DNA of 64,000 bases. Origin: Candidatus Latescibacterota bacterium. Its GTDB lineage: Bacteria > JAAXHH01. A program made the position numbers and the translations under genes. Location of the stretch: NCBI GenBank assembly GCA_022823465.1, contig JAJEHX010000040.1, forward strand, positions 1 through 64,000. The letters are read 5' to 3'. The stretch's first letter is position 1; each line of letters starts with the position of its first letter. Below are positions 1-64,000 of the stretch, one piece after another. The notes under the pieces were generated by a model. That model ran no database searches. It was not told where the DNA came from and saw only the letters and a list, made by a program, of their open reading frames with translations.

Positions 1-273
1 CTTGGGACCCTGAGTTCCCTCTGGACCCTGCGGACCGGCGGGACCGGCGGGACCCTCATCACCCTGGTCGCCCTTGGGACCCTGAGCACCTTCAGGACCC
101 TGAGCACCTTCAGGACCCTGAGCACCGGCAGGACCTTGCGGTCCCGTAGAGCCGGCAACACCCTGTGGACCTGCTGCGCCTTGTGGACCAGTAGGACCGG
201 CCGGGCCTGTTTTGCCTTCGCATCCCATCATGGATAGCGCGAACGCAATCACGATTACTATGAGGTAATGCAT
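1..273 (-). CDS. Collagen-like (Gly-X-Y repeat) lipoprotein, 3' end outside window
   Basis: The reading frame runs off the left edge, so only the first 91 codons are visible. It starts at an ATG with a GGGAG ribosome site about 7 bases upstream. The N-terminus is a short hydrophobic lipoprotein signal ([18 protein letters not shown]) with the lipobox cysteine at residue 18, so the mature protein should be lipid-anchored outside the cytoplasmic membrane. From residue 22 onward nearly every third residue is glycine, with Pro and Gln common in the X and Y positions ([10 protein letters not shown] and similar), including a thrice-repeated AQGPEG-like unit. This is the bacterial collagen-like protein pattern, expected to form a triple-helical stalk. 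The C-terminal domain that would reveal its role is not in the window. Confidence 0.85.
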
Positions 274-865
274 TATTGTCTCCCGTTTATCGAATGTTAC
301 TCTTTGCTGTTAAATGTTGCTGCGTAAAAGGCACGGATCTATATGGCCTCCTTTCCCGTCCTGTGCATTGTACGAAATGGACAGTTGCCTGCTGTCGGAG
401 ATTGTGTGAATAGCGACTATTGACGATCGATGTGAATCAACTTTCATGCACATAGACTTATATTACATTTCATTAAAATAAAATATACTATTATTTTGCT
501 TAATTTATGCTTAGTTTTTATCCAGTCAACAGTTTTTTGTGTTTTTCCACTTGAAACCACCGGTCCAGCCTCGTATTACAGGGAGTCGGAAATTCACGGG
601 CAAGGGATAGAGGAAAGTACGATATTGGGGCGGCGAGATACTGACTGCGGGAATCCGGTGAGGAGGAATGCGGCAAGGAGGAAGGTCTGCAGAGCATGAT
701 GATACTAATGCGTTGTTATTATTTATTGTTCTTATAAGTTATTTACATTATCCTCTACATACACCACGATACACCACGGCCGGTGCTTCCTGTGGCCTGC
801 GTGAACCTGGGGTACCCTGCAGGGGACGCGTTCTGTCCACTGAAAGCAGCCCCCAACATCAGATT
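274..865. other. Long intergenic region, AT-rich in its first half
   Basis: About 590 bases lie between the collagen-like gene and the next plausible small gene. Positions 300-540 are markedly AT-rich and would hold the promoter of the leftward collagen-like gene. Short open frames exist (496-699 and one beginning at 668), but neither has a recognisable domain. A strong AAGGAGG-like site near 678 precedes only a 13-codon frame at 696-737. I see no RNA gene or inverted repeat convincing enough to call. Confidence 0.5.
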
Positions 866-1015
866 ATGAATAAGAACAATGACATCAAGGTACTCGAGGA
901 GAACCAGGAGACGTTGCTGGCCCTCGTCATCAAGTTAGAACGCGAGATGAAAGACTTGCGGATCCTGGTGAGGGAGATACTCCACGCCTTGAAGAGAGCA
1001 GAAAACGGTCATTAG
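866..1015 (+). CDS. Small predicted coiled-coil protein (49 aa), uncertain
   Basis: A 49-residue frame starts MNKNNDIKVLEENQETLL and continues with Leu/Ile/Val at heptad-like spacing and alternating charges, so a single amphipathic helix or coiled coil is likely. No family is recognised. No good ribosome site precedes the ATG. The same frame is open upstream to an ATG at 668, which would add a hydrophobic stretch (LLLFIVLISYLHY) before the coiled coil, so the true product could instead be a 115-residue membrane-anchored protein. It stands alone between a divergent lipoprotein gene and a tandem-repeat spacer. Confidence 0.3.
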   Translation: MNKNNDIKVLEENQETLLALVIKLEREMKDLRILVREILHALKRAENGH

Positions 1016-1026
1016 GCGAAGACGCG

Positions 1027-1078
1027 GCTGACGTGTGTGGCCAACGTGCGCGGCCAACGTGCGCGGCTGACGTGCGCG
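1027..1078. repeat. Four tandem copies of a 13-bp unit
   Basis: Four consecutive 13-base units of the form GCYRACGTGYGYG (GCTGACGTGTGTG, GCCAACGTGCGCG twice, GCTGACGTGCGCG) lie just after the small coiled-coil frame and before the 3' end of the dipeptide epimerase gene. They are non-coding as far as I can tell. Confidence 0.7.
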
Positions 1079-1145
1079 GCTGCCAGTCGGACTGCTGCCA
1101 GTCCTGCGGAGGGCGTATCTGCGGTCCGCGGCGTAGGCCCGGCAC

Positions 1146-2159
1146 TTATGACCTGGGCGCTATCCCGACACCCGGTCCTTCAGGCAGAATCAGGCGGCCC
1201 CGGCGTACGGTCACTCCGCGGTAAGGATCGTTGGAAATCAACAGGTTGCCGTCCAGGTCGGCGTAGTCGGCCAGGGGAGACAGGTGGGCCGCGGCGGTGA
1301 TGGCGACGGATGTTTCGATCATGCAACCGATCATGACCTTCATCCCGTGGGCCCGGGCGGTGTGGATGAGCCGCAGCGCCTCGCGGACCCCGCCGCACTT
1401 CATCAGTTTTATGTTGACGCCGTCCACGAGGCCGGCCATGGCCGGCACGTCCGTCGAGGTCAGCACGCTTTCGTCGGCGATGATCGGCATAGGCGCCGCC
1501 TCGCGCACCCTGCGCCAGTCTTCCGGCGAACCCGGGGGAAGAGGCTGTTCTACGAGCTCCACGTCGAACTCGGACAGGCGTTTCACCATTTCCACGGCCT
1601 GGTCCACCGTCCATCCCGCGTTGGCGTCGATCCGGATACGCGCATCCGTTTCGCTCCGGATCACACCCATGATCTCGAGATCCTTCTCCGAGCCGAGCTT
1701 GATCTTCAATGCGGGGTATCCTGCGGCTTCACGCACTTTGCGCCGGACCGTTTCCGGCTCGTCGATCCCTATGGTGAACGAGGTGACGGGCGTCTTCGCG
1801 GGATCGAGACCGAGCCACCTGTAGAGGGGTACGCCAAGCCGCTTCGCGGCGAGGTCGTGGAGCGCGATATCCACCGCCGCGCGCGCCGATGAGTCGCCCG
1901 GAAGCCGCGACCCGAGGCGATCCATCGTGGCCTCCAGTTCGAAGGGACTGCCGCCCATCAGCGCCGGCGCTTCCTCCAGCGCCCGCCGCACCGATCCCGC
2001 GTCTTCTCTGTAATAGCGGGAAGGCGCGGCTTCTCCAATCCCGGTCAGCCCGCCGTCGGAGATGCACACGAGCACGTTGTGCTTGTGGTCGCTGACCTCG
2101 CGGGCGATGCGAAAGGGATGGATGAGGTCGAGGCGGATCGTCTCGGCGGTGAAACGCAT
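1146..2159 (-). CDS. Enolase-superfamily dipeptide (L-Ala-D/L-Glu type) epimerase
   Basis: This 337-residue protein belongs to the muconate-lactonising subgroup of the enolase superfamily. The K-x-K catalytic motif (ALKIKLG, near residue 151) is followed by the three metal ligands in DANAGW, VEQPLP and ADES, and by the second catalytic lysine in NIKLMKCGG. That layout is the one used by L-Ala-D/L-Glu epimerases, which epimerise the alpha carbon of murein-derived dipeptides in the cytoplasm. Substrate specificity cannot be read from sequence, and N-acylamino-acid racemase or o-succinylbenzoate synthase relatives are alternatives. It is the last gene of a leftward operon, 11 bases after the site-2 protease gene. 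Confidence 0.85.
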   Translation of the reverse strand: MRFTAETIRLDLIHPFRIAREVSDHKHNVLVCISDGGLTGIGEAAPSRYYREDAGSVRRALEEAPALMGGSPFELEATMDRLGSRLPGDSSARAAVDIALHDLAAKRLGVPLYRWLGLDPAKTPVTSFTIGIDEPETVRRKVREAAGYPALKIKLGSEKDLEIMGVIRSETDARIRIDANAGWTVDQAVEMVKRLSEFDVELVEQPLPPGSPEDWRRVREAAPMPIIADESVLTSTDVPAMAGLVDGVNIKLMKCGGVREALRLIHTARAHGMKVMIGCMIETSVAITAAAHLSPLADYADLDGNLLISNDPYRGVTVRRGRLILPEGPGVGIAPRS

Positions 2160-2170
2160 GAAGCCCCCGC

Positions 2171-2818
2171 TCAGAAGCTACTGAAAATCTCGTTCATCAG
2201 GCGCAGGCTGATCTGGGCGGGCACCGCGATCCAGGTCCGAATGATGCCCAGCCGCAACATCTGGTCCGCAATGATCAGACCGATCAGCAGGATCGGTCCG
2301 TACATCTCCAACTGGCCGTACCGCTGCGCCTGCGCGGGGGGCAGCAGTCCCCTCAGGACGCGCGACCCGTCAAGCGGCGGAATCGGCAGCATGTTGAAGA
2401 AGGCCAGCGCCAGGTTGATGATGATACCGTACCGGACCATCTGGCGCAGCGTATCGGTCAGGGCGCCGCCCGTCGGCATATGGGTAAAAACGCCCACCAG
2501 GATGAAGGCGAGGATGATATTGGACACCGGCCCGGCCAGGGCGATCCAGAGCATGTCCTTCCGTGGATTGCGCAGATAGCGGGGATCCACCGGCACGGGT
2601 TTCGCCCAGCCGATGCCGAAGCCGCTCATGACGGTAATGATCAGCATGATGGTTCCGGCCGGATCGAGATGCACCAGGGGGTTCAGCGATAACCGTCCCA
2701 TACTGCGCGCCGTGGGATCGCCCAGCTTCCACGCCGCCCATGCATGGGCGTATTCGTGAAAGGTCAGGGCGAAAAGGATCGCGGGCATGGCGACAAACAG
2801 GATGGTAAAATCGGGCAT
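2171..2818 (-). CDS. Site-2 protease family (M50) intramembrane metalloprotease
   Basis: A 215-residue polytopic membrane protein of the compact M50 (S2P/SpoIVFB-like) type. The zinc-binding HExxH motif is HEYAH near residue 21 in the first membrane helix. The third zinc ligand is in the conserved NMLPIPPLDG segment near residue 140. The intervening NPLVHLDPAGT signature is typical of the short prokaryotic subgroup that lacks a PDZ domain. It presumably cleaves a membrane-embedded substrate, which is unknown here. It lies 31 bases after the CCA-transferase-like gene and 11 before the epimerase gene, so it is co-transcribed with them. Confidence 0.9.
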   Translation of the reverse strand: MPDFTILFVAMPAILFALTFHEYAHAWAAWKLGDPTARSMGRLSLNPLVHLDPAGTIMLIITVMSGFGIGWAKPVPVDPRYLRNPRKDMLWIALAGPVSNIILAFILVGVFTHMPTGGALTDTLRQMVRYGIIINLALAFFNMLPIPPLDGSRVLRGLLPPAQAQRYGQLEMYGPILLIGLIIADQMLRLGIIRTWIAVPAQISLRLMNEIFSSF

Positions 2819-2849
2819 GTATGCTCCTTTGCTGCGACTGCGGACCTAT

Positions 2850-4124
2850 TCAGGCGCCGAGGCGGTGAAGGCGCGACCAGAGATCCCGCGCGGCGCGGCG
2901 TTCCTCCTCCGCGGTCCCGATTTCGCCGTTTATCTTCATCGAAAGGACTTCATCCAGGATCTGCCCATATGCCGGACCCTCCGGGATTCCCAGCTCTTTG
3001 AGCGTTCCTCCGTCGATGGACAGACGCGCATGCCTGTGGTGGTGGTAGTAGGTTTCGCAACGGCTTCGAACGGCTTCGTCAGGATGGGTCAGGGCAAGGA
3101 ACAGTATCGTGTCCTCCGAGATCGTCCGGACCGCGCGGTAAAAGTCCGCGGGCGTGTCGATCCGGCCCGATTCGACGGCCTGCTCCACGCGGGACCACCC
3201 GGACATGTCCTCGATGGCCTTCCGGAGCCGCCTGTTGGGCTTCAGCCGTTCCACGATGCCGTGAAGCGTCTCTTGCCGCCGCGGCCTGAACAGCGCGACC
3301 AGGTACAGTATCCACCAGCCGTCATAGGTTGAAGACGCCAGATCGCCGGACTGGCTGATCTCCTGGACAAGCGTCTTCAGTCCGTCGTCGGACGCGAGGC
3401 CCGGGTGGATGGCCTTGAGCGCGTCAAGCCGTTCCAGCCGGTTGAATACCGGCCAGGGATCGGGTTCGACGCAGATCAGCCTCAGTTGCTCCAGCAGCCG
3501 GGGTCCCGAGAGATTCCCGATCATGCCTCCCGAAACCGCTTCCCGAAACCTGCGTTCCGTCCCGCGCTCGAGCCTGAACCGCAGGCGTTGTTCAAACCGT
3601 ACGGCCCTAAAGAGCCGAGTCGGATCGTCAATATAGCTCCGGTCGTGGAGGATGCGGACCAGGCGGCTCCGCAGATCGCCCCGGCCGTTGAACGGATCGA
3701 CCAGGTTGCCGAAGCTTCGCCCGTTCAGCGAGACCGCCATGGCATTGATCGTAAAGTCGCGCCGCGCCAGGTCGACGTCTATCGGCGCGGGCGCCACCCG
3801 GGGCAACGCACCAGGCTGTTCATAGGTCTCCCCGCGGGCCGTGGCCACGTCCAGGCTGTTCCCTTCGGGCAGATCCACGGTGGCCGTCAGGAACCGGGGA
3901 TGGGGCGTGTATCGGCCTTCGGTCTTGCGGGCGAGGCGGCTGGCGAATCCCATGCCGTCGCCGTCCACCGCCAGGTCTATGTCCATCCTGGCGCGACCCA
4001 GAAGCAAATCCCGCACCGTCCCGCCGACAAGGTACAGGTCCAGCCCCGATTCATCGGCCAGGCGGCCGGCCTGGGTCAGCCGCTCCCGGATTCCCTCCGG
4101 CAATTGGGCGATGGCTTCTTTCAT
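2850..4124 (-). CDS. cca: CCA tRNA nucleotidyltransferase / poly(A) polymerase family protein
   Basis: A 424-residue class II nucleotidyltransferase. The N-terminal head has the GG-x3-RD motif (VGGTVRDLLLGR) followed by the metal-binding DIDLAVDG. RRDFTINAMAV and the fingers motif DDPTRLFRAVRFEQRLRF follow. These are the signatures of enzymes that add or repair the 3' CCA of tRNA. The C-terminal half (roughly 230-424) is helical and I see no HD phosphohydrolase motif. Whether it adds CC, A or all of CCA cannot be told from sequence. It sits 26 bases downstream of the methyltransferase gene in the leftward operon. Confidence 0.88.
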   Translation of the reverse strand: MKEAIAQLPEGIRERLTQAGRLADESGLDLYLVGGTVRDLLLGRARMDIDLAVDGDGMGFASRLARKTEGRYTPHPRFLTATVDLPEGNSLDVATARGETYEQPGALPRVAPAPIDVDLARRDFTINAMAVSLNGRSFGNLVDPFNGRGDLRSRLVRILHDRSYIDDPTRLFRAVRFEQRLRFRLERGTERRFREAVSGGMIGNLSGPRLLEQLRLICVEPDPWPVFNRLERLDALKAIHPGLASDDGLKTLVQEISQSGDLASSTYDGWWILYLVALFRPRRQETLHGIVERLKPNRRLRKAIEDMSGWSRVEQAVESGRIDTPADFYRAVRTISEDTILFLALTHPDEAVRSRCETYYHHHRHARLSIDGGTLKELGIPEGPAYGQILDEVLSMKINGEIGTAEEERRAARDLWSRLHRLGA

Positions 4125-4150
4125 GTCCGGTCCAATCGACGGTTACGGGA

Positions 4151-4834
4151 TCAGGCCTCTTTCAGAAACCGGTGAACGATGATCCTGTTGTCGTCCGTTT
4201 CGAACTTCACCCTTCGAGGCTGCGCGCTGTGGCGGTACCCCCGGGCGATCATGGATTCGACGAAATGGGCGGTCGCCCGCCGGTCAGGATCGCTCGCGAG
4301 GAACATGCCCCCGGGTTCCAGCGTGTCGCTTAGCAGCTTATGGATCGGTTCGTGATTCGGCCTTTCGTAAAGGATGTCCGAACCGATTACAATGGCGTAC
4401 CTGCGGTCGAGATCCGGGTTCCGCCAGTCCAGAAAGCGGAAGGATACGCGATCTTCCAGGCGATTCATACGGGCATTGAAACGGGCAAAGGCCAGGGCGT
4501 CTTCTTCGTAATCGCTGGCGGTAACCTCAAGCCCGGCCGCGGCCGCCGCAATGCCGGCGACGCCAATGCCGCAGCCCAACTCAAGAATCTCCGATCCGGC
4601 GGGAGCGGGGTACTCGAAGAGGTGACGGCCCAGTCCGATCGCCGAAGGCCAGATTTCCGCCCAGTAGGGCAGGCGTTCGTCTTCATCATAGCAATCCGGG
4701 TCGATTTCGTCGATGAGCACGTCGGGATCGCGCACCGCCAGAATGTCCAGGTTCACCCACTTGCCAATGGCGATGGACTTGAAACAGACGTCGTAACGGC
4801 GGGCCAGCTCGGCGGGTGCGGCGAACGTTGGCAT
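4151..4834 (-). CDS. Class I SAM-dependent methyltransferase (METTL-like)
   Basis: A 227-residue Rossmann-fold methyltransferase. Motif I is ILELGCGIGVAGIAAA near residue 83, the acidic motif II is VTASDYEEDAL, and the post-I catalytic region is IVIGSDILYE. An upstream WAEIWPSAIGLGRHL segment is typical of the METTL/nicotinamide-N-methyltransferase-like group that modifies protein lysines or small amines. The substrate is not predictable. It is the first gene of a leftward operon with cca, the site-2 protease and the epimerase genes, and diverges from fdxA. Confidence 0.8.
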   Translation of the reverse strand: MPTFAAPAELARRYDVCFKSIAIGKWVNLDILAVRDPDVLIDEIDPDCYDEDERLPYWAEIWPSAIGLGRHLFEYPAPAGSEILELGCGIGVAGIAAAAAGLEVTASDYEEDALAFARFNARMNRLEDRVSFRFLDWRNPDLDRRYAIVIGSDILYERPNHEPIHKLLSDTLEPGGMFLASDPDRRATAHFVESMIARGYRHSAQPRRVKFETDDNRIIVHRFLKEA

Positions 4835-4883
4835 GGCCTTTGAACTTAAGGGAGATCGTCCCCGCGGTCAATCGAATTCAGAC

Positions 4884-4912
4884 TTGACACGGCGTGCCGG
4901 CCCGACTATCAT
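4884..4912 (+). promoter_or_regulatory. Sigma-70-type promoter for fdxA
   Basis: A perfect -35 box TTGACA (4884-4889) is separated by 17 bases from TATCAT (4907-4912), a near-consensus -10 box. It lies about 115 bases upstream of the fdxA start in the spacer diverging from the methyltransferase operon. Confidence 0.65.
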
Positions 4913-5027
4913 AGTACGTTGTTCCGGCGACAGAACCGTTGCCTGGTTTTCGTATTAACTGATACTTGTTCGACGCATCCGCAAAGCCGGATTGTTTCAA
5001 GATAGCGTTTTAAGCGAGGAGACTCGT

Positions 5028-5270
5028 ATGACCTACATTATCGCAGAGCCATGCATTGACGTAATGGACAAGGGGTGTGTCGATGTATGCCCGGTGGATT
5101 GCATTCACACCAAAGACGGCGAACGCATGCTGTACATCGATCCCGAAGAGTGCATAGACTGCGGCGCCTGCGAGCCCGAATGTCCGGTCGAGGCCATTTT
5201 CGCCGAAGAAGATACCCCGGATGAATGGCAGGAATACATCCAGATCAACGCGGACTTCTTCAACGACTGA
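5028..5270 (+). CDS. fdxA: Seven-iron-type bacterial ferredoxin
   Basis: An 80-residue ferredoxin with two cysteine clusters. The N-terminal one (CIDVMDKGCVDVCPVDCI) has the extra spacing of 3Fe-4S/4Fe-4S ferredoxins, and the second is the standard CIDCGACEPECPVEAI. The ATG at 5028 is chosen over an upstream in-frame ATG because it has a GAGGAG ribosome site at good distance and gives the family's normal MTYIIAEPC start. It is a soluble low-potential electron carrier and a plausible partner of the 2-oxoacid:ferredoxin oxidoreductase encoded at 6.6-9.3 kb. Confidence 0.95.
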   Translation: MTYIIAEPCIDVMDKGCVDVCPVDCIHTKDGERMLYIDPEECIDCGACEPECPVEAIFAEEDTPDEWQEYIQINADFFND

Positions 5271-5607
5271 CAGGTGTCCGGGCAGGGCGTCCGGCGCTGT
5301 CCGGGCGGTCCAGGTTGTCAGGGCGGTCCGGGCCGGCGCATCAGCGCAATCAGGCCCGGCGGGAGGGCCCGCTTTCCAGCCTGCTTCATCATCGATCGAC
5401 TCCCACCGAAGAAGTTCGCATCACAGCCGGAACCGCATCACAGCGGGACCGTAAAGAGGATTCGCTACATACCGTTTCGGCGTTGCCGTGCATAGCACAG
5501 GCGGCGACCGGCGCCGTCACAGACGCGACATCATCGAACACGATACCTCCGAAGCGCGTAATGCGGCGCGAAGCCGCCCCGTAAACCCACGGTAACGGTC
5601 TCTTTTC
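5271..5607. other. Intergenic region without recognised gene
   Basis: The 337 bases between fdxA and purU start GC-rich with short imperfect GGGCGGTCC-type repeats (about 5290-5340). Open frames in all phases there have no domain, no good ribosome site and the composition of random GC-rich DNA. I see no clear terminator after fdxA. Confidence 0.45.
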
Positions 5608-6465
5608 ATGAAGGCACGCGCCGTAAAGAACTTCCTGCTCGCCCTGTCCTGTCCCAAGCGCACCGGGTTGATCTACACGGTGACCCGCTGGCTGGCGGAA
5701 CAGGGCTGCCACGTCATCGAAAGCGATACGTACATCGATCCGCACAGCGAGCGGTTCTTCATGCGCGTGCATTTCGGCGGCAAGGTCACCCTGGGTTCCC
5801 TGTGGCGGACCTTCGCGCCCCTGGCGGAGCAGTTGGAAATGCAGTGGGACCTGTCGGCCGACGACACCCGGCCCCGGGCGCTGATCATGGTGTCGCGGGA
5901 ACTGCACTGCCTGCTGGACCTGCTGAACCGGACGCGCATGGACAAGCTTCGGCTGGATATACCCCTGATCATATCCAACCACGCGGACGCCGGGCAACTG
6001 GCGAATGAATCGGGCATCGACTTTCTGCACCTGCCGGTCACCCCGGAAAACAAGGAGGAGCATGAGGAACGCCTGATCGACGAGATCGAGGAGAACAATA
6101 TCGACTTCGTCGTGCTGGCGCGGTACATGCGGATCCTCGGCCCCGAGGTCTGCGACAGGATGGCGGGACGCATCATCAACATCCATCACTCCTTCCTGCC
6201 CGGATTCAAAGGCGCCCGCCCCTATCACCAGGCCCATCGGCGCGGCGTGAAGCTGATCGGCGCAACCGCCCACTACGTGACGGCCGACCTTGACGAGGGT
6301 CCGATCATCGAGCAGGACGTGGAAGCCGTGACCCATCGCATGTCGCCGGCGGAACTGACGGCGGTGGGGCACGACATCGAACGCATCGTGCTCGCGCGGG
6401 CCGTGCTCTACCATATCCAGCGACGCGTGCTGATCAACGGACGGCGTACCGTCGTGTTCAGATGA
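5608..6465 (+). CDS. purU: Formyltetrahydrofolate deformylase
   Basis: A 285-residue protein matching PurU in length and order. It has an N-terminal ACT regulatory domain (about residues 6-85) followed by a formyltransferase-like hydrolase domain. The catalytic signatures NIHHSFLPGFKGARPY and HYVTADLDEGPIIEQD supply the Asn/His/Asp set used to hydrolyse 10-formyl-THF to THF and formate. PurU balances one-carbon folate pools and supplies formate for purine synthesis. It is a single gene convergent with korB. Confidence 0.93.
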   Translation: MKARAVKNFLLALSCPKRTGLIYTVTRWLAEQGCHVIESDTYIDPHSERFFMRVHFGGKVTLGSLWRTFAPLAEQLEMQWDLSADDTRPRALIMVSRELHCLLDLLNRTRMDKLRLDIPLIISNHADAGQLANESGIDFLHLPVTPENKEEHEERLIDEIEENNIDFVVLARYMRILGPEVCDRMAGRIINIHHSFLPGFKGARPYHQAHRRGVKLIGATAHYVTADLDEGPIIEQDVEAVTHRMSPAELTAVGHDIERIVLARAVLYHIQRRVLINGRRTVVFR

Positions 6466-6567
6466 TTGTGCGGAGCTGAAGTTGCCCGGGCCGGGCGGAC
6501 CGGGCGAAGCGGGGATTAATGGTGACCGGGCTCGAGGCGCCGGGTAAAGCGGAGCGATGCCGCGGGA

Positions 6568-7542
6568 TCAGGCGTACTGGTCCATCAGGGCGTCAATGGT
6601 CGCCTGTTCGTCGCCGTAGGCCTTGGCGTACACGTCCTGCAGCTTGTCGGTATAGGTGCGGTACTGTTCCTGGAAGAACACGCCGCTGTGGAATACGCCC
6701 TCGCCCACTTCCTCCATGGCCTTGTCGATCGCCTTGATCCGGTCGCCGGTGTCCCAGTCTTCCGGCAGCGGAAGGAAAGACTCCTTCCACGGGTCGTACG
6801 TATTGTAGAAAGTGGGACAGGGGCTCATGGCGTGGACAAAGGCGAATCCGGGGTGATCGAGTCCCAGGCCGATGGTTTTCGCCATTTCCGTCGCCTGGCT
6901 CGAAAAGGTGCGCGCGACGAAACTGCAGCCGTATACGATCACCATGGCCAGGATGTTCAACTGGCCTTCCAGCACGCCTTCGTAGGGCGCCATCTTGGGC
7001 ATGGACACGCTGCGCCGCAGCGCCTGCATCCCCGTGGGCGTGCTGGGCGAGGGCTGGCCTTTGGTCAGTCCGTAAACCTGGTTGTCCATTACGATGTAGG
7101 TGATGTCCTGGTTGCGGCGCACGGCGTGGGGTACGTGTCCGCCGCCGATGGCGAACCCGTCTCCGTCGCCGCCGACGGCGATGACCGTCAGATCGGGATT
7201 GGCCGCCTTGACGCCCTGTGCCGCGGGAAGGGCCCGGCCGTGCACCACGTGCAGGCCGTAGGCGTTGACGAATTCAGGCAAACGGCCGGAACAGCCGATA
7301 CCCGACACGATGACCACGTCTCTGGGATCCAGGTTGCGTTCGGCGAGGGCGCGCTGCAGCGCGGCAAGCACGCCGAAATCCCCGCAACCGGGACACCACG
7401 TGGGCTTGACTTCGCTGCGGTAATCCTTGAGCGTGCGTTTGGTGGCCTGCTTGGTCTGATTGGCCTGCTCGGCCTGACCGGCCTCTTCTGCCCGTTCCGG
7501 CGCCCCGGTTTTTGCGGTGTCGGCCGCAGGAACTTCAGCCAT
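6568..7542 (-). CDS. korB: 2-oxoacid:ferredoxin oxidoreductase, beta subunit
   Basis: A 324-residue thiamine-diphosphate subunit. The first 38 residues are a low-complexity Ala/Glu/Gln/Lys tail not expected in the family. The catalytic part begins with KPTWCPGCGDFG and contains the TPP/Mg motif GDGDGFAIGGGH...NQVYGLT. Together with KorA it oxidatively decarboxylates a 2-oxoacid (2-oxoglutarate or pyruvate) to the acyl-CoA and reduces ferredoxin. It overlaps the end of korA by 8 bases, indicating translational coupling. The first cysteine pair may help bind an iron-sulfur cluster, as in related KorB proteins. Confidence 0.9.
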   Translation of the reverse strand: MAEVPAADTAKTGAPERAEEAGQAEQANQTKQATKRTLKDYRSEVKPTWCPGCGDFGVLAALQRALAERNLDPRDVVIVSGIGCSGRLPEFVNAYGLHVVHGRALPAAQGVKAANPDLTVIAVGGDGDGFAIGGGHVPHAVRRNQDITYIVMDNQVYGLTKGQPSPSTPTGMQALRRSVSMPKMAPYEGVLEGQLNILAMVIVYGCSFVARTFSSQATEMAKTIGLGLDHPGFAFVHAMSPCPTFYNTYDPWKESFLPLPEDWDTGDRIKAIDKAMEEVGEGVFHSGVFFQEQYRTYTDKLQDVYAKAYGDEQATIDALMDQYA

Positions 7543-9271
7543 ACTGCAGCACTCCTTCGATATATTCCTCTATGTCGCCCGCCTTGAAGGGCAGCCCCGT
7601 AATGATGTTGAACCGCTGCAGGGAAACGGCCAGGCGGCCCTGAAGGTAATTCGCGAATTGCCCGCTGGCGTTCAGTTCCACCACCGATACCACCGGTATG
7701 GATTCAATGAAGGCGCGGGCCTCCTTCTCCGGCAGAGGATGCAACATCTTGAAAATCAGGGCGGCGACCTTGTACCCCTTCGCCAGCGTCCGGTCCAGCG
7801 CTTCCAGTATGGGACCCTCCGACGATCCCCAGCCGATCAGCCCGAGTTGGGCGTCCTCCGCACCGTACCGCTGCACGAATCCGGGCTCGTTCACCGCGGA
7901 TTCGATTTTCTGATGCCGCTTTTCGGTCATGCGGATATGGGCTTCGGGCGAGTAGTCGATGTGGGCGTGCTCGTCGTGTTCCAGGCCTGTGGCCACGTAG
8001 TGCTGTCCATGACGGCCCGGCAGGGGCATGGGGGAAATGTAGTCCTCGGTCATCTCGTACCGGTCGAATTCCTGGGGAGATACGCTCCCGTTTCCGTCTG
8101 GCTGCTTGCGCTCGACGACCTCGACCTGGCTCAGATCGGGGCGGGACATGACCTGCGCGCGCTGCGAAAGATGCTGGTCACTGAGCAGGATGACCGGGGT
8201 CTGGTACTTCTCCGCGAGATTGAAGGCCTTGACCGCCGTATAGAAACAGTCTTCGGTATTGGTGGCCGCGATCACGATGCGGGGCGCCTCGCCGTGGGCG
8301 CCGTGGATGGCCAGATTCAGGTCCGACTGCTCCGTCTTGGTGGGCATGCCGGTGCTCGGACCGCCGCGCATGACGTCGACAACAACGAGGGGGATCTCCT
8401 CCATGGTCGCCAGGCCGAGGGCCTCGACCATGAGGGACAGGCCCGGCCCCGCCGTGGCGGTCATCACCTTAGCGCCCGTGAAGGATGCGCCGATAGAAGC
8501 GGTAATGGCCGCGATCTCGTCTTCGGTCTGCATCAGGACGCCGCCCACCCTGGGCATCGCTTTCGCCAGCGTCTCCATCACGTCGCTGGCGGGCGTAATG
8601 GGATAGCCCGCGTAGTACCGGCATCCCGCGGCCAGCGCGCCCATGCAAAGGGCGTCGTTTCCCGTCATGATCAACTGGGCATGGCCGTTCCTCTGGTTCA
8701 CCGGGACCCGAAGCCCCAGATCGATATCGTTGTCGTCGACGTAGATGTAGGCCTGCTTCAAGGCGTTGATGTTGGATTCCAGAAACTCTTTGCGGCGGCC
8801 CCATCGACTCTCGGCCACCATCTGCTTCGCGGATTCGAAGGGAATGCCCAGGCAAGTGGTCAGGACACCGAAGGCCAGCACGTTCTTGGACTTCATCGTC
8901 TTGATGACGGTTTTAGTGATCTTCTGGAGCGGTACGCCGATCTGAGTCAGCTCCAGGCTTTCATCCGCCTCGCATTCGTCGGGATCGAATATCACGACGC
9001 CGGTGGACTTGACCTCTCCCACGTGGATGTCGTAGTTCTCCTGGTTCCAGACCATCAGGATATCGAGGGCGTCGCCCGGCGACCGAACGGGGGTATCCTG
9101 CACCCTGACCTGCGTCATGGATGCGCCGCCCTTGATTTCGGCCGGGAGGTTTTTGAAGGTATAGATATGCAGTCCCGACCGTGCCAGCGCCTCGGCCAGC
9201 ACGTCGCCGACGGTAAGCACGCCTTCGCCGTTCTCCCCGGCTATGCGTATGGTCAGATCCAGTCGATCCAT
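7535..9271 (-). CDS. korA: 2-oxoacid:ferredoxin oxidoreductase, fused gamma-alpha subunit
   Basis: A 578-residue protein with a gamma domain at the N-terminus (GENGEGVLTVGDVLAEAL, about residues 1-190) fused to the alpha domain, marked by YYAGYPITPASDVMETLA and TATAGPGLSLMVEALG. This gamma-alpha fusion is the usual form of two-subunit KorAB enzymes. The ATG at 9271 is preferred over a GTG 15 bases upstream because GAAGGG is well placed for it. It is first in a two-gene operon with korB. Substrate (2-oxoglutarate versus pyruvate) cannot be decided here. Confidence 0.9.
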   Translation of the reverse strand: MDRLDLTIRIAGENGEGVLTVGDVLAEALARSGLHIYTFKNLPAEIKGGASMTQVRVQDTPVRSPGDALDILMVWNQENYDIHVGEVKSTGVVIFDPDECEADESLELTQIGVPLQKITKTVIKTMKSKNVLAFGVLTTCLGIPFESAKQMVAESRWGRRKEFLESNINALKQAYIYVDDNDIDLGLRVPVNQRNGHAQLIMTGNDALCMGALAAGCRYYAGYPITPASDVMETLAKAMPRVGGVLMQTEDEIAAITASIGASFTGAKVMTATAGPGLSLMVEALGLATMEEIPLVVVDVMRGGPSTGMPTKTEQSDLNLAIHGAHGEAPRIVIAATNTEDCFYTAVKAFNLAEKYQTPVILLSDQHLSQRAQVMSRPDLSQVEVVERKQPDGNGSVSPQEFDRYEMTEDYISPMPLPGRHGQHYVATGLEHDEHAHIDYSPEAHIRMTEKRHQKIESAVNEPGFVQRYGAEDAQLGLIGWGSSEGPILEALDRTLAKGYKVAALIFKMLHPLPEKEARAFIESIPVVSVVELNASGQFANYLQGRLAVSLQRFNIITGLPFKAGDIEEYIEGVLQYG

Positions 9272-9322
9272 CAAAGGGCCCTTCACATCCGTCTATCCGG
9301 ACAAATTCCACAAAATCATTTG

Positions 9323-9352
9323 ATTATATATGGTTGGACACCCGAAAGTCAA
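9323..9352 (-). promoter_or_regulatory. Sigma-70-type promoter for korAB
   Basis: Reading leftward, TTGACT (complement of 9347-9352) is followed after 18 bases by a perfect TATAAT (complement of 9323-9328). It sits about 50 bases upstream of the korA start. Confidence 0.65.
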
Positions 9353-9432
9353 TTCTAATCGTCACGGTTCGCAACATTTCCGAACCCTCACGCGCCCCGT
9401 GTGATCGCCCCTGTATCGACCGCGCGAAACAC

Positions 9433-11373
9433 CTACCAGCCATGGATACGGTGTCCCTGTCCGGGGAACCAGATGATATCGACGACATTGGACACGACCA
9501 GTCCCGTGCAGAACCCGACCAGCATGCCGAGGATCAGCGGCTGGACGCTGCGGAAAAGGGCGATGCCGCCGGACCGGAGCAGCAGGACCTTGACGGCCCA
9601 AGCCGCAAAGATGGTAAACGCCCCGTTGTCGATCGCCACGCCCCGGGCGATTGTGAGTCCAACGGGGTGCAGCGGCCAGCCCGGGAACTTGTACCGAAGG
9701 GCGATCAACCCCATCATGAGTAAACCCCCCAGGAAGAACCAGGCGGTTTCCATGACAGACATCCGGGTCGGGTTCTGGATCCATACCTTGACGCTCTCGA
9801 AGAAGTGGATGTTCCCCGTGGTGAAAGCCCACTGGTCGAACTGCGAAGCGCCGACGGTCTCGTACCCGGAATAGACGGTATACGCGGCGCCGACCACGAA
9901 AGCCAGGAAGAAGGCGCCGCAGATCAGCGCGAACATGAGCTTCTTGTCGGTCCAGACCCGGTCCCCCAGCCGGGTGACGTGGGACACGGACACCATGGTA
10001 AAGGTCTTCCAGTTCCGCGCGAAGGCATTGGACAGGCCGAAGGCCGTGAGGGACGATGGATCGATGCCGGACGAACCCACGCCGCGAATGAGGAACTCGT
10101 GGGAGTTCATGGGGAGATCGAGGGCGACCAGGCCGGTCTCCGCCACGATCCGGGACACGCCGACGTAGAAGACGAAGAGGAGAAACAGGAACGGTGCCAT
10201 GATGACGAGGCTCATGCCGGCCATGTGCAGGAAGGCCGCCATGTAGGCGACGCCCAGCACCATGCCCAGGACGGCCGCCCGGTAGGAAAAGAACTCCCCG
10301 GAATCGTCCACGTCCGGCGCCCGTCCCAGGGCCTTTCGCGCCACGTCCCACAGGTGACGGCGGGCGATCCAGAAGCCCCAGAGGACGAAGACGATCAGGG
10401 CGCCGATCTCCTGGAGACGCACCGCGGCGTCCGGCGACGCGCCGGTCTCGAGCAGGCCGACCGCGTTCATGCCGCCGGACTCGAGTATGGCGAAGAGGTG
10501 AAAGACCCATATGCTGAACAGGATGTCCACCGGGGAGAAGAGCGCGAAGCTGAACAGGTACATGTTGACCTTGATCTTGATGGCGGGGAACAGGTGGCCG
10601 ATTACCAGGTCCGTCGCGTAGGGCTGCCCGATGGGGATCACGCCCACGGGGGTGAAGTAGTCGACGATGTTCCACCCGATCACGGCCAGCGGCAGGGAGA
10701 ACCCGATCCAGAAGAGCCGTCCGCGCATGAAGGCCGGCAGGAAGGAGCGGCCCTCGGGTTCGTGAACGATCCCGAAGAGGACCTGGGCCAGCGGGAAGCC
10801 GATCCTTTCATGGACGATCCACTGTTTCCTCAGGATCACCACCAGGCAGGATCCCGCGAAGAACAGGGCGACGAAGAACGTGCCCCACCAGAACAGGGGT
10901 ACGATCCAGGGCCTCCACGGAAGACTGGCGTAGGCGGGCAGGCCCTCGTAGAACCAGCGGATGGTCTGGTCGGCGGGATCGACCAGCAACCAGGCCGGAA
11001 GGTACTGGAAGAAAACCGCTTCCCATTGGTTTTCGGGCGAAGCAAAATAATACGGCGTGGTGATCACACCGATGAAGTAGCTCATGAAGGCGTGGGACGG
11101 TACGGTGGACGCGATCAGGCCGAAGGAAAGGATGACAAGCAGTTCCGACGTGCTGAACGTGGAAACCGGCCGGTACTTGCGCAGCAGTCCGTTTACGACG
11201 ATGACGAAGAACAGGAAGGGCGCCATCAGGGACGCGGAGACATGCTCGAAATCCATGAACGTCCCGCGAACGACCCATACATTGTAGGGGATCCACAGGC
11301 TGATGAAAACGGCCAGGACGATACCGACCAGGATCGAGCGGAAAGTCACGCGGCGGTGGTCTTGCATCTGCAT
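9433..11373 (-). CDS. Large polytopic membrane protein, DUF6785/DUF6784-like
   Basis: A 646-residue protein with at least twelve hydrophobic segments spread over the whole length and no soluble domain. I chose the ATG at 11373 (MQMQDHRRVTF), which puts a short basic stretch before the first membrane helix (ILVGIVLAVFISLWIPYNVW); the frame is open further upstream but that extension reads as non-protein sequence. Conserved-looking features are the NEW-type loop after helix 4 and VSRIVAETGLVALDLPMN. I believe it belongs to the DUF6785/DUF6784 group common in Planctomycetes-like and Poribacteria-like genomes, whose function is unknown; transport is a guess. It diverges from the hydrolase gene at 11434. 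Confidence 0.7.
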   Translation of the reverse strand: MQMQDHRRVTFRSILVGIVLAVFISLWIPYNVWVVRGTFMDFEHVSASLMAPFLFFVIVVNGLLRKYRPVSTFSTSELLVILSFGLIASTVPSHAFMSYFIGVITTPYYFASPENQWEAVFFQYLPAWLLVDPADQTIRWFYEGLPAYASLPWRPWIVPLFWWGTFFVALFFAGSCLVVILRKQWIVHERIGFPLAQVLFGIVHEPEGRSFLPAFMRGRLFWIGFSLPLAVIGWNIVDYFTPVGVIPIGQPYATDLVIGHLFPAIKIKVNMYLFSFALFSPVDILFSIWVFHLFAILESGGMNAVGLLETGASPDAAVRLQEIGALIVFVLWGFWIARRHLWDVARKALGRAPDVDDSGEFFSYRAAVLGMVLGVAYMAAFLHMAGMSLVIMAPFLFLLFVFYVGVSRIVAETGLVALDLPMNSHEFLIRGVGSSGIDPSSLTAFGLSNAFARNWKTFTMVSVSHVTRLGDRVWTDKKLMFALICGAFFLAFVVGAAYTVYSGYETVGASQFDQWAFTTGNIHFFESVKVWIQNPTRMSVMETAWFFLGGLLMMGLIALRYKFPGWPLHPVGLTIARGVAIDNGAFTIFAAWAVKVLLLRSGGIALFRSVQPLILGMLVGFCTGLVVSNVVDIIWFPGQGHRIHGW

Positions 11374-11433
11374 GTCCAACCAGTTGGAATGCGCCGGGTC
11401 CGCCCGCCGGACGGCGCTTGAGGAGATGGACTG

Positions 11434-12612
11434 ATGCCCGGGAACGTGTACGAGCCCGATACGCTGAACCGGCTGTACCGGACCGGCGGCGGCGATCCCG
11501 TGGATGACGGACGCTGCCGGTTGCGTCGCCCGCGGTTCGATTCCCGCTGGACCGGCCTCCTGCTGCCGGAAGACCGAGGGATCGTGGAAAACCGCGGTTT
11601 CAATTACCTCATGGTGGAACCGGTCGATCTGCCCGCCGAAGGCGCCGATGAAGTCCTGGTCATCCTTCACGGACTCAACGAGGGCAGCTACGGCCGGATG
11701 CTGCCCTGGGCCTGCAGTTTCGCCCTGCGGCTGCACATCCCCGTGATTCTGTTTCCCCTGTCCTTCCACGTCGGAAGGCGGTCGGACCGCTGGCGTACCC
11801 CGGAACAGACCCGGATCGCCGCGCAACGCGCCGCCATGGCCGGCAACGGGCGGTCTAGTCCCTTCAACGGCCGCATAAGCGAACGGCTGAGCCAGGCGCC
11901 CGAGCGATATATGCTCGGCGGGCTGCAGTCCTATCTGGACGCCGTGGACCTGGCGGACCGCATCGACGCGGGCGGACACGACGGCTGCAGAACCGGAGCA
12001 GGCGTGCGTTTCCTGGGCTACTCGGCCGGCGGCTATCTGGCCCTGGTCCTGTTGCTGGCCGATCCCGGAGGCCGGTTCTCCGAATCCCGCGCCGCCCTCT
12101 TCGCTTCCGGCGCACCCCTGAACGGCATCCGGCCCGAAAGCCTGTTCATCATGGACGATGCGGCCGCACAGCGCCTGTCAGCGTACCTGGGGGAACGGTC
12201 GTTTCTGCCCGGGGCTGTCGATGACCATCATCGGCAACTTACAGAGCCCCCCACGCGCTGGCTGGCGGAGGTGCTGGTCCATGGCGACGGACTGGTGGAA
12301 CGCATGGAGGCCATGGGAGACCGGTTGCTGGTCGTGCTCAATCCCGCCGACCGGGTCATATCGGCCGAGCGGGCGGCCTGGAACCTGCGACCGGCGCCCG
12401 TCCTGCGCCTGGACCTGGGCGTGCACGAGTTTCCCTTCACCACGGAAGATCCGCTGCCCGGCGTCTACAATCGCCGCGCCCCGGAGACACGCACCCTGAT
12501 CAGGAACGTCCGGAACGCCCACCGCATCGGCCCGGACTACAAAGCCGCCTTCGACCGTTTTATACACGAGGTATCGAACTTCCTGTTTCCCGGCCGGCCA
12601 AATCCGGCTTGA
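11434..12612 (+). CDS. Alpha/beta-hydrolase-fold protein, possibly DUF6051 family
   Basis: A 392-residue protein with an oxyanion-side motif VLVILHGLNEGSYGRM and a nucleophile elbow GYSAGG (near residue 195), both typical of alpha/beta hydrolases. A late DRV (near 309) and the histidine in GVHEFPF fit the acid and base of the catalytic triad. The first 55 residues are an extra N-terminal segment. It resembles the uncharacterised DUF6051 group by overall plan, but I cannot confirm this. It has a GAGGAGA ribosome site 8 bases before the ATG. No signal peptide is visible, so it is likely cytoplasmic. Confidence 0.7.
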   Translation: MPGNVYEPDTLNRLYRTGGGDPVDDGRCRLRRPRFDSRWTGLLLPEDRGIVENRGFNYLMVEPVDLPAEGADEVLVILHGLNEGSYGRMLPWACSFALRLHIPVILFPLSFHVGRRSDRWRTPEQTRIAAQRAAMAGNGRSSPFNGRISERLSQAPERYMLGGLQSYLDAVDLADRIDAGGHDGCRTGAGVRFLGYSAGGYLALVLLLADPGGRFSESRAALFASGAPLNGIRPESLFIMDDAAAQRLSAYLGERSFLPGAVDDHHRQLTEPPTRWLAEVLVHGDGLVERMEAMGDRLLVVLNPADRVISAERAAWNLRPAPVLRLDLGVHEFPFTTEDPLPGVYNRRAPETRTLIRNVRNAHRIGPDYKAAFDRFIHEVSNFLFPGRPNPA

Positions 12613-12638
12613 CAACGGTCCTTCGCGCCTCTTATCTA
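12609..12638 (+). promoter_or_regulatory. Candidate sigma-70 promoter for rel/spoT
   Basis: A perfect TTGACA (12609-12614), overlapping the hydrolase stop codon, is followed after 18 bases by TATCTA (12633-12638). It lies about 150 bases upstream of the rel start in an otherwise AT-rich spacer. Confidence 0.4.
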
Positions 12639-12789
12639 TATCTATATAAGGTAACCTATTGTAAATAACCGACGTTACACCTGCAATTCGAATCTGGTCA
12701 ACGCATGGGGCAAGCACTAGTTTAAATTGCCCCTATGCCCTGTCAAGCGACTTCAGGCCGCCTTCCGGTCCGGCCAGGCGAGTGTCCCG

Positions 12790-15048
12790 ATGACTGCGAC
12801 CATTGAAAACGCCCTTACGAACTCCGCGATCGTTCCGGTCCAGGTACTGCTGGAGCAATACGCCATTTCGCATCCGGAGATCGAATCCGACGAGGCGCTG
12901 GAAGCTCAGCTGGACCTCATCGAACGGGCCTATCATTTCAGCACCCTCCACCACGCCGGCCAGGTACGCAAGTCGGGCGAACCCTTCATGGTGCACTGTA
13001 CGCAGGTCGTACTCACGCTGATCGGCCTGCAACTGGACGCCGTGACCATCGCGGCGGGTCTGCTGCACGACGTCGTGGAAGACGTGGAAGAGGTGTCCAT
13101 CGAGCAGTTGGCGGAGGAGTTCGGCGAGGAAGTGGCCGTCCTGGTGAACGGCGTAACCAAGATCACCGGGCTCTCCTTCAGAAGCCAGGAGGAACTCCAG
13201 GCCGAGTACTTCCGCAAGATGCTCGTTTCCATGGCCAAGGACGTGCGGATCATCCTCATCAAACTCGCGGACCGGCTTCACAACATGCGGACGCTGTCCT
13301 TCCTGGAAGAGGAGAAACAACAGCGTATCTCCCTTGAAACCCGGGAAATCTACGCTCCCCTCGCCCACCGGTTCGGCATGGCCAAGATCAAGTCCGAACT
13401 GGAAGACCTCAGCCTGAAATACCTGTCCCCCGACGTATACCGGGATCTCGCGAGCAAACTCGACCAGAAACGGACGGAGCGCGAAGGGTTGATCGACGAG
13501 ATCCGGCAACCCATCGTCAAGGCCCTGAAGGAGGCGGGCATCGACGCCACGGTGAACGGCCGGGCGAAGCACTTCCACAGCATCTACACGAAGATGCAGC
13601 GCCGCAATCGGCCCTTCGAAGAGATCTACGATCTCCTGGCGCTGCGCGTCGTGACCGACACGGTACCCAACTGCTACCACGCGCTGGGTATCATCCATAC
13701 CCTCTACACCCCCATCTTCGACCGCTTCAAGGACTACGTGTCCCGCCCCAAGATGAACATGTACCAGTCCCTCCATACCACGATCATCGCGTCCAACGGG
13801 GAAACGGCCGAGATCCAGATCCGCACGCGGGAGATGGACCGCATCGCGGAAGTGGGGATCGCCGCCCACTGGCTTTACAAGGAAGGAAGGGAAGAGGCCG
13901 GGGACAGCGAAGACCGGCAGGACTGGCTCAGCCAGGCGCTGGACTGGCAGACCGACATGACCGACCCGAAGGAGTTCATGAGTTACCTCCGCATGGACCT
14001 GTACGAAGACGCCATCTTCGTATTCACCCCGCGCGGGGATCTCAAGGAGCTGCCGCAGGGCGCGAGCGTGCTGGACTTCGCTTTCGCCATTCACACCGAT
14101 ATCGGGCTCCACTGCAGCGGAGCGAAGGTGAACGGCAATATCGCGCCGCTGGCCGGGAAGTTGAACAATGGCGACACGGTCACCATTTTCACCTCGCCGC
14201 ACCAGACGCCGAGCTCGTACTGGCTGGACATCGTCAAGACCACCAAGGCCTCGTCCAAGATCCGGTCGTGGTTCAGAAAGGCCACGCTGGAACAGAGCAT
14301 CAGCCTGGGCGAAGACCTGCTGGACCGGGAACTGAAGCGGCTCAAAGTCAAACGCAAGGTGTCCGATGAACTGGAGGCCCTCGCGAAGGAGTACGGGCTG
14401 TCTGACGCGAGCCGCCTCTACGCCGCCATCGGCCGTGGCGAGTATTCCGCCGCCCAGGTCGCCCAGAGACTGCTCCCCGATGAACCCGCTGACGAAGAGG
14501 AACCGCCTAAAGCGTCGGTCTTGACCCGGTTCGTGGACCGGATGCGCCGGTCCCGGGGCGGGGTCAAGGTCACGGGCATCGACAACCTGATGATCCGGTT
14601 CGCGCAGTGCTGCCAGCCGGTCCCGGGAGATCCGATCATCGGGTTCATTACCCGCGGCCGCGGCGTGACGGTGCATAACAAGGAGTGCACGAATATCGTG
14701 GACGACCTGGAACGGCGGCTCGAGGTGCACTGGGACGTGGAGAAAGACCAGTTCTTCGTCGTCGGCCTGCGTATCTACGGCACCGACCGGCCCGGCCTGC
14801 TCAACGAGCTCTCCAGGACGATTTCCGACGCCGGCATCAACATCACCCACGCCGCGATGGACACGACGGACGGGCTGGCGGACGGCAATTTCGGCATCGA
14901 GGTGGAACATCTCAGCCAGCTGGAACGCCTGATCGTCCGCATCAACAAGATCAAAGGCGTGGAACGGGTGGAACGGGAAACCGGTGTGAAACAGGGCGGC
15001 GTATCGGAAGACGTCTTCGATCACCTCGACCAGGCGCCCGAAAACTGA
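12790..15048 (+). CDS. Bifunctional (p)ppGpp synthetase/hydrolase, RelA/SpoT family
   Basis: A 752-residue long RSH protein with all domains. The HD hydrolase domain contains HHAGQVRKSGEPFMVHC and LLHDVVEDV. The synthetase domain contains RFKDYVSRPKMNMYQSLHT and QIRTREMD. The TGS domain starts at DAIFVFTPRGDLKELP, a cysteine-containing segment (FAQCCQPVPGDPIIG) follows, and the C-terminus is an ACT domain. The intact HDVVEDV motif means the hydrolase should be active, so this is probably the cell's only long RSH and controls the stringent response. ATG 12790 is used; an upstream TTG at 12727 is less likely. Confidence 0.95.
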   Translation: MTATIENALTNSAIVPVQVLLEQYAISHPEIESDEALEAQLDLIERAYHFSTLHHAGQVRKSGEPFMVHCTQVVLTLIGLQLDAVTIAAGLLHDVVEDVEEVSIEQLAEEFGEEVAVLVNGVTKITGLSFRSQEELQAEYFRKMLVSMAKDVRIILIKLADRLHNMRTLSFLEEEKQQRISLETREIYAPLAHRFGMAKIKSELEDLSLKYLSPDVYRDLASKLDQKRTEREGLIDEIRQPIVKALKEAGIDATVNGRAKHFHSIYTKMQRRNRPFEEIYDLLALRVVTDTVPNCYHALGIIHTLYTPIFDRFKDYVSRPKMNMYQSLHTTIIASNGETAEIQIRTREMDRIAEVGIAAHWLYKEGREEAGDSEDRQDWLSQALDWQTDMTDPKEFMSYLRMDLYEDAIFVFTPRGDLKELPQGASVLDFAFAIHTDIGLHCSGAKVNGNIAPLAGKLNNGDTVTIFTSPHQTPSSYWLDIVKTTKASSKIRSWFRKATLEQSISLGEDLLDRELKRLKVKRKVSDELEALAKEYGLSDASRLYAAIGRGEYSAAQVAQRLLPDEPADEEEPPKASVLTRFVDRMRRSRGGVKVTGIDNLMIRFAQCCQPVPGDPIIGFITRGRGVTVHNKECTNIVDDLERRLEVHWDVEKDQFFVVGLRIYGTDRPGLLNELSRTISDAGINITHAAMDTTDGLADGNFGIEVEHLSQLERLIVRINKIKGVERVERETGVKQGGVSEDVFDHLDQAPEN

Positions 15049-15151
15049 CTCCCGGGTCTTGAAAAACCGGGGGCGGGCCGGCCGCACGTGACGCACTGTA
15101 TGCCCTGACCACAGTTCCACCCGCACACACCCATTCAGATGGATCAACCGC

Positions 15152-16423
15152 GTGACTTCTCCTGACATACCCGACGACTCCGGGCATCTCTTTGCCGACC
15201 TGCCGTATGAATGCCATGATGACGCTCCCGTGTCGCGGAGAGACTTTCTCCGGGGCGGCTTGACGGGCGCGGCCGCATTGGCGGCGGGACTTCATGCTCC
15301 CGAATCGGTTGCAGCCCAGCTTTCGGGTCGTCGTCCCGCGGATGTAAAGAGCGTGGGGGTCCAGGCGGGCCGGGTACGGCTGGCCTTCAACGAGAACCCC
15401 CTGGGCGCCTCCCCTGCGGCCATAGAGGCCGTGCTCAAGCACCAGGACTGGATGAACCGGTACGACTACACGACGACCCTTCAGCAGGCGATCATCCGGC
15501 ACCACGGCCTGGACATCCCCCGCCCGTCGGGCTTCGATTTCAAGGCCACCGGCGACCGCGATGGCCTGATGCTGGGCGTGGGAACGACCGAGCTGCTCCA
15601 GATCCTGGCCCTGCAGGCGCTGATGAAACACGGCGAAGTCGTGGAAGCCCTCCCTTCCTACGGCCAGGTTACGCGCGTCGGCGACGAACTGCGCGACGCG
15701 GGCCACGAGGTGCGGGCGCGCCGGTCGTCCGTTCTCCCTGACGGGAACCACGATCTCGAGGACATGGGTAAGCAGATTGGCGACCGCACGGGCCTGGTCA
15801 TCATCTGCAACCCTCATAACCCCACCGGGGCCCTGCTGCCCCATGAACGGATCCTGGATTTCATCGACCAAGTGCCGCCGCACGTCCTCGTGGCCATCGA
15901 CGAGGTCTACGTTCATTTCGTCCGCGACCCGGAATACCGGGACTTCATCGAAGTCGCCAGGGAACGGGAGAACGTGATCGTGCTCCGGACCTTCTCCAAG
16001 GTGTACGGCCTCGGCGGCATCCGCGTGGGTTACGCCGTCGCCCACCGGGACGTGATCTACCGCCTCGCGCCTTTCTCCATGGGGCTCCTGGCCCGGAACG
16101 TCCTGTCCGTCCACGCGGCCGCCGCGGCGCTGGGCGACGATGAACACGTCAGGCGGTCCCTGCAGGCCGTCTGGGACGGAAACGACTACCTTACCGCCGA
16201 GCTGGAACGGCTCGGCGCCCGGGTCGTGCCCAGCCATGCCTGTTTTCTCTGGGCCGACTTCGGCCGGGAGACGCAACGCATCGTCCGCGAATTGTGGTCC
16301 AGGCGGGTCATGGTCCGCGCGGGCGCCGGCCAGTGGGCGTCACCGAACCATATCCGCATCTCGACGGGTTCGAGGGAAGAAAATGAAGCCTTCATCTGGG
16401 CACTGGAACGGACCCTCGGATAA
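15152..16423 (+). CDS. HisC-like class I/II aminotransferase with Tat signal
   Basis: A 423-residue fold-type I PLP enzyme. The histidinol-phosphate aminotransferase signature AFNENPLGASPAA lies near residue 76, the PLP-binding pocket has CNPHNPTGALLP and DEVYVHF, and the Schiff-base lysine is in RTFSKVYGLGGIRVGYA. Unusually, it has a twin-arginine signal near residues 28-48 (SRRDFLRGGLTGAAALAAG), implying export in a folded state. The start is a GTG at 15152; a second in-frame GTG at 15230 would put the arginine pair right at the N-terminus. It overlaps the next gene by 41 bases. A histidine-biosynthesis role is doubtful for an exported enzyme. Confidence 0.85.
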   Translation: MTSPDIPDDSGHLFADLPYECHDDAPVSRRDFLRGGLTGAAALAAGLHAPESVAAQLSGRRPADVKSVGVQAGRVRLAFNENPLGASPAAIEAVLKHQDWMNRYDYTTTLQQAIIRHHGLDIPRPSGFDFKATGDRDGLMLGVGTTELLQILALQALMKHGEVVEALPSYGQVTRVGDELRDAGHEVRARRSSVLPDGNHDLEDMGKQIGDRTGLVIICNPHNPTGALLPHERILDFIDQVPPHVLVAIDEVYVHFVRDPEYRDFIEVARERENVIVLRTFSKVYGLGGIRVGYAVAHRDVIYRLAPFSMGLLARNVLSVHAAAAALGDDEHVRRSLQAVWDGNDYLTAELERLGARVVPSHACFLWADFGRETQRIVRELWSRRVMVRAGAGQWASPNHIRISTGSREENEAFIWALERTLG

Positions 16424-17339
16424 GTCGCCCGCATCGCCTTCGACATCTTTGAAGCCGCCCGGTACGTCCGGGCGCGGGAAGGCATCCTCCGCCAGACCGC
16501 TCCCTGTCAGCATCATCATACCGACTTTAAACGAAGCCACGACGATCGAAGCCTGTCTGGCCCAGTTCGATTGGGGTTCGGGCGGGTCGAGCGGACGGGG
16601 TGGATCGGATGATCCGGACGGACGGGATGGTTCGATTGAACCGGGCAGCCGGGACGATCCTGATGATCGCGGCGATACGGGCGGTTCGGGCCGGGTGGAT
16701 GGACCGGGTGAGCCAGGTGGACCGGGCAAAACGGGACCGCTGGAGATCATCGTCGTGGACGGCGGAAGCGACGATGGCACGCCGGAGATCGTGAGGTCAC
16801 GCCCCGGAGCAAGGCTCATCGAGTCTGGCACGCGCGGACGGGCGGTTCAAATGAACGCGGGGGCCGCGGCTTCATCGGGAGACGTGCTGCTATTCCTCCA
16901 CGCCGACACCCGGCTTCCGGTGAGCTGGCGCACGTGCGTGACTGAATCGATCTGCGGACGCGGCATGGCGGGAGGACGGTTCCGTTTCGACGTCGCCCAT
17001 GCGGGCCGGATATACCGGTGGATCGCGGGGGGCACCAACTTCCGTTCGCGCTTCCTGGGCATTACCTACGGGGACCAGGCCATCTACGTCACGCGGGGGG
17101 CCTTCGAAGCGGTAGGAGGATTTCCCGAGATACAGGTCTTTGAGGACGCCCGATTCGCCGACCGGTTGAAGCAAGCCGGCGGACTGGACTGGATCGACGA
17201 AGCCGTACTGACTTCCGCACGGCGCTGGGAACGCCGCGGGCCGGTTCGCACGCTGCTGCTGACCTGGCTCCTGCGGCTGCTATATACCCTTTTCATCCCG
17301 CCCAGGTTCCTGGCGCGATTCTATGGGGTGGTCAGATAG
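16383..17339 (+). CDS. Family 2 glycosyltransferase (TIGR04283-like) with low-complexity insert
   Basis: A 318-residue GT-A glycosyltransferase. SIIIPTLNEATTIEACL opens the fold, LEIIVVDGGSDDGTPEIV gives the nucleotide-binding strand, and GRAVQMNAGAAASSGDVLLF followed by HADTRLP is the family hallmark ending in the metal-binding D-x-D-like segment. Between the first helix and the second strand an insert of roughly 55 residues rich in Gly, Asp, Ser, Arg and Pro interrupts what is normally a short loop. The ATG at 16383 lies inside the aminotransferase gene; a TTG at 16449 is an alternative start. The C-terminal helix (LLLTWLLRLLYTLFIPP) suggests membrane association. Confidence 0.82.
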   Translation: MKPSSGHWNGPSDKSPASPSTSLKPPGTSGRGKASSARPLPVSIIIPTLNEATTIEACLAQFDWGSGGSSGRGGSDDPDGRDGSIEPGSRDDPDDRGDTGGSGRVDGPGEPGGPGKTGPLEIIVVDGGSDDGTPEIVRSRPGARLIESGTRGRAVQMNAGAAASSGDVLLFLHADTRLPVSWRTCVTESICGRGMAGGRFRFDVAHAGRIYRWIAGGTNFRSRFLGITYGDQAIYVTRGAFEAVGGFPEIQVFEDARFADRLKQAGGLDWIDEAVLTSARRWERRGPVRTLLLTWLLRLLYTLFIPPRFLARFYGVVR

Positions 17340-17410
17340 AAGCCTCGACCTCTGCATGCATCGTATGACCCAGGAATTACGTGATACGACACGGAATAAA
17401 GACCGGTCGA

Positions 17411-17563
17411 CTAATCCGTTTCGGTTTTTTCGACCGTCTCCATTTCGGCTTTCTCCTTCGATCTCAGCCATTCGACCAGGACCAGCACGGGTATGGCGAT
17501 CGCCAGGCCGATTAAAGCGGCAAGCAATCCACCTGTTAAAAGCGAACCCAAGCGGCATTTCAT
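17411..17563 (-). CDS. Small single-span membrane protein (50 aa)
   Basis: A 50-residue frame starting MKCRLGSLLTGG, preceded by AAGGAG nine bases upstream, which makes this start far better than the upstream in-frame ATG. One long hydrophobic helix (LLAALIGLAIAIPVLVLVEW) is followed by a highly charged Lys/Glu tail. No family is recognised. It lies alone between the glycosyltransferase gene and the broken phosphate transporter gene. Confidence 0.55.
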   Translation of the reverse strand: MKCRLGSLLTGGLLAALIGLAIAIPVLVLVEWLRSKEKAEMETVEKTETD

Positions 17564-17784
17564 CTTTGAAATCTCCTTTATGCATCGTACGTTCGAAACA
17601 AGGCCACTGAGTATACAAGCCATGGGATTTCGGTCTTTACCTTTATGCTAATGTTACACTGCCGTTCCGGGCTTTTAATACGTCGAGCCTGCACCTCGGC
17701 CTAATCACGATAGCGGCCGGCCACACCCTTTGAGTTCGTGGATACCGTGCCGGATCGGATTGTTGATCAGGGGAATAGCACTTA

Positions 17785-18660
17785 ATGGATTTTGACGTTG
17801 TACTCGTGCTTGTTGTCGTACTGGGTCTGTACATGACCTTCTCCATTGGCGCGAACGACGTCGCGAACGCCATGGGGACCTCCGTGGGATCAGGCGCGCT
17901 GACGATCAAACAGGCCATCCTGATCGCGGCGGTACTCGAATTCCTGGGCGCCTTTCTCGTCGGTGGGTTTGTAACCAAGACCGTGCGGGGCGACATCCTG
18001 GACGCCCAGGTTTCCGCTTCCGCGCCGTTGTTCGTCATATACGGGATGCTCGCCGTTCTCGCCGCGGCCGGCACGTGGCTGGTAGTCGCATCACGCATGG
18101 GCTGGCTAGTTTCGACTACCCACACCATCGTGGGGGCCATCGCGGGTTTCGGACTGGTCGCCTTCGGCGCTGACGCGGTGCAGTGGGACTAGTTCAACCG
18201 AATCGTGGCCTCGTGGGTCATATCCCCGGTGGTTTCAGGTGTTCTGGGCTTCCTGATCTACTACTCGATTCACTTTACTATCCTGCGCCGTCAAGACCCC
18301 TCCGAAAAGACGCGATTCTGGGCGCCGGTATATATATTCGGCATAGTCGTGGTCATTTCCCTGTCCATCTTGTTCAAGGGACTTGAGCACATCGACCTGT
18401 TTCTTACGCTGGGCGAATCTCTTCTGCTTTCCTGCGGTCTGGGCGTCGTGGCCATAGTTCCGGGCCGTTTCCTGCTCGATCCTGGCATTACGCCGAGCGT
18501 ACCATCCGATTCAGTTTCCTTGGATTCCCGCGACCGGGAACAGCAGATGGTCGCAGTTGACAAGACCTTCGGCTTTCTCCAGATCATAAGCGCCTGCGCG
18601 GTGGCGTTCGCCCATGGTTCCAACGACGTGGCCAATCGGAAACTGTCCACGCTGAAATGA
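17785..18660 (+). pseudogene. Broken Pit-family inorganic phosphate transporter
   Basis: The frame opens with the Pit signature GANDVANAMGTSVGSGALT but stops at an amber codon (TAG, 18190-18192) after about 135 codons. The same frame resumes directly (FNRIVASWVISPVVSGVLGF), continues through more membrane helices and reaches the second family repeat, AFAHGSNDVAN. There it turns into RKLSTLK and a stop. Intact relatives run on for well over a hundred residues after this second repeat. So there are two independent lesions, a nonsense mutation and a C-terminal deletion, and I regard it as a pseudogene rather than a sequencing error. Confidence 0.85.
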
Positions 18661-18711
18661 GCCGCGAAGGCCCGTCCACGGAGAAACGATCATCGCGGGA
18701 AGAAAGAGAGA

Positions 18712-18752
18712 GCGGGGAAATGCCTGGAAGCAGGACCCGGGCATTTCCCCGC
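18712..18752. terminator. Bidirectional hairpin between the Pit pseudogene and hsp20
   Basis: A perfect 13-base inverted repeat (GCGGGGAAATGCC at 18712-18724, complement at 18740-18752) with a 15-base loop, followed on the plus strand by GAGTTTTGATTT. On the minus strand it follows the hsp20 stop. Confidence 0.75.
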
Positions 18753-18801
18753 GAGTTTTGATTTCGAGCCTTTCGGGGTTACTTGTGGACCTCCAAGGCT
18801 C

Positions 18802-19248
18802 TTACGCGTGGACCTTCACCGAGATCTGCTTCGGCTTCGCCGCTTCCGCCTTGCCGATGGTGAGGGTGAGCACACCATCCTTGTACATGGCGTCGATCCT
18901 GGCGGTGTCCGCGTCCTGAGGCAGATCGAAGGACCGGGTAAACCTGCCGTGCAGCCTTTCGATCCTGTGCATGTTGTCCTTCTCGGCACGGTTTTCCATT
19001 TTGCGTTCACCCGAAATGGCCAGACGGCCGTTTGAGAAGGAAATGTCGAAATCCTCCTTGTTCATGCCGGGCAGGTCCGCCGAGATGACATAGCCGTGTT
19101 CAGTCTCTGAAATGTCGACGGACGGGGTCCAGATCGCGGAGTTGGTGCCTTCTCCATCCTCCGACTGGTTCCAAAGGCTGTCGAACATGCGGTCCATGTT
19201 GCGCCTGAGACTGTACAGCTCGTTGGGTTTCCATCTGATGAGATTCAT
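18802..19248 (-). CDS. Small heat shock protein, Hsp20/alpha-crystallin family
   Basis: A 148-residue ATP-independent chaperone. The N-terminal arm (WKPNELYSLRRNMDRMFDSLW) leads into the alpha-crystallin domain from about residue 42 (PSVDISETEHGYVISADLPG) to the conserved GVLTLTIGKAE. The C-terminal tail ISVKV provides the I-x-V-type motif used in oligomer assembly. It holds unfolding proteins in the cytoplasm. A good AAGGAGG site precedes the ATG. The upstream region carries a sigma-54-type promoter, so expression is probably under an enhancer-binding activator rather than only a heat shock sigma factor. Confidence 0.95.
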   Translation of the reverse strand: MNLIRWKPNELYSLRRNMDRMFDSLWNQSEDGEGTNSAIWTPSVDISETEHGYVISADLPGMNKEDFDISFSNGRLAISGERKMENRAEKDNMHRIERLHGRFTRSFDLPQDADTARIDAMYKDGVLTLTIGKAEAAKPKQISVKVHA

Positions 19249-19337
19249 TTGAATCCTCCTTCTTTTGGTACAAGTGAGCCACTTCTGACGAATCTACTTC
19301 CTCTAAGTGAATTCACCGTCGGCTGCTTATATCTTAT

Positions 19338-19354
19338 TGCAACTACCGTGCCAG
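19338..19354 (-). promoter_or_regulatory. Sigma-54 (-24/-12) promoter of hsp20
   Basis: On the minus strand the sequence CTGGCACGGTAGTTGCA matches the RpoN consensus TGGCAC-N5-TTGCA exactly, with 10 bases between the invariant GG and GC dinucleotides. It lies about 90 bases upstream of the hsp20 ATG in the divergent hsp20/mscS spacer (19249-19604). Confidence 0.75.
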
Positions 19355-19604
19355 TTTGAAAAAACGGTCTGAATAAAGTCTTGAGGACAAGAATGATGTC
19401 GGTTGTATGTATATATGACGCAGGAAATATTTCAAATTGTCATATCACTGCTATTTTGGCAGTCTATGTCTCACTCAGGACCGGATCTTGGAGGTAACAG
19501 GTAATAGAGATGCAGCGTAAAGCAGTTCGATCCGGACCGGCGCGGCTGCCGGAAACCGGAAGTCAGCATAATCGCCAGTACTTTCACGTGGAAAGGAAGA
19601 CGCT

Positions 19605-20606
19605 GTGAACGATTCGCTGGAAGTAACGCAGGATTCCCTCCGGGCGGCCGCTTCTGCGGTTGTATCGAACGGATACCCGGAGCGGATCCAGGAGATTCTG
19701 GTCGGTGCCTTAGGAGAATCCATGACTGGAATTCTCTATGGCGTGATTTCTATTCTGGCACTGATCGTACTCTACAAAATCTCGAAGAACCTGGTCATAC
19801 GGGCCATGAAGGAAAAGCACCGCAGCGACGCCCAAGTCCGGCAATTCACTACCATGTGGAAGTACGCCTTTCTCCTGACGGGCATCGTCTTCGTTATCGT
19901 GAGCATGTCCGGTTCGCTGGCGGCCATGGGTCTGACCGTGGCGTTCCTGGGCATGGTACTGGGCTGGTCGCTTCAGCGTCCGGTGACCGGCGTGGCGGCG
20001 TGGCTCATGGTCATGATCAAGCGGCCCTTCATGATCGGCGACCGCATCATCATCATGGGCGTCCGGGGCGACGTGCTGGACATCTCGCCTACCCATATTC
20101 TTCTGGGCGAGGTGGGCGGCACCGTGGGCGGCGAGGAATCCTCCAACCGGGGCATACTGATCCCGAACGCGGTGCTGTTCGACCAGATGGTGATCAACTA
20201 CGCGGTTTCAAAAGAAACGAAATACATCCTGGACGAGGTCCCGGTGCGGGTTTCCTATGATTCCGACTATCAGCTCGCGGAATCGACGCTCATCGCCTGC
20301 GCGCGGGAGGTGACAAAGGAAATCGTAGAAGAACTGGGAAAGGAACCGGAGGTCAGGGCCGAGTTTTTCGATTCCGGGGTCTTTATGCGTCTGCGGTACC
20401 AGTCCATCGCCGTGGAACGGCAGAAGATCTCAACCGCTATCGTGGCGAAAATCGTGGACGCTTTCTCCAACAGCGACAAGCTGGGTTTCGCTTATCCGCA
20501 TTCCGCCGTGGAGTACAGGATTTCGCAAGACGCTTCCCTTCCGCCGGCGTTCAAGGAAGTGGATCTGAGTAACGCCGGTGCCGGAGAGAAACGCGATACG
20601 AAGTGA
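19605..20606 (+). CDS. MscS-family mechanosensitive channel
   Basis: A 333-residue channel with an N-terminal periplasmic or linker region, two or three membrane helices between about residues 40 and 140, and the pore-lining and beta-domain signature of MscS (LGWSLQRPVTGVAAWLMVMI, then RPFMIGDRIIIMGVRGDVLD). A cytoplasmic vestibule domain follows to the C-terminus. The start is a GTG with AAGGAAG upstream. The beta-domain segment after DISPTHILL is longer than in E. coli MscS, carrying a GEVGGTVGGEESSNRG insert. It should release solutes on hypo-osmotic shock. Confidence 0.88.
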   Translation: MNDSLEVTQDSLRAAASAVVSNGYPERIQEILVGALGESMTGILYGVISILALIVLYKISKNLVIRAMKEKHRSDAQVRQFTTMWKYAFLLTGIVFVIVSMSGSLAAMGLTVAFLGMVLGWSLQRPVTGVAAWLMVMIKRPFMIGDRIIIMGVRGDVLDISPTHILLGEVGGTVGGEESSNRGILIPNAVLFDQMVINYAVSKETKYILDEVPVRVSYDSDYQLAESTLIACAREVTKEIVEELGKEPEVRAEFFDSGVFMRLRYQSIAVERQKISTAIVAKIVDAFSNSDKLGFAYPHSAVEYRISQDASLPPAFKEVDLSNAGAGEKRDTK

Positions 20607-20721
20607 GCCCGGTGACCTGGCCGCTGTGACATATAGTCTGTGTACCCTTGAACCGTACGCCGGTTTCGTTCGATGACACTGAGCGAATCGTCGTATCAGA
20701 CAATGGTGGATGACATCATCG

Positions 20722-22044
20722 CTAGATCGAGACGGTCAGCAATCCCATCATAAGCGTGGCGAGTCCGAGAAAGCTCATAAACCCGACGACGTCGGTTACG
20801 GTGGTCAGTATGATGGACGAAGACTGCGCGGGGTCCTGGCCAATCGCGTTCAGCAGAATAGGGACCAACGCGCCGGATATCCCGGCGATTACCATGGATG
20901 CGATCATGGATACGCCGATCACCAGCCCGAATCCGGGTATCCCGGTCCACAGTCCCACGGCCAAACCGGTCGTCGCCGCGACAACCATTCCATTGATAAA
21001 ACCGATAGCCGCCTCTTTCCGCGTGACCCTCCACCAGTTGCCGGTCCGGATCTCCCGCAAGGAAAGCCCGCGCATTACTACCGCGAGCGCCTGACAACCC
21101 GTATTGCCGGACTGGCCGGCCACGATCGGCAGGAACACGGCCAATGCGGTGATCTGGGCGATGGTATCCTCGAACAGGCTGACGACAAAGGAAGCGAGGA
21201 AGGCCGTTACGAGGTTTACCTCCAGCCACGGCAGGCGCTTCCTGACCGAGAACGAAACCGATGACCAGGCCCGTTCTTCGCGACCGGCGCCGAACATGGT
21301 CTGCAGATCTTCGGTGATTTCCGCCTGGGCCGCCATGAACAGCGTATCGTGGCGAATCACGCCCATAAGGAATCCATCCGAGTTTACAACGGGAATTGTG
21401 GTGATTCTGTGTTTCTCTATCAACGCAACTACTTCGTCCCGCTCCGCCATGTCGGGTATGTGTATAGACTCGCCATCCACAAGCTCGGCAAGCCGGGTCC
21501 CCAGGTCGGCGCTGACCAGCCTGTGCAGGGGTATCATGCCGGTCAACTGGTTTTCCCGGTCGACGATACAAAGATCGAGTATGTTGCGTCCCTTAACCGC
21601 GCGAAGCTGCGCCAACGCATCCTCCACGGTACCGTCCTCCCGGAACATCGTCACCCGCGTATCCATGAGGCTTCCGGCGGACTCGGCGGGGTAGGACATC
21701 AGCGCCTGGTATTCCCTCGCCAGGTGCCTGGGCAGGTGGGAAAACGCTTTGTTCTGCTCTTTTCGATCCATTCTGACAAAAACACCGACCCCGATGGCCG
21801 GTTCGATTCGGGTGAATACGTTTCGGATCATTTCAGGCTGCATACCAGGGACGCACGTCGCAACGGCGTCCGGGTCCATTCTTTTGACGAAATCCGCAAG
21901 TTCGGACGGTGGAACCAACGCAAGCACCGGAACGATTTCCTCCGGCGCCATCTGTTCCACGCGCACCGCCGCTTCCGCCGGGAATTGCCGCACGTATTCG
22001 TGAATCAGCGTATCAGCGCAGGAGACCTCTGTGAATTCACTCAT
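20722..22044 (-). CDS. mgtE: Magnesium transporter MgtE
   Basis: A 440-residue MgtE. The N-terminal superhelical domain (about 1-120) is followed by a CBS pair (about 125-255; SAGSLMDTRVTMFREDGTV, then RITTIPVVNSDGFLMGVI), a plug helix and five membrane helices from about 280. AGQSGNTGCQALAVVMRGL and ISGALVPILLNAIGQDP are the conserved pore segments. The channel imports Mg2+ and is gated by intracellular Mg2+ bound to the soluble domains. The ATG at 22044 overlaps the upstream gene by 8 bases. It is the last gene of a four-gene leftward operon. Confidence 0.93.
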   Translation of the reverse strand: MSEFTEVSCADTLIHEYVRQFPAEAAVRVEQMAPEEIVPVLALVPPSELADFVKRMDPDAVATCVPGMQPEMIRNVFTRIEPAIGVGVFVRMDRKEQNKAFSHLPRHLAREYQALMSYPAESAGSLMDTRVTMFREDGTVEDALAQLRAVKGRNILDLCIVDRENQLTGMIPLHRLVSADLGTRLAELVDGESIHIPDMAERDEVVALIEKHRITTIPVVNSDGFLMGVIRHDTLFMAAQAEITEDLQTMFGAGREERAWSSVSFSVRKRLPWLEVNLVTAFLASFVVSLFEDTIAQITALAVFLPIVAGQSGNTGCQALAVVMRGLSLREIRTGNWWRVTRKEAAIGFINGMVVAATTGLAVGLWTGIPGFGLVIGVSMIASMVIAGISGALVPILLNAIGQDPAQSSSIILTTVTDVVGFMSFLGLATLMMGLLTVSI

Positions 22045-22885
22045 TTTCGGGTTCCTCTTCTTTTCCGCCCCATGCCTTTCCCGCATCTCCGTCGGCATCC
22101 AGATGCAGTCCTCTCATGAATGACGCAAACCCCAGGCGGTACAGGTCGCCCAGGGCTTCTTTCGAAACGTGGTCCAGTCCCGGCGCGCGACCGATCAGGG
22201 AGGGCATGTCTCCCAATCCGATCGAGCCCAGGAACACGTCTTCGCCGTCTACCACCGGCATCTCGTGGCTGAACCGCCAACCAGGCGCATCGCCCGCGTT
22301 TTGCAGGGTCACGTACGGGGATAGCGTGTACCGGACGGTTTCCATGACACTCCGGACGGACGAGTCCGCGGGCGCGCCGAGTATCTGTCTCGTCCGGGTG
22401 AGGCCCACCAGGACGCCAGCGCGGTCGACGACAAACAGGACGTCCTTGACGCGGTCGGGGTAACGGCGCGCGGCACTGAGCACTTCACCCAGTTGCATGT
22501 CATCGGTCGCGGTCAACGCGCGCGGATCCATGGAGGCGCCGACGGAATGATCGGGAAACCGGTCCACCAGGCGGAATCCGGTGACGATCTCGTCCGGCAG
22601 GCCGTCCAGTACGGCCTCCTTCGACTCCATTCTGCGCAGAAGGATCGCCAGGCCGCGGAACGGCAACGCCGCCAGGACCCGTGTGGCCAGACCGGTTTCC
22701 AGCCGATCCATCAGGTCAGCCGCCGCGTTATCGTCCATTCGTTCGACCACGGAAGCAATGGTCTCGGGTTTCAGGTCCTCGAACAGCCGGAGCACGACGC
22801 TTCCCAGCTGACGCTCCAGGACCCTGGCCGCCTCCGTCGGGTGTGCCTCCAGAAAGGATTGGACGAGATCGTTCCTGCTATTCAT
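22037..22885 (-). CDS. Soluble MgtE-N/CBS-domain protein without membrane part
   Basis: A 282-residue protein that looks like the cytosolic half of an MgtE transporter. It has an MgtE-N-like helical repeat (VLERQLGSVVLRLFEDL, ERMDDNAAADLMDRLETG) followed by a degenerate CBS pair (DPRALTATDDMQLGEVL and VRYTLSPYVTLQNAGD) and no hydrophobic segment. It overlaps both neighbours by 8 bases, between an MscS-like gene and full-length mgtE, so all three should be made together. A regulatory or heteromeric partner for MgtE or for the channel is the simplest idea; it has no recognised name. Confidence 0.7.
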   Translation of the reverse strand: MNSRNDLVQSFLEAHPTEAARVLERQLGSVVLRLFEDLKPETIASVVERMDDNAAADLMDRLETGLATRVLAALPFRGLAILLRRMESKEAVLDGLPDEIVTGFRLVDRFPDHSVGASMDPRALTATDDMQLGEVLSAARRYPDRVKDVLFVVDRAGVLVGLTRTRQILGAPADSSVRSVMETVRYTLSPYVTLQNAGDAPGWRFSHEMPVVDGEDVFLGSIGLGDMPSLIGRAPGLDHVSKEALGDLYRLGFASFMRGLHLDADGDAGKAWGGKEEEPENE

Positions 22886-23714
22886 CCGGGTTTTGCTTCT
22901 GGCCGCTTACCGTGATTTGCTCGTTGAAGATACCCGCGGGGACGACCACGCGGCCCTCATCGGATTCCAGAACGACCGCCGTGGCGGTCATCTGGATGAT
23001 GCGTCCCCTGTGGCCTGCGATCTCCACGTATTCGCCTTCGGAGAAGGACTTTCGAAGATAATGACTCGCCAGGATGTTACTCACGGAGGCGCGAGCGCCG
23101 AGACCGAAGGCCAGCGCGGCGCTGAGCAGCACGCCGCCTGCGATAACCATGAGGAGTCCCGAGATAATCGAGACGTCGACGCCAAGTTGACCGGCGGCCA
23201 GGAGAAAAGCGACCGCGACGATCAGGAAACGGACGAACCGCAGCAGGTTCTCACCCGGATCCAGGCCAATCGAACCGGCCGCCATCTCGATTACTTCGCG
23301 CGCGACGATGCTGGCGATGAACCCTATGATTACGATGGCGACCGCACCCATCAGCCTCGGCAGGTAACCGGCGAGGGCCTCCAGCCAGACGGACGCCGCG
23401 ACCAGCCCCAGTGTGTCGGCGACTACGGCGAAGACGACGACCATCACCGTCCAGTAGGCAATTTCACCGAGCAAGGTGGATACGTGGTGCCCCTGGATGA
23501 ACTGTTTCACGTGGGTCTTCACGGCACCGTACGGCACGATCCGATCCACGTTGTCCAGTAGTCGGGAAACGAGCTTTCTGATCAACCGGGCGAGTAGCAT
23601 CCCGAGAACGAGGTAGAGCATCGCTTCAAGGATGGCCGGCGCTACCTGCAGGGCGGCGTCTCTTGTCCAGATCGCGATCTGGATTCCGCTGTCTTTCAGT
23701 TGCTGATAGGTCAT
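22878..23714 (-). CDS. Small-conductance mechanosensitive ion channel (MscS-like)
   Basis: A 278-residue membrane protein with repeated conserved-TM-helix segments (LVLGMLLARLIRKLVSRLLD, and GVLLSAALAFGLGARASVSN) and a short MscS beta domain (LRKSFSEGEYVEIAGHRGRI followed by VVLESDEGRVVVPAGIF). This is the bacterial group that joins several short TM repeats to a minimal MscS domain and is often called YnaI/CmpX-like. It sits 53 bases after the SLC12-like gene and overlaps the MgtE-N-like gene, in one operon. Confidence 0.82.
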   Translation of the reverse strand: MTYQQLKDSGIQIAIWTRDAALQVAPAILEAMLYLVLGMLLARLIRKLVSRLLDNVDRIVPYGAVKTHVKQFIQGHHVSTLLGEIAYWTVMVVVFAVVADTLGLVAASVWLEALAGYLPRLMGAVAIVIIGFIASIVAREVIEMAAGSIGLDPGENLLRFVRFLIVAVAFLLAAGQLGVDVSIISGLLMVIAGGVLLSAALAFGLGARASVSNILASHYLRKSFSEGEYVEIAGHRGRIIQMTATAVVLESDEGRVVVPAGIFNEQITVSGQKQNPDE

Positions 23715-23767
23715 AACACTACCCGATCATGGGTTTGAGAAGGCAGGATGCCGATCGGCCTGATGAA

Positions 23768-26029
23768 TCAATCGATCTGGATCTCCTCGACGGCGGAGAC
23801 GAACAGCACGTCGTTGACTCCTCTGTAGCGATTGATTTCTATTGCGATTTCGCCCTCATCGGATTTGAATCGGGCCGCCGCCAGACCGACGATCACCAGG
23901 CTGGCGTCGGCCGAGCGGCTGGTGATCTCGTGCTCGAGCGCTTCTTCCGTGTCACAAGATACAGACGTGACGTTCTGCGGCGAGATCGGCATCCGGCCCT
24001 GCTGCAGCCGGTCCGACAGCCTGTGCGCTTCACGCTCCGAATCGCCGCTGCCAAGACACACGAACAGATTGATCTGTGCCCGCTTCCACTCCGGGTGACC
24101 CACGATGATGTACGCCAGCAGCAGCATCATCGGCGCATTGGCCAGGTTGTCCTCCGTCACCCAGACGTGAATTGTAGAGCGATAGCCGAAACGGTACTTC
24201 GTAGACCGCAGGATCAGCATGTTGAACCGGGATTCAGCCGCCATGGCCAGGCACTGGGAAACTTCCTCGAGTTCTTTAGTACGGTTTCGGTCGAATTCCA
24301 GGAGGATGCAGTTGTTCGGCAGTCCGGATATCCCCGGCAACTGCATCGCCATCGACAGGGCGCCCTGGATCGAAGGGCAGACCAGGGTATCGACGAATAC
24401 CCCCGCGCCGGTGACCTGAGACCGTTCGATCATCTTCTGAACCTGTCGATGGGCCTCGAGCTTACTGGCATCCGAGTAATCTCCTTCAGAGAACCGGATG
24501 AAATGGCCAAAACCATGCCGGTGGGAAATCCAGCGGAGCAGGTCGAAATGGCCCAGTCGGCGCCCGGTGTACCGGGTTATGGCGACGATCGACGGACGCC
24601 ACCCGGTGTCCGCGCCGGTCGCATGGTTTTTCTGCAGCGTGATCTGCAGGCGCCGCGTCAACTGGAACATCGCACCCTGGAATATGGCCGTCAGATCCCG
24701 CTCGCCTTTCTGGGAGTGTCGGAGCCCCAGATAGATCGCCGCCATGAGTCCGAACGCTACGAAGGCGTATACGGCATTCATCTGGATCATCAACAGCCCG
24801 CACATGACCGCGCCGACAAGCGCCACGTACCAACGGGACCGAAACGTAGGTCTGTAGGACGGATTTCCGGCGAAGTACTCGAGGAAGGACACCGCGCAGA
24901 GCGCGCCGTACGTCACCAGGAAGAACATGCTGAGGATCGGCGCGATGAAATCCACGCCGCCGGCCAGCACGAACACGATGGCGATGGCGGCCGACACACC
25001 GGTGGCGAACAACGGTTCATGGGCTGTTCCGTAGCCTCGTTCGAGCAGGCGGTTGAGCGGACGGGATGGCAGCAAGTCGTCCCGCGCGAGCGCCTGAAGC
25101 GTGCGGGGCGCGACGAGAATGGAGCCGAAGGCGGAGGACAACGCGGCCGCGGCCAGGCCGACATAGATCGCCGGACCCCAGAGCGCGATCTGCGTCATGA
25201 CGAACTGGTCCGCCGCCAGCACCTCCGGCGTTGCGCTTTGCGCCAGCTTGAAGGCGACCAGCACGTAGATGAGCATGCCTGTCAGCGTGGCGGCGATGAT
25301 GCCGAGGGGGATGCTCCGCTGGGGGTTCCGCAAGTCGCCGGACAGCCCGAGGCCGCCGATCATCCCGGTAAACGCCGGAAAGCAGATCGCGAACACCGTG
25401 CTGAAACTGTCGCCGGTCGCGATCCTGGCCGTGAGGTTCAGCCCGTCGGGCCGGATCGATTCCGGGGCCTGGCCCAGCAGGAACATGACAATCGATATGC
25501 CCAGGATCACGCTTACGATCCACAGGGACTTTACCGCGAAGGAGGCGCCTCGTTTAAGCACGAGTCCGACCAGCAGCAACGTGGCGGGCAGGCTGACGAA
25601 ACGTGGATTGACCGAAAGGTCGTAGGCCGCCGCCACCCACTCATATACCGGTTCGAACGCTTCCGCGAAGGCAACCAGGTAGAATGCGATCGAGATGGCC
25701 TGCGAAAGGTACAGCGAGATACCGATGGCTCCCCCGATCCTCGCTCCGAAGGAACGGCTGACGATGAAATACGCGCCTCCGCCCGCGACGCGGCGGTTCG
25801 TCGCGATCTCCGACACCGCAAGCACCGTGGGTACGGTTACGAGGTGTCCGAGCATGATGATCAGGAGCGTTCCCCAGAGTCCGACGTGGCCTACGGCATA
25901 CCCGAACCGCAGGAACAGGATCGCGCCGAGGATCGTGCTGATGGAGGCGAGGAAGACCGGAGCGGTTCCGAAGCCGTGCCCCGAACCGGCAGTTATGTTC
26001 GGTGACGTAGAAGAAGATCGGTCTGCCAT
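23768..26029 (-). CDS. APC-superfamily transporter, SLC12 (cation-chloride cotransporter)-like
   Basis: A 753-residue protein with twelve membrane helices in the first 420 residues (GTAPVFLASISTILGAILFL, ATNRRVAGGGAYFIVSRSFG) and a soluble C-terminal half of about 330 residues that lacks any hydrophobic span. This plan is shared with SLC12-type transporters and their bacterial relatives annotated as amino acid permeases. The cargo (K+/Cl- versus amino acid) cannot be read from sequence, but operon partners are two mechanosensitive or Mg2+ proteins and an MgtE-like regulator, which favours ion transport. It is the first gene of that leftward operon. Confidence 0.82.
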   Translation of the reverse strand: MADRSSSTSPNITAGSGHGFGTAPVFLASISTILGAILFLRFGYAVGHVGLWGTLLIIMLGHLVTVPTVLAVSEIATNRRVAGGGAYFIVSRSFGARIGGAIGISLYLSQAISIAFYLVAFAEAFEPVYEWVAAAYDLSVNPRFVSLPATLLLVGLVLKRGASFAVKSLWIVSVILGISIVMFLLGQAPESIRPDGLNLTARIATGDSFSTVFAICFPAFTGMIGGLGLSGDLRNPQRSIPLGIIAATLTGMLIYVLVAFKLAQSATPEVLAADQFVMTQIALWGPAIYVGLAAAALSSAFGSILVAPRTLQALARDDLLPSRPLNRLLERGYGTAHEPLFATGVSAAIAIVFVLAGGVDFIAPILSMFFLVTYGALCAVSFLEYFAGNPSYRPTFRSRWYVALVGAVMCGLLMIQMNAVYAFVAFGLMAAIYLGLRHSQKGERDLTAIFQGAMFQLTRRLQITLQKNHATGADTGWRPSIVAITRYTGRRLGHFDLLRWISHRHGFGHFIRFSEGDYSDASKLEAHRQVQKMIERSQVTGAGVFVDTLVCPSIQGALSMAMQLPGISGLPNNCILLEFDRNRTKELEEVSQCLAMAAESRFNMLILRSTKYRFGYRSTIHVWVTEDNLANAPMMLLLAYIIVGHPEWKRAQINLFVCLGSGDSEREAHRLSDRLQQGRMPISPQNVTSVSCDTEEALEHEITSRSADASLVIVGLAAARFKSDEGEIAIEINRYRGVNDVLFVSAVEEIQID

Positions 26030-26367
26030 GTGGGTCAGCCCTGTCGACGTGTCCCGGTGCGGTCGTTTCCGGTTCTATTGAAACTATATATACATCGCTA
26101 TATACATCACTATTTGAACAATTATATAGAAAAAACGCAACAGGAAGATACGACAAGGTTACGGCGGGGCGTCGTCCGGCCCATCGCCGTCGGCTCCATT
26201 CGGAAAAAAATGTTGTGCATCATTTTGTAACTTGCGTAAATAAGCAAATATATCCCAAATCATTCCGGCTCGCATTCCGCATACAATCGTCTGGCCGGCC
26301 GCGGCGACCCGATACGTTCTGACCGAAGTCGAAGAAGGCGTTAGAGCATAGGAAAAGACAGTTTCCC
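26030..26367. other. Divergent promoter region between the transporter operon and the RimK operon
   Basis: This 338-base spacer is strongly AT-rich from 26080 to 26260. It contains a near-duplicate TATATACATCRCT (about 26086-26112) and a possible rightward promoter (TTGTAA at 26225-26230, 18-base spacer, TATATC at 26249-26254). Both operons probably start here. I see no gene or structured RNA. Confidence 0.45.
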
Positions 26368-26829
26368 ATGGAAAAGAAGATCATCGGTTGGAAGGAGTGG
26401 GTGTCCCTGCCCGATTTCGGCGGCGCAAGGATCAAGGCAAAAATAGACACCGGCGCCAGGTCGTCCGCGCTACATGTCTTCGATCTCGAGGTATATGGGC
26501 AGGATGGAGACGAATACGCCGTATTCAATATCCGACCGGACAAGCGCGGCAACGGAAAGCCGCTGCGTTGTCGAGCGAGAGTGGAGGGTTACCGGAAGGT
26601 CAGGAGTTCCAACGGCCAGATCGAACGCAGGCCCGTCGTCGTCACGCGGCTGGCCCTGTTCCAGGATTCCTGGCCCATAGAGGTCACGTTGACGAACCGT
26701 GACGGCATGCGTTACCAGATGCTCCTGGGACGCAAGAGCATCAGAGACCGGTTCTACGTCGACGCCGACGGCGCCTGGCATGGCAGATCAAATCGAAGCG
26801 AGACCGCCGGAAAAGAGGTTGGATCATGA
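26368..26829 (+). CDS. Retropepsin-like 'ATP-dependent zinc protease' family (RimB-type)
   Basis: A 153-residue protein with the single-lobe aspartic-protease signature KIDTGARSSAL near residue 25 and a second conserved LLGRKSIRDRF near the end. The family (PF05618) is named as a zinc protease, but its fold and D-T-G motif point to a retropepsin-like aspartic peptidase. It is regularly encoded next to RimK-type ligases, where it is thought to process or recycle the amide products. Its stop overlaps the rimK start by 4 bases (ATGA). Confidence 0.87.
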   Translation: MEKKIIGWKEWVSLPDFGGARIKAKIDTGARSSALHVFDLEVYGQDGDEYAVFNIRPDKRGNGKPLRCRARVEGYRKVRSSNGQIERRPVVVTRLALFQDSWPIEVTLTNRDGMRYQMLLGRKSIRDRFYVDADGAWHGRSNRSETAGKEVGS

Positions 26830-28076
26830 AACTGGCTATTCTGTCCCGAGAACCAAAAAACTACAGTACGCTCAGGTTTGTTGAAGCGTGCAAGAACAGG
26901 GAACATGACGTGCGGGTGTTCAATACCCTGAAGTTCTCGATCGACCTGGAAAGCGATTATCCGGATCTGCTGTATCGGCGGAAACCTATCGGCAGCTACG
27001 ATGCCGTGCTGCCGAGGGTCGGCGCTTCCGTAACTTATTTCGGAACCGCGGTTGTTCGCCAGTTTCAGCAGATGGACGTTTTCTGTGCGAATTCGGCCGA
27101 CGGCATCTTGAATTCCCGGGACAAGTTGCGAAGCCTGCAACTGCTGTCGCGCCACAACATCGGCATGCCCTTGACGACATTCGTCCGCGAAAAGAAGGAC
27201 ATCCTGCCCGCTATTGAAAGAGTGGGCGGAGTCCCTGTCGTAATCAAGCTCCTGGAGGGGACCCAGGGGATCGGCGTACTGCTCGCCCATACCCTGGATG
27301 TCGCCACGTCGATTATCGAACTGCTGCAAAGCCAGAAGCAGAACGTGCTGATCCAGAAGTTCGTCTCGGAAAGCAAGGGGAAGGACATACGCGCGATCGT
27401 GGTCGGAGACGAGGTTGTAGCCGCCATGCGTAGAGTCGCCCAGGGACAGGAGTTCCGCAGCAACGTGCATCGGGGTGGAACGACCGAGCCGGTCGAACTG
27501 GAGGATGCGTACAAGGAGACGGCCATCAGGGCGACGAGGCTGATGAAACTTCACGTGGCCGGCGTGGACATGCTCGAAAGCAAGGACGGTCCCCAGGTCA
27601 TGGAAGTCAACTCGTCCCCGGGGATGGAAGGCATAGAGACCTGCACGAAGATCGACGTGGCCGGTGCGATCGTCGACTACATCGCGGCCAGGGTCGACTA
27701 CCCTGAAATCGACTTTCACCAGCGACTCACGGTGAGCAAAGGCCATGGCGTCGCGGAAATAAACATCCCGGAAGGATCCGAATACGTTGGCAAATCGCTG
27801 ATCAACTCGGGATTGAGCGACAAGGGTATCAACGTGCTGACGCTGCACAGGAACGGGAAAGTAATTCCAAACCCCAAATCGGTCCGCAGCCTGGAAGCTA
27901 ACGACAGGCTCCTGTGTTTCGGCCGGATCGAGTCGATGAAGGAACTCGTACCGGAAAAGACTCGACGAAGACGGCGGCCGAAACTGAAGAAAATAAAGAA
28001 GTCGGAGGTCGTCGTGCCTCCCGATGCATCCGATGGGGCCGACGTGGCGGGCGCGGTTGGAGACGAGGACACCTGA
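26826..28076 (+). CDS. RimK-family ATP-grasp ligase fused to a TrkA-C (RCK-C) domain
   Basis: A 416-residue protein. Residues 1-300 are a RimK-type ATP-grasp amide ligase. The pre-ATP-grasp region is followed by VPVVIKLLEGTQGIGVLLA, a substrate and ATP-binding SESKGKDIRAIVVGDEVVAA, and the Mg-binding QVMEVNSSPGMEGIE. Residues about 303-375 form a separate module (EINIPEGSEYVGKSLINSGL to NDRLLCFGRIESMKEL) that reads like a TrkA-C domain, the ligand-binding module of K+ channels and transporters. A basic tail RRRRRPKLKKIKK follows. The ligase joins an amino acid, usually glutamate, to a carboxylate; the acceptor is unknown. Confidence 0.85.
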   Translation: MKLAILSREPKNYSTLRFVEACKNREHDVRVFNTLKFSIDLESDYPDLLYRRKPIGSYDAVLPRVGASVTYFGTAVVRQFQQMDVFCANSADGILNSRDKLRSLQLLSRHNIGMPLTTFVREKKDILPAIERVGGVPVVIKLLEGTQGIGVLLAHTLDVATSIIELLQSQKQNVLIQKFVSESKGKDIRAIVVGDEVVAAMRRVAQGQEFRSNVHRGGTTEPVELEDAYKETAIRATRLMKLHVAGVDMLESKDGPQVMEVNSSPGMEGIETCTKIDVAGAIVDYIAARVDYPEIDFHQRLTVSKGHGVAEINIPEGSEYVGKSLINSGLSDKGINVLTLHRNGKVIPNPKSVRSLEANDRLLCFGRIESMKELVPEKTRRRRRPKLKKIKKSEVVVPPDASDGADVAGAVGDEDT

Positions 28077-28192
28077 TCGCGCGGGGGTCTGCGGTCGGAG
28101 CGGATATTGAGGACGAGGAGGGCTTCCGGTCGGGGTAGCCTGTCAGTTTGCCCCGGCGGGCTTCGGGCAAGGAAAGATCATCAGGCGCTAAA

Positions 28193-29221
28193 ATGAATGT
28201 ACGAACGCGTACGCGCGGCAGGATATTCAAGGTCGGATCCGAACGGATCTACCCCGGGGAGCGAAAGACAATCCAACTGGATGTCGCCGCCCTTTTCGAC
28301 TACACGCCATTGAGCATTCCGATCGAAGTAGTGAATGGGGACAGGGATGGTCCCGTCCTATTCATCAGCGCGGCGGTCCACGGCGACGAGATCAACGGCG
28401 TAGAGATTCTGAAAAGAATACTGCGAAGCCCGGTACTCAACAGGATCAAGGGGACGCTCATTGCCATCCCTGTCGTTAACGTATTCGGGTTCAACCACAA
28501 GTCGCGCTATCTTCCCGACCGCAGGGATCTGAACCGTTCGTTTCCCGGTGACAAAAACGGATCCCTGGCGTCGAGGCTCGCAGCGCTCTTCATGAACCAG
28601 ATTGTAAACAAATGCACCCACGGAATCGATCTTCACACAGGATCGATACACCGGACGAACCTGCCGCAGGTCAGGGCTTCGCTGGACGATCCGGAAACCG
28701 AAGAACTCGCAAGGGGTTTTGGTGTTCCGGTGATTCTGCACTCCCGGGAGCGGGACGGCTCATTGCGAGAGGCAGCCCGCAAGAAGAAGGTCTGCACCCT
28801 GTTGTTCGAAGGCGGCGAAGCGCTTCGGTTCGACGAGCATGTGATCCGGGTGGGACGCAGGGGATGCCTTTCGGTCATGCGGCACATCGGAATGATACCC
28901 CGGGCCAGGAGGAAGCCGAAGCGGGAAACCAGGGTTTTTATCGCCAAGCAAAGCTACTGGGTCCGGGCCAATCACAGCGGTTCCTTCAGGTCGCTGAAGA
29001 ACGTCGGAGATCATGTCGAAGACGGCGAGTCCCTGGCCGTCATTTCCGATCCTTTCGGCATGGAGCCTTACCGGGTTTCCGCCGAAGAAGGTGGCATTGT
29101 CATCGGCATGAGCACCATACCCCTGGTCAACAGGGGTGATGCCATGGTCCATATCGCAACGTTCAGCAACTCCAAGCGAGTAAGAAGGGAAATGGAGTTG
29201 GCCGATGAGGATTACTTTTGA
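28193..29221 (+). CDS. Succinylglutamate desuccinylase/aspartoacylase (AstE/AspA)-family zinc deacylase
   Basis: A 342-residue member of the M14-like AstE/AspA family. The zinc ligands are in AAVHGDEINGVE and DLHTGS, and the catalytic glutamate is in LLFEGGEALRF. A C-terminal beta-rich domain follows from about residue 245, including a lipoyl-like turn (LKNVGDHVEDGESLAVISD). The family hydrolyses N-acyl amino acids. It is the third gene of the retropepsin / RimK / deacylase triad, a neighbourhood described for predicted peptide-amide synthesis and recycling. It may remove or trim what RimK adds. The ATG at 28193 is used because upstream codons look non-coding. Confidence 0.85.
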   Translation: MNVRTRTRGRIFKVGSERIYPGERKTIQLDVAALFDYTPLSIPIEVVNGDRDGPVLFISAAVHGDEINGVEILKRILRSPVLNRIKGTLIAIPVVNVFGFNHKSRYLPDRRDLNRSFPGDKNGSLASRLAALFMNQIVNKCTHGIDLHTGSIHRTNLPQVRASLDDPETEELARGFGVPVILHSRERDGSLREAARKKKVCTLLFEGGEALRFDEHVIRVGRRGCLSVMRHIGMIPRARRKPKRETRVFIAKQSYWVRANHSGSFRSLKNVGDHVEDGESLAVISDPFGMEPYRVSAEEGGIVIGMSTIPLVNRGDAMVHIATFSNSKRVRREMELADEDYF

Positions 29222-29286
29222 TCCCGGCCAGATTATACAAGTACGCGAATATGCGGGTCAACGAGGACGCCGTACCGGTATCCGTG

Positions 29287-30291
29287 TTATACCGCTAACA
29301 CGAACACCATTAAAACCGCAAGAACCGCCGCAATCAGGCAGGTCACCACCACCAATACGCACATGCGGCGCAGGTCACCGGCCTGGCCGCCTTCCGGATC
29401 GCCTTCGTCGCCGATCCAGATCTCCGTAATCAGCTTTCCGTCCTGCCAGACAGGCCCGACCAATCGCCGCTGCACGGCGCCAGCCGCCGCCGCCTCGCTC
29501 CAGCCGGAATTGGGGCCCGGCACCAGCGCGTGTTGCCGCCAACCCACCGATAAGGCCTTGCGGCCCGAATATCCGGGCAGGAAAAACGCGACACACGCCA
29601 TCAGCAGATAGGTCAGCCGGGCGGGTATGAGATTGAACAGGTCGTCCAGCCGCGCGCCGCACCAGCCGAAGTACACATACCGGGGCGTCCGGTACCCCAC
29701 CATGGAGTCCATCGTGCTGATCACCTTGAAGAGCACGATGCCCGGCAATCCCAGCAACACGTACCAGAACAGCGGCGCGATGAACCCGTCCACCGCGTTC
29801 TCGCTCAGGCTTTCCATGCCCGCCCGGCGGCAGGCCGCGGCGTCCATGGTGGACGTATCCCGTCCCACCAGCATGGACACGGCCAGACGCGCGCCTTCCA
29901 GGTTTTCCGCACGCTCGATGGCCAGGCCGTGGCGGCAGAGATCCCTGAGCGCCACCATGCTGTAGATCACGAAGACCTGGTAAATCCAGTTCAGTGCGGG
30001 ATGCAGGCCGTGCAGCAAGAGGGCCAGCGCCACGCCGACGCCTGCCCAGCACACGGAGAGTATCAGGAACAGCATGCATCCGCCGGCGTACCCATCCAGT
30101 CCGGTGCGGCGGAGCAAGCGCTCTGCTCCGGTGAGCGTGTGACCCATCAGGCGCACCGGATGCCACCGGTAGACCGGATCGCCCAGTACGCCGTCCAGCA
30201 GAACCGCGCAAAGGAGCAGAACGGGATCGGGCGCGAGTACCGTCAGGTCCACCAGATCTGTCAGGCGCGTCAGGTCCATTTGAGGCGCCAT
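29287..30291 (-). CDS. cbiB: Adenosylcobinamide-phosphate synthase
   Basis: A 334-residue integral membrane protein of the CbiB/CobD family. The signatures are DGVLGDPVYRWHPVRLMG at the N-terminus, RCRR-like AGMESLSENAVDGFIAPLFW in the middle and VGYRTPRYVYFGWCGARLDD. The enzyme attaches aminopropanol (phosphate) to adenosylcobyric acid. Its start overlaps the end of cbiZ by 22 bases (or 10 bases if the second ATG at 30279 is used), so the pair is translationally coupled. The coupling makes sense because CbiZ yields cobyric acid, the CbiB substrate. Confidence 0.92.
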   Translation of the reverse strand: MAPQMDLTRLTDLVDLTVLAPDPVLLLCAVLLDGVLGDPVYRWHPVRLMGHTLTGAERLLRRTGLDGYAGGCMLFLILSVCWAGVGVALALLLHGLHPALNWIYQVFVIYSMVALRDLCRHGLAIERAENLEGARLAVSMLVGRDTSTMDAAACRRAGMESLSENAVDGFIAPLFWYVLLGLPGIVLFKVISTMDSMVGYRTPRYVYFGWCGARLDDLFNLIPARLTYLLMACVAFFLPGYSGRKALSVGWRQHALVPGPNSGWSEAAAAGAVQRRLVGPVWQDGKLITEIWIGDEGDPEGGQAGDLRRMCVLVVVTCLIAAVLAVLMVFVLAV

Positions 30292-31394
30292 CCCAAGGCT
30301 ATCGCGTCGTAGATCGTATCCAACAACGTGTCTTCATGGACGCCAAGCTGTTCGTAGCAGGCCGGCCAGGCCTCCGGTTTCGCCGCCAGCGCAGACGCCA
30401 GTACCGCCGCCTGCTGTCTCAGTAACGGGGCGGCCAACTCCGGGGAGAACGTCCCGTGCCTCAGACGGTCCCAGACCGCCGCATAGGCGTACGCGGCGGC
30501 CGAAACGCCCGGGTCGTTGATGACCGATCGGATATTCTTGTCAAAAAAGGTATATTCGTCCGCTGCTAACCGGGTTTTTATGGCCGCCAGGAACGGATCC
30601 GCCTTAAGGCCGTATCGTTTTAACGCGTGATACACGCTTCGGGTGCTCGAAGCTTCCAGCCCGTTCTGCCATCGAAGCGCCTCCAGCGTCGCCCTGCGGA
30701 CGGCACGGCCGATCAACTCGCCCAGTTTCGCGTGGTGGCCCGCCCTGGTCTTGGGCCGTTTCGCTTCGTCCAGGGGCGCGGCGATGCAGTACTGGTCCGT
30801 GCCCGTCCCGGTCGCCAGATCCCGGGAGTACAGGCTTGAAACCGCCAGGTCCTGCAGGGCGGCCGACTTGCCCTCGGTCATGGTGACGGCCGCACGCGCC
30901 ATGGCGCCGGGTGTAAGCGGCCAGTTGATGAGCAGCATCGTGTTAATCGTACCGTCGTGCGGGTGTCTTTCCATCTCCCCGGACTCTGTTTCATGCCAGT
31001 TCGCGGGATCGCCCGCGCAACCCGCGTTGCCCTCGACCCCGGCGGTGACGACGGCGCATACGCGGAGCTCCGCGAAGATCTCCACGACACGGGCGGCGTA
31101 ATTCATGTTGGCGGCCGTACCCATCATCGCCACCGCTTCCGGATCCAGTCCAAGCTCCTTACACACATGGTGATGATATCCCGTCTCGCCGAGTGCTGTC
31201 ATCCATTCGAAACGTTCCCGGTGGCCCTGTCCCTCGCAGCTCTGGTGGTTTACCAGAAAACGGACGCGGTCAGTCATGCCGCCACTGCAGGTAGACGTGC
31301 TCAGCACCTGGTGGGGCGTCCGTAATGCTGCGACGAGAAACCGCCCGCTTCTTTTAAGCGTGTAACACTCGTGTCGATCGAGTAATTCCTTCAT
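30270..31394 (-). CDS. cbiZ: Adenosylcobinamide amidohydrolase
   Basis: A 374-residue CbiZ-family protein recognised by AVVTAGVEGNAGCAGDPANW and GTINTMLLINWPL, with the usual short N-terminal domain (RFLVAALRTPHQVLSTSTCS). It hydrolyses the aminopropanol side chain of adenosylcobinamide (or pseudocobalamin) to adenosylcobyric acid, the entry step of archaeal-type corrinoid salvage and remodelling. About 100 extra residues at the C-terminus are not part of the signature region. It diverges from the cobalamin-riboswitch operon and is first in an operon with cbiB. Confidence 0.88.
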   Translation of the reverse strand: MKELLDRHECYTLKRSGRFLVAALRTPHQVLSTSTCSGGMTDRVRFLVNHQSCEGQGHRERFEWMTALGETGYHHHVCKELGLDPEAVAMMGTAANMNYAARVVEIFAELRVCAVVTAGVEGNAGCAGDPANWHETESGEMERHPHDGTINTMLLINWPLTPGAMARAAVTMTEGKSAALQDLAVSSLYSRDLATGTGTDQYCIAAPLDEAKRPKTRAGHHAKLGELIGRAVRRATLEALRWQNGLEASSTRSVYHALKRYGLKADPFLAAIKTRLAADEYTFFDKNIRSVINDPGVSAAAYAYAAVWDRLRHGTFSPELAAPLLRQQAAVLASALAAKPEAWPACYEQLGVHEDTLLDTIYDAIALGWRLKWT

Positions 31395-31588
31395 GTGCGC
31401 CCCAGGACCCGTGTAAATGTATACCTGTCTTCTGCCGAAATACGCCGTGCCAAGTTAGATAATAAGCGGTAGTTAACTGCAAAACAACATCCGTCATTCG
31501 CTCGAACCGTATCCGTTCTGGCCCATCAAACCGAATTTACATTGCGTAAAAGTACATACCTCGTAAATTGAAGGGACAATCGAATACA

Positions 31589-31768
31589 GCCGCAGGTGGC
31601 GGAGAATTAAGACGCTGAAAAGGGAAGATGGTGCGAATCCATCACGGTCCCGCCACTGTGTTCGGGGACGAAACTCAAACTCGTCACTGCCGGCAAGGCT
31701 CAGGCCAATGACCGGCGGGAAGACTTGAGGAGTAGGACGATCCGTCAGTCAGGAGACCTGCCTGCAGG
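31589..31768 (+). promoter_or_regulatory. Cobalamin (AdoCbl-type) riboswitch
   Basis: The conserved core GGGAAGATGGTGCGAATCC (31622-31640) and the following CACGGTCCCGCCACTGT are textbook B12-riboswitch sequence. The closing B12 box region GTCAGGAGACCTGCC is at about 31748-31762. It precedes btuD, btuC and the adenosyltransferase gene, so corrinoid should shut this uptake operon down. Confidence 0.93.
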
Positions 31769-31831
31769 CTGTGCGAACGCTTCTCCGTGAGCAGAGAGGC
31801 CGAGCCGGATGCGCATGCCTGCCATCCCGTC

Positions 31832-31867
31832 CCAGCCCTTTCCCTTACGGAGCGGCTGGTTTTTTTT
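31832..31867 (+). terminator. Intrinsic terminator, probable riboswitch expression platform
   Basis: CCAGCC (31832-31837) pairs with GGCTGG (31854-31859), directly followed by eight T residues (31860-31867). It lies 65 bases after the riboswitch core and before the btuD start, where a transcription-attenuation platform would be expected. Confidence 0.7.
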
Positions 31868-31889
31868 GACCAATTGGGGATGCGGCAGC

Positions 31890-32675
31890 GTGGAAACCGC
31901 CATCAAAGTAGAAAACCTGTCCTGTGGATACGACAGGCGGCCGGTACTGGAAGACCTCACCTTTGCGCTCCACCAGGGCGAGATGCTGGGTGTGATCGGC
32001 CCGAACGGTTCCGGGAAGAGCACGCTGATCCGGGCGCTCACGCGCATACTGCCGCTGAGCCGTGGACACATCGAACTTTACGGCAGGCCGCTTCAACTCT
32101 ACACGGTGAAGGAGATCGCGCGCCAGGTCGCCGTCATCCCGCAGTTGACGCCCGTCACCTTTGCCTTCTCTTCGCTGGACGTGGTCATGATGGGCAGGAC
32201 GCCGCACCTCCGACGGTTCCAGAGAGAAGGTCCGGGGGACCGGGATATCGCCCTCGACGCCATGCGGCGGACCGACTGCCTCGCCTTCAGGGACCGCCCC
32301 ATCCACGAGCTGTCCGGCGGCGAAAGGCAGCGAGTCATCATCGCACGGGCGCTGGCGCAGCAGCCTTCGATCCTGTTGCTGGACGAGCCGACCTCCTTTC
32401 TGGACCTGAATCACCAGGTCGAGATATTCGATCTGCTTCGCCACGTGTGCGCCAGCGACGGTCTCGCCGTGCTGTGCGTATCCCACGATCTCAATCTCTC
32501 CTCGGAATACTGCCACAGGCTGATGATGCTGAAGGACGGGCGCACCTACGCCGACGGCCCGCCCGAGGACATTCTCACCCACGGGCACATCAAGGCGGTC
32601 TTCGAGACCGATGTTACCGTCATAGAGAGCCCCTATTCGGGTTCCCCCCAGATCATCCTGAAACCGGGAGACTAA
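31890..32675 (+). CDS. btuD: Corrinoid/iron-type ABC transporter ATP-binding protein
   Basis: A 261-residue ATPase of the FepC/BtuD family. Walker A is GPNGSGKST, the signature motif is LSGGERQRV, Walker B is ILLLDEPT and the H-loop is VSHDLNL. The GTG at 31890 is chosen because GGGGA lies nine bases upstream and because the in-frame ATG at 31809 lies before an intrinsic terminator and would translate through it. The riboswitch upstream assigns the cargo as a corrinoid rather than a siderophore. It is followed at 12 bases by the permease gene. Confidence 0.9.
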   Translation: METAIKVENLSCGYDRRPVLEDLTFALHQGEMLGVIGPNGSGKSTLIRALTRILPLSRGHIELYGRPLQLYTVKEIARQVAVIPQLTPVTFAFSSLDVVMMGRTPHLRRFQREGPGDRDIALDAMRRTDCLAFRDRPIHELSGGERQRVIIARALAQQPSILLLDEPTSFLDLNHQVEIFDLLRHVCASDGLAVLCVSHDLNLSSEYCHRLMMLKDGRTYADGPPEDILTHGHIKAVFETDVTVIESPYSGSPQIILKPGD

Positions 32676-32687
32676 CCGGAAGTGACG

Positions 32688-33704
32688 ATGAAGCGACCCT
32701 TCATACTGGTATTGACGGCCGTGGTCCTCTTCGCCGCCTGTGTCTTCTCCATGGGAGTAGGCGCGGTGTACATCCCGGCCGGCACCGTGCTGCAGGTGCT
32801 GGTGGATCACATCTGGTCTACCGGAGCACTGGAGCCGGCGAGGAGCGCAACCGACACGATCGTATGGGAGATCCGCCTGCCGAGAACCCTCCTTGCCGTG
32901 CTCGTCGGGGCCGCCCTGGCCAGTTCCGGCGGCGTGATGCAGGGCTTCTTTCAGAATCCCATGGCCGACCCCTATATCATGGGCATATCGGCTGGCGCCG
33001 CGCTGGGCGCCACGGTTGCCGTTACCCTGGACCTGGAATTCTGGATGCTCGGGCTGAATGCCGTATCCATCGCGGCGTTCCTCTGCGCCCTGGCCGTGAC
33101 CATGGTGGTGTACGCCTTTTCCCGCCGCGGCGGACGCGTGGCTTCGACCACCCTGCTCCTTACGGGCATCGCCATCGGCGCCATGGCGACGTCCTTCACG
33201 TCCTACATGCTCGTGATGGGCGGCGAGAACCAGCGCCAGCTGCTCTTCTGGCTCATGGGCAGCCTGTCCGCCCGGAGATGGGACCACGTATGGATGCTGT
33301 TGCCCTACGCGGCGGTGGGGCTGACCGTCGTCCTCATATACGCGCGCGAATTGAACGTGCTGCTGCTGGGGGATGAGCAGGCTGCCCAGTTGGGCGTGCA
33401 CGTCGAACGGGTCAAACTGGTCCTGCTGACGGCGGCGGCCTGCCTGGCCGCGGCCGCGGTATCGGTAAGCGGCATCATCGGTTTCGTCGGCCTGCTGGCG
33501 CCGCACATGGTCCGGCTGATCGTGGGACCCGACTACCGCATCCTGACGCCCATGGCCGCACTGGGAGGCGCCCTGCTGCTTGTACTGGCCGACCTGGCCG
33601 CCCGGACGGTCATGGCGCCGGCTGAAATGCCCATTGGCATACTGACCACGGTGCTCGGTGCCCCGTTCTTTCTGTACCTGCTGCACCGGCAACGCCGGGT
33701 CTGA
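32688..33704 (+). CDS. btuC: Corrinoid ABC transporter permease (FecCD/BtuC family)
   Basis: A 338-residue membrane protein with about ten helices and the FecCD signatures [20 protein letters not shown] and [43 protein letters not shown] marks the conserved first membrane-domain loop. It forms the translocation channel with two copies of the ATPase. The ATG at 32688 is spaced well from GGAAG; a GTG at 32682 is too close to it. No periplasmic binding-protein gene (btuF) is present in the operon, so that subunit must be encoded elsewhere. Confidence 0.9.
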
Positions 33705-33718
33705 ATTGGGAGGATCAC

Positions 33719-34282
33719 ATGCCGAGGTTGACAAAGATATACACCCGCAAAGGCGACAATGGAACCACCACGCTCGGCAGCCGCCAGCGCGTACCCAAGG
33801 AATCCCCGAGGGTAGCGAGCTACGGCACCGTGGACGAACTCAATTCCGTCATCGGCATCGCGCTGGCCCACGAACTGGCCCCGCGCCTGGCTGAGACGCT
33901 GCCGGTCATCCAGAACGAGCTGTTTCACCTGGGTTCGGATCTGTGCTTCACGGAGGAGGACAAGGCGAAATACCAGATCCCGCTGATCGAAGCGCGGCAC
34001 GTCGAGAAACTCGAAGCGATCATCGATGAACTGAATCCCATCGTCGGCCGCCTCGATAACTTCATCCTTCCCGGCGGATGTCCGGGAGCGGCTTACCTGC
34101 ACCTGGCGCGGACCGTCTGCCGGCGGGCGGAACGGGACGTGGCGGCCCTGTCCCGCGAAGAGGCTATCGGTGAGTACGTGCTGGCCTACCTGAACCGACT
34201 TTCCGACCTGCTCTTCGTCATGTCCCGTTACGAGAATAGGGAACGGGGTGTCGACGAGCCGCTGTGGGATTCCAGGTTGTAG
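33719..34282 (+). CDS. Cob(I)alamin adenosyltransferase, PduO type
   Basis: A 187-residue PduO/MMAB-type adenosyltransferase. [16 protein letters not shown] at the N-terminus is the ATP-binding loop, [12 protein letters not shown] lies on helix 1, and [20 protein letters not shown], then RRAER and [18 protein letters not shown] complete the signature. It transfers the adenosyl group of ATP to cob(I)alamin to make the coenzyme form. GGGAGG precedes the ATG. As the last gene of the riboswitch operon it adenosylates imported corrinoids. Confidence 0.93.
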
Positions 34283-34294
34283 GTTGAAGGAGCG

Positions 34295-34537
34295 TCAAAC
34301 CGGATTGCAGACTCTTTCAAGTTTCTCATCAATTGAGTCCAGACGCTTTTCGATCTGATCCAGGCGCTTTTCGAACTGGTCCATTCGCCGGTCCATCTGA
34401 TCCAGCCGTCGGTCAATCTGATCCAGGCTCCGGTTCGTTTTCCCAAACTCAACCTCGATGAAGGTGAAAAGCTCATGATTCTGGTCGTTTATGTATGTCA
34501 CCTTCTCATCTAAAGACAGCGCATTCCAATCTTTCAT
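34295..34537 (-). CDS. Small coiled-coil protein with heptad repeats (80 aa)
   Basis: An 80-residue protein starting MKDWNALSLDEKVTYINDQN at an ATG with GGGGAG eight bases upstream. From residue 37 it is a run of nearly identical seven-residue units (LDQIDRR, LDQMDRR, MDQFEKR, LDQIEKR, LDSIDEK), a clear parallel coiled coil. The first part is acidic with little structure. No family name is known to me; similar short heptad proteins are common near transferred genes. It marks the start of the AT-richer patch. Confidence 0.6.
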   Translation of the reverse strand: MKDWNALSLDEKVTYINDQNHELFTFIEVEFGKTNRSLDQIDRRLDQMDRRMDQFEKRLDQIEKRLDSIDEKLERVCNPV

Positions 34538-34763
34538 GACTCCCCTTCCTTTCCTGGTCGAAAACGTTGACACGGCTGCGTCTCTCTGCGGATATCTTCT
34601 GCCAGTACAGTCGATGAAAGATCTCGCATCTCGAAAAAAAACTACTACGCCATTGAATCCCATGCTACCTAAGTAAGACGTCACATCGGCATCTTTAGGT
34701 AACAGAAATCACACGGGTTCAAAACGATTCTGACAATACCCTGGTTTAATGAGGACTGCTGGT

Positions 34764-35190
34764 ATGGTCGATATAATGACTCCCGAGCAACGCAGTGCTC
34801 TCATGAGTCGAATCAGGTCGGTCGACACCAAACCGGAGTTATTCGTGCGTCGGGCACTGCATGCCATGGGCTATCGATTTCGTACTCACGTCCGCGGCTT
34901 GCCTGGCCGACCTGACCTAGTGTTTACAAAGCGCCGTGCTGTGATTTTCGTGCATGGATGCTTCTGGCACCGACACGGTTGTAAAAAAAACCTACGTGCC
35001 AAAGGTCCGAGAAGATTTTTGGGGTAGGAAATTCGCGGCTAACACAGGCAGGGACGAGCGAAACCAGGCGCAGCTTGTTCAATCAGGTTGGAGAATTTTG
35101 GTGGTCTGGGAGTGCGAGGTGGAGAGTGACAACACACTGATTGATCGAATGGTCGCGTTTTTGGGAACGCCCGTTTTCAATCAAAAATAG
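34764..35190 (+). pseudogene. vsr: Frameshifted very-short-patch-repair endonuclease (Vsr)
   Basis: The first frame (from ATG 34764, with AGGA upstream) reads TPEQRSALMSRIRSVDTKPE and GRPDLVFTKRRAVIFVHGCF followed by WHRHGC, the Vsr N-terminal domain with its catalytic Asp and zinc-binding residues. At a run of eight A residues (34983-34990) the frame is lost and stops at 35027. The +1 frame carries the rest (KVREDFWGRKFAANTGRDER, GWRILVVWECE) to 35190. Removing one A would restore a full Vsr. The usual partner, a cytosine-5 methyltransferase, survives only as a fragment at 36.4 kb. Confidence 0.85.
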
Positions 35191-35207
35191 ACTCTCCTTG
35201 TACCACA

Positions 35208-35489
35208 TTAAGATCGTTTTATCAATTTCAATCGTACTAGATCTTCATCATTCCATCCTATACGACTCAACAAATCCTTCAGCAACTTCTTGCCATACGT
35301 TTTACCGGGATGGAAATGAATCACAACGTCCATTCCGTCTTTTTCATAGCGAGCAGTGTTGTTTTTCCTGGTGGTCCTTTCCCATCCATCCCTTTCAAGC
35401 GCTCTCATTATTCTTCCAGCAGTAATAGACCGAAGTTGCTCAAACGCTGATTGGGAGATCGGCACTGATTTTCGCCCTCCAGGCCTCAC
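35208..35489 (-). CDS. hicA: HicA-type toxin (mRNA interferase), catalytic His not conserved
   Basis: A 93-residue double-stranded-RNA-binding-fold protein of the HicA family. ITAGRIMRALERDGWERTTR matches the first helix and FHPGKTYGKKLLKDLLSRIG matches the second strand-helix. The family's G-S-H catalytic motif is replaced by NNT in TRKNNTARYEKDG, so the usual active-site histidine is missing. It overlaps the upstream hicB by 50 bases with the ATG at 35489, or by 26 with a GTG at 35465. It is the toxin partner of a type II toxin-antitoxin pair, possibly weakened. Confidence 0.78.
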   Translation of the reverse strand: MRPGGRKSVPISQSAFEQLRSITAGRIMRALERDGWERTTRKNNTARYEKDGMDVVIHFHPGKTYGKKLLKDLLSRIGWNDEDLVRLKLIKRS

Positions 35490-35754
35490 GCGGTTGGTGA
35501 CGAGATGTGTTTTGAGTTACTAAACTGACCGGATAATCAGGCAATTCAGCTATACTGAAATCTTCACCTACAGGATACGGCAGACCGTTCTCATCTAGAA
35601 ACTCCAAAGCCAGGTTTACAGCATCAGGCACTTGGTCCAATGCTTCCTGAACTGTCGCTCCGTATATGAAGATGCTTGGGAAAGCCGGACATTTAGCGTA
35701 ATGTCCGTCTCCATCTGGCGTCACCATAACGGTTACTTCAACATGTCTACGCAT
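35440..35754 (-). CDS. hicB: HicB-type antitoxin
   Basis: A 104-residue protein with the HicB partial RNase-H-like fold: VTVMVTPDGDGHYAKCPAFP, GATVQEALDQVPDAVNLALE and the terminal segment LPYPVGEDF. Unlike many HicB proteins it has no clear helix-turn-helix or ribbon-helix-helix at its C-terminus. It lies directly before hicA and overlaps it, in the less common antitoxin-first order. An AGGGGA ribosome site is about ten bases before the ATG. It should neutralise HicA. Confidence 0.8.
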   Translation of the reverse strand: MRRHVEVTVMVTPDGDGHYAKCPAFPSIFIYGATVQEALDQVPDAVNLALEFLDENGLPYPVGEDFSIAELPDYPVSLVTQNTSRHQPREAWRAKISADLPISV

Positions 35755-35810
35755 ACAATCTGCGTCCCCTTTCGATAATAGTTTACATAATACCGTCCCG
35801 CTTGGAGCAC

Positions 35811-35843
35811 AAAACCCCGTATCTTCAATAGCAAAACACGGGG
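35811..35843 (-). terminator. Intrinsic terminator after the methyltransferase remnant
   Basis: On the minus strand CCCCGT and ACGGGG form a 6-bp stem followed by TTTT. The element lies between the end of the 35908-36405 remnant and hicB. Confidence 0.5.
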
Positions 35844-35907
35844 CCTGTAGTCCATATCGTAGGTATACTCTGTAATATACACCTTAGTTGCATATCACGA
35901 CAGTAAT

Positions 35908-36405
35908 TTACTGTTCTATCGACAACGATCCTTGAAACCCTTCAGTCTGAAGTCTGGCCAAAGCCTCTGAGACTATTTTGCACTGGTTCTCCGTGGGGAT
36001 CTTGTTTGGCAGTTGCGAACATATCCGCATGGCACTGATTTCCTTGGGTTTCAGGTGCCTCTGAGCAACACCCCATTTGAGCACGTCATCCCAAAATTCC
36101 GCACCGGCTTTGACGACCGCTGCCTGCAACTCGACCCCGTTCAGAAGCCTCTGTTCTTTTCGAGCCCCGCGTTCTAGCGCTTGCTTTTCCTCGACCATAA
36201 TCAATTCGGTCCAGAAGCCACCGGGCCAATTTATGGTGAGATCCTTCTCAACGGACAGGACAACGCGATAACGCGATTTTTGAGACTTGTCACGGCAACC
36301 TGCGAACCCTTCTGCAAGTCCGCCAGGTCCGGAGAATATACCGATGACAGGTATCGGTTTGGCAGTCAATCCGCCGTGGCCTTCCTTTATAATCCAGTTG
36401 TACAA
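35908..36405 (-). pseudogene. Chimeric restriction-modification remnant (cytosine methyltransferase start joined to a different C-terminus)
   Basis: A 165-codon open frame. Residues 19-55 match motif I and the following helix of Dcm-type cytosine-5 methyltransferases (IFSGPGGLAEGF, then VVLSVEKD), but the aspartate of the usual DLF is glycine. Immediately after, the sequence switches to a segment (NWPGGFWTELIMVEEKQALE through ICSQLPNKIPTENQCKIV) unlike any methyltransferase. To me it resembles the C-terminal tail of a restriction-associated protein of the AIPR kind, though I cannot verify that. The catalytic PCQ and recognition domains are absent, so this is a deletion fusion and not a working enzyme. 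Confidence 0.7.
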
Positions 36406-36411
36406 CTGTAC
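36395..36411. promoter_or_regulatory. Palindromic operator-like site
   Basis: CAGTTGTACAACTG (36395-36408) is a perfect 14-bp palindrome, extended by TACA to the right. It resembles the TTGTACAATTGTACAA site at 63.6 kb. It overlaps the ATG of the remnant gene and is 25 bases from the stop of the next oxygenase gene. Confidence 0.35.
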
Positions 36412-36434
36412 ATTTAATTAACCGCTTTACCTGT

Positions 36435-37277
36435 TCACGACCAGACGTAGACTTCAGGATCGTCGGGGGAGTAACCGATGAAGGTGGCCAGGACGATGCG
36501 CGGCAGGTCGCCCTCCACGGCCGGCACCTCGTGGATGAGGCGGGTGTTGAAGAAGTAGAGGTCGCCCTGCTCGAGGTCGACGGTGTAGTTGCTTACGCCG
36601 TTGCGCAGGGCATAGTCGGGGAAGGTGTCGGTGGCGATGGATTCCTGCACCTCGGGGGTCCACATGCAGCGGTGCAGGATGGCCTGGGTGCTGCGCCCCT
36701 CGTGCATGGCGTTCTGGAAGCAGAGGACGCCGGCGAACTGGTGGTCGAAACGGGTCACGTCGTAATTGAACCGCTTCTCGCGGAGCGTGACGTGGTCGAT
36801 GTGGGGCTTGTAGGTATGTCCGCCGTAGTGGATGCGGAAGATGGCGGGTCCGTACTGGCGGCCGTCCGGCTCCCGGGCGGTCATGGCGCGCTTTTTCCCC
36901 GCAAGCGTGTCCAGCACTCCGTAAAGCAACTTCACGGGATCGTCATAGCCTTCGAACAGCGTCCCGTACAACGTACGGGTGTCCTCGGCATGCGCCAGGA
37001 AAGCTTCCTTGTCTGAACCCCGGTTCGCCAGGCTCGTCCCGATGTCGATCCGCGTGCGGTTGTCTCTCTCCGCCGCCGCCGGATCGTCGGGATCCCGCAT
37101 CAGCCCGCGGTCGATAAACCGCTTTATCAGCGCCTGGCAATGGACGGGCGAATAGGCCTGGCGGCATATGATGGCGGGGACCCGGCCCTCCGACAGGGCC
37201 AGGAGCGGATCGCTTTCGGCGGCCAGGATGGATTCCACGTCAGGGGCGAGGGGCTCCCACCGGTTGTTTTCAGTCAC
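36435..37277 (-). CDS. Fe(II)/2-oxoglutarate-dependent oxygenase-like protein
   Basis: A 280-residue protein with a jelly-roll iron-binding pattern. YKPHIDHVTLREKRF gives His-x-Asp near residue 160, the distal histidine is in NTRLIHEVPAVEG, and the 2-oxoglutarate-binding arginine is in LPRIVLATFIGY. It is more distant from classical PhyH than the other three oxygenases of the window. The substrate is unknown. It follows the next oxygenase gene (37317-38102) by 39 bases on the same strand, and the two are divergent from the E1/E2/polyketide synthase operon, so they may modify its product. Confidence 0.75.
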   Translation of the reverse strand: MTENNRWEPLAPDVESILAAESDPLLALSEGRVPAIICRQAYSPVHCQALIKRFIDRGLMRDPDDPAAAERDNRTRIDIGTSLANRGSDKEAFLAHAEDTRTLYGTLFEGYDDPVKLLYGVLDTLAGKKRAMTAREPDGRQYGPAIFRIHYGGHTYKPHIDHVTLREKRFNYDVTRFDHQFAGVLCFQNAMHEGRSTQAILHRCMWTPEVQESIATDTFPDYALRNGVSNYTVDLEQGDLYFFNTRLIHEVPAVEGDLPRIVLATFIGYSPDDPEVYVWS

Positions 37278-37316
37278 TAAAAACTCCTCGATTTGCTCAC
37301 CACTCCGCAGACATCC

Positions 37317-38102
37317 CTATACCCTCATCCGCAGCATGGGGTGCGAAAAGGAAACATCGATGTACGCCCCGTCCCGCATGCGCTTCGTGCCGGGCGTCAT
37401 GTAGTGGATGGCGAAGGCACGGCGCTGCCGGTCCGTGACATTGGCCGGGGTGTGGTGCATGGTCTGGCAATGGTGGAACATGGCCCCGCCCGCGGGGAGG
37501 TCGACGACGGTCGCCCGTTCTGATGCCGCCTTTTCGCCCAGATCGAGGAGGGCGCTGGTCTCGGCCGACCGTTCGTGGGAAACCAAGTGCCGGTGCGAGC
37601 CCGGAATCAGGTGCATGGCCCCGTTCGAAACGTCCACGTCGTCCAGGGTGAGCCAGCAACTGACCAGATTGGCGGGAGTGCATTGCCAGTAGCCGTTGTC
37701 CTGGTGCCAGAAGACCGGGCCGCCCTGCCGGGGCGGTTTGTACAGCGCCTGGTCGTGGAACAGCTGGATATTGGGTCCGAGCAGGGACTCGACGACGTCC
37801 AGTATGGGCTCGTGGTACAACAGTTTTCTGAATTCGATGCTGCGCTCGCACATCTGCATGATCTGCAACATCTGCGACCGGGCTTTTTTCTTCCGGTGTT
37901 TGTCTTCCGTGTCGTCGATGGAAAGGTTTCGGTAACGGCCGCTTTCGCGCGCGGTCTCGAACACGCGGTCGTACTCCGCCCGCAGCACTTCGACGTGGTC
38001 GTCGTCAAGCAGTTGGCCGGCCACCAGGAACCCCTGGTCGTGAAACAGCCCGACCTCTTCGACGTTCAATCCGCCCTGCGTTTCCGACGGTACCGCGGAC
38101 AT
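37317..38102 (-). CDS. Phytanoyl-CoA dioxygenase (PhyH)-family oxygenase
   Basis: A 261-residue PhyH protein. The iron ligands are His-x-Asp in FWHQDNGYW and the distal His in QTMHHTPANVTD, with LIPGSHRHLVSHE between them and the 2OG-binding RRAFAIHYM after. Members hydroxylate lipids, amino acids or natural products; the target is not predictable. It lies first in a leftward pair and its start is only about 140 bases from the E1-alpha start, so the two transcripts diverge from a shared regulatory region. Confidence 0.88.
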   Translation of the reverse strand: MSAVPSETQGGLNVEEVGLFHDQGFLVAGQLLDDDHVEVLRAEYDRVFETARESGRYRNLSIDDTEDKHRKKKARSQMLQIMQMCERSIEFRKLLYHEPILDVVESLLGPNIQLFHDQALYKPPRQGGPVFWHQDNGYWQCTPANLVSCWLTLDDVDVSNGAMHLIPGSHRHLVSHERSAETSALLDLGEKAASERATVVDLPAGGAMFHHCQTMHHTPANVTDRQRRAFAIHYMTPGTKRMRDGAYIDVSFSHPMLRMRV

Positions 38103-38148
38103 GCTCTAGTCCTCTTTTTTCGATCTACCGGGAAGGCTAAAATCACCC

Positions 38149-38178
38149 TTGCCACTTAGGAAGATCTGTCTGTATTAT
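38149..38178 (+). promoter_or_regulatory. Sigma-70-type promoter for the E1/E2/PKS operon
   Basis: TTGCCA (38149-38154) and TATTAT (38173-38178) are separated by 18 bases, about 65 bases before the E1-alpha ATG, in the spacer shared with the divergent PhyH gene. Confidence 0.6.
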
Positions 38179-38205
38179 GGAATACTCACGACCCAATTTA
38201 AAGGC

Positions 38206-38229
38206 GCCTGTTCAACAGGCAAGTTTTTT
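38206..38229 (+). terminator. Possible leader attenuator before E1-alpha
   Basis: GCCTG TTCAA CAGGC forms a 5-bp hairpin followed three bases later by six T residues, between the predicted promoter and the E1-alpha ribosome site. The stem is short, so it may be a weak terminator or only a pause site. Confidence 0.35.
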
Positions 38230-38243
38230 AGCCGGAGATCCTT

Positions 38244-39230
38244 ATGCACGGCGATCGCGGGGAAAGATTCGAGCTCCACCGATGGCTGTACCGGACCATG
38301 TTCACGATCCGGACGGTGGAAGAACGGCTGGCGAGGTCCTTCATGGCCGGCCTGATCCACGGCGCGTGCCACACCTATGTCGGGGAGGAAGCCGTCGCCA
38401 CCGGGGTATGCGCCGGATTGACCGATGACGACGCGGTCTTCAGCACGCACCGGGGCCACGGCCACGCGCTGGCCAAGGGGGTGTCACCGGCCGCGCTGAT
38501 CGCCGAACTGTACGGCCGCGAGACCGGGATCTCCCACGGCCGGGGCGGCAGCATGCATCTCTTCGCTCCCGAGATCGGTCTCATGGGGACCAGCGGGATC
38601 GTGGGCCCCTGCATCCTGCAGGCCGCCGGGGCCGGATATAGTGCCAAACTGCTGGAGAACGGTAGTATAGGCGTGGCCTTCTTCGGCGACGGCGCCGTGG
38701 GGAACGGGGCCTTTCACGAAGGGCTGAATCTCGCCGCCATCTACGACCTGCCCGTCCTTTTCGTCTGCGAGAACAACCTGTACGCGACGGAAGTACCCTT
38801 TTCCTATGCCTCAAGGAACCCGGACGTGGCATCGCGCGCATCCGGATACGGCATAGCGGGCATCGGGGTCGACGGCAACGACGTGCTGGCCGTGCACGAA
38901 GCGGCCACAGGAGCCATTCGACGGGCCAGGGCGGGGGAAGGTCCGACCCTGATCGAGGCCCGGACCTACCGCACGCGCCCCCATGCCGAAGGCATGAGTC
39001 CCACTGGTGTGTACCGCACGGAGGAAGAAGTGGCCGAGTGGCGGGAGAAGGACCCCATCTCGAGGTTCAGAAGCCGGATCCTCTCCGAAGGAACGGTGCC
39101 GGAATCTGATCTTGACCGGATCGAATCCGACGTCCGGGCGGAAGTCGATGAAGCGGAGCGGGAAGCGGCCGCCGCGCCATGGCCCGACGGCGGCACGGCA
39201 CCCAGCCACGTCTACCGGGAGACGACATGA
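38244..39230 (+). CDS. 2-oxoacid (pyruvate/acetoin/branched-chain type) dehydrogenase E1 component, alpha subunit
   Basis: A 328-residue thiamine-diphosphate enzyme. The TPP/Mg motif is GDGAVGNGAFHEGLN ending at CENNLYA, and GRGGSMHLFAPEIGLMGTSG is the conserved E1-alpha segment. It decarboxylates a 2-oxoacid and passes the acyl group to the E2 lipoyl arm. In the phosphorylation-loop region the usual G-H-S is replaced by RTRPHAEGMSPTGVYR, similar to acetoin-type enzymes. A GGAG site precedes the ATG. It is the first of four genes running into the polyketide synthase; no E3 gene (lipoamide dehydrogenase) is nearby. Confidence 0.9.
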   Translation: MHGDRGERFELHRWLYRTMFTIRTVEERLARSFMAGLIHGACHTYVGEEAVATGVCAGLTDDDAVFSTHRGHGHALAKGVSPAALIAELYGRETGISHGRGGSMHLFAPEIGLMGTSGIVGPCILQAAGAGYSAKLLENGSIGVAFFGDGAVGNGAFHEGLNLAAIYDLPVLFVCENNLYATEVPFSYASRNPDVASRASGYGIAGIGVDGNDVLAVHEAATGAIRRARAGEGPTLIEARTYRTRPHAEGMSPTGVYRTEEEVAEWREKDPISRFRSRILSEGTVPESDLDRIESDVRAEVDEAEREAAAAPWPDGGTAPSHVYRETT

Positions 39231-39299
39231 CCGAAGGGCACACCGGCCGCGCCGTGGCGGCCTCATCGGGGCGACTCGACCTCAGGGACCTGTAACGGC

Positions 39300-40277
39300 A
39301 TGACCGAACGTACCTTTACGGAAGCCGCACGAGAAGCGCTGTCCGACGCCATGGACGCGGACCCCACCATATTCGTGGTCGGCGAAGGTGCGGGCGAACG
39401 CGGGGGCAATTTCGAGACCACGGCCGGTCTCTACGAAAAGCACGGTCCCGTGCGGCTCTGCGACACGCCCATCTGCGAGCGGGGCTTCATCGGGATGTGC
39501 ACCGGGGCGGCCATGACCGGGACCCGGCCCGTGGTGGACTTCATGTTCACGGATTTCATCCTCGACGGTCTGGGCGAACTGATCAACCAGACCTCCAAGA
39601 TGCAGTACATGAGCAACGGCCGCCTGAAGATGCCCATGGTCCTCCGGGGCTGCATCGGCATTGGCCACTCCGCGGCGACCCACCATTCCGGCAGCTACTA
39701 TCCCCTTTTCGTCCACATCCCGGGCTTCCGCGTGGCGCTGCCGTCCAATCCCGCGGACGCGAAGGGCCTGTTCGCCACGGCGCTGCGCAGCGAGGACCCG
39801 GTTTTCTTCATGGAGCACCGGCACCTGCTGAACCTGAAAGGGCCCGTCCCGGAAGGCGAGCACAGGGTGCCCTTCGGACAGGCCGCGGTGGCACGGGAAG
39901 GGACCGACGCCACGGTCGTGGCGCTGACCGTCATGGTCCACCATGCCCTGCAGATCGCCGAAGAGCTCTCCGGCGAAGGGGTTTCCCTGGAGATCATCGA
40001 TCCGCGCACCGTAGCGCCGCTGGACACGGAAACCATCCTCGAGTCCGTGCGGAAGACCGGCCGGCTGCTCATCGTGGACGAGACCTTCATGCCCTGCGGG
40101 ATCGGCGCCGAAATCTCCGCCCATGTGACGGAACACGGCTTTGACGAACTCGACGCGCCCATCATGCGGCTGAACGGCGCCCACGTGCCCACGCCCTACA
40201 GTCCTTCCCTCGAGCAGGCCGTCGTTCCGGACCGGGCGTCGATCGAACAGGCTGTCCGCGAACTGCTCGCGGAATAG
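39300..40277 (+). CDS. 2-oxoacid dehydrogenase E1 component, beta subunit
   Basis: A 325-residue transketolase-like subunit. FVVGEGAGERGG at the N-terminus, RLCDTPICERGFIGMCTGAA (which holds the TPP-activating glutamate) and PSNPADAKGLF are typical, and the C-terminal half is the transketolase C domain (IDPRTVAPLDTETILES, VDETFMPCGIGAEI). It pairs with E1-alpha to form the decarboxylase. The 69-base gap after E1-alpha contains a 22-codon frame that I consider incidental. It is followed after nine bases by the E2 gene. Confidence 0.92.
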   Translation: MTERTFTEAAREALSDAMDADPTIFVVGEGAGERGGNFETTAGLYEKHGPVRLCDTPICERGFIGMCTGAAMTGTRPVVDFMFTDFILDGLGELINQTSKMQYMSNGRLKMPMVLRGCIGIGHSAATHHSGSYYPLFVHIPGFRVALPSNPADAKGLFATALRSEDPVFFMEHRHLLNLKGPVPEGEHRVPFGQAAVAREGTDATVVALTVMVHHALQIAEELSGEGVSLEIIDPRTVAPLDTETILESVRKTGRLLIVDETFMPCGIGAEISAHVTEHGFDELDAPIMRLNGAHVPTPYSPSLEQAVVPDRASIEQAVRELLAE

Positions 40278-40286
40278 GAACGACTT

Positions 40287-41534
40287 ATGCCCTACGAAAT
40301 CGTCATGCCCCGGCTGGGCTGGAACATGGAAGAAGGCACGCTGGTCGAATGGCTGAAACAGGACGGAGATACCGTTCGTCAGGGCGAAATGGTGTGCACG
40401 ATCGAAGGCGACAAGGCCGCGGCGGAAATCGAGTCCTTTGAATCGGGTATCCTGAAGATCCCGAACGCTTCGCCGCCCCCGGGTCAGACCGTGCCGGTGG
40501 GCACCCTGCTGGGCTACATCGTAGCCGCAGCCGAACTGGAGGCCTTTGATCCGAACGCCGACCGGGGGCACGATGGGCCAAGCGAAAGCGTGGCGGCACT
40601 TCCCGGGAACGGAGCCGAGCCCGGTCACGATCCGACCGGACGCGCGCCGGACAACTCACGCGACACTGTGCCGACCGCCGGAGCCGCCACGGGTACCCTC
40701 CGCGAACAGGACGTACCCGCCATCAGTCCTCGGGCCCGCCGCGCGGCCGAGACCGCGGGAATCGACTGGCGGATGCTTAAAGGAAGCGGACGATCGGGCC
40801 GGATCGTGGAACGGGACGTCCTCGAAGCCGCGACGGATGGGGCGGACGGAAAAGCCGCCGTACAGGGCGACATGCGGCAGGTCATCGCCCGCCGAATGGC
40901 CGAAGCCCACCGGACCACGGCGCCGGTCACCCTGCACACCGAGGCGGACGTCACCGCCCTTTCGTCGTTTTTCGAGGACGGCTTCCGGCCGTCCTGGTAC
41001 GACCTCATGGCCGGGATCGCCGCCGTCGCCCTCGCCGAGCATCCGGTCATGAACGCGTCCTGGCGCGACGGTGTGGTGCTGAACGACGGGATTCACATCG
41101 GCATCGCGGTGGACACCGAAGGCGGGGTGATCGCGCCCGTGATCAGGGACGTGCCCGGCAAATCGCTCAAGGAGATTTCCACGGAATCGAAGCGCCTGAT
41201 CCAGGCTGCGCAGGCCGGCGAACTCACGCTCGACCAGATCGAGGGCGGGACCTTCACCCTGACCAACCTGGGCATGTTTGGCGTCGACGCCTTCACCCCG
41301 ATCATACATTATCCCCAGTGCGCGATTATCGGGCTCGGGCGGGCGGCACCGAGGGTGGTCGTTGTCGACGAATCGAGCGGGGAGACCGGCGTTCGCCGCA
41401 TGATGGCGCTCAGCCTGACCTTCGACCACCGGATCGTGGATGGCGCACCGGCCGCGAGGTTCCTTCGGCGGGTTAAACAGCTTGCCGAAGACCCCGTCGA
41501 ATGGCTCGGAAACAGGAAACACCTCGAAACCTGA
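40287..41534 (+). CDS. 2-oxoacid dehydrogenase E2 component (dihydrolipoyl acyltransferase)
   Basis: A 415-residue E2 with one lipoyl domain (residues 1-78; lipoylated lysine in IEGDKAAAEIES), a Pro/Gly/Asp-rich linker, a peripheral-subunit-binding domain (about 146-182; SPRARRAAETAGIDWRMLKG) and the acyltransferase core (about 200-415), ending with the catalytic TFDHRIVDGAPAARFL. It transfers the acyl group made by E1 onto CoA. The stop is only 23 bases from the start of the polyketide synthase, so acyl-CoA production and polyketide synthesis are probably co-expressed. Confidence 0.92.
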   Translation: MPYEIVMPRLGWNMEEGTLVEWLKQDGDTVRQGEMVCTIEGDKAAAEIESFESGILKIPNASPPPGQTVPVGTLLGYIVAAAELEAFDPNADRGHDGPSESVAALPGNGAEPGHDPTGRAPDNSRDTVPTAGAATGTLREQDVPAISPRARRAAETAGIDWRMLKGSGRSGRIVERDVLEAATDGADGKAAVQGDMRQVIARRMAEAHRTTAPVTLHTEADVTALSSFFEDGFRPSWYDLMAGIAAVALAEHPVMNASWRDGVVLNDGIHIGIAVDTEGGVIAPVIRDVPGKSLKEISTESKRLIQAAQAGELTLDQIEGGTFTLTNLGMFGVDAFTPIIHYPQCAIIGLGRAAPRVVVVDESSGETGVRRMMALSLTFDHRIVDGAPAARFLRRVKQLAEDPVEWLGNRKHLET

Positions 41535-41557
41535 TACAACCGAAGAAAGGGACGATC

Positions 41558-44500
41558 ATGTCGTCAGGTTCGTCGAACGGCCCAAACAGCGAAGTTACCG
41601 GAGATTTAAAGATGCGGAAACCGCACCCCACAGAGTCTGGTCAACCGATCGCCGTGGTCGGCATGGCCTGCCGATTCCCGCAGGCCCCCGATCTGCCCTC
41701 CTACTGGCGCCTGCTCGAAGAAGGCCGTAACGCCGTCATTGAGGGCGAGCCCGGTTCCGGTGTGGGACGGGTGGGCGAACTGTTTCCCGATTCAGGCGTG
41801 CCGAACTCGTCCTGCCGGTTCGGCGCCTACCTCGACGAATTGGACCTCTTCGACGCGCCGTTCTTCCGTATCTCTCCCGTTGAGGCGGAACGGCTGGACC
41901 CGCAGCAACGCATGATGCTCGAGGTGAGCTGGCAGGCGCTCGAGGATGCCGGGATGGATCCGGAAGGTCTGAAGGGCAGCCGCACGGGCGTCTACGCGGG
42001 CATCAGCAACTACGACTACCGCAACCTGATTCTGGGAACGGGTGAAACGTCCGAACCCGCCGCAAGCCTCTACACGGTCACCGGGACGTCCTTCAACACG
42101 GCCATCGGCCGGGTCGCCTATGTCCTGGGACTTGAGGGACCCGCGATGGCGCTGGACACGGCCTGTTCGTCTTCACTGGTCGCCATGCACCAGGCCGTGA
42201 CGGGACTGCAGCGGGGCGATGCGGACCTCGCGCTCGCAGGCGGGGTTCACGCGATTTTCTCCGGCAGGCTGCTCGAACTGCGGGCCAACGCCGGCATGCT
42301 CTCGCCGGACGGCCGGTGTGCGACCTTCGACGCCGGGGCGAACGGTTACGTACGCGGTGAAGGATGCGGAATCGTCGTCCTGAAACGGCTCGAAGAGGCG
42401 GAAGCCGATGGCGACCGCATCTGGGCCGTGATCCGCGGGTCGGCCGTGAACCAGGACGGCGCCAGTCCGGGCCTTACTGTGCCGAACGGGGCGTCGCAGG
42501 AAAAGGTGATCGAGCAGGCACTCGCCCGTGCGGGTGTCCAACCTTCGGAAGTGGACTATGTCGAGGCGCACGGTACAGGCACGGAAGTGGGCGATCCCAT
42601 TGAAGCGCTGGCCCTGGCCGCCGCATACGGCAGGGAACGCGAAGCGGACCGTCCGTTGCTGGTCGGCTCGGTCAAGACCAACATCGGACACCTGGAGCCG
42701 GCGGCGGGCGCCGCGGGCCTGATGAAGACCGTGCTGGCGATGCAACACGGCATGATTCCGAAACAGCTCCACTTCCAAACGCCGAATCCTGAGCTGGACT
42801 GGGATCGGCTGCCTCTCCAGGTGACTTCAGAGCCGACGGAGTGGCCTTTACGCCCTGGGCGCGCCCGCCTGGCGGGGGTGAGCGGGTTCGGGTGGTCGGG
42901 GACGAACGCGCACGTCGTCGTGGAGGGATACGACGGCCGGAAGGATGCCGAACCTGGGCCTTCGCCCACCGGATCACCGCGGCAAGTGACGGTCACGTTA
43001 CCAGCGCCGATTCCCGATCATACGACCGAACCGCGCGGGATCGGGCCGCGCGAAACTCGATTTCTCCCACTGTCCGGCAAATCGCCCGCGGCGCTGCGCG
43101 CACTCGCAAACCGCTACGTGGAGTGGCTGGACGGACATGCCGAAGATCTGTCCACCGGGGACGCCTCCGATCCGCTGCTTGCCGACATGGCATGGACCGC
43201 GGGCGTGGGGCGAAGCCACTTCCAGCACCGGGCGGGCGTGGTATTTCGGGACGCGGGTTCGCTTCGGGATGGCCTCGGTGAGCTTACGGAGGCCGATACC
43301 GGACCGGGATCGGACGATGGTGAAATAGCAGCCGGCAAGGTCGCTTTCCTGTACACCGGGCAGGCCAGTCAGTGGGTAGGGATGGGCGCCGAACTCTACG
43401 AGAGCGAACCCATCGTTCGGGCCGTCCTCGACCACTGCGACGCGCTGCTTCGCGAGTCCGGAAACGGTTCTTTGCTCGATGCGATGTTCGGGCGGTCCGC
43501 CGGGACCGGGCGATCCGCCGAGTCCGTTCTCCCACCCGATCTCGACGACCCGGTCTGGAAGCAGCCGGCGATCTATGCGCTGGAGTGCGCGTTGACCGCC
43601 CAATGGGCAAGCATAGGTATCCGCCCGGACGTGGTCCTCGGCCACAGTCTCGGAGAAATCGCGGCCGCGCAGGCGGCGGAAGTCTATTCGCTGGAGGACG
43701 GGTTGCGGTTCGCGGCCATCCGCGGAGCGTTGATGGCGGCCCTTCCCGGGGAGGGGGCGATGGCGGCGATTTTCGCGCCTGCGGACCGGGTGGCGGCGGC
43801 GGTGGCGGACCACAACGAAACCATTGCCGGAGTCGGGATCAGCGTGGCGGCGGACAACGGTGCGCACCAGGTGGTGAGCGGACCTGCCGATCAGGTCGAA
43901 GCGATCCTCTCCCGTTTCGAGCGGGAAGACTTCCGCGTACGGCTGTTGAGGAAGAGTCCCGCCTACCACAGCGCCATGATGGATCCTGTGCTGGACGACC
44001 TTGGAGAGGCCGTTTCCGGCATACGGACGCAACCGCCGTTAACACCGTACATAAGTAGCATGACCGGCTCCCTCGTGGGTGAAGGGCAGGAACTCGACGG
44101 CGCGTACTGGCGCCGGCAGACCCGCGAACCGGTAGCCTTCCGCAAGGCGATAGCAACGCTCGCGGACCTCGGAATCGGAACGGTGATCGAGGTAGGACCC
44201 CATGCGGTGCTGGGTCCAATGGTATCCATGGCGTGGCCGGACGCACCGGATTCCGGCGGGCCACCCGCCGTGCTTGCGAGTCTGCTGCGGCCGTCCCGAG
44301 AAGCGCCAGAAGAAGCGAGGGGCGCGTTTACCGTCGCCACCGCGCGGGCCTACGAACTCGGGTTGCCGGTTGCTCTGTCGAAGCTCTTCTGCGGAGAGGA
44401 GCGGCGCCGGATTTCGGTACCCGGCTATCCCTTTCAGCGCGAACGCCAGTGGATCGGAGCGGCAAGGCGGCAGCGCCCCTCGGTGGGCCATCCGCTGCTG

Positions 44501-47500
44501 GGCACGCGGCACGAATCCGCCAGCGGAGAGGTCGCCTTCGACACGGAACTGTTCCCCTCGGATCCGAGTTGGCTGAACGATCACCGGGTATTCGGCCGTT
44601 TCGTGGTTCCAGGCGCCCTGTTCGGATCGATGACAGCCGCCGCGGCTTCCGAAGAGGGTATCGAGGTTCCGGTTATCGAGGACCTGCAGCTCCACAGTCC
44701 GCTGATCCTCCCGGAAGAGGACGACTCGGACAGTACGATGGCGGCAGGCGTGCGCGTACAGATTCTGCTCGACGCTCCCTCGGACGAACCCGCGCGCCGC
44801 GTACGCATCCTCAGTAAGCGTTCCGATGAAGACGAGTGGAAGCTGCACACGGAGGCGCGGGTGTCGGCCACGAACGGCGAAGCAACGCCGAACCAGGACG
44901 TTGCCGGGTTGAAAGCGAGCCTGGCGCTGGAGGACGTGTCCGCCCTCTACCGGGCAAAAGCGGAAGTCGGGATCGAATTCGGTCCGTCGTTCCGCACCCT
45001 TCAGGCGGCCTGGTCAGGAGAAGGCGAAGCCCTCGCCGAGGTCGTGCTGCCCGCAGGCATCGATCAAAGTGGCATTGACCCGCATCCGCTACTGCTCGAC
45101 GGCTGTTTCCAGGTGATGGCGACCGCGAGGGAATCTACCGGAGCCGACAAAGGATCCACCTATCTGCCCTTCGGATGGGAACGGCTCCGGCTCGCAGGAC
45201 AATGGCCTGAGCGGGTTTTCTGCCACGTCCGGATGCGGCACCGCACATCGGACCAGGATCCGGAGGTGGAAAGCGGCGGGACTTCCGAAGTCTTTACGGC
45301 GGATATGACGATATGCGACACCGAAGGGACTCCCCTGGGAGAACTGACCGGATACACGGTGAAGCGCGCGACGCAGGCGACGCTGATCACGGACACGGAA
45401 GGGTTGGACGAACTCCTCTACGACATCGTGTGGCGCGAGCAGGCGCTTCTGCCGGGCATGCCGCCGGCCGACTTCCTCCGAACACCTTCCGACGTGGAGG
45501 ACAACTCGCCGATCTTCGCGACGTACCTGGCCGCCGAAGGCGTCGAGCCACACGAGAATACGAACCTGCAGAACGACCTGGAGCAACTGGCGTGGTCTTC
45601 TGCGCTCTCGAACCTGGAACGCCTCGGCTGGGAGCGAACGGCGGGATCACGCATAGAAGCTGAAAGCCTGCGGCGGCAGCTGGGCGTTCTCGACGAGCAC
45701 AGGCACCTTTTCCAACGGATGCTGAACCTGCTGTCGGATTCGGGCGTACTGAAAAAGACGGATGACGGATTCATCGTGGCGGTGGGGTCCGGTGACCCGC
45801 TCCCGGAAGGCCTGTCGGCAGACCCCGCGGAACGTGCGGCCCGGTTGACCACTTTGCATCCCCACGGCGCCAGCGAGATCGCCCTGTTCCGTCGATGTGC
45901 CGGCGCCCTGCCGGAGGTGCTGCGCGGTCAGGAGGATCCGCTGTCCCTGCTGTTCGGCGATGAAGAACCGCGTGCCGGCGATCTCTATATGAAGGCGCCG
46001 GTGTGGAAAGCCGCGAACCTGATGATGGGTGACGTGGTCGAGATGATCGTCGCCGGCTTGCCGGAAGGGCGGCGGCTCAAGGTGATCGAAGTCGGAGCGG
46101 GCGTCGGCTCGGCGACTGCCTGCATCCTTCCCAAGCTTCGCCCCGGCAGTTACGACTACACTTATACGGATATTTCGGCGGGCTTCTTCGCGGAAGCCCA
46201 GTCCCGTTTCAGCGACGAAGCGGATGCCATCGAGTACCGCGTGCTGGATATCGAAAAGGATCCGATTGCCCAGGGTTTCGACCTGCACGGATACGACGTG
46301 GTCATCGCCGCCAACGTGCTCCATGCGACGCAATACCTGAACGAGACGCTCGATCATTGCCGCCGGCTGCTCGCTCCTTCCGGCCAACTCATCGCGCTCG
46401 AGAACCAGCGGAAACGGGGTTGGATGGATCTGATCTTCGGGCAGCTCGACGGTTGGTGGCGGTTCGCCGACCGCTACCGGCCGAATCACGCCCTGGCGGG
46501 CCCCGATGTGTGGCGGCAGGCGCTGCTTGACGTCGGAATGGCGGAAGCGGAGGTCGTGGGGGTAGACCGAACGGAAGAAACCGGCCTGCCCGACCGCGGG
46601 GTGATCGTGGCCAGCGGACCGGCGGAGGTGATCCTGCCGGGCGGTGTGTGGGTGGTGGCGGCCGACCGGGGCGGATTGGGCGAGTCGGTTGCGATGGAAC
46701 TCGCGGCGCAAAACCAGACGGTCGTGCTGGCGGGCGAGGACTTCGTGTCGGGCGGGGACGCGTCGGGCGGGGACGCTCCCGATGGGACAATACGGGACGA
46801 GGAATCCTCAGGCGATGGGCTCGGAGTCGTCAGGCGAACCGTGGAACGCGACTCGCGGGAATCCTGGAGCGCCTTCTTCTCGGACCTGCCGGGCGATCCA
46901 CCGCTGGCAGGCATCGTGCATCTCGAAGCGCTCGACGGCCACGGACCAGGGGCAACCACCCCGGAGATGGCGGAGGACCTGAGACATGGGCTGGCGAGTG
47001 CGCTCGCCCTCGTCCAGGGCGCGGCGGACGCCGACGCGACGCCGTCCGGTGGAACCTGGTTCGTCACCCGGGGAGGCCAGATCCTCGAGCGCGAGCGAGG
47101 CGGCCAGCTCGCCGGCGCCGCGCTCTGGGGCTTCGGCAGAGTACTGGCCCGGGAAGCGGGCGACATGCGGCCCCGGATGATCGATCTCGATCCCGATGCC
47201 GCGCAGCCGGCCGACGACCTGGTCCAGGAACTGCTCTTCCCTGATCACCAAACGGACATCGCCCGCCGTGGTGACCGCCGCCTCGTCGCCCGCCTGGTCC
47301 GGGCCGAAGACGGTGTGGAGCGCCTGTCCCTGCCCGAAGATGCGGACTGGAAACTCGTACAGGATGAAGCCGGTGCGCTCGAGGAACTGCATGCCGAACC
47401 CAGGCAGGCGCATCCCCTGGAGCCCGGCGAAGTCCGGGTTTCGGTCGACGTATGCGGACTGAACTTTCTGGATGTCTTCCGTGCGATCGGCCTGGTGCCG

Positions 47501-50500
47501 GGAGGACATCTCGGATCGGAATTCTGCGGCCGGATCCGTGAGGTGGGTTCCGAGGTGACCACGGTCGCTCCTGGAGACCGCGTGGTCGGCCTGGCCTTCG
47601 GCGCCATGGGCGCGGAGGCCGTCACCCTGGAAGAACTGGTGGCGCCCGCCCCACCGAAGCTGCCGACCGCGGCCCTGGCGACGATGCCCGAGGTATTCGT
47701 AACGGCGGCCCTTTCCTTCGAGCTTACCGGGCTGGAAACCGGTGACAGGGTACTGGTTCACGCCGGGGCGGGCGGCGTGGGCCTGGCGGCCATCCAGCTG
47801 GCCCAGGCCGCCGGTGCGGAGGTCTTCGCGACCGCGAGCGCGCCGAAACGGGCGTACCTGCGGTCGCTGGGCGTAAAGCACGTCTTCGACAGCCGCCAGA
47901 CAGCCTTCGGAGAGGAGATCCTCGAAGTTACAGGAGGCACGGGCGTCGACGTTGTGGTAAACAGCCTTACCGGAGAAGGCTTCATCGAAGCGAGCCTTTC
48001 CTGTCTCGCACAGGGGGGACGCTTCGTGGAGTTGGCCCGAAGGGACATCCTGAGCCCCGAAGAGATGGCCGAGACGCGTCCGGACGTGGCCTACTCCATC
48101 CTGGAACTCGATGTGCTCAAAACGCAGGATCCCGCTCGGCCGGGGGCCGCCCTGAGGCAGGTGATGCGCAGGCTTGAGGCGGGTGAATTGAAGCCGCTGA
48201 TCCACGCCGTGTGGCCGATGTCTGAAACACGTTCCGCCATGGCGTTCATGCGCGGCGCGAGACATATCGGGAAAATCATCCTGGCCGCGCCGCCGCTTCG
48301 GGCGGGCGGGCTGCGGCAGGATCGCACCTACCTGGTCACCGGCGGTCTGGGCGGCATCGGGTGTGCCGTAGCGCAATGGCTCGCCGATCACGGGGCGAGG
48401 ACCATCGTGCTGAACGGTCGAAGAGACCCGGACCCGGAAGCCGGGGAAACGATTTCCGCACTCCAAAATCGCGGCGTCACGGTGCAGGTCGAACTCGCGG
48501 ACCTGACCGACCCGGCCGCGGTTGACGCGATGTTCGAGCGGATTGGCAGCGAACTGCCGCCCCTTGCCGGCGTGATCCATAGCGTGGGCGTGCTGGCGGA
48601 CGGCGCAGTCGGGAACCAGAGTTGGGAACGGTTCGAGAGCGTGGTACGGCCGAAAGCGCTTGGGGCCTGGCATCTGCACCGGGCAACCGAGCACCTCGAC
48701 CTGGACATGTTCGTCCTGTTTTCGAGCGTAGCCGGGGTCCTTGGAAACCCCGGGCAGTCCAACCACGCTTCCGCCAACGCATTTCTCGATCAACTCGCCG
48801 CGCACCGGCGCGCGCTGGGCCTGCCCGGACAGGCCATCGCCTGGGGCGCCTGGTCCGAGATCGGTGAAGCCGAGGAACAGCGGGAACGCATTGCCCAGCG
48901 GGTCGAAGCGACCGGGATCGAATGGATCACGCCGCAGCAGGGTCTCCTTGCGTTCGAACGGCTTCTGCGGGAGGATGGAGCGACCGGTGTGGTGCTGGCC
49001 AGGGACTGGTCCGTCTTCGACCAACCCGGCGACGGCCGTCCGCCTTTGCTGAGTGAGATCCTGTCGGCCCTCGATACCGATAGCGACGATACGCCAGGAC
49101 TGTCTGAAGAACTGCTCCCCCGGCTCCGGGAGACCCCGGCGGCGGAACGGGAGGACCTGATCCTGTCTTTCCTGCAGGAGGAAGTCCAGGCGGTACTGAG
49201 TCTGCCGACGACGCCGGCCTCGAACGTCGGCTTCTTCGACCTGGGCATGGATTCGCTCATGGCGGTGGAGTTTCGGAACCGGGTGAACCGGGCGCTTGCG
49301 GGCAGCTATACGGCGCCCAACACCCTGGTTTTCGACTATCCGGATATCTCGTCGCTCGTAGCGCACCTGGTCGACGAGATCGGCGACGCCGAACTGGATA
49401 GCGACGGTCTTGAAACCGGAGACGGCGCCGGGAGCGAAACTGCCACCGATCCCGTGGCGCCAACCGAATCCGGGAGCGAAGCTGCCGCCGATCCCGTGGC
49501 GACAACCGGGCCCGGGAGCGGAACCGTGCCACGGACCGACAACGAAGGCATTGCCATCATAGGCATGGCCTGTCGCTTCCCCGGCGCATCGGACCTGAAC
49601 ACCTTCTGGAGCATGCTGGAAAATGGTGCGGATGCCGTGACGGATGCCCGTCCCGACGCCGGATCTGGGATCGTTCCGTCAAACGAGTCGGACCAGGGCG
49701 ACGAAGGTTGGCGTCGCGGGGGATTCATTGACGGCATCGACCGGTTCGATGCCAGATTCTTCAGGGTATCGCCACTGGAAGCGCGCAGTATGGATCCTCA
49801 GCAGCGCATGCTGCTGGAGACGAGTTGGCACGCGCTGGATGACGCGGGAATCGATCCCGACCGGCTCAGGGGTTCGCGTACAGGCGTGTACACGGGCATT
49901 TCTTCCAGCGATTACCGTGATCTGATGATGGACAGGCGAGATAGTGTCGATTACCTGGGTACCAACAGGAGCCTCGCGGTGAGCCGGGTATCCTTCTTGT
50001 TGGGCCTGGAAGGTCCCGCGATACCCTTGGAGTTGAATTGCGCCTCCGCGCTGTTCGCCGTTCACCAGGCCGTGGCCGGCCTTCGTCTCGGAGAAGTGGA
50101 CATGGCCCTTGCCGGCGGCGTGAATACGGTGCTGTCCCCCGATTTGACGGCGGGAATGGCGTACCTGGGCATGCTGTCCCATGAAGGCCGCTGCAGCGCC
50201 TTCGACGCCAGGGCGGACGGTTTCGTGCGCGGTGAAGGCTGCGGCGTACTCGTACTGAAACGACTGAGCGCGGCGCAAGCGGCCGGAGACCGCATCTGGG
50301 GTGTGATCCGGGGTTCGGCAGTCAACCAGAACGGCGCGACCGCGGGTCCCACGGTGCCCAACGGTCCCGCGCAGGAACGAGTGATCGAAGACGCGCTTAC
50401 GCAGGCGGGCGTCGATCCGGCGGAAGTGGACTATCTGGAAGCCCACGGGGCCGGATCGGCGCTGGGCGACCCGATCGAGGTGCAGGCGGCCGCCGCGGTC

Positions 50501-52123
50501 TATGGAAGAGGACGCGCATCGGACCGACCCCTGCTAATCGGATCGGTAAAGACCAATATCGGTCATCTCGAGTCCGCTGCCGGCCTCGCCGGACTGATCA
50601 AGGCGGTCATGGCAATGCACCGTCAGCGTATCCCGAAACAACTGCACTTCGAAAAACCGAACCCGAACGTGGACTGGGATCGACTTCCCGTGCGAGTGGT
50701 GTCGGAAGCGGCGGACTGGCCAACTTATCCCGATCGGCCGCATCGCGCGGCGGTCAGCGCTTTCGGCGTATCCGGAGCAAACGCCCACGTGGTGGTCGAG
50801 AGCTATGGGACTTGCGCCGACGGCGCGCAGTCCGCCGAAACGGGGTTCAGGGTGACCGGCACCCGGCAAACCGTCGCGGTGAAGCTGCCTGCGGGCGTCC
50901 CTGAACCGCAATGGGAGGACCTGCGTCCCCGGACGCGGGCAAACCGCCTCCTGCCGCTCTCGGGCAAGAATCCCGCGGCGCTCATGGAACTTTCCGGAAA
51001 TTACCTGTCCTGGCTGGATCGATGTCTCGCGACCGGTTCGAACGAGGAATCGGAAGAGGAGTTCCTGGCGGATATGGCCTGGACCGCGAGCATCGGAAGA
51101 AGCCATTTCAATTGCCGGTCCGGCGTGGTGTTTCGCGATATCGCTACACTTCGCCAGGGGCTGGAAGAACTCGCTTCGAACGAAGCGCCATCAGCGTCCG
51201 TCGAGACGAACTGGATAAACGTGGCCGCGGCCAGACGGAAGGCGGCTTTCGTATATGATGGATGGGACGGCAGGTGGCGGGATATCGCTAAGGGTCTGTA
51301 TGACACGGAACCCGTTGTCCGAGGCTTCCTGGATCACTGCGAAGCGCTGTTTCGCAACGAAACGGACACCTCCCTGCTGGATCCCCTGTTTGACGGGGAC
51401 GGGACGGAGAAACCGGTCAACGGTCCGGCCTGGACGGATCCAGCGGCCTATTCGCTCCAGTGCGCGGTCACGGCCTTGTGGTCCAGCCTGGATGTACGAC
51501 CCGGAGTGGTGTGTGGCCGCGGTGTCGGGGAGATCGCCGCCGCGCAGACTGCCGGAGCGTTTACCCTCGATGAGGGGCTCCGCATCGCATTGGCCCGCGG
51601 GGAGACCGTCAGGGCCATGGACGAAAACCGTTCTGAAGAAGTACCGGTGGAAGCAGCGTTGGCCAGGCTGGATGGGATAAACGTATCTACACCGTCGCTC
51701 GCCATCGTCAGCGGCGCTACAGGAAACGAGGTAGGGGCGGCGGACGTGCTGGACTTAGACCGATGGCTTCATCAGACGCTCGTGGGCCATGTTGCAAGCG
51801 CCGCGGCTCGAAACATGGCCGGTCTTGCCGTGGATACGCTGATAGAGATTGGGCCGGGATCGGAGTTCGCGGTGGATCTGACCGAAGCGTGGCCGGAGGT
51901 GCCGGCGGGTGTAGCCGCCGCGGCTCCCGCTTTATTAGGCAGTCTTTCTCGTTCTTCCGATGGAGCCGATGAGGAAGAAGGCGACGGATTCCTTCAGGCG
52001 GCGAAGACGGCCTACGATATCGGTTTGCCGATATCCCCGGAAGGACTGTTCGCGGGCGAATCCCGTCGCAGGCGCTCCCTGCCCGGCTATCCGTTCCAGC
52101 GCAGGCGCTTCTGGATCGGCTAA
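41558..52123 (+). CDS. Iterative-type type I polyketide synthase, KS-AT-DH-cMT-ER-KR-ACP-KS-AT*
   Basis: A 3,521-residue synthase. Domains in order are KS1 (28-458; Cys203, His338, His378), AT1 (595-905; Ser697 in GHSLGE), DH (976-1270; His1009 in HRVFGRFVVP, Asp1181), C-methyltransferase (SAM motif VGAGVG near 1513), a structural KR half, ER (1950-2245; HAGAGGVGLAA), KR (2250-2500; TGGLGGIG), ACP (Ser2566 in GMDSL), KS2 (2663-3080; Cys2828, His2963) and a degenerate AT2 (3225-3510). The first seven domains form one complete fully reducing, methylating module like a fungal highly reducing PKS, so a methyl-branched fatty-acyl product made iteratively is likely. AT1 has AYHS at the specificity motif, closer to malonyl- than methylmalonyl-CoA types. 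No thioesterase is present. The domain plan recalls the 'Sup' synthases of sponge symbionts. Confidence 0.93.
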   Translation: MSSGSSNGPNSEVTGDLKMRKPHPTESGQPIAVVGMACRFPQAPDLPSYWRLLEEGRNAVIEGEPGSGVGRVGELFPDSGVPNSSCRFGAYLDELDLFDAPFFRISPVEAERLDPQQRMMLEVSWQALEDAGMDPEGLKGSRTGVYAGISNYDYRNLILGTGETSEPAASLYTVTGTSFNTAIGRVAYVLGLEGPAMALDTACSSSLVAMHQAVTGLQRGDADLALAGGVHAIFSGRLLELRANAGMLSPDGRCATFDAGANGYVRGEGCGIVVLKRLEEAEADGDRIWAVIRGSAVNQDGASPGLTVPNGASQEKVIEQALARAGVQPSEVDYVEAHGTGTEVGDPIEALALAAAYGREREADRPLLVGSVKTNIGHLEPAAGAAGLMKTVLAMQHGMIPKQLHFQTPNPELDWDRLPLQVTSEPTEWPLRPGRARLAGVSGFGWSGTNAHVVVEGYDGRKDAEPGPSPTGSPRQVTVTLPAPIPDHTTEPRGIGPRETRFLPLSGKSPAALRALANRYVEWLDGHAEDLSTGDASDPLLADMAWTAGVGRSHFQHRAGVVFRDAGSLRDGLGELTEADTGPGSDDGEIAAGKVAFLYTGQASQWVGMGAELYESEPIVRAVLDHCDALLRESGNGSLLDAMFGRSAGTGRSAESVLPPDLDDPVWKQPAIYALECALTAQWASIGIRPDVVLGHSLGEIAAAQAAEVYSLEDGLRFAAIRGALMAALPGEGAMAAIFAPADRVAAAVADHNETIAGVGISVAADNGAHQVVSGPADQVEAILSRFEREDFRVRLLRKSPAYHSAMMDPVLDDLGEAVSGIRTQPPLTPYISSMTGSLVGEGQELDGAYWRRQTREPVAFRKAIATLADLGIGTVIEVGPHAVLGPMVSMAWPDAPDSGGPPAVLASLLRPSREAPEEARGAFTVATARAYELGLPVALSKLFCGEERRRISVPGYPFQRERQWIGAARRQRPSVGHPLLGTRHESASGEVAFDTELFPSDPSWLNDHRVFGRFVVPGALFGSMTAAAASEEGIEVPVIEDLQLHSPLILPEEDDSDSTMAAGVRVQILLDAPSDEPARRVRILSKRSDEDEWKLHTEARVSATNGEATPNQDVAGLKASLALEDVSALYRAKAEVGIEFGPSFRTLQAAWSGEGEALAEVVLPAGIDQSGIDPHPLLLDGCFQVMATARESTGADKGSTYLPFGWERLRLAGQWPERVFCHVRMRHRTSDQDPEVESGGTSEVFTADMTICDTEGTPLGELTGYTVKRATQATLITDTEGLDELLYDIVWREQALLPGMPPADFLRTPSDVEDNSPIFATYLAAEGVEPHENTNLQNDLEQLAWSSALSNLERLGWERTAGSRIEAESLRRQLGVLDEHRHLFQRMLNLLSDSGVLKKTDDGFIVAVGSGDPLPEGLSADPAERAARLTTLHPHGASEIALFRRCAGALPEVLRGQEDPLSLLFGDEEPRAGDLYMKAPVWKAANLMMGDVVEMIVAGLPEGRRLKVIEVGAGVGSATACILPKLRPGSYDYTYTDISAGFFAEAQSRFSDEADAIEYRVLDIEKDPIAQGFDLHGYDVVIAANVLHATQYLNETLDHCRRLLAPSGQLIALENQRKRGWMDLIFGQLDGWWRFADRYRPNHALAGPDVWRQALLDVGMAEAEVVGVDRTEETGLPDRGVIVASGPAEVILPGGVWVVAADRGGLGESVAMELAAQNQTVVLAGEDFVSGGDASGGDAPDGTIRDEESSGDGLGVVRRTVERDSRESWSAFFSDLPGDPPLAGIVHLEALDGHGPGATTPEMAEDLRHGLASALALVQGAADADATPSGGTWFVTRGGQILERERGGQLAGAALWGFGRVLAREAGDMRPRMIDLDPDAAQPADDLVQELLFPDHQTDIARRGDRRLVARLVRAEDGVERLSLPEDADWKLVQDEAGALEELHAEPRQAHPLEPGEVRVSVDVCGLNFLDVFRAIGLVPGGHLGSEFCGRIREVGSEVTTVAPGDRVVGLAFGAMGAEAVTLEELVAPAPPKLPTAALATMPEVFVTAALSFELTGLETGDRVLVHAGAGGVGLAAIQLAQAAGAEVFATASAPKRAYLRSLGVKHVFDSRQTAFGEEILEVTGGTGVDVVVNSLTGEGFIEASLSCLAQGGRFVELARRDILSPEEMAETRPDVAYSILELDVLKTQDPARPGAALRQVMRRLEAGELKPLIHAVWPMSETRSAMAFMRGARHIGKIILAAPPLRAGGLRQDRTYLVTGGLGGIGCAVAQWLADHGARTIVLNGRRDPDPEAGETISALQNRGVTVQVELADLTDPAAVDAMFERIGSELPPLAGVIHSVGVLADGAVGNQSWERFESVVRPKALGAWHLHRATEHLDLDMFVLFSSVAGVLGNPGQSNHASANAFLDQLAAHRRALGLPGQAIAWGAWSEIGEAEEQRERIAQRVEATGIEWITPQQGLLAFERLLREDGATGVVLARDWSVFDQPGDGRPPLLSEILSALDTDSDDTPGLSEELLPRLRETPAAEREDLILSFLQEEVQAVLSLPTTPASNVGFFDLGMDSLMAVEFRNRVNRALAGSYTAPNTLVFDYPDISSLVAHLVDEIGDAELDSDGLETGDGAGSETATDPVAPTESGSEAAADPVATTGPGSGTVPRTDNEGIAIIGMACRFPGASDLNTFWSMLENGADAVTDARPDAGSGIVPSNESDQGDEGWRRGGFIDGIDRFDARFFRVSPLEARSMDPQQRMLLETSWHALDDAGIDPDRLRGSRTGVYTGISSSDYRDLMMDRRDSVDYLGTNRSLAVSRVSFLLGLEGPAIPLELNCASALFAVHQAVAGLRLGEVDMALAGGVNTVLSPDLTAGMAYLGMLSHEGRCSAFDARADGFVRGEGCGVLVLKRLSAAQAAGDRIWGVIRGSAVNQNGATAGPTVPNGPAQERVIEDALTQAGVDPAEVDYLEAHGAGSALGDPIEVQAAAAVYGRGRASDRPLLIGSVKTNIGHLESAAGLAGLIKAVMAMHRQRIPKQLHFEKPNPNVDWDRLPVRVVSEAADWPTYPDRPHRAAVSAFGVSGANAHVVVESYGTCADGAQSAETGFRVTGTRQTVAVKLPAGVPEPQWEDLRPRTRANRLLPLSGKNPAALMELSGNYLSWLDRCLATGSNEESEEEFLADMAWTASIGRSHFNCRSGVVFRDIATLRQGLEELASNEAPSASVETNWINVAAARRKAAFVYDGWDGRWRDIAKGLYDTEPVVRGFLDHCEALFRNETDTSLLDPLFDGDGTEKPVNGPAWTDPAAYSLQCAVTALWSSLDVRPGVVCGRGVGEIAAAQTAGAFTLDEGLRIALARGETVRAMDENRSEEVPVEAALARLDGINVSTPSLAIVSGATGNEVGAADVLDLDRWLHQTLVGHVASAAARNMAGLAVDTLIEIGPGSEFAVDLTEAWPEVPAGVAAAAPALLGSLSRSSDGADEEEGDGFLQAAKTAYDIGLPISPEGLFAGESRRRRSLPGYPFQRRRFWIG

Positions 52124-52149
52124 GCGCTGACGGTTATTTCGAACGCAAG

Positions 52150-52191
52150 AAGCCCGTCTGCGCGTTCGTGGACGAAGTAGCAGACGGGCTT
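52150..52191. terminator. Hairpin between the PKS and the convergent carrier-protein gene
   Basis: AAGCCCGTCTGC (52150-52161) and its exact complement (52180-52191) make a 12-bp stem with an 18-base loop, 26 bases past the PKS stop and 32 bases past the stop of the convergent ACP gene. There is no long T run, so it may act for both strands as a barrier or rho-assisted stop. Confidence 0.6.
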
Positions 52192-52222
52192 GAGATCCGC
52201 GCGCTTCAGTTGTAAGACATGC

Positions 52223-52465
52223 TCAGGTGGCGGCGTCCAGGCGCCGGACAAGTTCCGCTACGCTCTTGACGTCCACACAATCTTGCGCGGTGAATTCCAC
52301 GCCGAAATCTTCGGCAACGATCTTTGCGAACGCCAGCATGTCAACGGAGGAAACGCCGGCCTCCGAAAGGCTGATGTTGAGATCATCCGGCAACGCGATG
52401 GGTTGCCCGTCAACTTCCAGGTTGTCCGCAATGAGCTTTCTGATACGATCAGCGGTCGTAGCCAT
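52223..52465 (-). CDS. Free-standing acyl carrier protein
   Basis: An 80-residue acidic four-helix carrier protein (RIRKLIADNLEVDG, then AGVSSVDMLAFAKIVAEDFG). The phosphopantetheine serine is the second of the SSV triplet, where ACPs usually have DSL. The ATG at 52465 is preferred over one 6 bases upstream because AAGGAAG is spaced correctly. It converges on the PKS gene and diverges from the permease gene. It could supply a carrier for the terminal KS2, which has no downstream ACP, or serve a different ligase. Confidence 0.85.
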   Translation of the reverse strand: MATTADRIRKLIADNLEVDGQPIALPDDLNISLSEAGVSSVDMLAFAKIVAEDFGVEFTAQDCVDVKSVAELVRRLDAAT

Positions 52466-52615
52466 AGACATCTTCCTTTCCATAAGGGAACAAACGATTA
52501 CGGATTGACTGAGATTACCGGTTATAGTATAACGTCCGGATATTTTAAAATCAACAAAAAGAATAAAGAAAATCATACGGACAATACGCAGGCGGCAGCC
52601 GGGAGAAACTTCCAA

Positions 52616-54364
52616 ATGAATGCTGGCGGATCCGTCATTCGATCGGGCTTGCGATATCAACCGGATGAACGTCCTCCGACGACGCTCGCGCTCGGCCTCG
52701 GACTGCAATTGGCCTTGCTCAATATCGCCGCGGTGATGATCATCCCCACGATCGTCATGCGGGCCGCGGCCCAGCCGGAAGACTACGTCGCGTGGGCCGT
52801 GTTCGCCTCGGTCGCGATCTGCGGCGCGACCACGATGCTGCAGGCGCTACGCTACGGCCGGATCGGTTCGGGCCATCTCCTGGTCATGGGCACGTCGGCG
52901 GCGTACATATCCATATGCATCGAAGCTCTGGCCGCAAGCGGTCCAGCCCTGCTCGCCGTACTGGTCGTTATTTCCTCCCTGGTCCCGATAGCGCTTTCGT
53001 GGCGGCTGTCGTTGTTCCAGCGCATCCTCACGCCCACGGTTTCAGGCACGGTGATCATGTTGATCCCGATTACGGTGATGCCCGTGATGGGCGATATGCT
53101 GTCGTCGACGCCGGATGGGAAGTTGTCACCCGGCGCCGTCCTCAGCGCCGCGGCGACCGTGGTCATCATCTCCGGCTTTAGTCTCAAAGGTCCCGCGAAG
53201 CTGCGTCTCTGGGCGCCGATCATCGGCGTGGCCGCCGGCACCGTGGTTGGCGGCTTCTTCGGACTGTACGACGTGGATAGAGTGGCCGGGGCGGACTGGA
53301 TCAACCTGCCCGCGATAGTCTGGCCGGGATTCAACCTTGATTTCGGGGGTGATTTCTGGGTGCTGATCCCGGGTTTTCTGCTAGTGGCGGTGATCGTCTC
53401 GCTCCGTACGATCAGCAGTTGCGTCGCCATCCAGCGCATCTCATGGCGACAGTCCAGGGCGGTCGATTACAGATCGATACAGGGCGCCATGACCGTCGAC
53501 GGCGTGGGATCCTTCCTCTCCGGACTCGCGGGAACCGTGCCGGGCACGACCTACACGACCAGCGTGCCGCTCATAGAAATCACCGGCGTCGCCGCCCGAA
53601 CGGCAGGTCTCTTCGCCGGCGCCGCTTTCGTGGCGCTCGTGTTCCTGCCGAGGGCGTTCGCCGTGGTCCTGGCGATTCCGGACGCGGTCTTCGCGGCGTA
53701 CTTCATGGTGCTTCTGGCGATGCTCTTCATCGTCGGACTCAAGATCGTCATCCAGGACGGACTCGACAAGAACAAGGGCTTCATCGTGGGCGCCGCCTTC
53801 CTGGTGGGATTCAGTTTCCAGTATGAACTGATCTACCCGGAGTTCGTCTCGCAGTTCGCGGGCGGCCTGTTCCGGAACGGCATGACTGCGGGCGGCCTGG
53901 TCGCCATTCTCCTCAACCTGGCGCTCAGCGCCACGGGATACCGCCGTTATCGGATGGAGACGGAACTGGACATGTCCGTCCTGCCCGAAATCCGGTCGTT
54001 CCTCGGAGACTTCGCATCCCGGTCCGGCTGGGACGCGGCCATGGCAGACCGTCTCGACGCCGTGGGCGAAGAGGCGCTGCTGACGCTCGTCCGGCAGGAA
54101 GAGCGTGAGCGGAGAAGTCTGCGACTCGTCGTATCCAGGGAAGAAGGCGGGGCAGTGCTCGAGTTCATCGTTACACCGAGGGGCGAGAACATCCAGGACA
54201 GGCTCGCGATGCTGCCCGGCGAGTCGGACGAAACGTCCATCGAACAGGAAGTCTCCCTCCGGCTCCTGCGGCACCTCGCGTCATCCGTACGCCACCAGCA
54301 GTATCACGACACGGATATCGTCACCGTACGCGTTAAAGCCACGGCGGCGGACCCGGCCGGCTGA
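52616..54364 (+). CDS. NCS2-type permease (xanthine/uracil family) with C-terminal ATPase-like domain
   Basis: A 582-residue protein. The first 440 residues contain about twelve membrane helices with the NCS2 pattern (LGLGLQLALLNIAAVMIIPT, VDGVGSFLSGLAGTVPGTTY). The last 130 residues are soluble, from LPEIRSFLGDFASRSGWDAA to LLRHLASSVRHQQYHD. They resemble the histidine-kinase-like ATPase fold of anti-sigma proteins, but the N and G boxes for ATP are not evident. GGGAGA precedes the ATG at 52616. The cargo could be a nucleobase or another small anion; the extra domain suggests a sensory or regulated transporter. Confidence 0.78.
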   Translation: MNAGGSVIRSGLRYQPDERPPTTLALGLGLQLALLNIAAVMIIPTIVMRAAAQPEDYVAWAVFASVAICGATTMLQALRYGRIGSGHLLVMGTSAAYISICIEALAASGPALLAVLVVISSLVPIALSWRLSLFQRILTPTVSGTVIMLIPITVMPVMGDMLSSTPDGKLSPGAVLSAAATVVIISGFSLKGPAKLRLWAPIIGVAAGTVVGGFFGLYDVDRVAGADWINLPAIVWPGFNLDFGGDFWVLIPGFLLVAVIVSLRTISSCVAIQRISWRQSRAVDYRSIQGAMTVDGVGSFLSGLAGTVPGTTYTTSVPLIEITGVAARTAGLFAGAAFVALVFLPRAFAVVLAIPDAVFAAYFMVLLAMLFIVGLKIVIQDGLDKNKGFIVGAAFLVGFSFQYELIYPEFVSQFAGGLFRNGMTAGGLVAILLNLALSATGYRRYRMETELDMSVLPEIRSFLGDFASRSGWDAAMADRLDAVGEEALLTLVRQEERERRSLRLVVSREEGGAVLEFIVTPRGENIQDRLAMLPGESDETSIEQEVSLRLLRHLASSVRHQQYHDTDIVTVRVKATAADPAG

Positions 54365-54391
54365 CGGGCTCCAGCGATCTCAAGCCGTATG

Positions 54392-55321
54392 CTACAGGCC
54401 ATTGCTTTCGAGGAATTCCCGGAGCAACGATACGCATTCTTCCGGCTGTTCCAGTGGAAAGAAATGGGTCGTCTCGGGCAGGAAATCGTAATCGATCGTC
54501 ACCATGTCGCGCAGGTCCAGGGTCGGCAGGTAGGAATAAGGGAGCGTGGGGTCCGCCCCGATGACCTTTGTCGGGCAGGCAAGTTCATTGAAATCCACAA
54601 GCACTGAATAGCTTCTCGAGTAATCGATGATCTGGGCCTCGTATTCCCGCGGACATCGCAGTTCGAATCCGTCCCCCTTTTCGGTCTTTCGCAGTGTGGT
54701 CTTCGCCATGAGTTCCCGAATCCCGGGCAGGACGTGAACGAAGTTGGGCGAAAAACCGAGGAGTTCCACGTAATCCTCTTCCGTCTGAAACAGATGCCCG
54801 CGGCGTCTCGTGGCGGCGGCGACCTGTTCCGCGGCCGCGTCGTATTCAACCTGGCTGATCCCCGGCTTGCAAAGGGGCGGATCGAAAAGGACCAGTCCGG
54901 CGAAATCAATCGCCGGGCCTGACGAAATCAATCCTTTGAAAGTGGAAATGGACAGTAGAGAGATCAATGCCGAGACGGAGTGATAGACGCCTACTTTCGG
55001 CTTATGACCGAAATGAATGTCGATGGCTTCGAGGATCAGGCGCTGGTCGTGAATCAACGTGGGCACGTCGTGATTCTGCTGATCGCCGACGGTGTTCCAA
55101 CCGTGATTTCGCTGGTCGTATATGATCAGATCGTAGTCGTTGGTGAGGAGAGACCAGAAGGGATAGTACAGGTCAATGGCGAGTCCGTTGCCGTGGCTCA
55201 GGACGAGGCGAGGGCCTTGCGGATTCCCATGCCTTCGCAGCACGGTCACGGTCTCGTCGTCCAGGCGGACTTCACACAGCGTATGGGGATCGGGTACAAA
55301 CCAGGTCTGTTCTAAAGCCAT
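54392..55321 (-). CDS. Alpha/beta hydrolase with atypical nucleophile elbow
   Basis: A 309-residue alpha/beta-hydrolase fold protein. The oxyanion segment is VLSHGNGLAIDLYYPF, the strand-helix D-Q-R-N-H-G follows, and the C-terminal histidine is in ETTHFFPLEQPEE. The expected G-x-S-x-G elbow reads GVYHSVSAL, keeping the serine but not the second glycine. It converges with the permease gene. Lying at the far side of the polyketide locus, it could be a stand-alone release or editing hydrolase, but no evidence beyond proximity supports this. Confidence 0.75.
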   Translation of the reverse strand: MALEQTWFVPDPHTLCEVRLDDETVTVLRRHGNPQGPRLVLSHGNGLAIDLYYPFWSLLTNDYDLIIYDQRNHGWNTVGDQQNHDVPTLIHDQRLILEAIDIHFGHKPKVGVYHSVSALISLLSISTFKGLISSGPAIDFAGLVLFDPPLCKPGISQVEYDAAAEQVAAATRRRGHLFQTEEDYVELLGFSPNFVHVLPGIRELMAKTTLRKTEKGDGFELRCPREYEAQIIDYSRSYSVLVDFNELACPTKVIGADPTLPYSYLPTLDLRDMVTIDYDFLPETTHFFPLEQPEECVSLLREFLESNGL

Positions 55322-55467
55322 ATAAATATAAGATATACGTTGCTCTTCCCCGAATCGTCGCTATATCGATTCGAAGGAAGGGTATCGTGATCATCTCGGG
55401 ATGCCGGTAACCTATCGCGCGATGCTGTAAACGTCAAGCAATACAACCACAAACAACATCAACGAGT

Positions 55468-55518
55468 AAAAAAGCCCCGCTACCGCCTCCGTCGCTGTTT
55501 CTAAGCGGTTCCTGGCTT
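55468..55518 (-). terminator. Intrinsic terminator of the SelA-like gene
   Basis: On the minus strand a two-part stem (AAGCC/GGCTT and ACCGC/GCGGT) is followed by TTTTTT. It begins 10 bases after the stop codon of the 55528-56652 gene. Confidence 0.7.
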
Positions 55519-55527
55519 AAGCCGGGA

Positions 55528-56652
55528 TTACGCCGCCCCGCCGCCCGCAAGCACCTCGCGGCACCGATCCGCCACGATCCGCTCCTGGCCGTCCTGCAGG
55601 TTGTGGGGATTGATGGAGAAGCCGCCCTCGCCCCTTTCCTGCACGATGATTCTCGGGTTGCCGTCGAGCAGGGCTTTCACCGCATCATCCCCGGTTAATC
55701 CGGCTTCCGGATCAATGGTGACCTTGAGTTGAGGCACGGCGTAGGTTTCTTCCGGACCGAACCGGCTGAGGGACACGTGAGGTATGCCGGCCAGTGACCT
55801 TTCGATGTAGCGCACTTTTTCTTCCCAGCCCGCCGCATCCGCCTCGTGATCGCGGTTCAGATAGATTTCGAGGGCTGTGATGAAGGCGAAAATCTCCTCC
55901 CGGCTGACCTTCATCGGCCGGCCGACCGTGGCGAAGGGCGTACCGTTTACCGCGCAGGCGGCGATCAGGTCCTTGCGTCCGATAATGAGACCCGTCGATT
56001 GCGGACCCTGGAGGCTCTTGCCGCCGCTGAATATGACCAGGTCGGCGCCGGCCTCCGTGAACCGCGTCAACGTGGATACCGGCGGGCATTCCGAGGCGGC
56101 GTCGACGATGACGGGTACGTCCACGGCATGGGCCATGGCCACGGCATCTTCCAACGGGACGGAGTTGGCGTTGTTGAGGTTTTTGCCCAGGTAGAAAACC
56201 GCCGCCGCGCGCGTTCCGTCGCCGAGGGCCGCCCGCATGGCCTCGACCGGAGCGCCATCCGAATCGTCCAGCTCGATCAGCTTGGCGCCCGTCAGCCGAA
56301 TGGCCTGGTCGTAGGCGATCCGGTGGGTCTTCTGGACGACGACCTCGTCACGCATGCCGGTCGTGTCCGGGAGCTGGCGGATCCGCTCCGGATCCGTGCC
56401 CGTCATACAGGCCGCGGTGGTGATGACCAGGCCGCATGCGGCGCTCGCGGTGACATAGGCCGCCTCCACGCCAAGCATCCCCGCGACTTTCTCCCCGGCT
56501 TTTTCATGCAGTTCGTCCAGGGGACAGAACTCCCGGGAGGCCACGCGCATGGTTTCCAGAATTTCCGGGGCCAGGAGGGCGCCTCCGTAACGCGTAGCCG
56601 TCCCGATGGCGTTGATCACCGGACGCACGCCGATGTCTTCATAGATGCCCAT
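55528..56652 (-). CDS. SelA-like PLP-dependent enzyme (L-seryl-tRNA selenium transferase-related)
   Basis: A 374-residue fold-type I PLP protein. RPVINAIGTATRYGGALL opens the fold in the way typical of the SelA/DgaE group, and the PLP lysine is in VIFSGGKSLQGPQSTG. It lacks the N-terminal tRNA-binding domain of true SelA, so a beta-eliminating amino-acid or amino-sugar-acid lyase (as for D-glucosaminate-6-phosphate ammonia-lyase) is more likely. The ATG at 56652 gives the family start; longer in-frame openings upstream look non-coding. It diverges from a PhyH gene. Confidence 0.82.
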   Translation of the reverse strand: MGIYEDIGVRPVINAIGTATRYGGALLAPEILETMRVASREFCPLDELHEKAGEKVAGMLGVEAAYVTASAACGLVITTAACMTGTDPERIRQLPDTTGMRDEVVVQKTHRIAYDQAIRLTGAKLIELDDSDGAPVEAMRAALGDGTRAAAVFYLGKNLNNANSVPLEDAVAMAHAVDVPVIVDAASECPPVSTLTRFTEAGADLVIFSGGKSLQGPQSTGLIIGRKDLIAACAVNGTPFATVGRPMKVSREEIFAFITALEIYLNRDHEADAAGWEEKVRYIERSLAGIPHVSLSRFGPEETYAVPQLKVTIDPEAGLTGDDAVKALLDGNPRIIVQERGEGGFSINPHNLQDGQERIVADRCREVLAGGGAA

Positions 56653-56805
56653 GGTTTCGAACCCCTTCTCCTCGATGCAATGCATGCGTCCGATCGGAAA
56701 ACCCTTGTCCCGCCGGCAAATCGCACTGCATATTTTATTGTTGGTTTCAAGAAAGGTTTGTATTGGAAATTGACTCCGCACAAACCCATTAGCAAGGAAT
56801 AAAAC

Positions 56806-57717
56806 ATGCATTACGACGCGGCCCGCCGGACGTTCGACTGCGCTCCGACGCTCACGGACTCGGAGGTGCTTCGCTTCTGCAGGGAAGGATACCTTCATTT
56901 CGAGGGCATCGTCCCCGGCGAGATCAACCGGCGCACCTGCGATTACCTGAACGGGAAGATACCCGTCAATCCGTGCTATATGCCCGACGGCATGACGGAA
57001 GACGACCTGGTCCGCATCCGGGATACCCATGAACCGAGTTCGATTCTGCTCGAGGACTGGTTCATCGAACACGTCCTGCTCAACCCGGTGTTGACGGGCG
57101 CGCTGCGCTCGTTGCTGGGCCGCCACGTGGGACTGCCCGTGCTGGTCAGCAACCATCGGATCGAATGTCCGAAGGAATCACAGCCGTGGCACCACGACGC
57201 CGATCACGTGTTCGGACCGGAGGTCCATTTCGTCGAGGTCTTCTATTTCCCCCAGGACACCCCCGATGAAATGGGGCCCACCGAAGTCACGCCAGGCTCC
57301 CATATCCGCACGACCCGACGAGAGCAGGACGAGCATGGCGTGCTGTGTTCGGGGCCCGCCGGCACCATCGGCCTGCATTCGCAGAGTATCCTGCATCGCC
57401 GCGGCGCATCCACGGCTACCGGCCTGCGGCACATGCTGAAATTCAGCTACTGGCGTACGGTCCCGCCGGCGCGGGACTGGATCGCCGAACCCGAATTCGA
57501 TTTCAGGCACGCCGATTACGGGGGACACGGATCGGCACGTTACGTGGGCCACATGTTCTACTGGCTCTGCGGCAAAGGGGACGAATTCCGCCTCATCGGC
57601 GGCCAGGCATGGCCCTGGAAATCGATCAACCAGATCGGACCCTCCTATGGATTCGGGCATTCGGAAGGGTATCTCCCCGATTGGCGCGGGAACAACGACG
57701 ACGATTATGCCCGGTAA
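56806..57717 (+). CDS. Phytanoyl-CoA dioxygenase (PhyH)-family oxygenase
   Basis: A 303-residue PhyH protein with iron ligands His-x-Asp in PWHHDADHV and the distal His in LHSQSILHRRGAS, TEVTPGSHIRTTR between them, and a long C-terminal extension (about residues 215-303) rich in Tyr, Trp and Gly. It may act on a polar small molecule, as do related enzymes encoded near amine-degradation genes. It is 131 bases upstream of the kinase/aminotransferase fusion and probably lies in the same transcription unit. Confidence 0.88.
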   Translation: MHYDAARRTFDCAPTLTDSEVLRFCREGYLHFEGIVPGEINRRTCDYLNGKIPVNPCYMPDGMTEDDLVRIRDTHEPSSILLEDWFIEHVLLNPVLTGALRSLLGRHVGLPVLVSNHRIECPKESQPWHHDADHVFGPEVHFVEVFYFPQDTPDEMGPTEVTPGSHIRTTRREQDEHGVLCSGPAGTIGLHSQSILHRRGASTATGLRHMLKFSYWRTVPPARDWIAEPEFDFRHADYGGHGSARYVGHMFYWLCGKGDEFRLIGGQAWPWKSINQIGPSYGFGHSEGYLPDWRGNNDDDYAR

Positions 57718-57848
57718 ACGATCACTGCTTAGGATTTGGATTTCGCGCAATGAGTTTCCGTGCGGGGTCAGCGTCCCGGGATAGCATCCCGGTGCGACGC
57801 GTATTAAACAACCACAACTCTATCAATTCAACCTAAAGCAGGTCCGAT

Positions 57849-60800
57849 TTGTCCGTCATCGCCGAGAAACGGCCCCGGTTCACTCCGGAAGAGGCTGCCG
57901 AACTCGCCCGATCCCTCTATGGCGTATCCGGCACGCTGCGCGCACTGCCCAGCGAGCGGGACCAGAACTTCCGGCTCACGGCGGACGACGGCGCGCGATA
58001 CGTCCTCAAAATATCCGGCGCTGGCGAACTGCAAAGTATCCTCGAGCTGCAGCACGCCGCGCTCGATCACCTGGGCGGACGGATCGACGGGACCGAGTGG
58101 CCGCGGGTATGCCGGACGAAGGACGATAATGCCATATCGCAGATCGATGGGCGCGACGGGCTGCGGCACCTGGTCCGGATGCTGACATACATAGAAGGCC
58201 GCCCGCTTTGTGAAACCAGGCCCCACAGTCCCGTTCTGCTGCGGGACCTGGGCGCCTTTCTCGGCAGGCTGACCTGCGCGCTCCGCGACTTCTCACATGT
58301 GGAGAAACAACCGGACCTCATCTGGAACATGGACAACGGACCGGAGGTCGTTCGGCGGTACGTAGACCTGATCCCCGGCGTCGGCCGTCGCCGGTTGGTC
58401 ATGAGGTTTTGCGAAGCGTATGAAGGTATCGTCGTTCCCCATCTCTCCTCACTGCCGCGACAGATCATTCACAACGATGCCAACGATCAGAATATCCTGG
58501 TCCGTCGGGCCTGCCCCGATGACCCCGCTTCGAGCGAACTGGAAGTGGCCGGGCTGATCGATTTCGGCGACATGGCACAGTCCTGCGCGCTCTTCGAGCC
58601 GGCCGTCGCCGCCGCCTATGTCATGCTCGGCAAATCCGAGCCCCTGGCGGCGGCCGCCCACGTCGTTGCCGGGTACCACGCGGAACACCCGATGTCGGAT
58701 CTGGAACTGAGCTTGCTGTACCACTGCGCCGTGATGCGCTTGTGCATGAGCGTGGCCATCTCGGCCCATCAACAGGTTGCCGAGCCGGATAACACCTACC
58801 TCTCCGTCAGCGAAAAAAACGCGTGGGATCTCCTCGAAAAACTGGAAGGTGTCTCTCCATCCTTCGCGGAATACGTGTTTCGGGACGCCTGCGGACTGCC
58901 ACCGTGTCCGCAGACACCCGGTATCGAAGCATACCTTTCAACCAGGCGCGGCGACTTTGCGCCGATCATGGGCCCCGGCGTGGACCTCTCCACCGCCCTC
59001 GTGTTCGATCTCAGCGTGAGCAGTCCGGACCGGGCCCTCCTGGGTGGTTCGATTGGCGTGGACGAGCTCACAAAAGACATTTTCCAGCGCATGGAATCCA
59101 CCCGATCCGAGGCGGGGATCGGACGATACGACGAGGCCCGCCAGGTCTATACTGCCGGACAGTTCGCCCTCGACTGCGACGAGATGCCCGAACGCCGGAC
59201 CATCCACCTGGGGATGGACGTGTTCCTGCCCGCCGGATCTCCGGTCTTCGCGCCGCTTGAGGGGAAGGTCCACAGCTTCCGAAATAACACCCAGCCACTG
59301 GATTACGGCCCCTGTATCATCCTGGAGCACGCCGCGGAAGACCCGGAAGGCAATGCCCAGGTGTTCTACACGCTGTACGGACACCTGAGTGTGGAATCGC
59401 TGGCCGGTCTGTACGAGGGCAGACAGGTCAAAAAAGGGGAACGACTCGCCTCCCTCGGCGACCCGACGGTCAACGGTGGGTGGCCGCCCCACCTGCACTT
59501 TCAGATCGTTACGGATATGCTGGGCAAGAAAGGGGATTTCCCCGGCGTGGGCGGACCCGGACAACGGAACGTCTGGCGGAGCCTGTCCCCGGACCCGAAC
59601 GCTATCCTGGGCGTGCCCGGCGGCGCTTTTCCACTGGAGCAGCGGACGCGACAGGCGATCCAGTCCTCCCGCCGAAAGCACATCGGAAGGTCCCTCAGCA
59701 TCTCCTACCGGCGGCCCCTGAAGATCGTGCGGGGATACATGCAGTACCTCTACGACGAGGAAGGCCGCGCTTTTCTGGACGCCGTGAACAACGTACCCCA
59801 CGTAGGACACAGCCATCCACGGGTGGTTGCCGCGAGCCACCGCCAGATGGCGGTCTTGAACACCAACACCCGCTACCTGCACGACAATCTCGTGGACTAC
59901 GCCGAACGCCTCTGCGCAACACTTCCCGAGCCGCTCCGCGTCTGCTTCTTCGTGAATTCCGGGAGCGAAGCCAACGACCTCGCCCTCCGCCTGGCGCGGA
60001 GCTATACCGGGCAGCGCGACCTGGTCATCCTCGACGGCGCCTACCACGGCAACCTGACGTCCCTGATCGACATCAGTCCGTACAAGTTCGACGGCCCGGG
60101 GGGCGAAGGTGCGCCATCCCACGTCCACAAAGTGCCCCTGCCCGACCCCTACCGTGGTCCGTATAAGGGGTATTCGGCGGCAACAGGCGCGCGGTACGCG
60201 GATCACGTGCGCGAATGCATCGAATCAATATCGGAAAGTGGCAAAGGCGTCAGCGCCTTCATCGCCGAGTCCCTGCCCGGCTGCGGGGGCCAGATCGTAT
60301 TGCCGGACGGGTATTTCAACGAGGCCTTCCGGCACGTGCGAGAAGCGGGGGGCGTGTGCATCGCCGACGAGGTACAGGTGGGATTCGGACGGGTGGGCAC
60401 GCATTTCTGGGGATTCAGGACCCAGGACGCGGCGCCGGATATCGTCACCCTGGGGAAACCCATCGGCAACGGCCATCCGCTGGGCGCGGTGGTGACCACG
60501 CCGGAGATCGCCGGCGCCTTCGACAATGGCATGGAGTACTTCAACACCTTCGGCGGCAACCCGGTTTCCTGCGCCATCGGCCTGGCGGTACTGGACATCA
60601 TCGAGGAGGAAGGGCTGCAGGCCAACGCCCTGGAAGTGGGCGGCTACCTGCTGGAAGGCCTTCGCGCTCTGGCGCCGGACCATCCGGTCATCGGCGACGT
60701 CCGCGGCATGGGGCTCTACGTGGGGGTGGAACTCGTCTTAAGTCGCGACACGCTGGAACCGGGCGGCCACCAGGCGTCCTACGTGGCCAACCGGATGCGG

Positions 60801-60950
60801 GACCACGGCGTGCTGATCAGCACCGACGGCCCCCTGCACAACGTCCTGAAGATCAAGCCTCCCCTGGTCTTCACCCGGGAAAACGCCGACTACCTGCTGC
60901 ACTGCCTGGGCAAGGTGCTGAAGGAAGACTACGTTCAGATCCCGACGTAA
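57849..60950 (+). CDS. Kinase (APH) - M23-like - class III aminotransferase/phospho-lyase fusion
   Basis: A 1,033-residue three-part enzyme. Residues 1-340 form an aminoglycoside-phosphotransferase-like kinase ([13 protein letters not shown] with His208, and LIDFGDM). Residues about 440-585 form an M23/LysM-peptidase-like beta domain (HLGMD with His453 and Asp457; HLHFQ with His548 and His550). Residues about 600-1033 form a class III aminotransferase with PLP lysine Lys870 ([13 protein letters not shown]) and [13 protein letters not shown]. Kinase and lyase of this kind process 5-hydroxylysine or ethanolamine: phosphorylation, then phosphate and ammonia elimination. The start is a TTG; no in-frame ATG is near. 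Such fusions are known from other bacteria. Confidence 0.88.
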
Positions 60951-61027
60951 TTCCCAATCTTCATCTTCCGGCTCGACACCCTTTCATCTACCTCCCTTTC
61001 CTCGCCTCTCACTCGAGGAACCATTAC

Positions 61028-61897
61028 TCAGTGCATCTCGCCCCCGACCAGGTTGTTCGCCACGTAGACACCCCGGTACAGGGTCTGGCGCAGGGGCGGC
61101 ATGGATGCGAGCAGTTCCGGATGGGGATCCCAGTTGTGCCATCTGGCGTTGACGGAGTTGTAGCAGCTGAAAATGGCGATGCGCGGGCACTTTTCATTGA
61201 TCCAGGGCCGTCCACTGTGCGTCAGGGCCTCGGTAAAGAACATCAGCGATCCGGCGGGACAGGTGTACTGATCCCAGATCGACGCGTCCGGTGACTGAAT
61301 GGACGGCGGCGCGGGGAAGACCGACTTGTGGCTGCCGGACACCAGGAGCGTCCCGTTCCCCTCCTCCACCGGGTTCAATTCCCAGACCACCCGGGTCAAC
61401 GCGGAGTTGGCCTTGCCCGGTATGCAGCGGTAGAGATGGGAGTCGCCCGGAAAACGCAGCATGCCGTTTCCGTTGTGGGGACCGAAGTCGCCATCGCCGA
61501 CTTCCCGGTACATCAGGTTGGCGGACTCCTGCCGGAATCCGTAGCAGATCTGGTTGGACAGGCCGGGATAGGCCAGGAATTCGTTCATGAATCCCACGAC
61601 CATCGGATGATCGGTCAGGCTCTGCAGCGGACCGCCGATCGCCGATCGCTCCGCTTCGGGTATGGATTCCGGATCATGGTGCAACCGCTCGCAGAACGCC
61701 CGCATCTCCGCGCACTCATCCTCGGATAGCACGCCGGGGATCAGGAGCCAGCCGTCCTTGTCGAAGAGGTATTTCTGCTCGTCCGTCAGCGGGATGACGT
61801 CCCGTCCATCGCTGGTCACCCTGGTCAGGTCGGCGCGGGTTTCATCCAGGCGCGCGCCCAGGTTCTTGTCTATGATGAAAGCCCCATTGGATGACAT
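61028..61897 (-). CDS. PhyH-family oxygenase with His-Asn-Gly at the iron site
   Basis: A 289-residue PhyH-fold protein. The segment equivalent to His-x-Asp reads GPHNGNGML (His141, Asn142, Gly143), so the carboxylate iron ligand appears to be absent. The distal region (EALTHSGRPW) and the arginine in PRIAIFSCYN are retained, as is LLVSGSHKS. Loss of this aspartate to Gly or Ala is what distinguishes SyrB2-type halogenases from hydroxylases, but it also occurs in uncharacterised PhyH groups. It converges with the kinase/aminotransferase fusion gene. Confidence 0.8.
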   Translation of the reverse strand: MSSNGAFIIDKNLGARLDETRADLTRVTSDGRDVIPLTDEQKYLFDKDGWLLIPGVLSEDECAEMRAFCERLHHDPESIPEAERSAIGGPLQSLTDHPMVVGFMNEFLAYPGLSNQICYGFRQESANLMYREVGDGDFGPHNGNGMLRFPGDSHLYRCIPGKANSALTRVVWELNPVEEGNGTLLVSGSHKSVFPAPPSIQSPDASIWDQYTCPAGSLMFFTEALTHSGRPWINEKCPRIAIFSCYNSVNARWHNWDPHPELLASMPPLRQTLYRGVYVANNLVGGEMH

Positions 61898-61967
61898 AAG
61901 CTGTCCTCCCTGTGATCAGTTTCCTTCCCTGTGATAGATACGAGAAGCACTGTCAGTTTTCTTCCGA

Positions 61968-63506
61968 CTATCCTTCTTCCGATCCGCCGCTACCGAACTC
62001 GATCCCCTGGGCCAGCGGAAGATCGGTCGACCAGTTGACGGTGTTGGTCTGGCGCCGCATGTAGGCCTTCCAGGCGTCCGAACCCGACTCCCGGCCTCCG
62101 CCCGTCTCCTTTTCGCCGCCGAAGGCGCCGCCGATCTCGGCGCCGGAAGTGCCGATATTCACGTTCGCGATGCCGCAGTCCGATCCCGCGGCGGAGAGAA
62201 ACCGCTCCGCCTGGCGCAGGCTGTCGGTGAAAATGGCGCTTGAAAGACCCTGGGGCACGTCATTGTGCAGGGCCATGGCCTCTTCGATGGTTTCGTATTC
62301 CATTATATAGAGAATCGGCGCGAAGGTCTCCTCTTTCACGACAGCGGTCTGGCCGGGCATGCGGATGATCGTCGGTTCCACGAAATTCGGTCCCAGCTCC
62401 GGCCGGCGGCCCCCTCCGGTAATCACTTCGCCGCCTTCGGCTTTCGCCTGTTCGATGGCTTTCATCATCTCTTCCACCGCGTCGGACGTGACCAGCGGCC
62501 CCATGAGGGTGCTATCCTCTACGGGATCGCCCATGGGCACCTGCGCATAGGCGTGGGCCAGTCGATCGATCAGCGCCGACGTCAGGCTTCTGTGCCCGAT
62601 GACGCGACGCGTGGATGTGCACCGCTGACCCGCCGTACCCACGGCTCCGAAGACGATACTGGGAACGGCCAGTTCCAGGTCGGCGTTTTCGGTGACGATG
62701 ATCGCGTTGTTGCCGCCCAGTTCCAGGATGCTGCGGCCGAAGCGGGACGCCACGCGCGAAGCAACGGTCCTGCCCGTCGCCGTCGACCCCGTGAAGGATA
62801 CGAGGGGAATCCGATCGTCATCGAGGATGAGGTTGCCCACGTCGCTTCCGCGGCCGATGGCGAGGTTGAACACGCCGTCCATGCCATGATCGGCCATGAC
62901 CCGGTTGCAAAGATGTTGCACGGCAACGGCCGTGAGCGGCGTCTGTCCACTCGGCTTCCACACGGTGACGTCGCCGCACACCGAGGCCAGCGCGGCGTTC
63001 CACGACCAGACCGCGACGGGGAAATTGAAGGCGGTGATGACGCCGATCACGCCCAGCGGATGCCACTGTTCGCTCATGCGGTGACTCGGCCGCTCGCTGG
63101 CGATCATCAGTCCGTACAACTGGCGGGAAAGCCCGACGGCGAAATCGCAGATGTCTATCATCTCCTGGACTTCCCCCATGCCCTCGACGCGGATCTTGCC
63201 CATTTCCAGGGAAACGAGTTCGCCCAGCGGTTCCTTGTTTTCACGCAGGATATTGCCCAGGTCCCGCACCATGTCGCCCCGCTTCGGCGCAGGGGTCATC
63301 CGCCAGGTGTCGAAGGTCCCGCGGGCGTGTTCGATCACCCGGTCGTAGACCTCGGGCGTCGCCTGCCGCACGCCCGCGATCGGTTCATTCGTCGTCGGGT
63401 TGTACGACGTGAGGATCGGACCCTCTCCGTGTATCCAGCCGTCCATCCCCGTACAGGCGCCGTCATTGATCGCTTCGATATGGAGTCTTTCAAGCAGTGC
63501 CTTCAT
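61968..63506 (-). CDS. ALDH7-type aldehyde dehydrogenase (alpha-aminoadipic semialdehyde dehydrogenase-like)
   Basis: A 512-residue NAD(P)+-dependent aldehyde dehydrogenase. The catalytic glutamate is in ILELGGNNAI and the catalytic cysteine in GTAGQRCTSTRRV. The C-terminus NVNIGTSGAEIGGAFGGEKE and GSDAWKAYMRRQTNTVNWS are hallmarks of the antiquitin (ALDH7A1) and piperideine-6-carboxylate dehydrogenase group, which oxidises aminoadipate semialdehyde in lysine and hydroxylysine breakdown. GGAG is nine bases before the ATG, and a palindromic operator-like site lies about 100 bases upstream. It is probably the terminal step after the neighbouring kinase/lyase. Confidence 0.9.
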   Translation of the reverse strand: MKALLERLHIEAINDGACTGMDGWIHGEGPILTSYNPTTNEPIAGVRQATPEVYDRVIEHARGTFDTWRMTPAPKRGDMVRDLGNILRENKEPLGELVSLEMGKIRVEGMGEVQEMIDICDFAVGLSRQLYGLMIASERPSHRMSEQWHPLGVIGVITAFNFPVAVWSWNAALASVCGDVTVWKPSGQTPLTAVAVQHLCNRVMADHGMDGVFNLAIGRGSDVGNLILDDDRIPLVSFTGSTATGRTVASRVASRFGRSILELGGNNAIIVTENADLELAVPSIVFGAVGTAGQRCTSTRRVIGHRSLTSALIDRLAHAYAQVPMGDPVEDSTLMGPLVTSDAVEEMMKAIEQAKAEGGEVITGGGRRPELGPNFVEPTIIRMPGQTAVVKEETFAPILYIMEYETIEEAMALHNDVPQGLSSAIFTDSLRQAERFLSAAGSDCGIANVNIGTSGAEIGGAFGGEKETGGGRESGSDAWKAYMRRQTNTVNWSTDLPLAQGIEFGSGGSEEG

Positions 63507-63608
63507 CTTCGGTGCTCCAGCGTTGTTTCCGTGTGATTACAAGGAACGTTGAATCAGTGTTGAATAAGTAAGGTTGAACCAAAATGGTTTTCACCTTTGT
63601 TATCATCT

Positions 63609-63626
63609 ATTGTACAATTGTACAAT
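63609..63626. promoter_or_regulatory. 18-bp perfect palindrome, operator-like, upstream of the ALDH gene
   Basis: ATTGTACAATTGTACAAT is a perfect inverted repeat made of two overlapping TTGTACAA units, about 100 bases before the ALDH start. Read leftward it overlaps a possible -35 (TTGTAC), so it could be a repressor site such as those of GntR-family regulators. Confidence 0.6.
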
Positions 63627-63733
63627 AAGAAACCCGGCATGCCCGCGTGCGAACCTCTCAGGCCCCTGTACGAGCCCGTCAGCCCCGCGTGCCGCCCGTA
63701 CATGAGCCAGCATACCGTTCGTCTGCCCCGTGT

Positions 63734-64000
63734 TCAAACAAAATCTGCCGCGTCCGGGTCCAGGCGGTGGATCTTTTCCATGTAAGCCGATACGCGCCGG
63801 TCGGTTTCATGGGGGTATTCGAATCCCAGCTCATCCGCGACCGCGGCGGAAAGCCGTCTGAACAGCCGGGTCATGTTGAACAGCGCGGTCCAGTTTTCTT
63901 CGATATCCGCCCCCGCGAAGGTGGAATCGATTGCTGCAAGCGTTTCTTCGTCCAGGTACCGCTTGAACCACCGGCCGTGCTTGTTGGTGTTGACGGACCA
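63734..64000 (-). CDS. Aminoglycoside 6-adenylyltransferase (ANT(6)/AadK)-like, C-terminal part only
   Basis: The last 88 codons of a gene whose start lies beyond the right edge. WSVNTNKHGRWFKRYLDE, WTALFNMTRLFRRLSAAVAD and FEYPHETDRRVSAYMEKIHR match the C-terminal helical half of streptomycin 6-adenylyltransferases. The nucleotidyltransferase half with the metal-binding aspartates is not in the window, so activity cannot be judged. Chromosomal members of this family are not necessarily resistance proteins. Confidence 0.75.
   Translation of the reverse strand, partial: WSVNTNKHGRWFKRYLDEETLAAIDSTFAGADIEENWTALFNMTRLFRRLSAAVADELGFEYPHETDRRVSAYMEKIHRLDPDAADFV

Follow-up and report, generated by a model that had tools for sequence, protein, structure and literature searches.

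A Sup-like polyketide synthase gene directly behind an E1/E2 operon in one Latescibacterota genus: a probable mobile cassette beside a resident operon

The window, by which we mean the whole stretch of 64,000 nt analyzed here (Candidatus Latescibacterota bacterium, JAAXHH01; GCA_022823465.1, contig JAJEHX010000040.1, forward strand), carries genes for E1-alpha, E1-beta and E2 of a 2-oxoacid dehydrogenase directly ahead of a Sup-like polyketide synthase (PKS). The reading we favor, with a probability of roughly 0.72, is that a mobile Sup-type cassette settled behind a resident E1/E2 operon, with which it is probably co-transcribed, and that E1/E2 is not dedicated to the PKS. The horizontally spreading cassette would comprise the PKS, a discrete ACP, an NCS2-type permease and an alpha/beta hydrolase, and would have arrived behind E1-alpha/E1-beta/E2 in an ancestor of a single Latescibacterota genus, so that the E1/E2 promoter now probably drives the PKS as well. 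E1/E2 would go on doing its own job: with the single E3 of the genome, it would oxidatively decarboxylate pyruvate or some related 2-oxoacid.

Organization of the locus and the E1/E2 genes

As listed below, the four genes were found in line on the plus strand behind a promoter-like site, with gaps of 69, 9 and 23 bases, just as the sequence-only reading had described them.

37317..38102, minus strand: PhyH-family dioxygenase, divergent from E1-alpha; syntenic within the genus
38149..38178, plus strand: promoter-like site TTGCCA-18-TATTAT; the aligned members of the genus have a similar sequence there
38206..38237, plus strand: 5' leader, a small hairpin and then GGCAAGTTTTTTAGCCGGAG; conserved in the genus
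38244..39230, plus strand: E1-alpha of a 2-oxoacid dehydrogenase, pyruvate-dehydrogenase-like; Pfam E1_dh, 276 bits
39300..40277, plus strand: E1-beta of a 2-oxoacid dehydrogenase; Pfam Transket_pyr and Transketolase_C
40287..41534, plus strand: E2; Pfam Biotin_lipoyl, E3_binding and 2-oxoacid_dh, with HRIVDG
41558..52123, plus strand: Sup-like PKS, 3521 aa; Pfam KS-AT-DH-MT-ER-KR-ACP-KS-AT
52223..52471, minus strand: discrete ACP; recurs beside this PKS family
52616..54364, plus strand: NCS2-type (xanthine/uracil) permease, extended at the C terminus; recurs beside this PKS family
54392..55321, minus strand: alpha/beta hydrolase, candidate for chain release; recurs beside this PKS family

The same reading had noted the lack of an E3 gene, which was borne out: the sole Pyr_redox_dim match of the assembly lies on another contig (C50). 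It was silent on the C-terminal KS-AT pair, the discrete ACP, the permease, the alpha/beta hydrolase and the conserved leader with its hairpin. The PKS frame has an alternative start at 41501, from which it would overlap E2.

The features of a pyruvate dehydrogenase complex, namely the E1-alpha, E1-beta and E2 domains and the HxxxDG motif of E2, were all present, E2 being composed of one lipoyl domain, an E3-binding domain and an acyltransferase domain with HRIVDG. While these domains are like those of the pyruvate and branched-chain 2-oxoacid dehydrogenase complexes, E1-alpha and E2 of the window fell under the curated scores: E1-alpha reached 335 bits against an equivalog cut-off of 394, and E2 scored below every curated equivalog cut-off listed. 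E1-beta, which is 91-98% identical across the genus, passed the PDH-beta subfamily cut-off (338 versus 321 bits). For both E1 subunits, the pyruvate dehydrogenases of the PDB outscored the branched-chain dehydrogenases, which is a weak guide to substrate. Including the PKS-adjacent pair, the genome holds three E1-alpha/E1-beta pairs; the frame behind the pair on contig C6 was considered as an E2 and rejected, since Pfam assigned it to a dicarboxylate symporter.

Pyruvate-dehydrogenase-like E1-alpha/beta pairs also occur in antibiotic clusters, as pau11/12 of paulomycin and AviB1/B2 of avilamycin, where their proposed role is to place a two-carbon branch onto a sugar (PMC4425429). As described there, they are not a PKS-feeding E1/E2 operon, unlike what had been proposed for the window.

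Distribution of the PKS family and its neighbors

Homologues of the PKS were confirmed at 559 loci, the best 80 of which (KS1 62-99%) come from MAGs whose titles span more than ten phyla; we take the MAG sets carrying them to be mostly from sponges. In the 47 genomes showing both PKS flanks, the recurrent neighbors were a discrete ACP (43/47, which may contain a few carrier domains from broken PKS frames), an alpha/beta hydrolase (39/47), an NCS2-type permease (28/47) and a PPTase (24/47), and in three of the 47 none of these four was found. PhyH-type matches near the PKS (8/47) were not a recurrent neighbor outside the genus.

Among the loci examined, E1/E2 upstream of the PKS was confined to the Latescibacterota genus of the window, represented by 12 genomes. 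With the family scan covering the best 80 of the 559, the 76 other-lineage loci gave no E1/E2 match within the available stretch, which before KS1 was at least 1 kb in 71, at least 3 kb in 64, at least 5 kb in 59 and at least 9 kb in 51 of them, and less than 5 kb in 17. E1/E2 stood near the PKS in one of the 47 genomes with both flanks. This candidate second case (G130) was rejected as a distant pair in a different gene setting: its E1 genes, 36% (E1-alpha) and 45% (E1-beta) identical, lie 5.5-7.4 kb downstream of the PKS and adjoin a Rieske/ring-hydroxylating oxygenase and an SDR.

Within the genus, the E2-PKS junction was kept in 12 of 12 genomes, counting a PKS remnant in one (G007) and a truncated E2 in another (G011). 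In G007, E1-alpha, E1-beta and E2 are whole and the PKS survives in fragments only; its contig stops about 1 kb past the remnant, and the ACP and permease may sit elsewhere. In G011, a 3514-aa PKS frame is intact and E2 is reduced to 192 aa without the catalytic domain. Both are MAGs, and either lesion may be an assembly fault. Two genomes of the same order carry E1/E2 orthologues with no PKS directly behind them: in G014 a PhyH match (22.3 bits versus a cut-off of 22) follows and the contig ends there, and in G015 opposite-strand genes including Tex follow.

These distributions bear on the proposal of the sequence-only reading that E1/E2 is a dedicated supplier of acyl-CoA, such as a branched starter, to the PKS, which we now regard as improbable. 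The tight same-strand spacing would suit such a supplier, as would the conservation of the junction across the genus and the lack of a promoter-like site within it; moreover, as one of three pairs in the genome, this E1-alpha/E1-beta pair could be available for a specialized role. However, the outcome named along with the proposal as refuting it, close PKS homologues that lack E1/E2 next to them, was the one obtained: none of the 76 other-lineage loci showed E1/E2 within the available stretch, and one of the 47 genomes had a distant pair, downstream. The parts also come apart both ways, in G007 and in G011, orthologues in the same order do without the PKS, and the E1 subunits are nearer to pyruvate than to branched-chain enzymes, weak as that is on substrate. 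Since E1/E2 does not recur beside the PKS elsewhere, the pairing looks local rather than like a dedicated supply line.

Promoter-like site, leader and co-transcription

The site TTGCCA-18-TATTAT agrees with the consensus at 10 of 12 positions. A consensus scan found two promoter-like sites within 37900-38300, one per strand, versus 0.1 expected, and none at the E2-PKS junction of the window (41300-41700). The leader before E1-alpha consists of a terminator-like hairpin and a 20-nt block, GGCAAGTTTTTTAGCCGGAG. All 10 genus members aligned share this block unchanged, and a search of the genome allowing up to 3 mismatches found it once. A known riboswitch or other RNA before E1-alpha was rejected, as the leader had no Rfam match. 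Up to E 1, there were two Rfam matches in all, both to ASpks and both antisense (minus strand) to a KS coding region, KS1 and KS2 having one each; one exceeded the gathering score and the other fell short of it, and they probably reflect KS coding similarity. A regulon was rejected both via the leader, given its single copy, and via a palindrome, whose exact form is not kept in the genus and which has three one-mismatch relatives genome-wide.

E1/E2 and the PKS probably share one transcript in the window genome. Since the junction is kept in the genus, the leader is identical and the junction has no promoter-like site, there may be selection for their joint expression within the genus, an argument that the synteny of the whole flanking region weakens, though it does not remove it. 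A purely regulatory coupling, in which the cassette uses the E1/E2 promoter and leader without any metabolite channel, so that PKS synthesis would be tied to central carbon flux, has little likelihood in our judgment. It is consistent with the conserved promoter-like site and leader block, with the uniqueness of the leader in the genome and with a PKS that has no promoter-like site of its own, but the ACP and hydrolase genes are on the opposite strand and hence outside an E1/E2-PKS transcript, and consensus scans are no proof of function.

Domain composition, catalytic residues and relatives of the PKS

By Pfam, the PKS consists of one full module, KS-AT-DH-MT-ER-KR-ACP, followed by a C-terminal KS-AT pair. 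Its KS1 carries the motifs LDPQQRMMLE and EAHGTGTEVGDP, with DPQQR and HGTGT intact, the two motifs that supA-amplifying primers are reported to target. The Sup papers describe Sup (SupA, sponge symbiont ubiquitous PKS) as a small type I PKS that is very abundant in sponge microbiomes and diverse there; MAGs of several phyla carry it, several of these phyla within one sponge, and mid-chain methyl-branched fatty acids are its proposed product (PMC4245539, PMC3908369, PMC9426513, PMC9864124). The window PKS is assigned as Sup-like from published Sup descriptions and KS motifs. Reducing domains together with a C-methyltransferase are taken as a Sup trait, one partly read off the proposed methyl-branched product. 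The likeness to Sup-type synthases drawn by the sequence-only reading therefore held up, with MT and reducing domains in one protein, DPQQR/HGTGT and cross-phylum spread. Sup is described as mono-modular; proteins of the present PKS family have one full module plus the extra C-terminal KS-AT, a tail that SupA may also carry. In the passages covered, the Sup papers do not mention E1/E2 adjoining Sup. A wider search, covering papers other than the founding ones on Sup (Fieseler 2007, Hochmuth 2010), likewise showed, among its listings and passages, no account of E1/E2 next to a Sup PKS and none of a KR with His.

The sponge widespread fatty acid synthase Swf, an iterative PKS/FAS, is likewise associated with sponges and has both carrier and reducing domains. 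It is described as KS-AT-DH-ER-KR-ACP without a methyltransferase, with an altered DPQQR, HATGT, and the companions swfB and swfC (PMC3908369). Membership in Swf was rejected because the window PKS has an MT and intact DPQQR and HGTGT. The nearest solved KR was that of mycocerosic acid synthase (MAS; 9d2y, E 4e-45), which has Tyr at the position where the window KR has His. MAS builds methyl-branched chains iteratively and with reduction; it takes methylmalonyl units and is not known to carry an MT domain.

The catalytic Tyr of KR was replaced by His in all 62 PKS frames having both KS cysteines, and the C-terminal AT (AT2), shortened by about 70 residues, lacked the serine nucleophile in all 49 frames aligning there. 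KS1 and AT1 kept their catalytic residues in 74 of 87 rows, and gaps account for most of the remainder. Frames of at least 3200 codons made up 61 of the 87, the rest being mostly broken by contig ends or frame breaks. KR and KS1 were the most strongly conserved domains across 60 other-lineage loci, KR having a median identity to the window of 73%, versus 51% for DH and 42% for AT2. Between the window and congeners with another module type, module 1 was only 44-77% identical by domain, against the 91-98% of E1-beta across the genus; the first module of the window PKS was replaced in place.

The earlier description of a methylating, fully reducing synthase was thus upheld as to methylation, given the MT, and needs a caveat as to full reduction, because the KR has no catalytic tyrosine. 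Nor is the E1/E2 coupling the striking part, as had been suggested; the PKS itself, with its KR His, serine-less AT2 and exchanged module 1, is stranger. That these changes, together with the lost AT2 residues and the PKS remnant in G007, mark a decaying or non-functional locus with a failing synthase is very improbable, as the AT2 and KR changes are constant across phyla in every row aligning at those sites, most frames are long, KS1 and AT1 keep their catalytic residues, and KR is among the best conserved domains.

Under the settled-cassette reading, AT1 would load malonyl and KS1 extend iteratively, with MT methylating by means of SAM and KR/DH/ER reducing. The chain would then move on to KS2, the C-terminal KS. 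As the AT paired with KS2 is presumably dead, the discrete ACP, charged in trans, would have to carry the extender for this step. Release would fall to the alpha/beta hydrolase, and the product would most likely be a methyl-branched acyl chain. Somewhat speculatively, and at less than even odds, the family may be a mechanistic kind of its own: an iterative methylating module whose KR works with an invariant His for Tyr, a KS and vestigial AT that finish the chain with the discrete ACP in a split, trans-loaded last step, and a module 1 that phyla swap in place, with the C-terminal KS following the host lineage instead. The pairing with E1/E2 would then be incidental to one genus.

In many sponge microbiomes, Sup-type synthases are reported to dominate among the PKS genes, and their products are proposed rather than proven. 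The distinction between recurrent partners (ACP, hydrolase, permease and PPTase) and a local neighbor (E1/E2) is a guide to the choice of genes for co-expression, and the KR His, the serine-less AT2 and the in-place module 1 swap offer testable points both on the mechanism of this PKS and on its spread between phyla.

E1/E2-PKS locus and its genome

The placement of the E1-alpha, E1-beta and E2 genes of a 2-oxoacid dehydrogenase directly upstream of the Sup-like PKS (41558-52123, + strand), with gaps of 69, 9 and 23 bases, was confirmed as given in the sequence-only reading. Pfam searches assigned E1_dh to E1-alpha, Transket_pyr and Transketolase_C to E1-beta, and Biotin_lipoyl, E3_binding and 2-oxoacid_dh to E2, and identified two KS, two AT, and one each of DH, MT, ER, KR and ACP domains in the PKS. 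A promoter-like site was located at 38149-38178 ahead of E1-alpha, and a scan of the E2-PKS junction for such a site found none. Judging from the sequence, joint transcription of E1/E2 and the PKS in the window's genus is likely. The following features accompany these genes.

36435-37277, - strand: WelO5-type halogenase by Pfam name, with the iron-binding motif HID (Asp present)
38206-38237, + strand: leader block GGCAAGTTTTTTAGCCGGAG, 20 nt with a T run, ahead of E1-alpha
52616-54364, + strand: NCS2-type permease, extended at its C terminus by about 140 residues, recurring beside the PKS family

Asp in the iron-binding motif marks an oxygenase as against a halogenase, and thus the HID motif of the first protein fits an oxygenase. 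The leader GGCAAGTTTTTTAGCCGGAG was identical in all 10 aligned genus loci (the contigs of the congeners G004 and G006 stop short of it) and a genome-wide search allowing up to 3 mismatches gave this single copy. It was not found in the loci of the same-order genomes G014 and G015, and a search of the leader region against Rfam gave no match. The leader belongs to E1/E2 expression in the window's genus. In addition, a single 1033-aa frame at 57849-60950 (+ strand) was observed to combine domains of three kinds: APH-like kinase, M23 peptidase and class III aminotransferase.

The window's assembly comprises 55 contigs and 3.86 Mb and is 98% complete. The earlier observation that the locus lacks an E3 gene stood, the one E3 match of the assembly being on another contig (C50). 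Among four E1_dh matches, one within a 1032-aa frame was read as the 2-oxoglutarate type. Three E1-alpha/E1-beta pairs were detected, on C47 (the window's), C1 and C6; E2 lies behind the pairs on C47 and C1, and a dicarboxylate symporter behind that on C6. The assembly also contained one PPTase match (contig C23), and POR was matched four times, once inside the window.

Neighborhoods within and outside the genus

In all 12 genomes of the genus (G000-G011), E2 or its remnant was followed by the PKS or its remnant, with G004 ending inside E2, G006 inside E1-alpha, and the G009 locus lying on two contigs. As far as contigs extend, the order WelO5-like oxygenase, PhyH, E1/E2, PKS, ACP (opposite strand), permease and hydrolase was kept, and E1-beta shared 91-98% identity between the window and its congeners (92-98% in the eight congeners where a first search detected it). 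KS1 of G005 was 99% identical to the window's. G007 retained whole E1-alpha, E1-beta and E2 genes in front of PKS fragments with frame breaks and a partial hydrolase, and neither ACP nor permease was matched on the short remainder of the contig. In G011, a 3514-aa PKS frame stands beside an E2 of only 192 aa (3255-3831 of its locus L073), which holds the lipoyl and E3-binding domains and lacks the whole catalytic acyltransferase domain in frame. Two genus members (L081 and L147) bear Gemmatimonadetes record titles, so that MAG titles serve only as a guide.

E1/E2 orthologues were also present in G014 and G015 (E1-beta, 67-68%), followed behind E2 by a frame that the end of the contig truncates (PhyH match just above cut-off) in the former and by opposite-strand frames including Tex in the latter. 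Conversely, G086, from another lineage, gave no E1/E2 match within 20 kb; there, PKS, ACP, PPTase and hydrolase follow one another, and LolA and FtsK lie upstream.

A search of genome contigs with a 12-row KS1 alignment confirmed 559 stretches, of which the best 80 were used (KS1 identity 62-99%; 4 of the 80 from the window's genus). Conservation of E1/E2 beside PKS homologues, to which the sequence-only reading had looked as a check, was not seen outside the genus: tblastn (1e-5) matched E1-alpha, E1-beta or E2 at none of the 76 other-lineage loci among these best 80 of 559, where the sequence before KS1 extended at least 1 kb in 71, 3 kb in 64, 5 kb in 59 and 9 kb in 51. Of these 76 loci, 50 were taken for their downstream flanks and reduced to 47 genomes with both flanks by removing L136, G109 and G118 (the contigs of the latter two end too soon). 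In this set, drawn from the best 80 of 559, the PKS neighbors were ACP in 43, hydrolase in 39, permease in 28, PPTase in 24, PhyH in 8 and E1/E2 in 1, with a WelO5-like gene in none; three genomes had none of ACP, hydrolase, permease and PPTase. In the sole E1/E2 case (G130), an E1 pair (identity 36 and 45%) lies together with a lipoyl-domain match approximately 5.5-7.7 kb downstream of the PKS; a Rieske/ring-hydroxylating oxygenase and an SDR are its neighbors. Given about 3 E1 pairs per 4 Mb, as in G000 (the window's genome), and up to 20 kb examined, about 0.7 chance finds would be expected in 47 genomes as a rough estimate.

These neighborhoods say that the recurrent set comprises PKS, ACP and hydrolase, often with permease and PPTase, and that this cassette most likely landed behind an E1/E2 operon that was already resident. 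In one published account, Chloroflexota, Spirochaetota, Proteobacteria and Acidobacteriota are listed with SUP-like families, and Nitrospirota, Latescibacterota and Acidobacteriota with swf-like ones (PMC9426513); type I PKS clusters are reported for sponge Latescibacterota in a passage of another (PMC12993501).

Mosaic history of the PKS

In a quick tree of KS1 (37 rows), the ten genus sequences split into two deep clades, and holding the genus together was rejected (p-AU 3e-43, for a group chosen after the identities had been seen), whereas in a likewise quick KS2 tree of those 37 rows they formed one side of a branch with support of 99. In 150-residue steps, the window's PKS shared 42-75% identity with that of the congener L141 to residue 2550 and 70-91% beyond, as against 51-83% and then 43-77% with the Binatia-titled L082. 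Based on this tree conflict and identity switch, module 1 (41558-49200) is foreign to the genus and was exchanged in place near ACP1, while the C-terminal KS2-AT2 is native and stayed. A foreign module 1 is also found in G005, G009 and, differently, G004. Antisense to KS1, an ASpks RNA family match above the gathering score was noted at 42602-42676 (- strand), which is probably KS coding similarity.

Proposed reaction and active-site residues

From its domains, the PKS could operate as follows: AT1 would load malonyl, its AYHS or AFHS motif being one that we take to be malonyl-specific; the MT would methylate the chain with SAM prior to its reduction; KS2 would act next together with the discrete ACP; and the alpha/beta hydrolase would release the product.

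After 4 of the 91 PKS frames pulled were dropped as coming from duplicate contigs, 87 were aligned. The KS1 C-H-H and AT1 S-H residues were complete in 74 rows, and most of the remaining rows have gaps there. Where AT2 should carry its serine, the 54 rows with a letter showed G (41), N (6), D (5) and A (2), and Ser in none; among the 62 frames holding both KS cysteines, 13 were gapped and 49 had a letter (G 40, N 6, D 2, A 1). Measured from motif to end motif, the window's AT2 falls 71 residues short of AT1, and AT2 was similarly short in other PKS frames where both ATs were measurable.

At the KR tyrosine position, His occupied all 71 rows with a letter (16 of the 87 were gaps), whereas MAS, the nearest solved KR, has Tyr. 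K-S-H-N was found in 67 of the 87 rows (15 empty, 5 partial or misaligned) and in all 62 two-cysteine frames. Other type I PKSs of G000, G013, G114 and G043, used as a control, yielded four KR motifs, all with Tyr, and the motif expression found no KR motif in two further control stretches. The median KR identity was 73% in 60 other-lineage loci from the best 80 of 559. That the His is invariant and the domain highly conserved argues for a functional KR, in which the His could be catalytic or a sign of a changed reduction program. This His and the AT2 without Ser are the strongest unexpected facts of the analysis.
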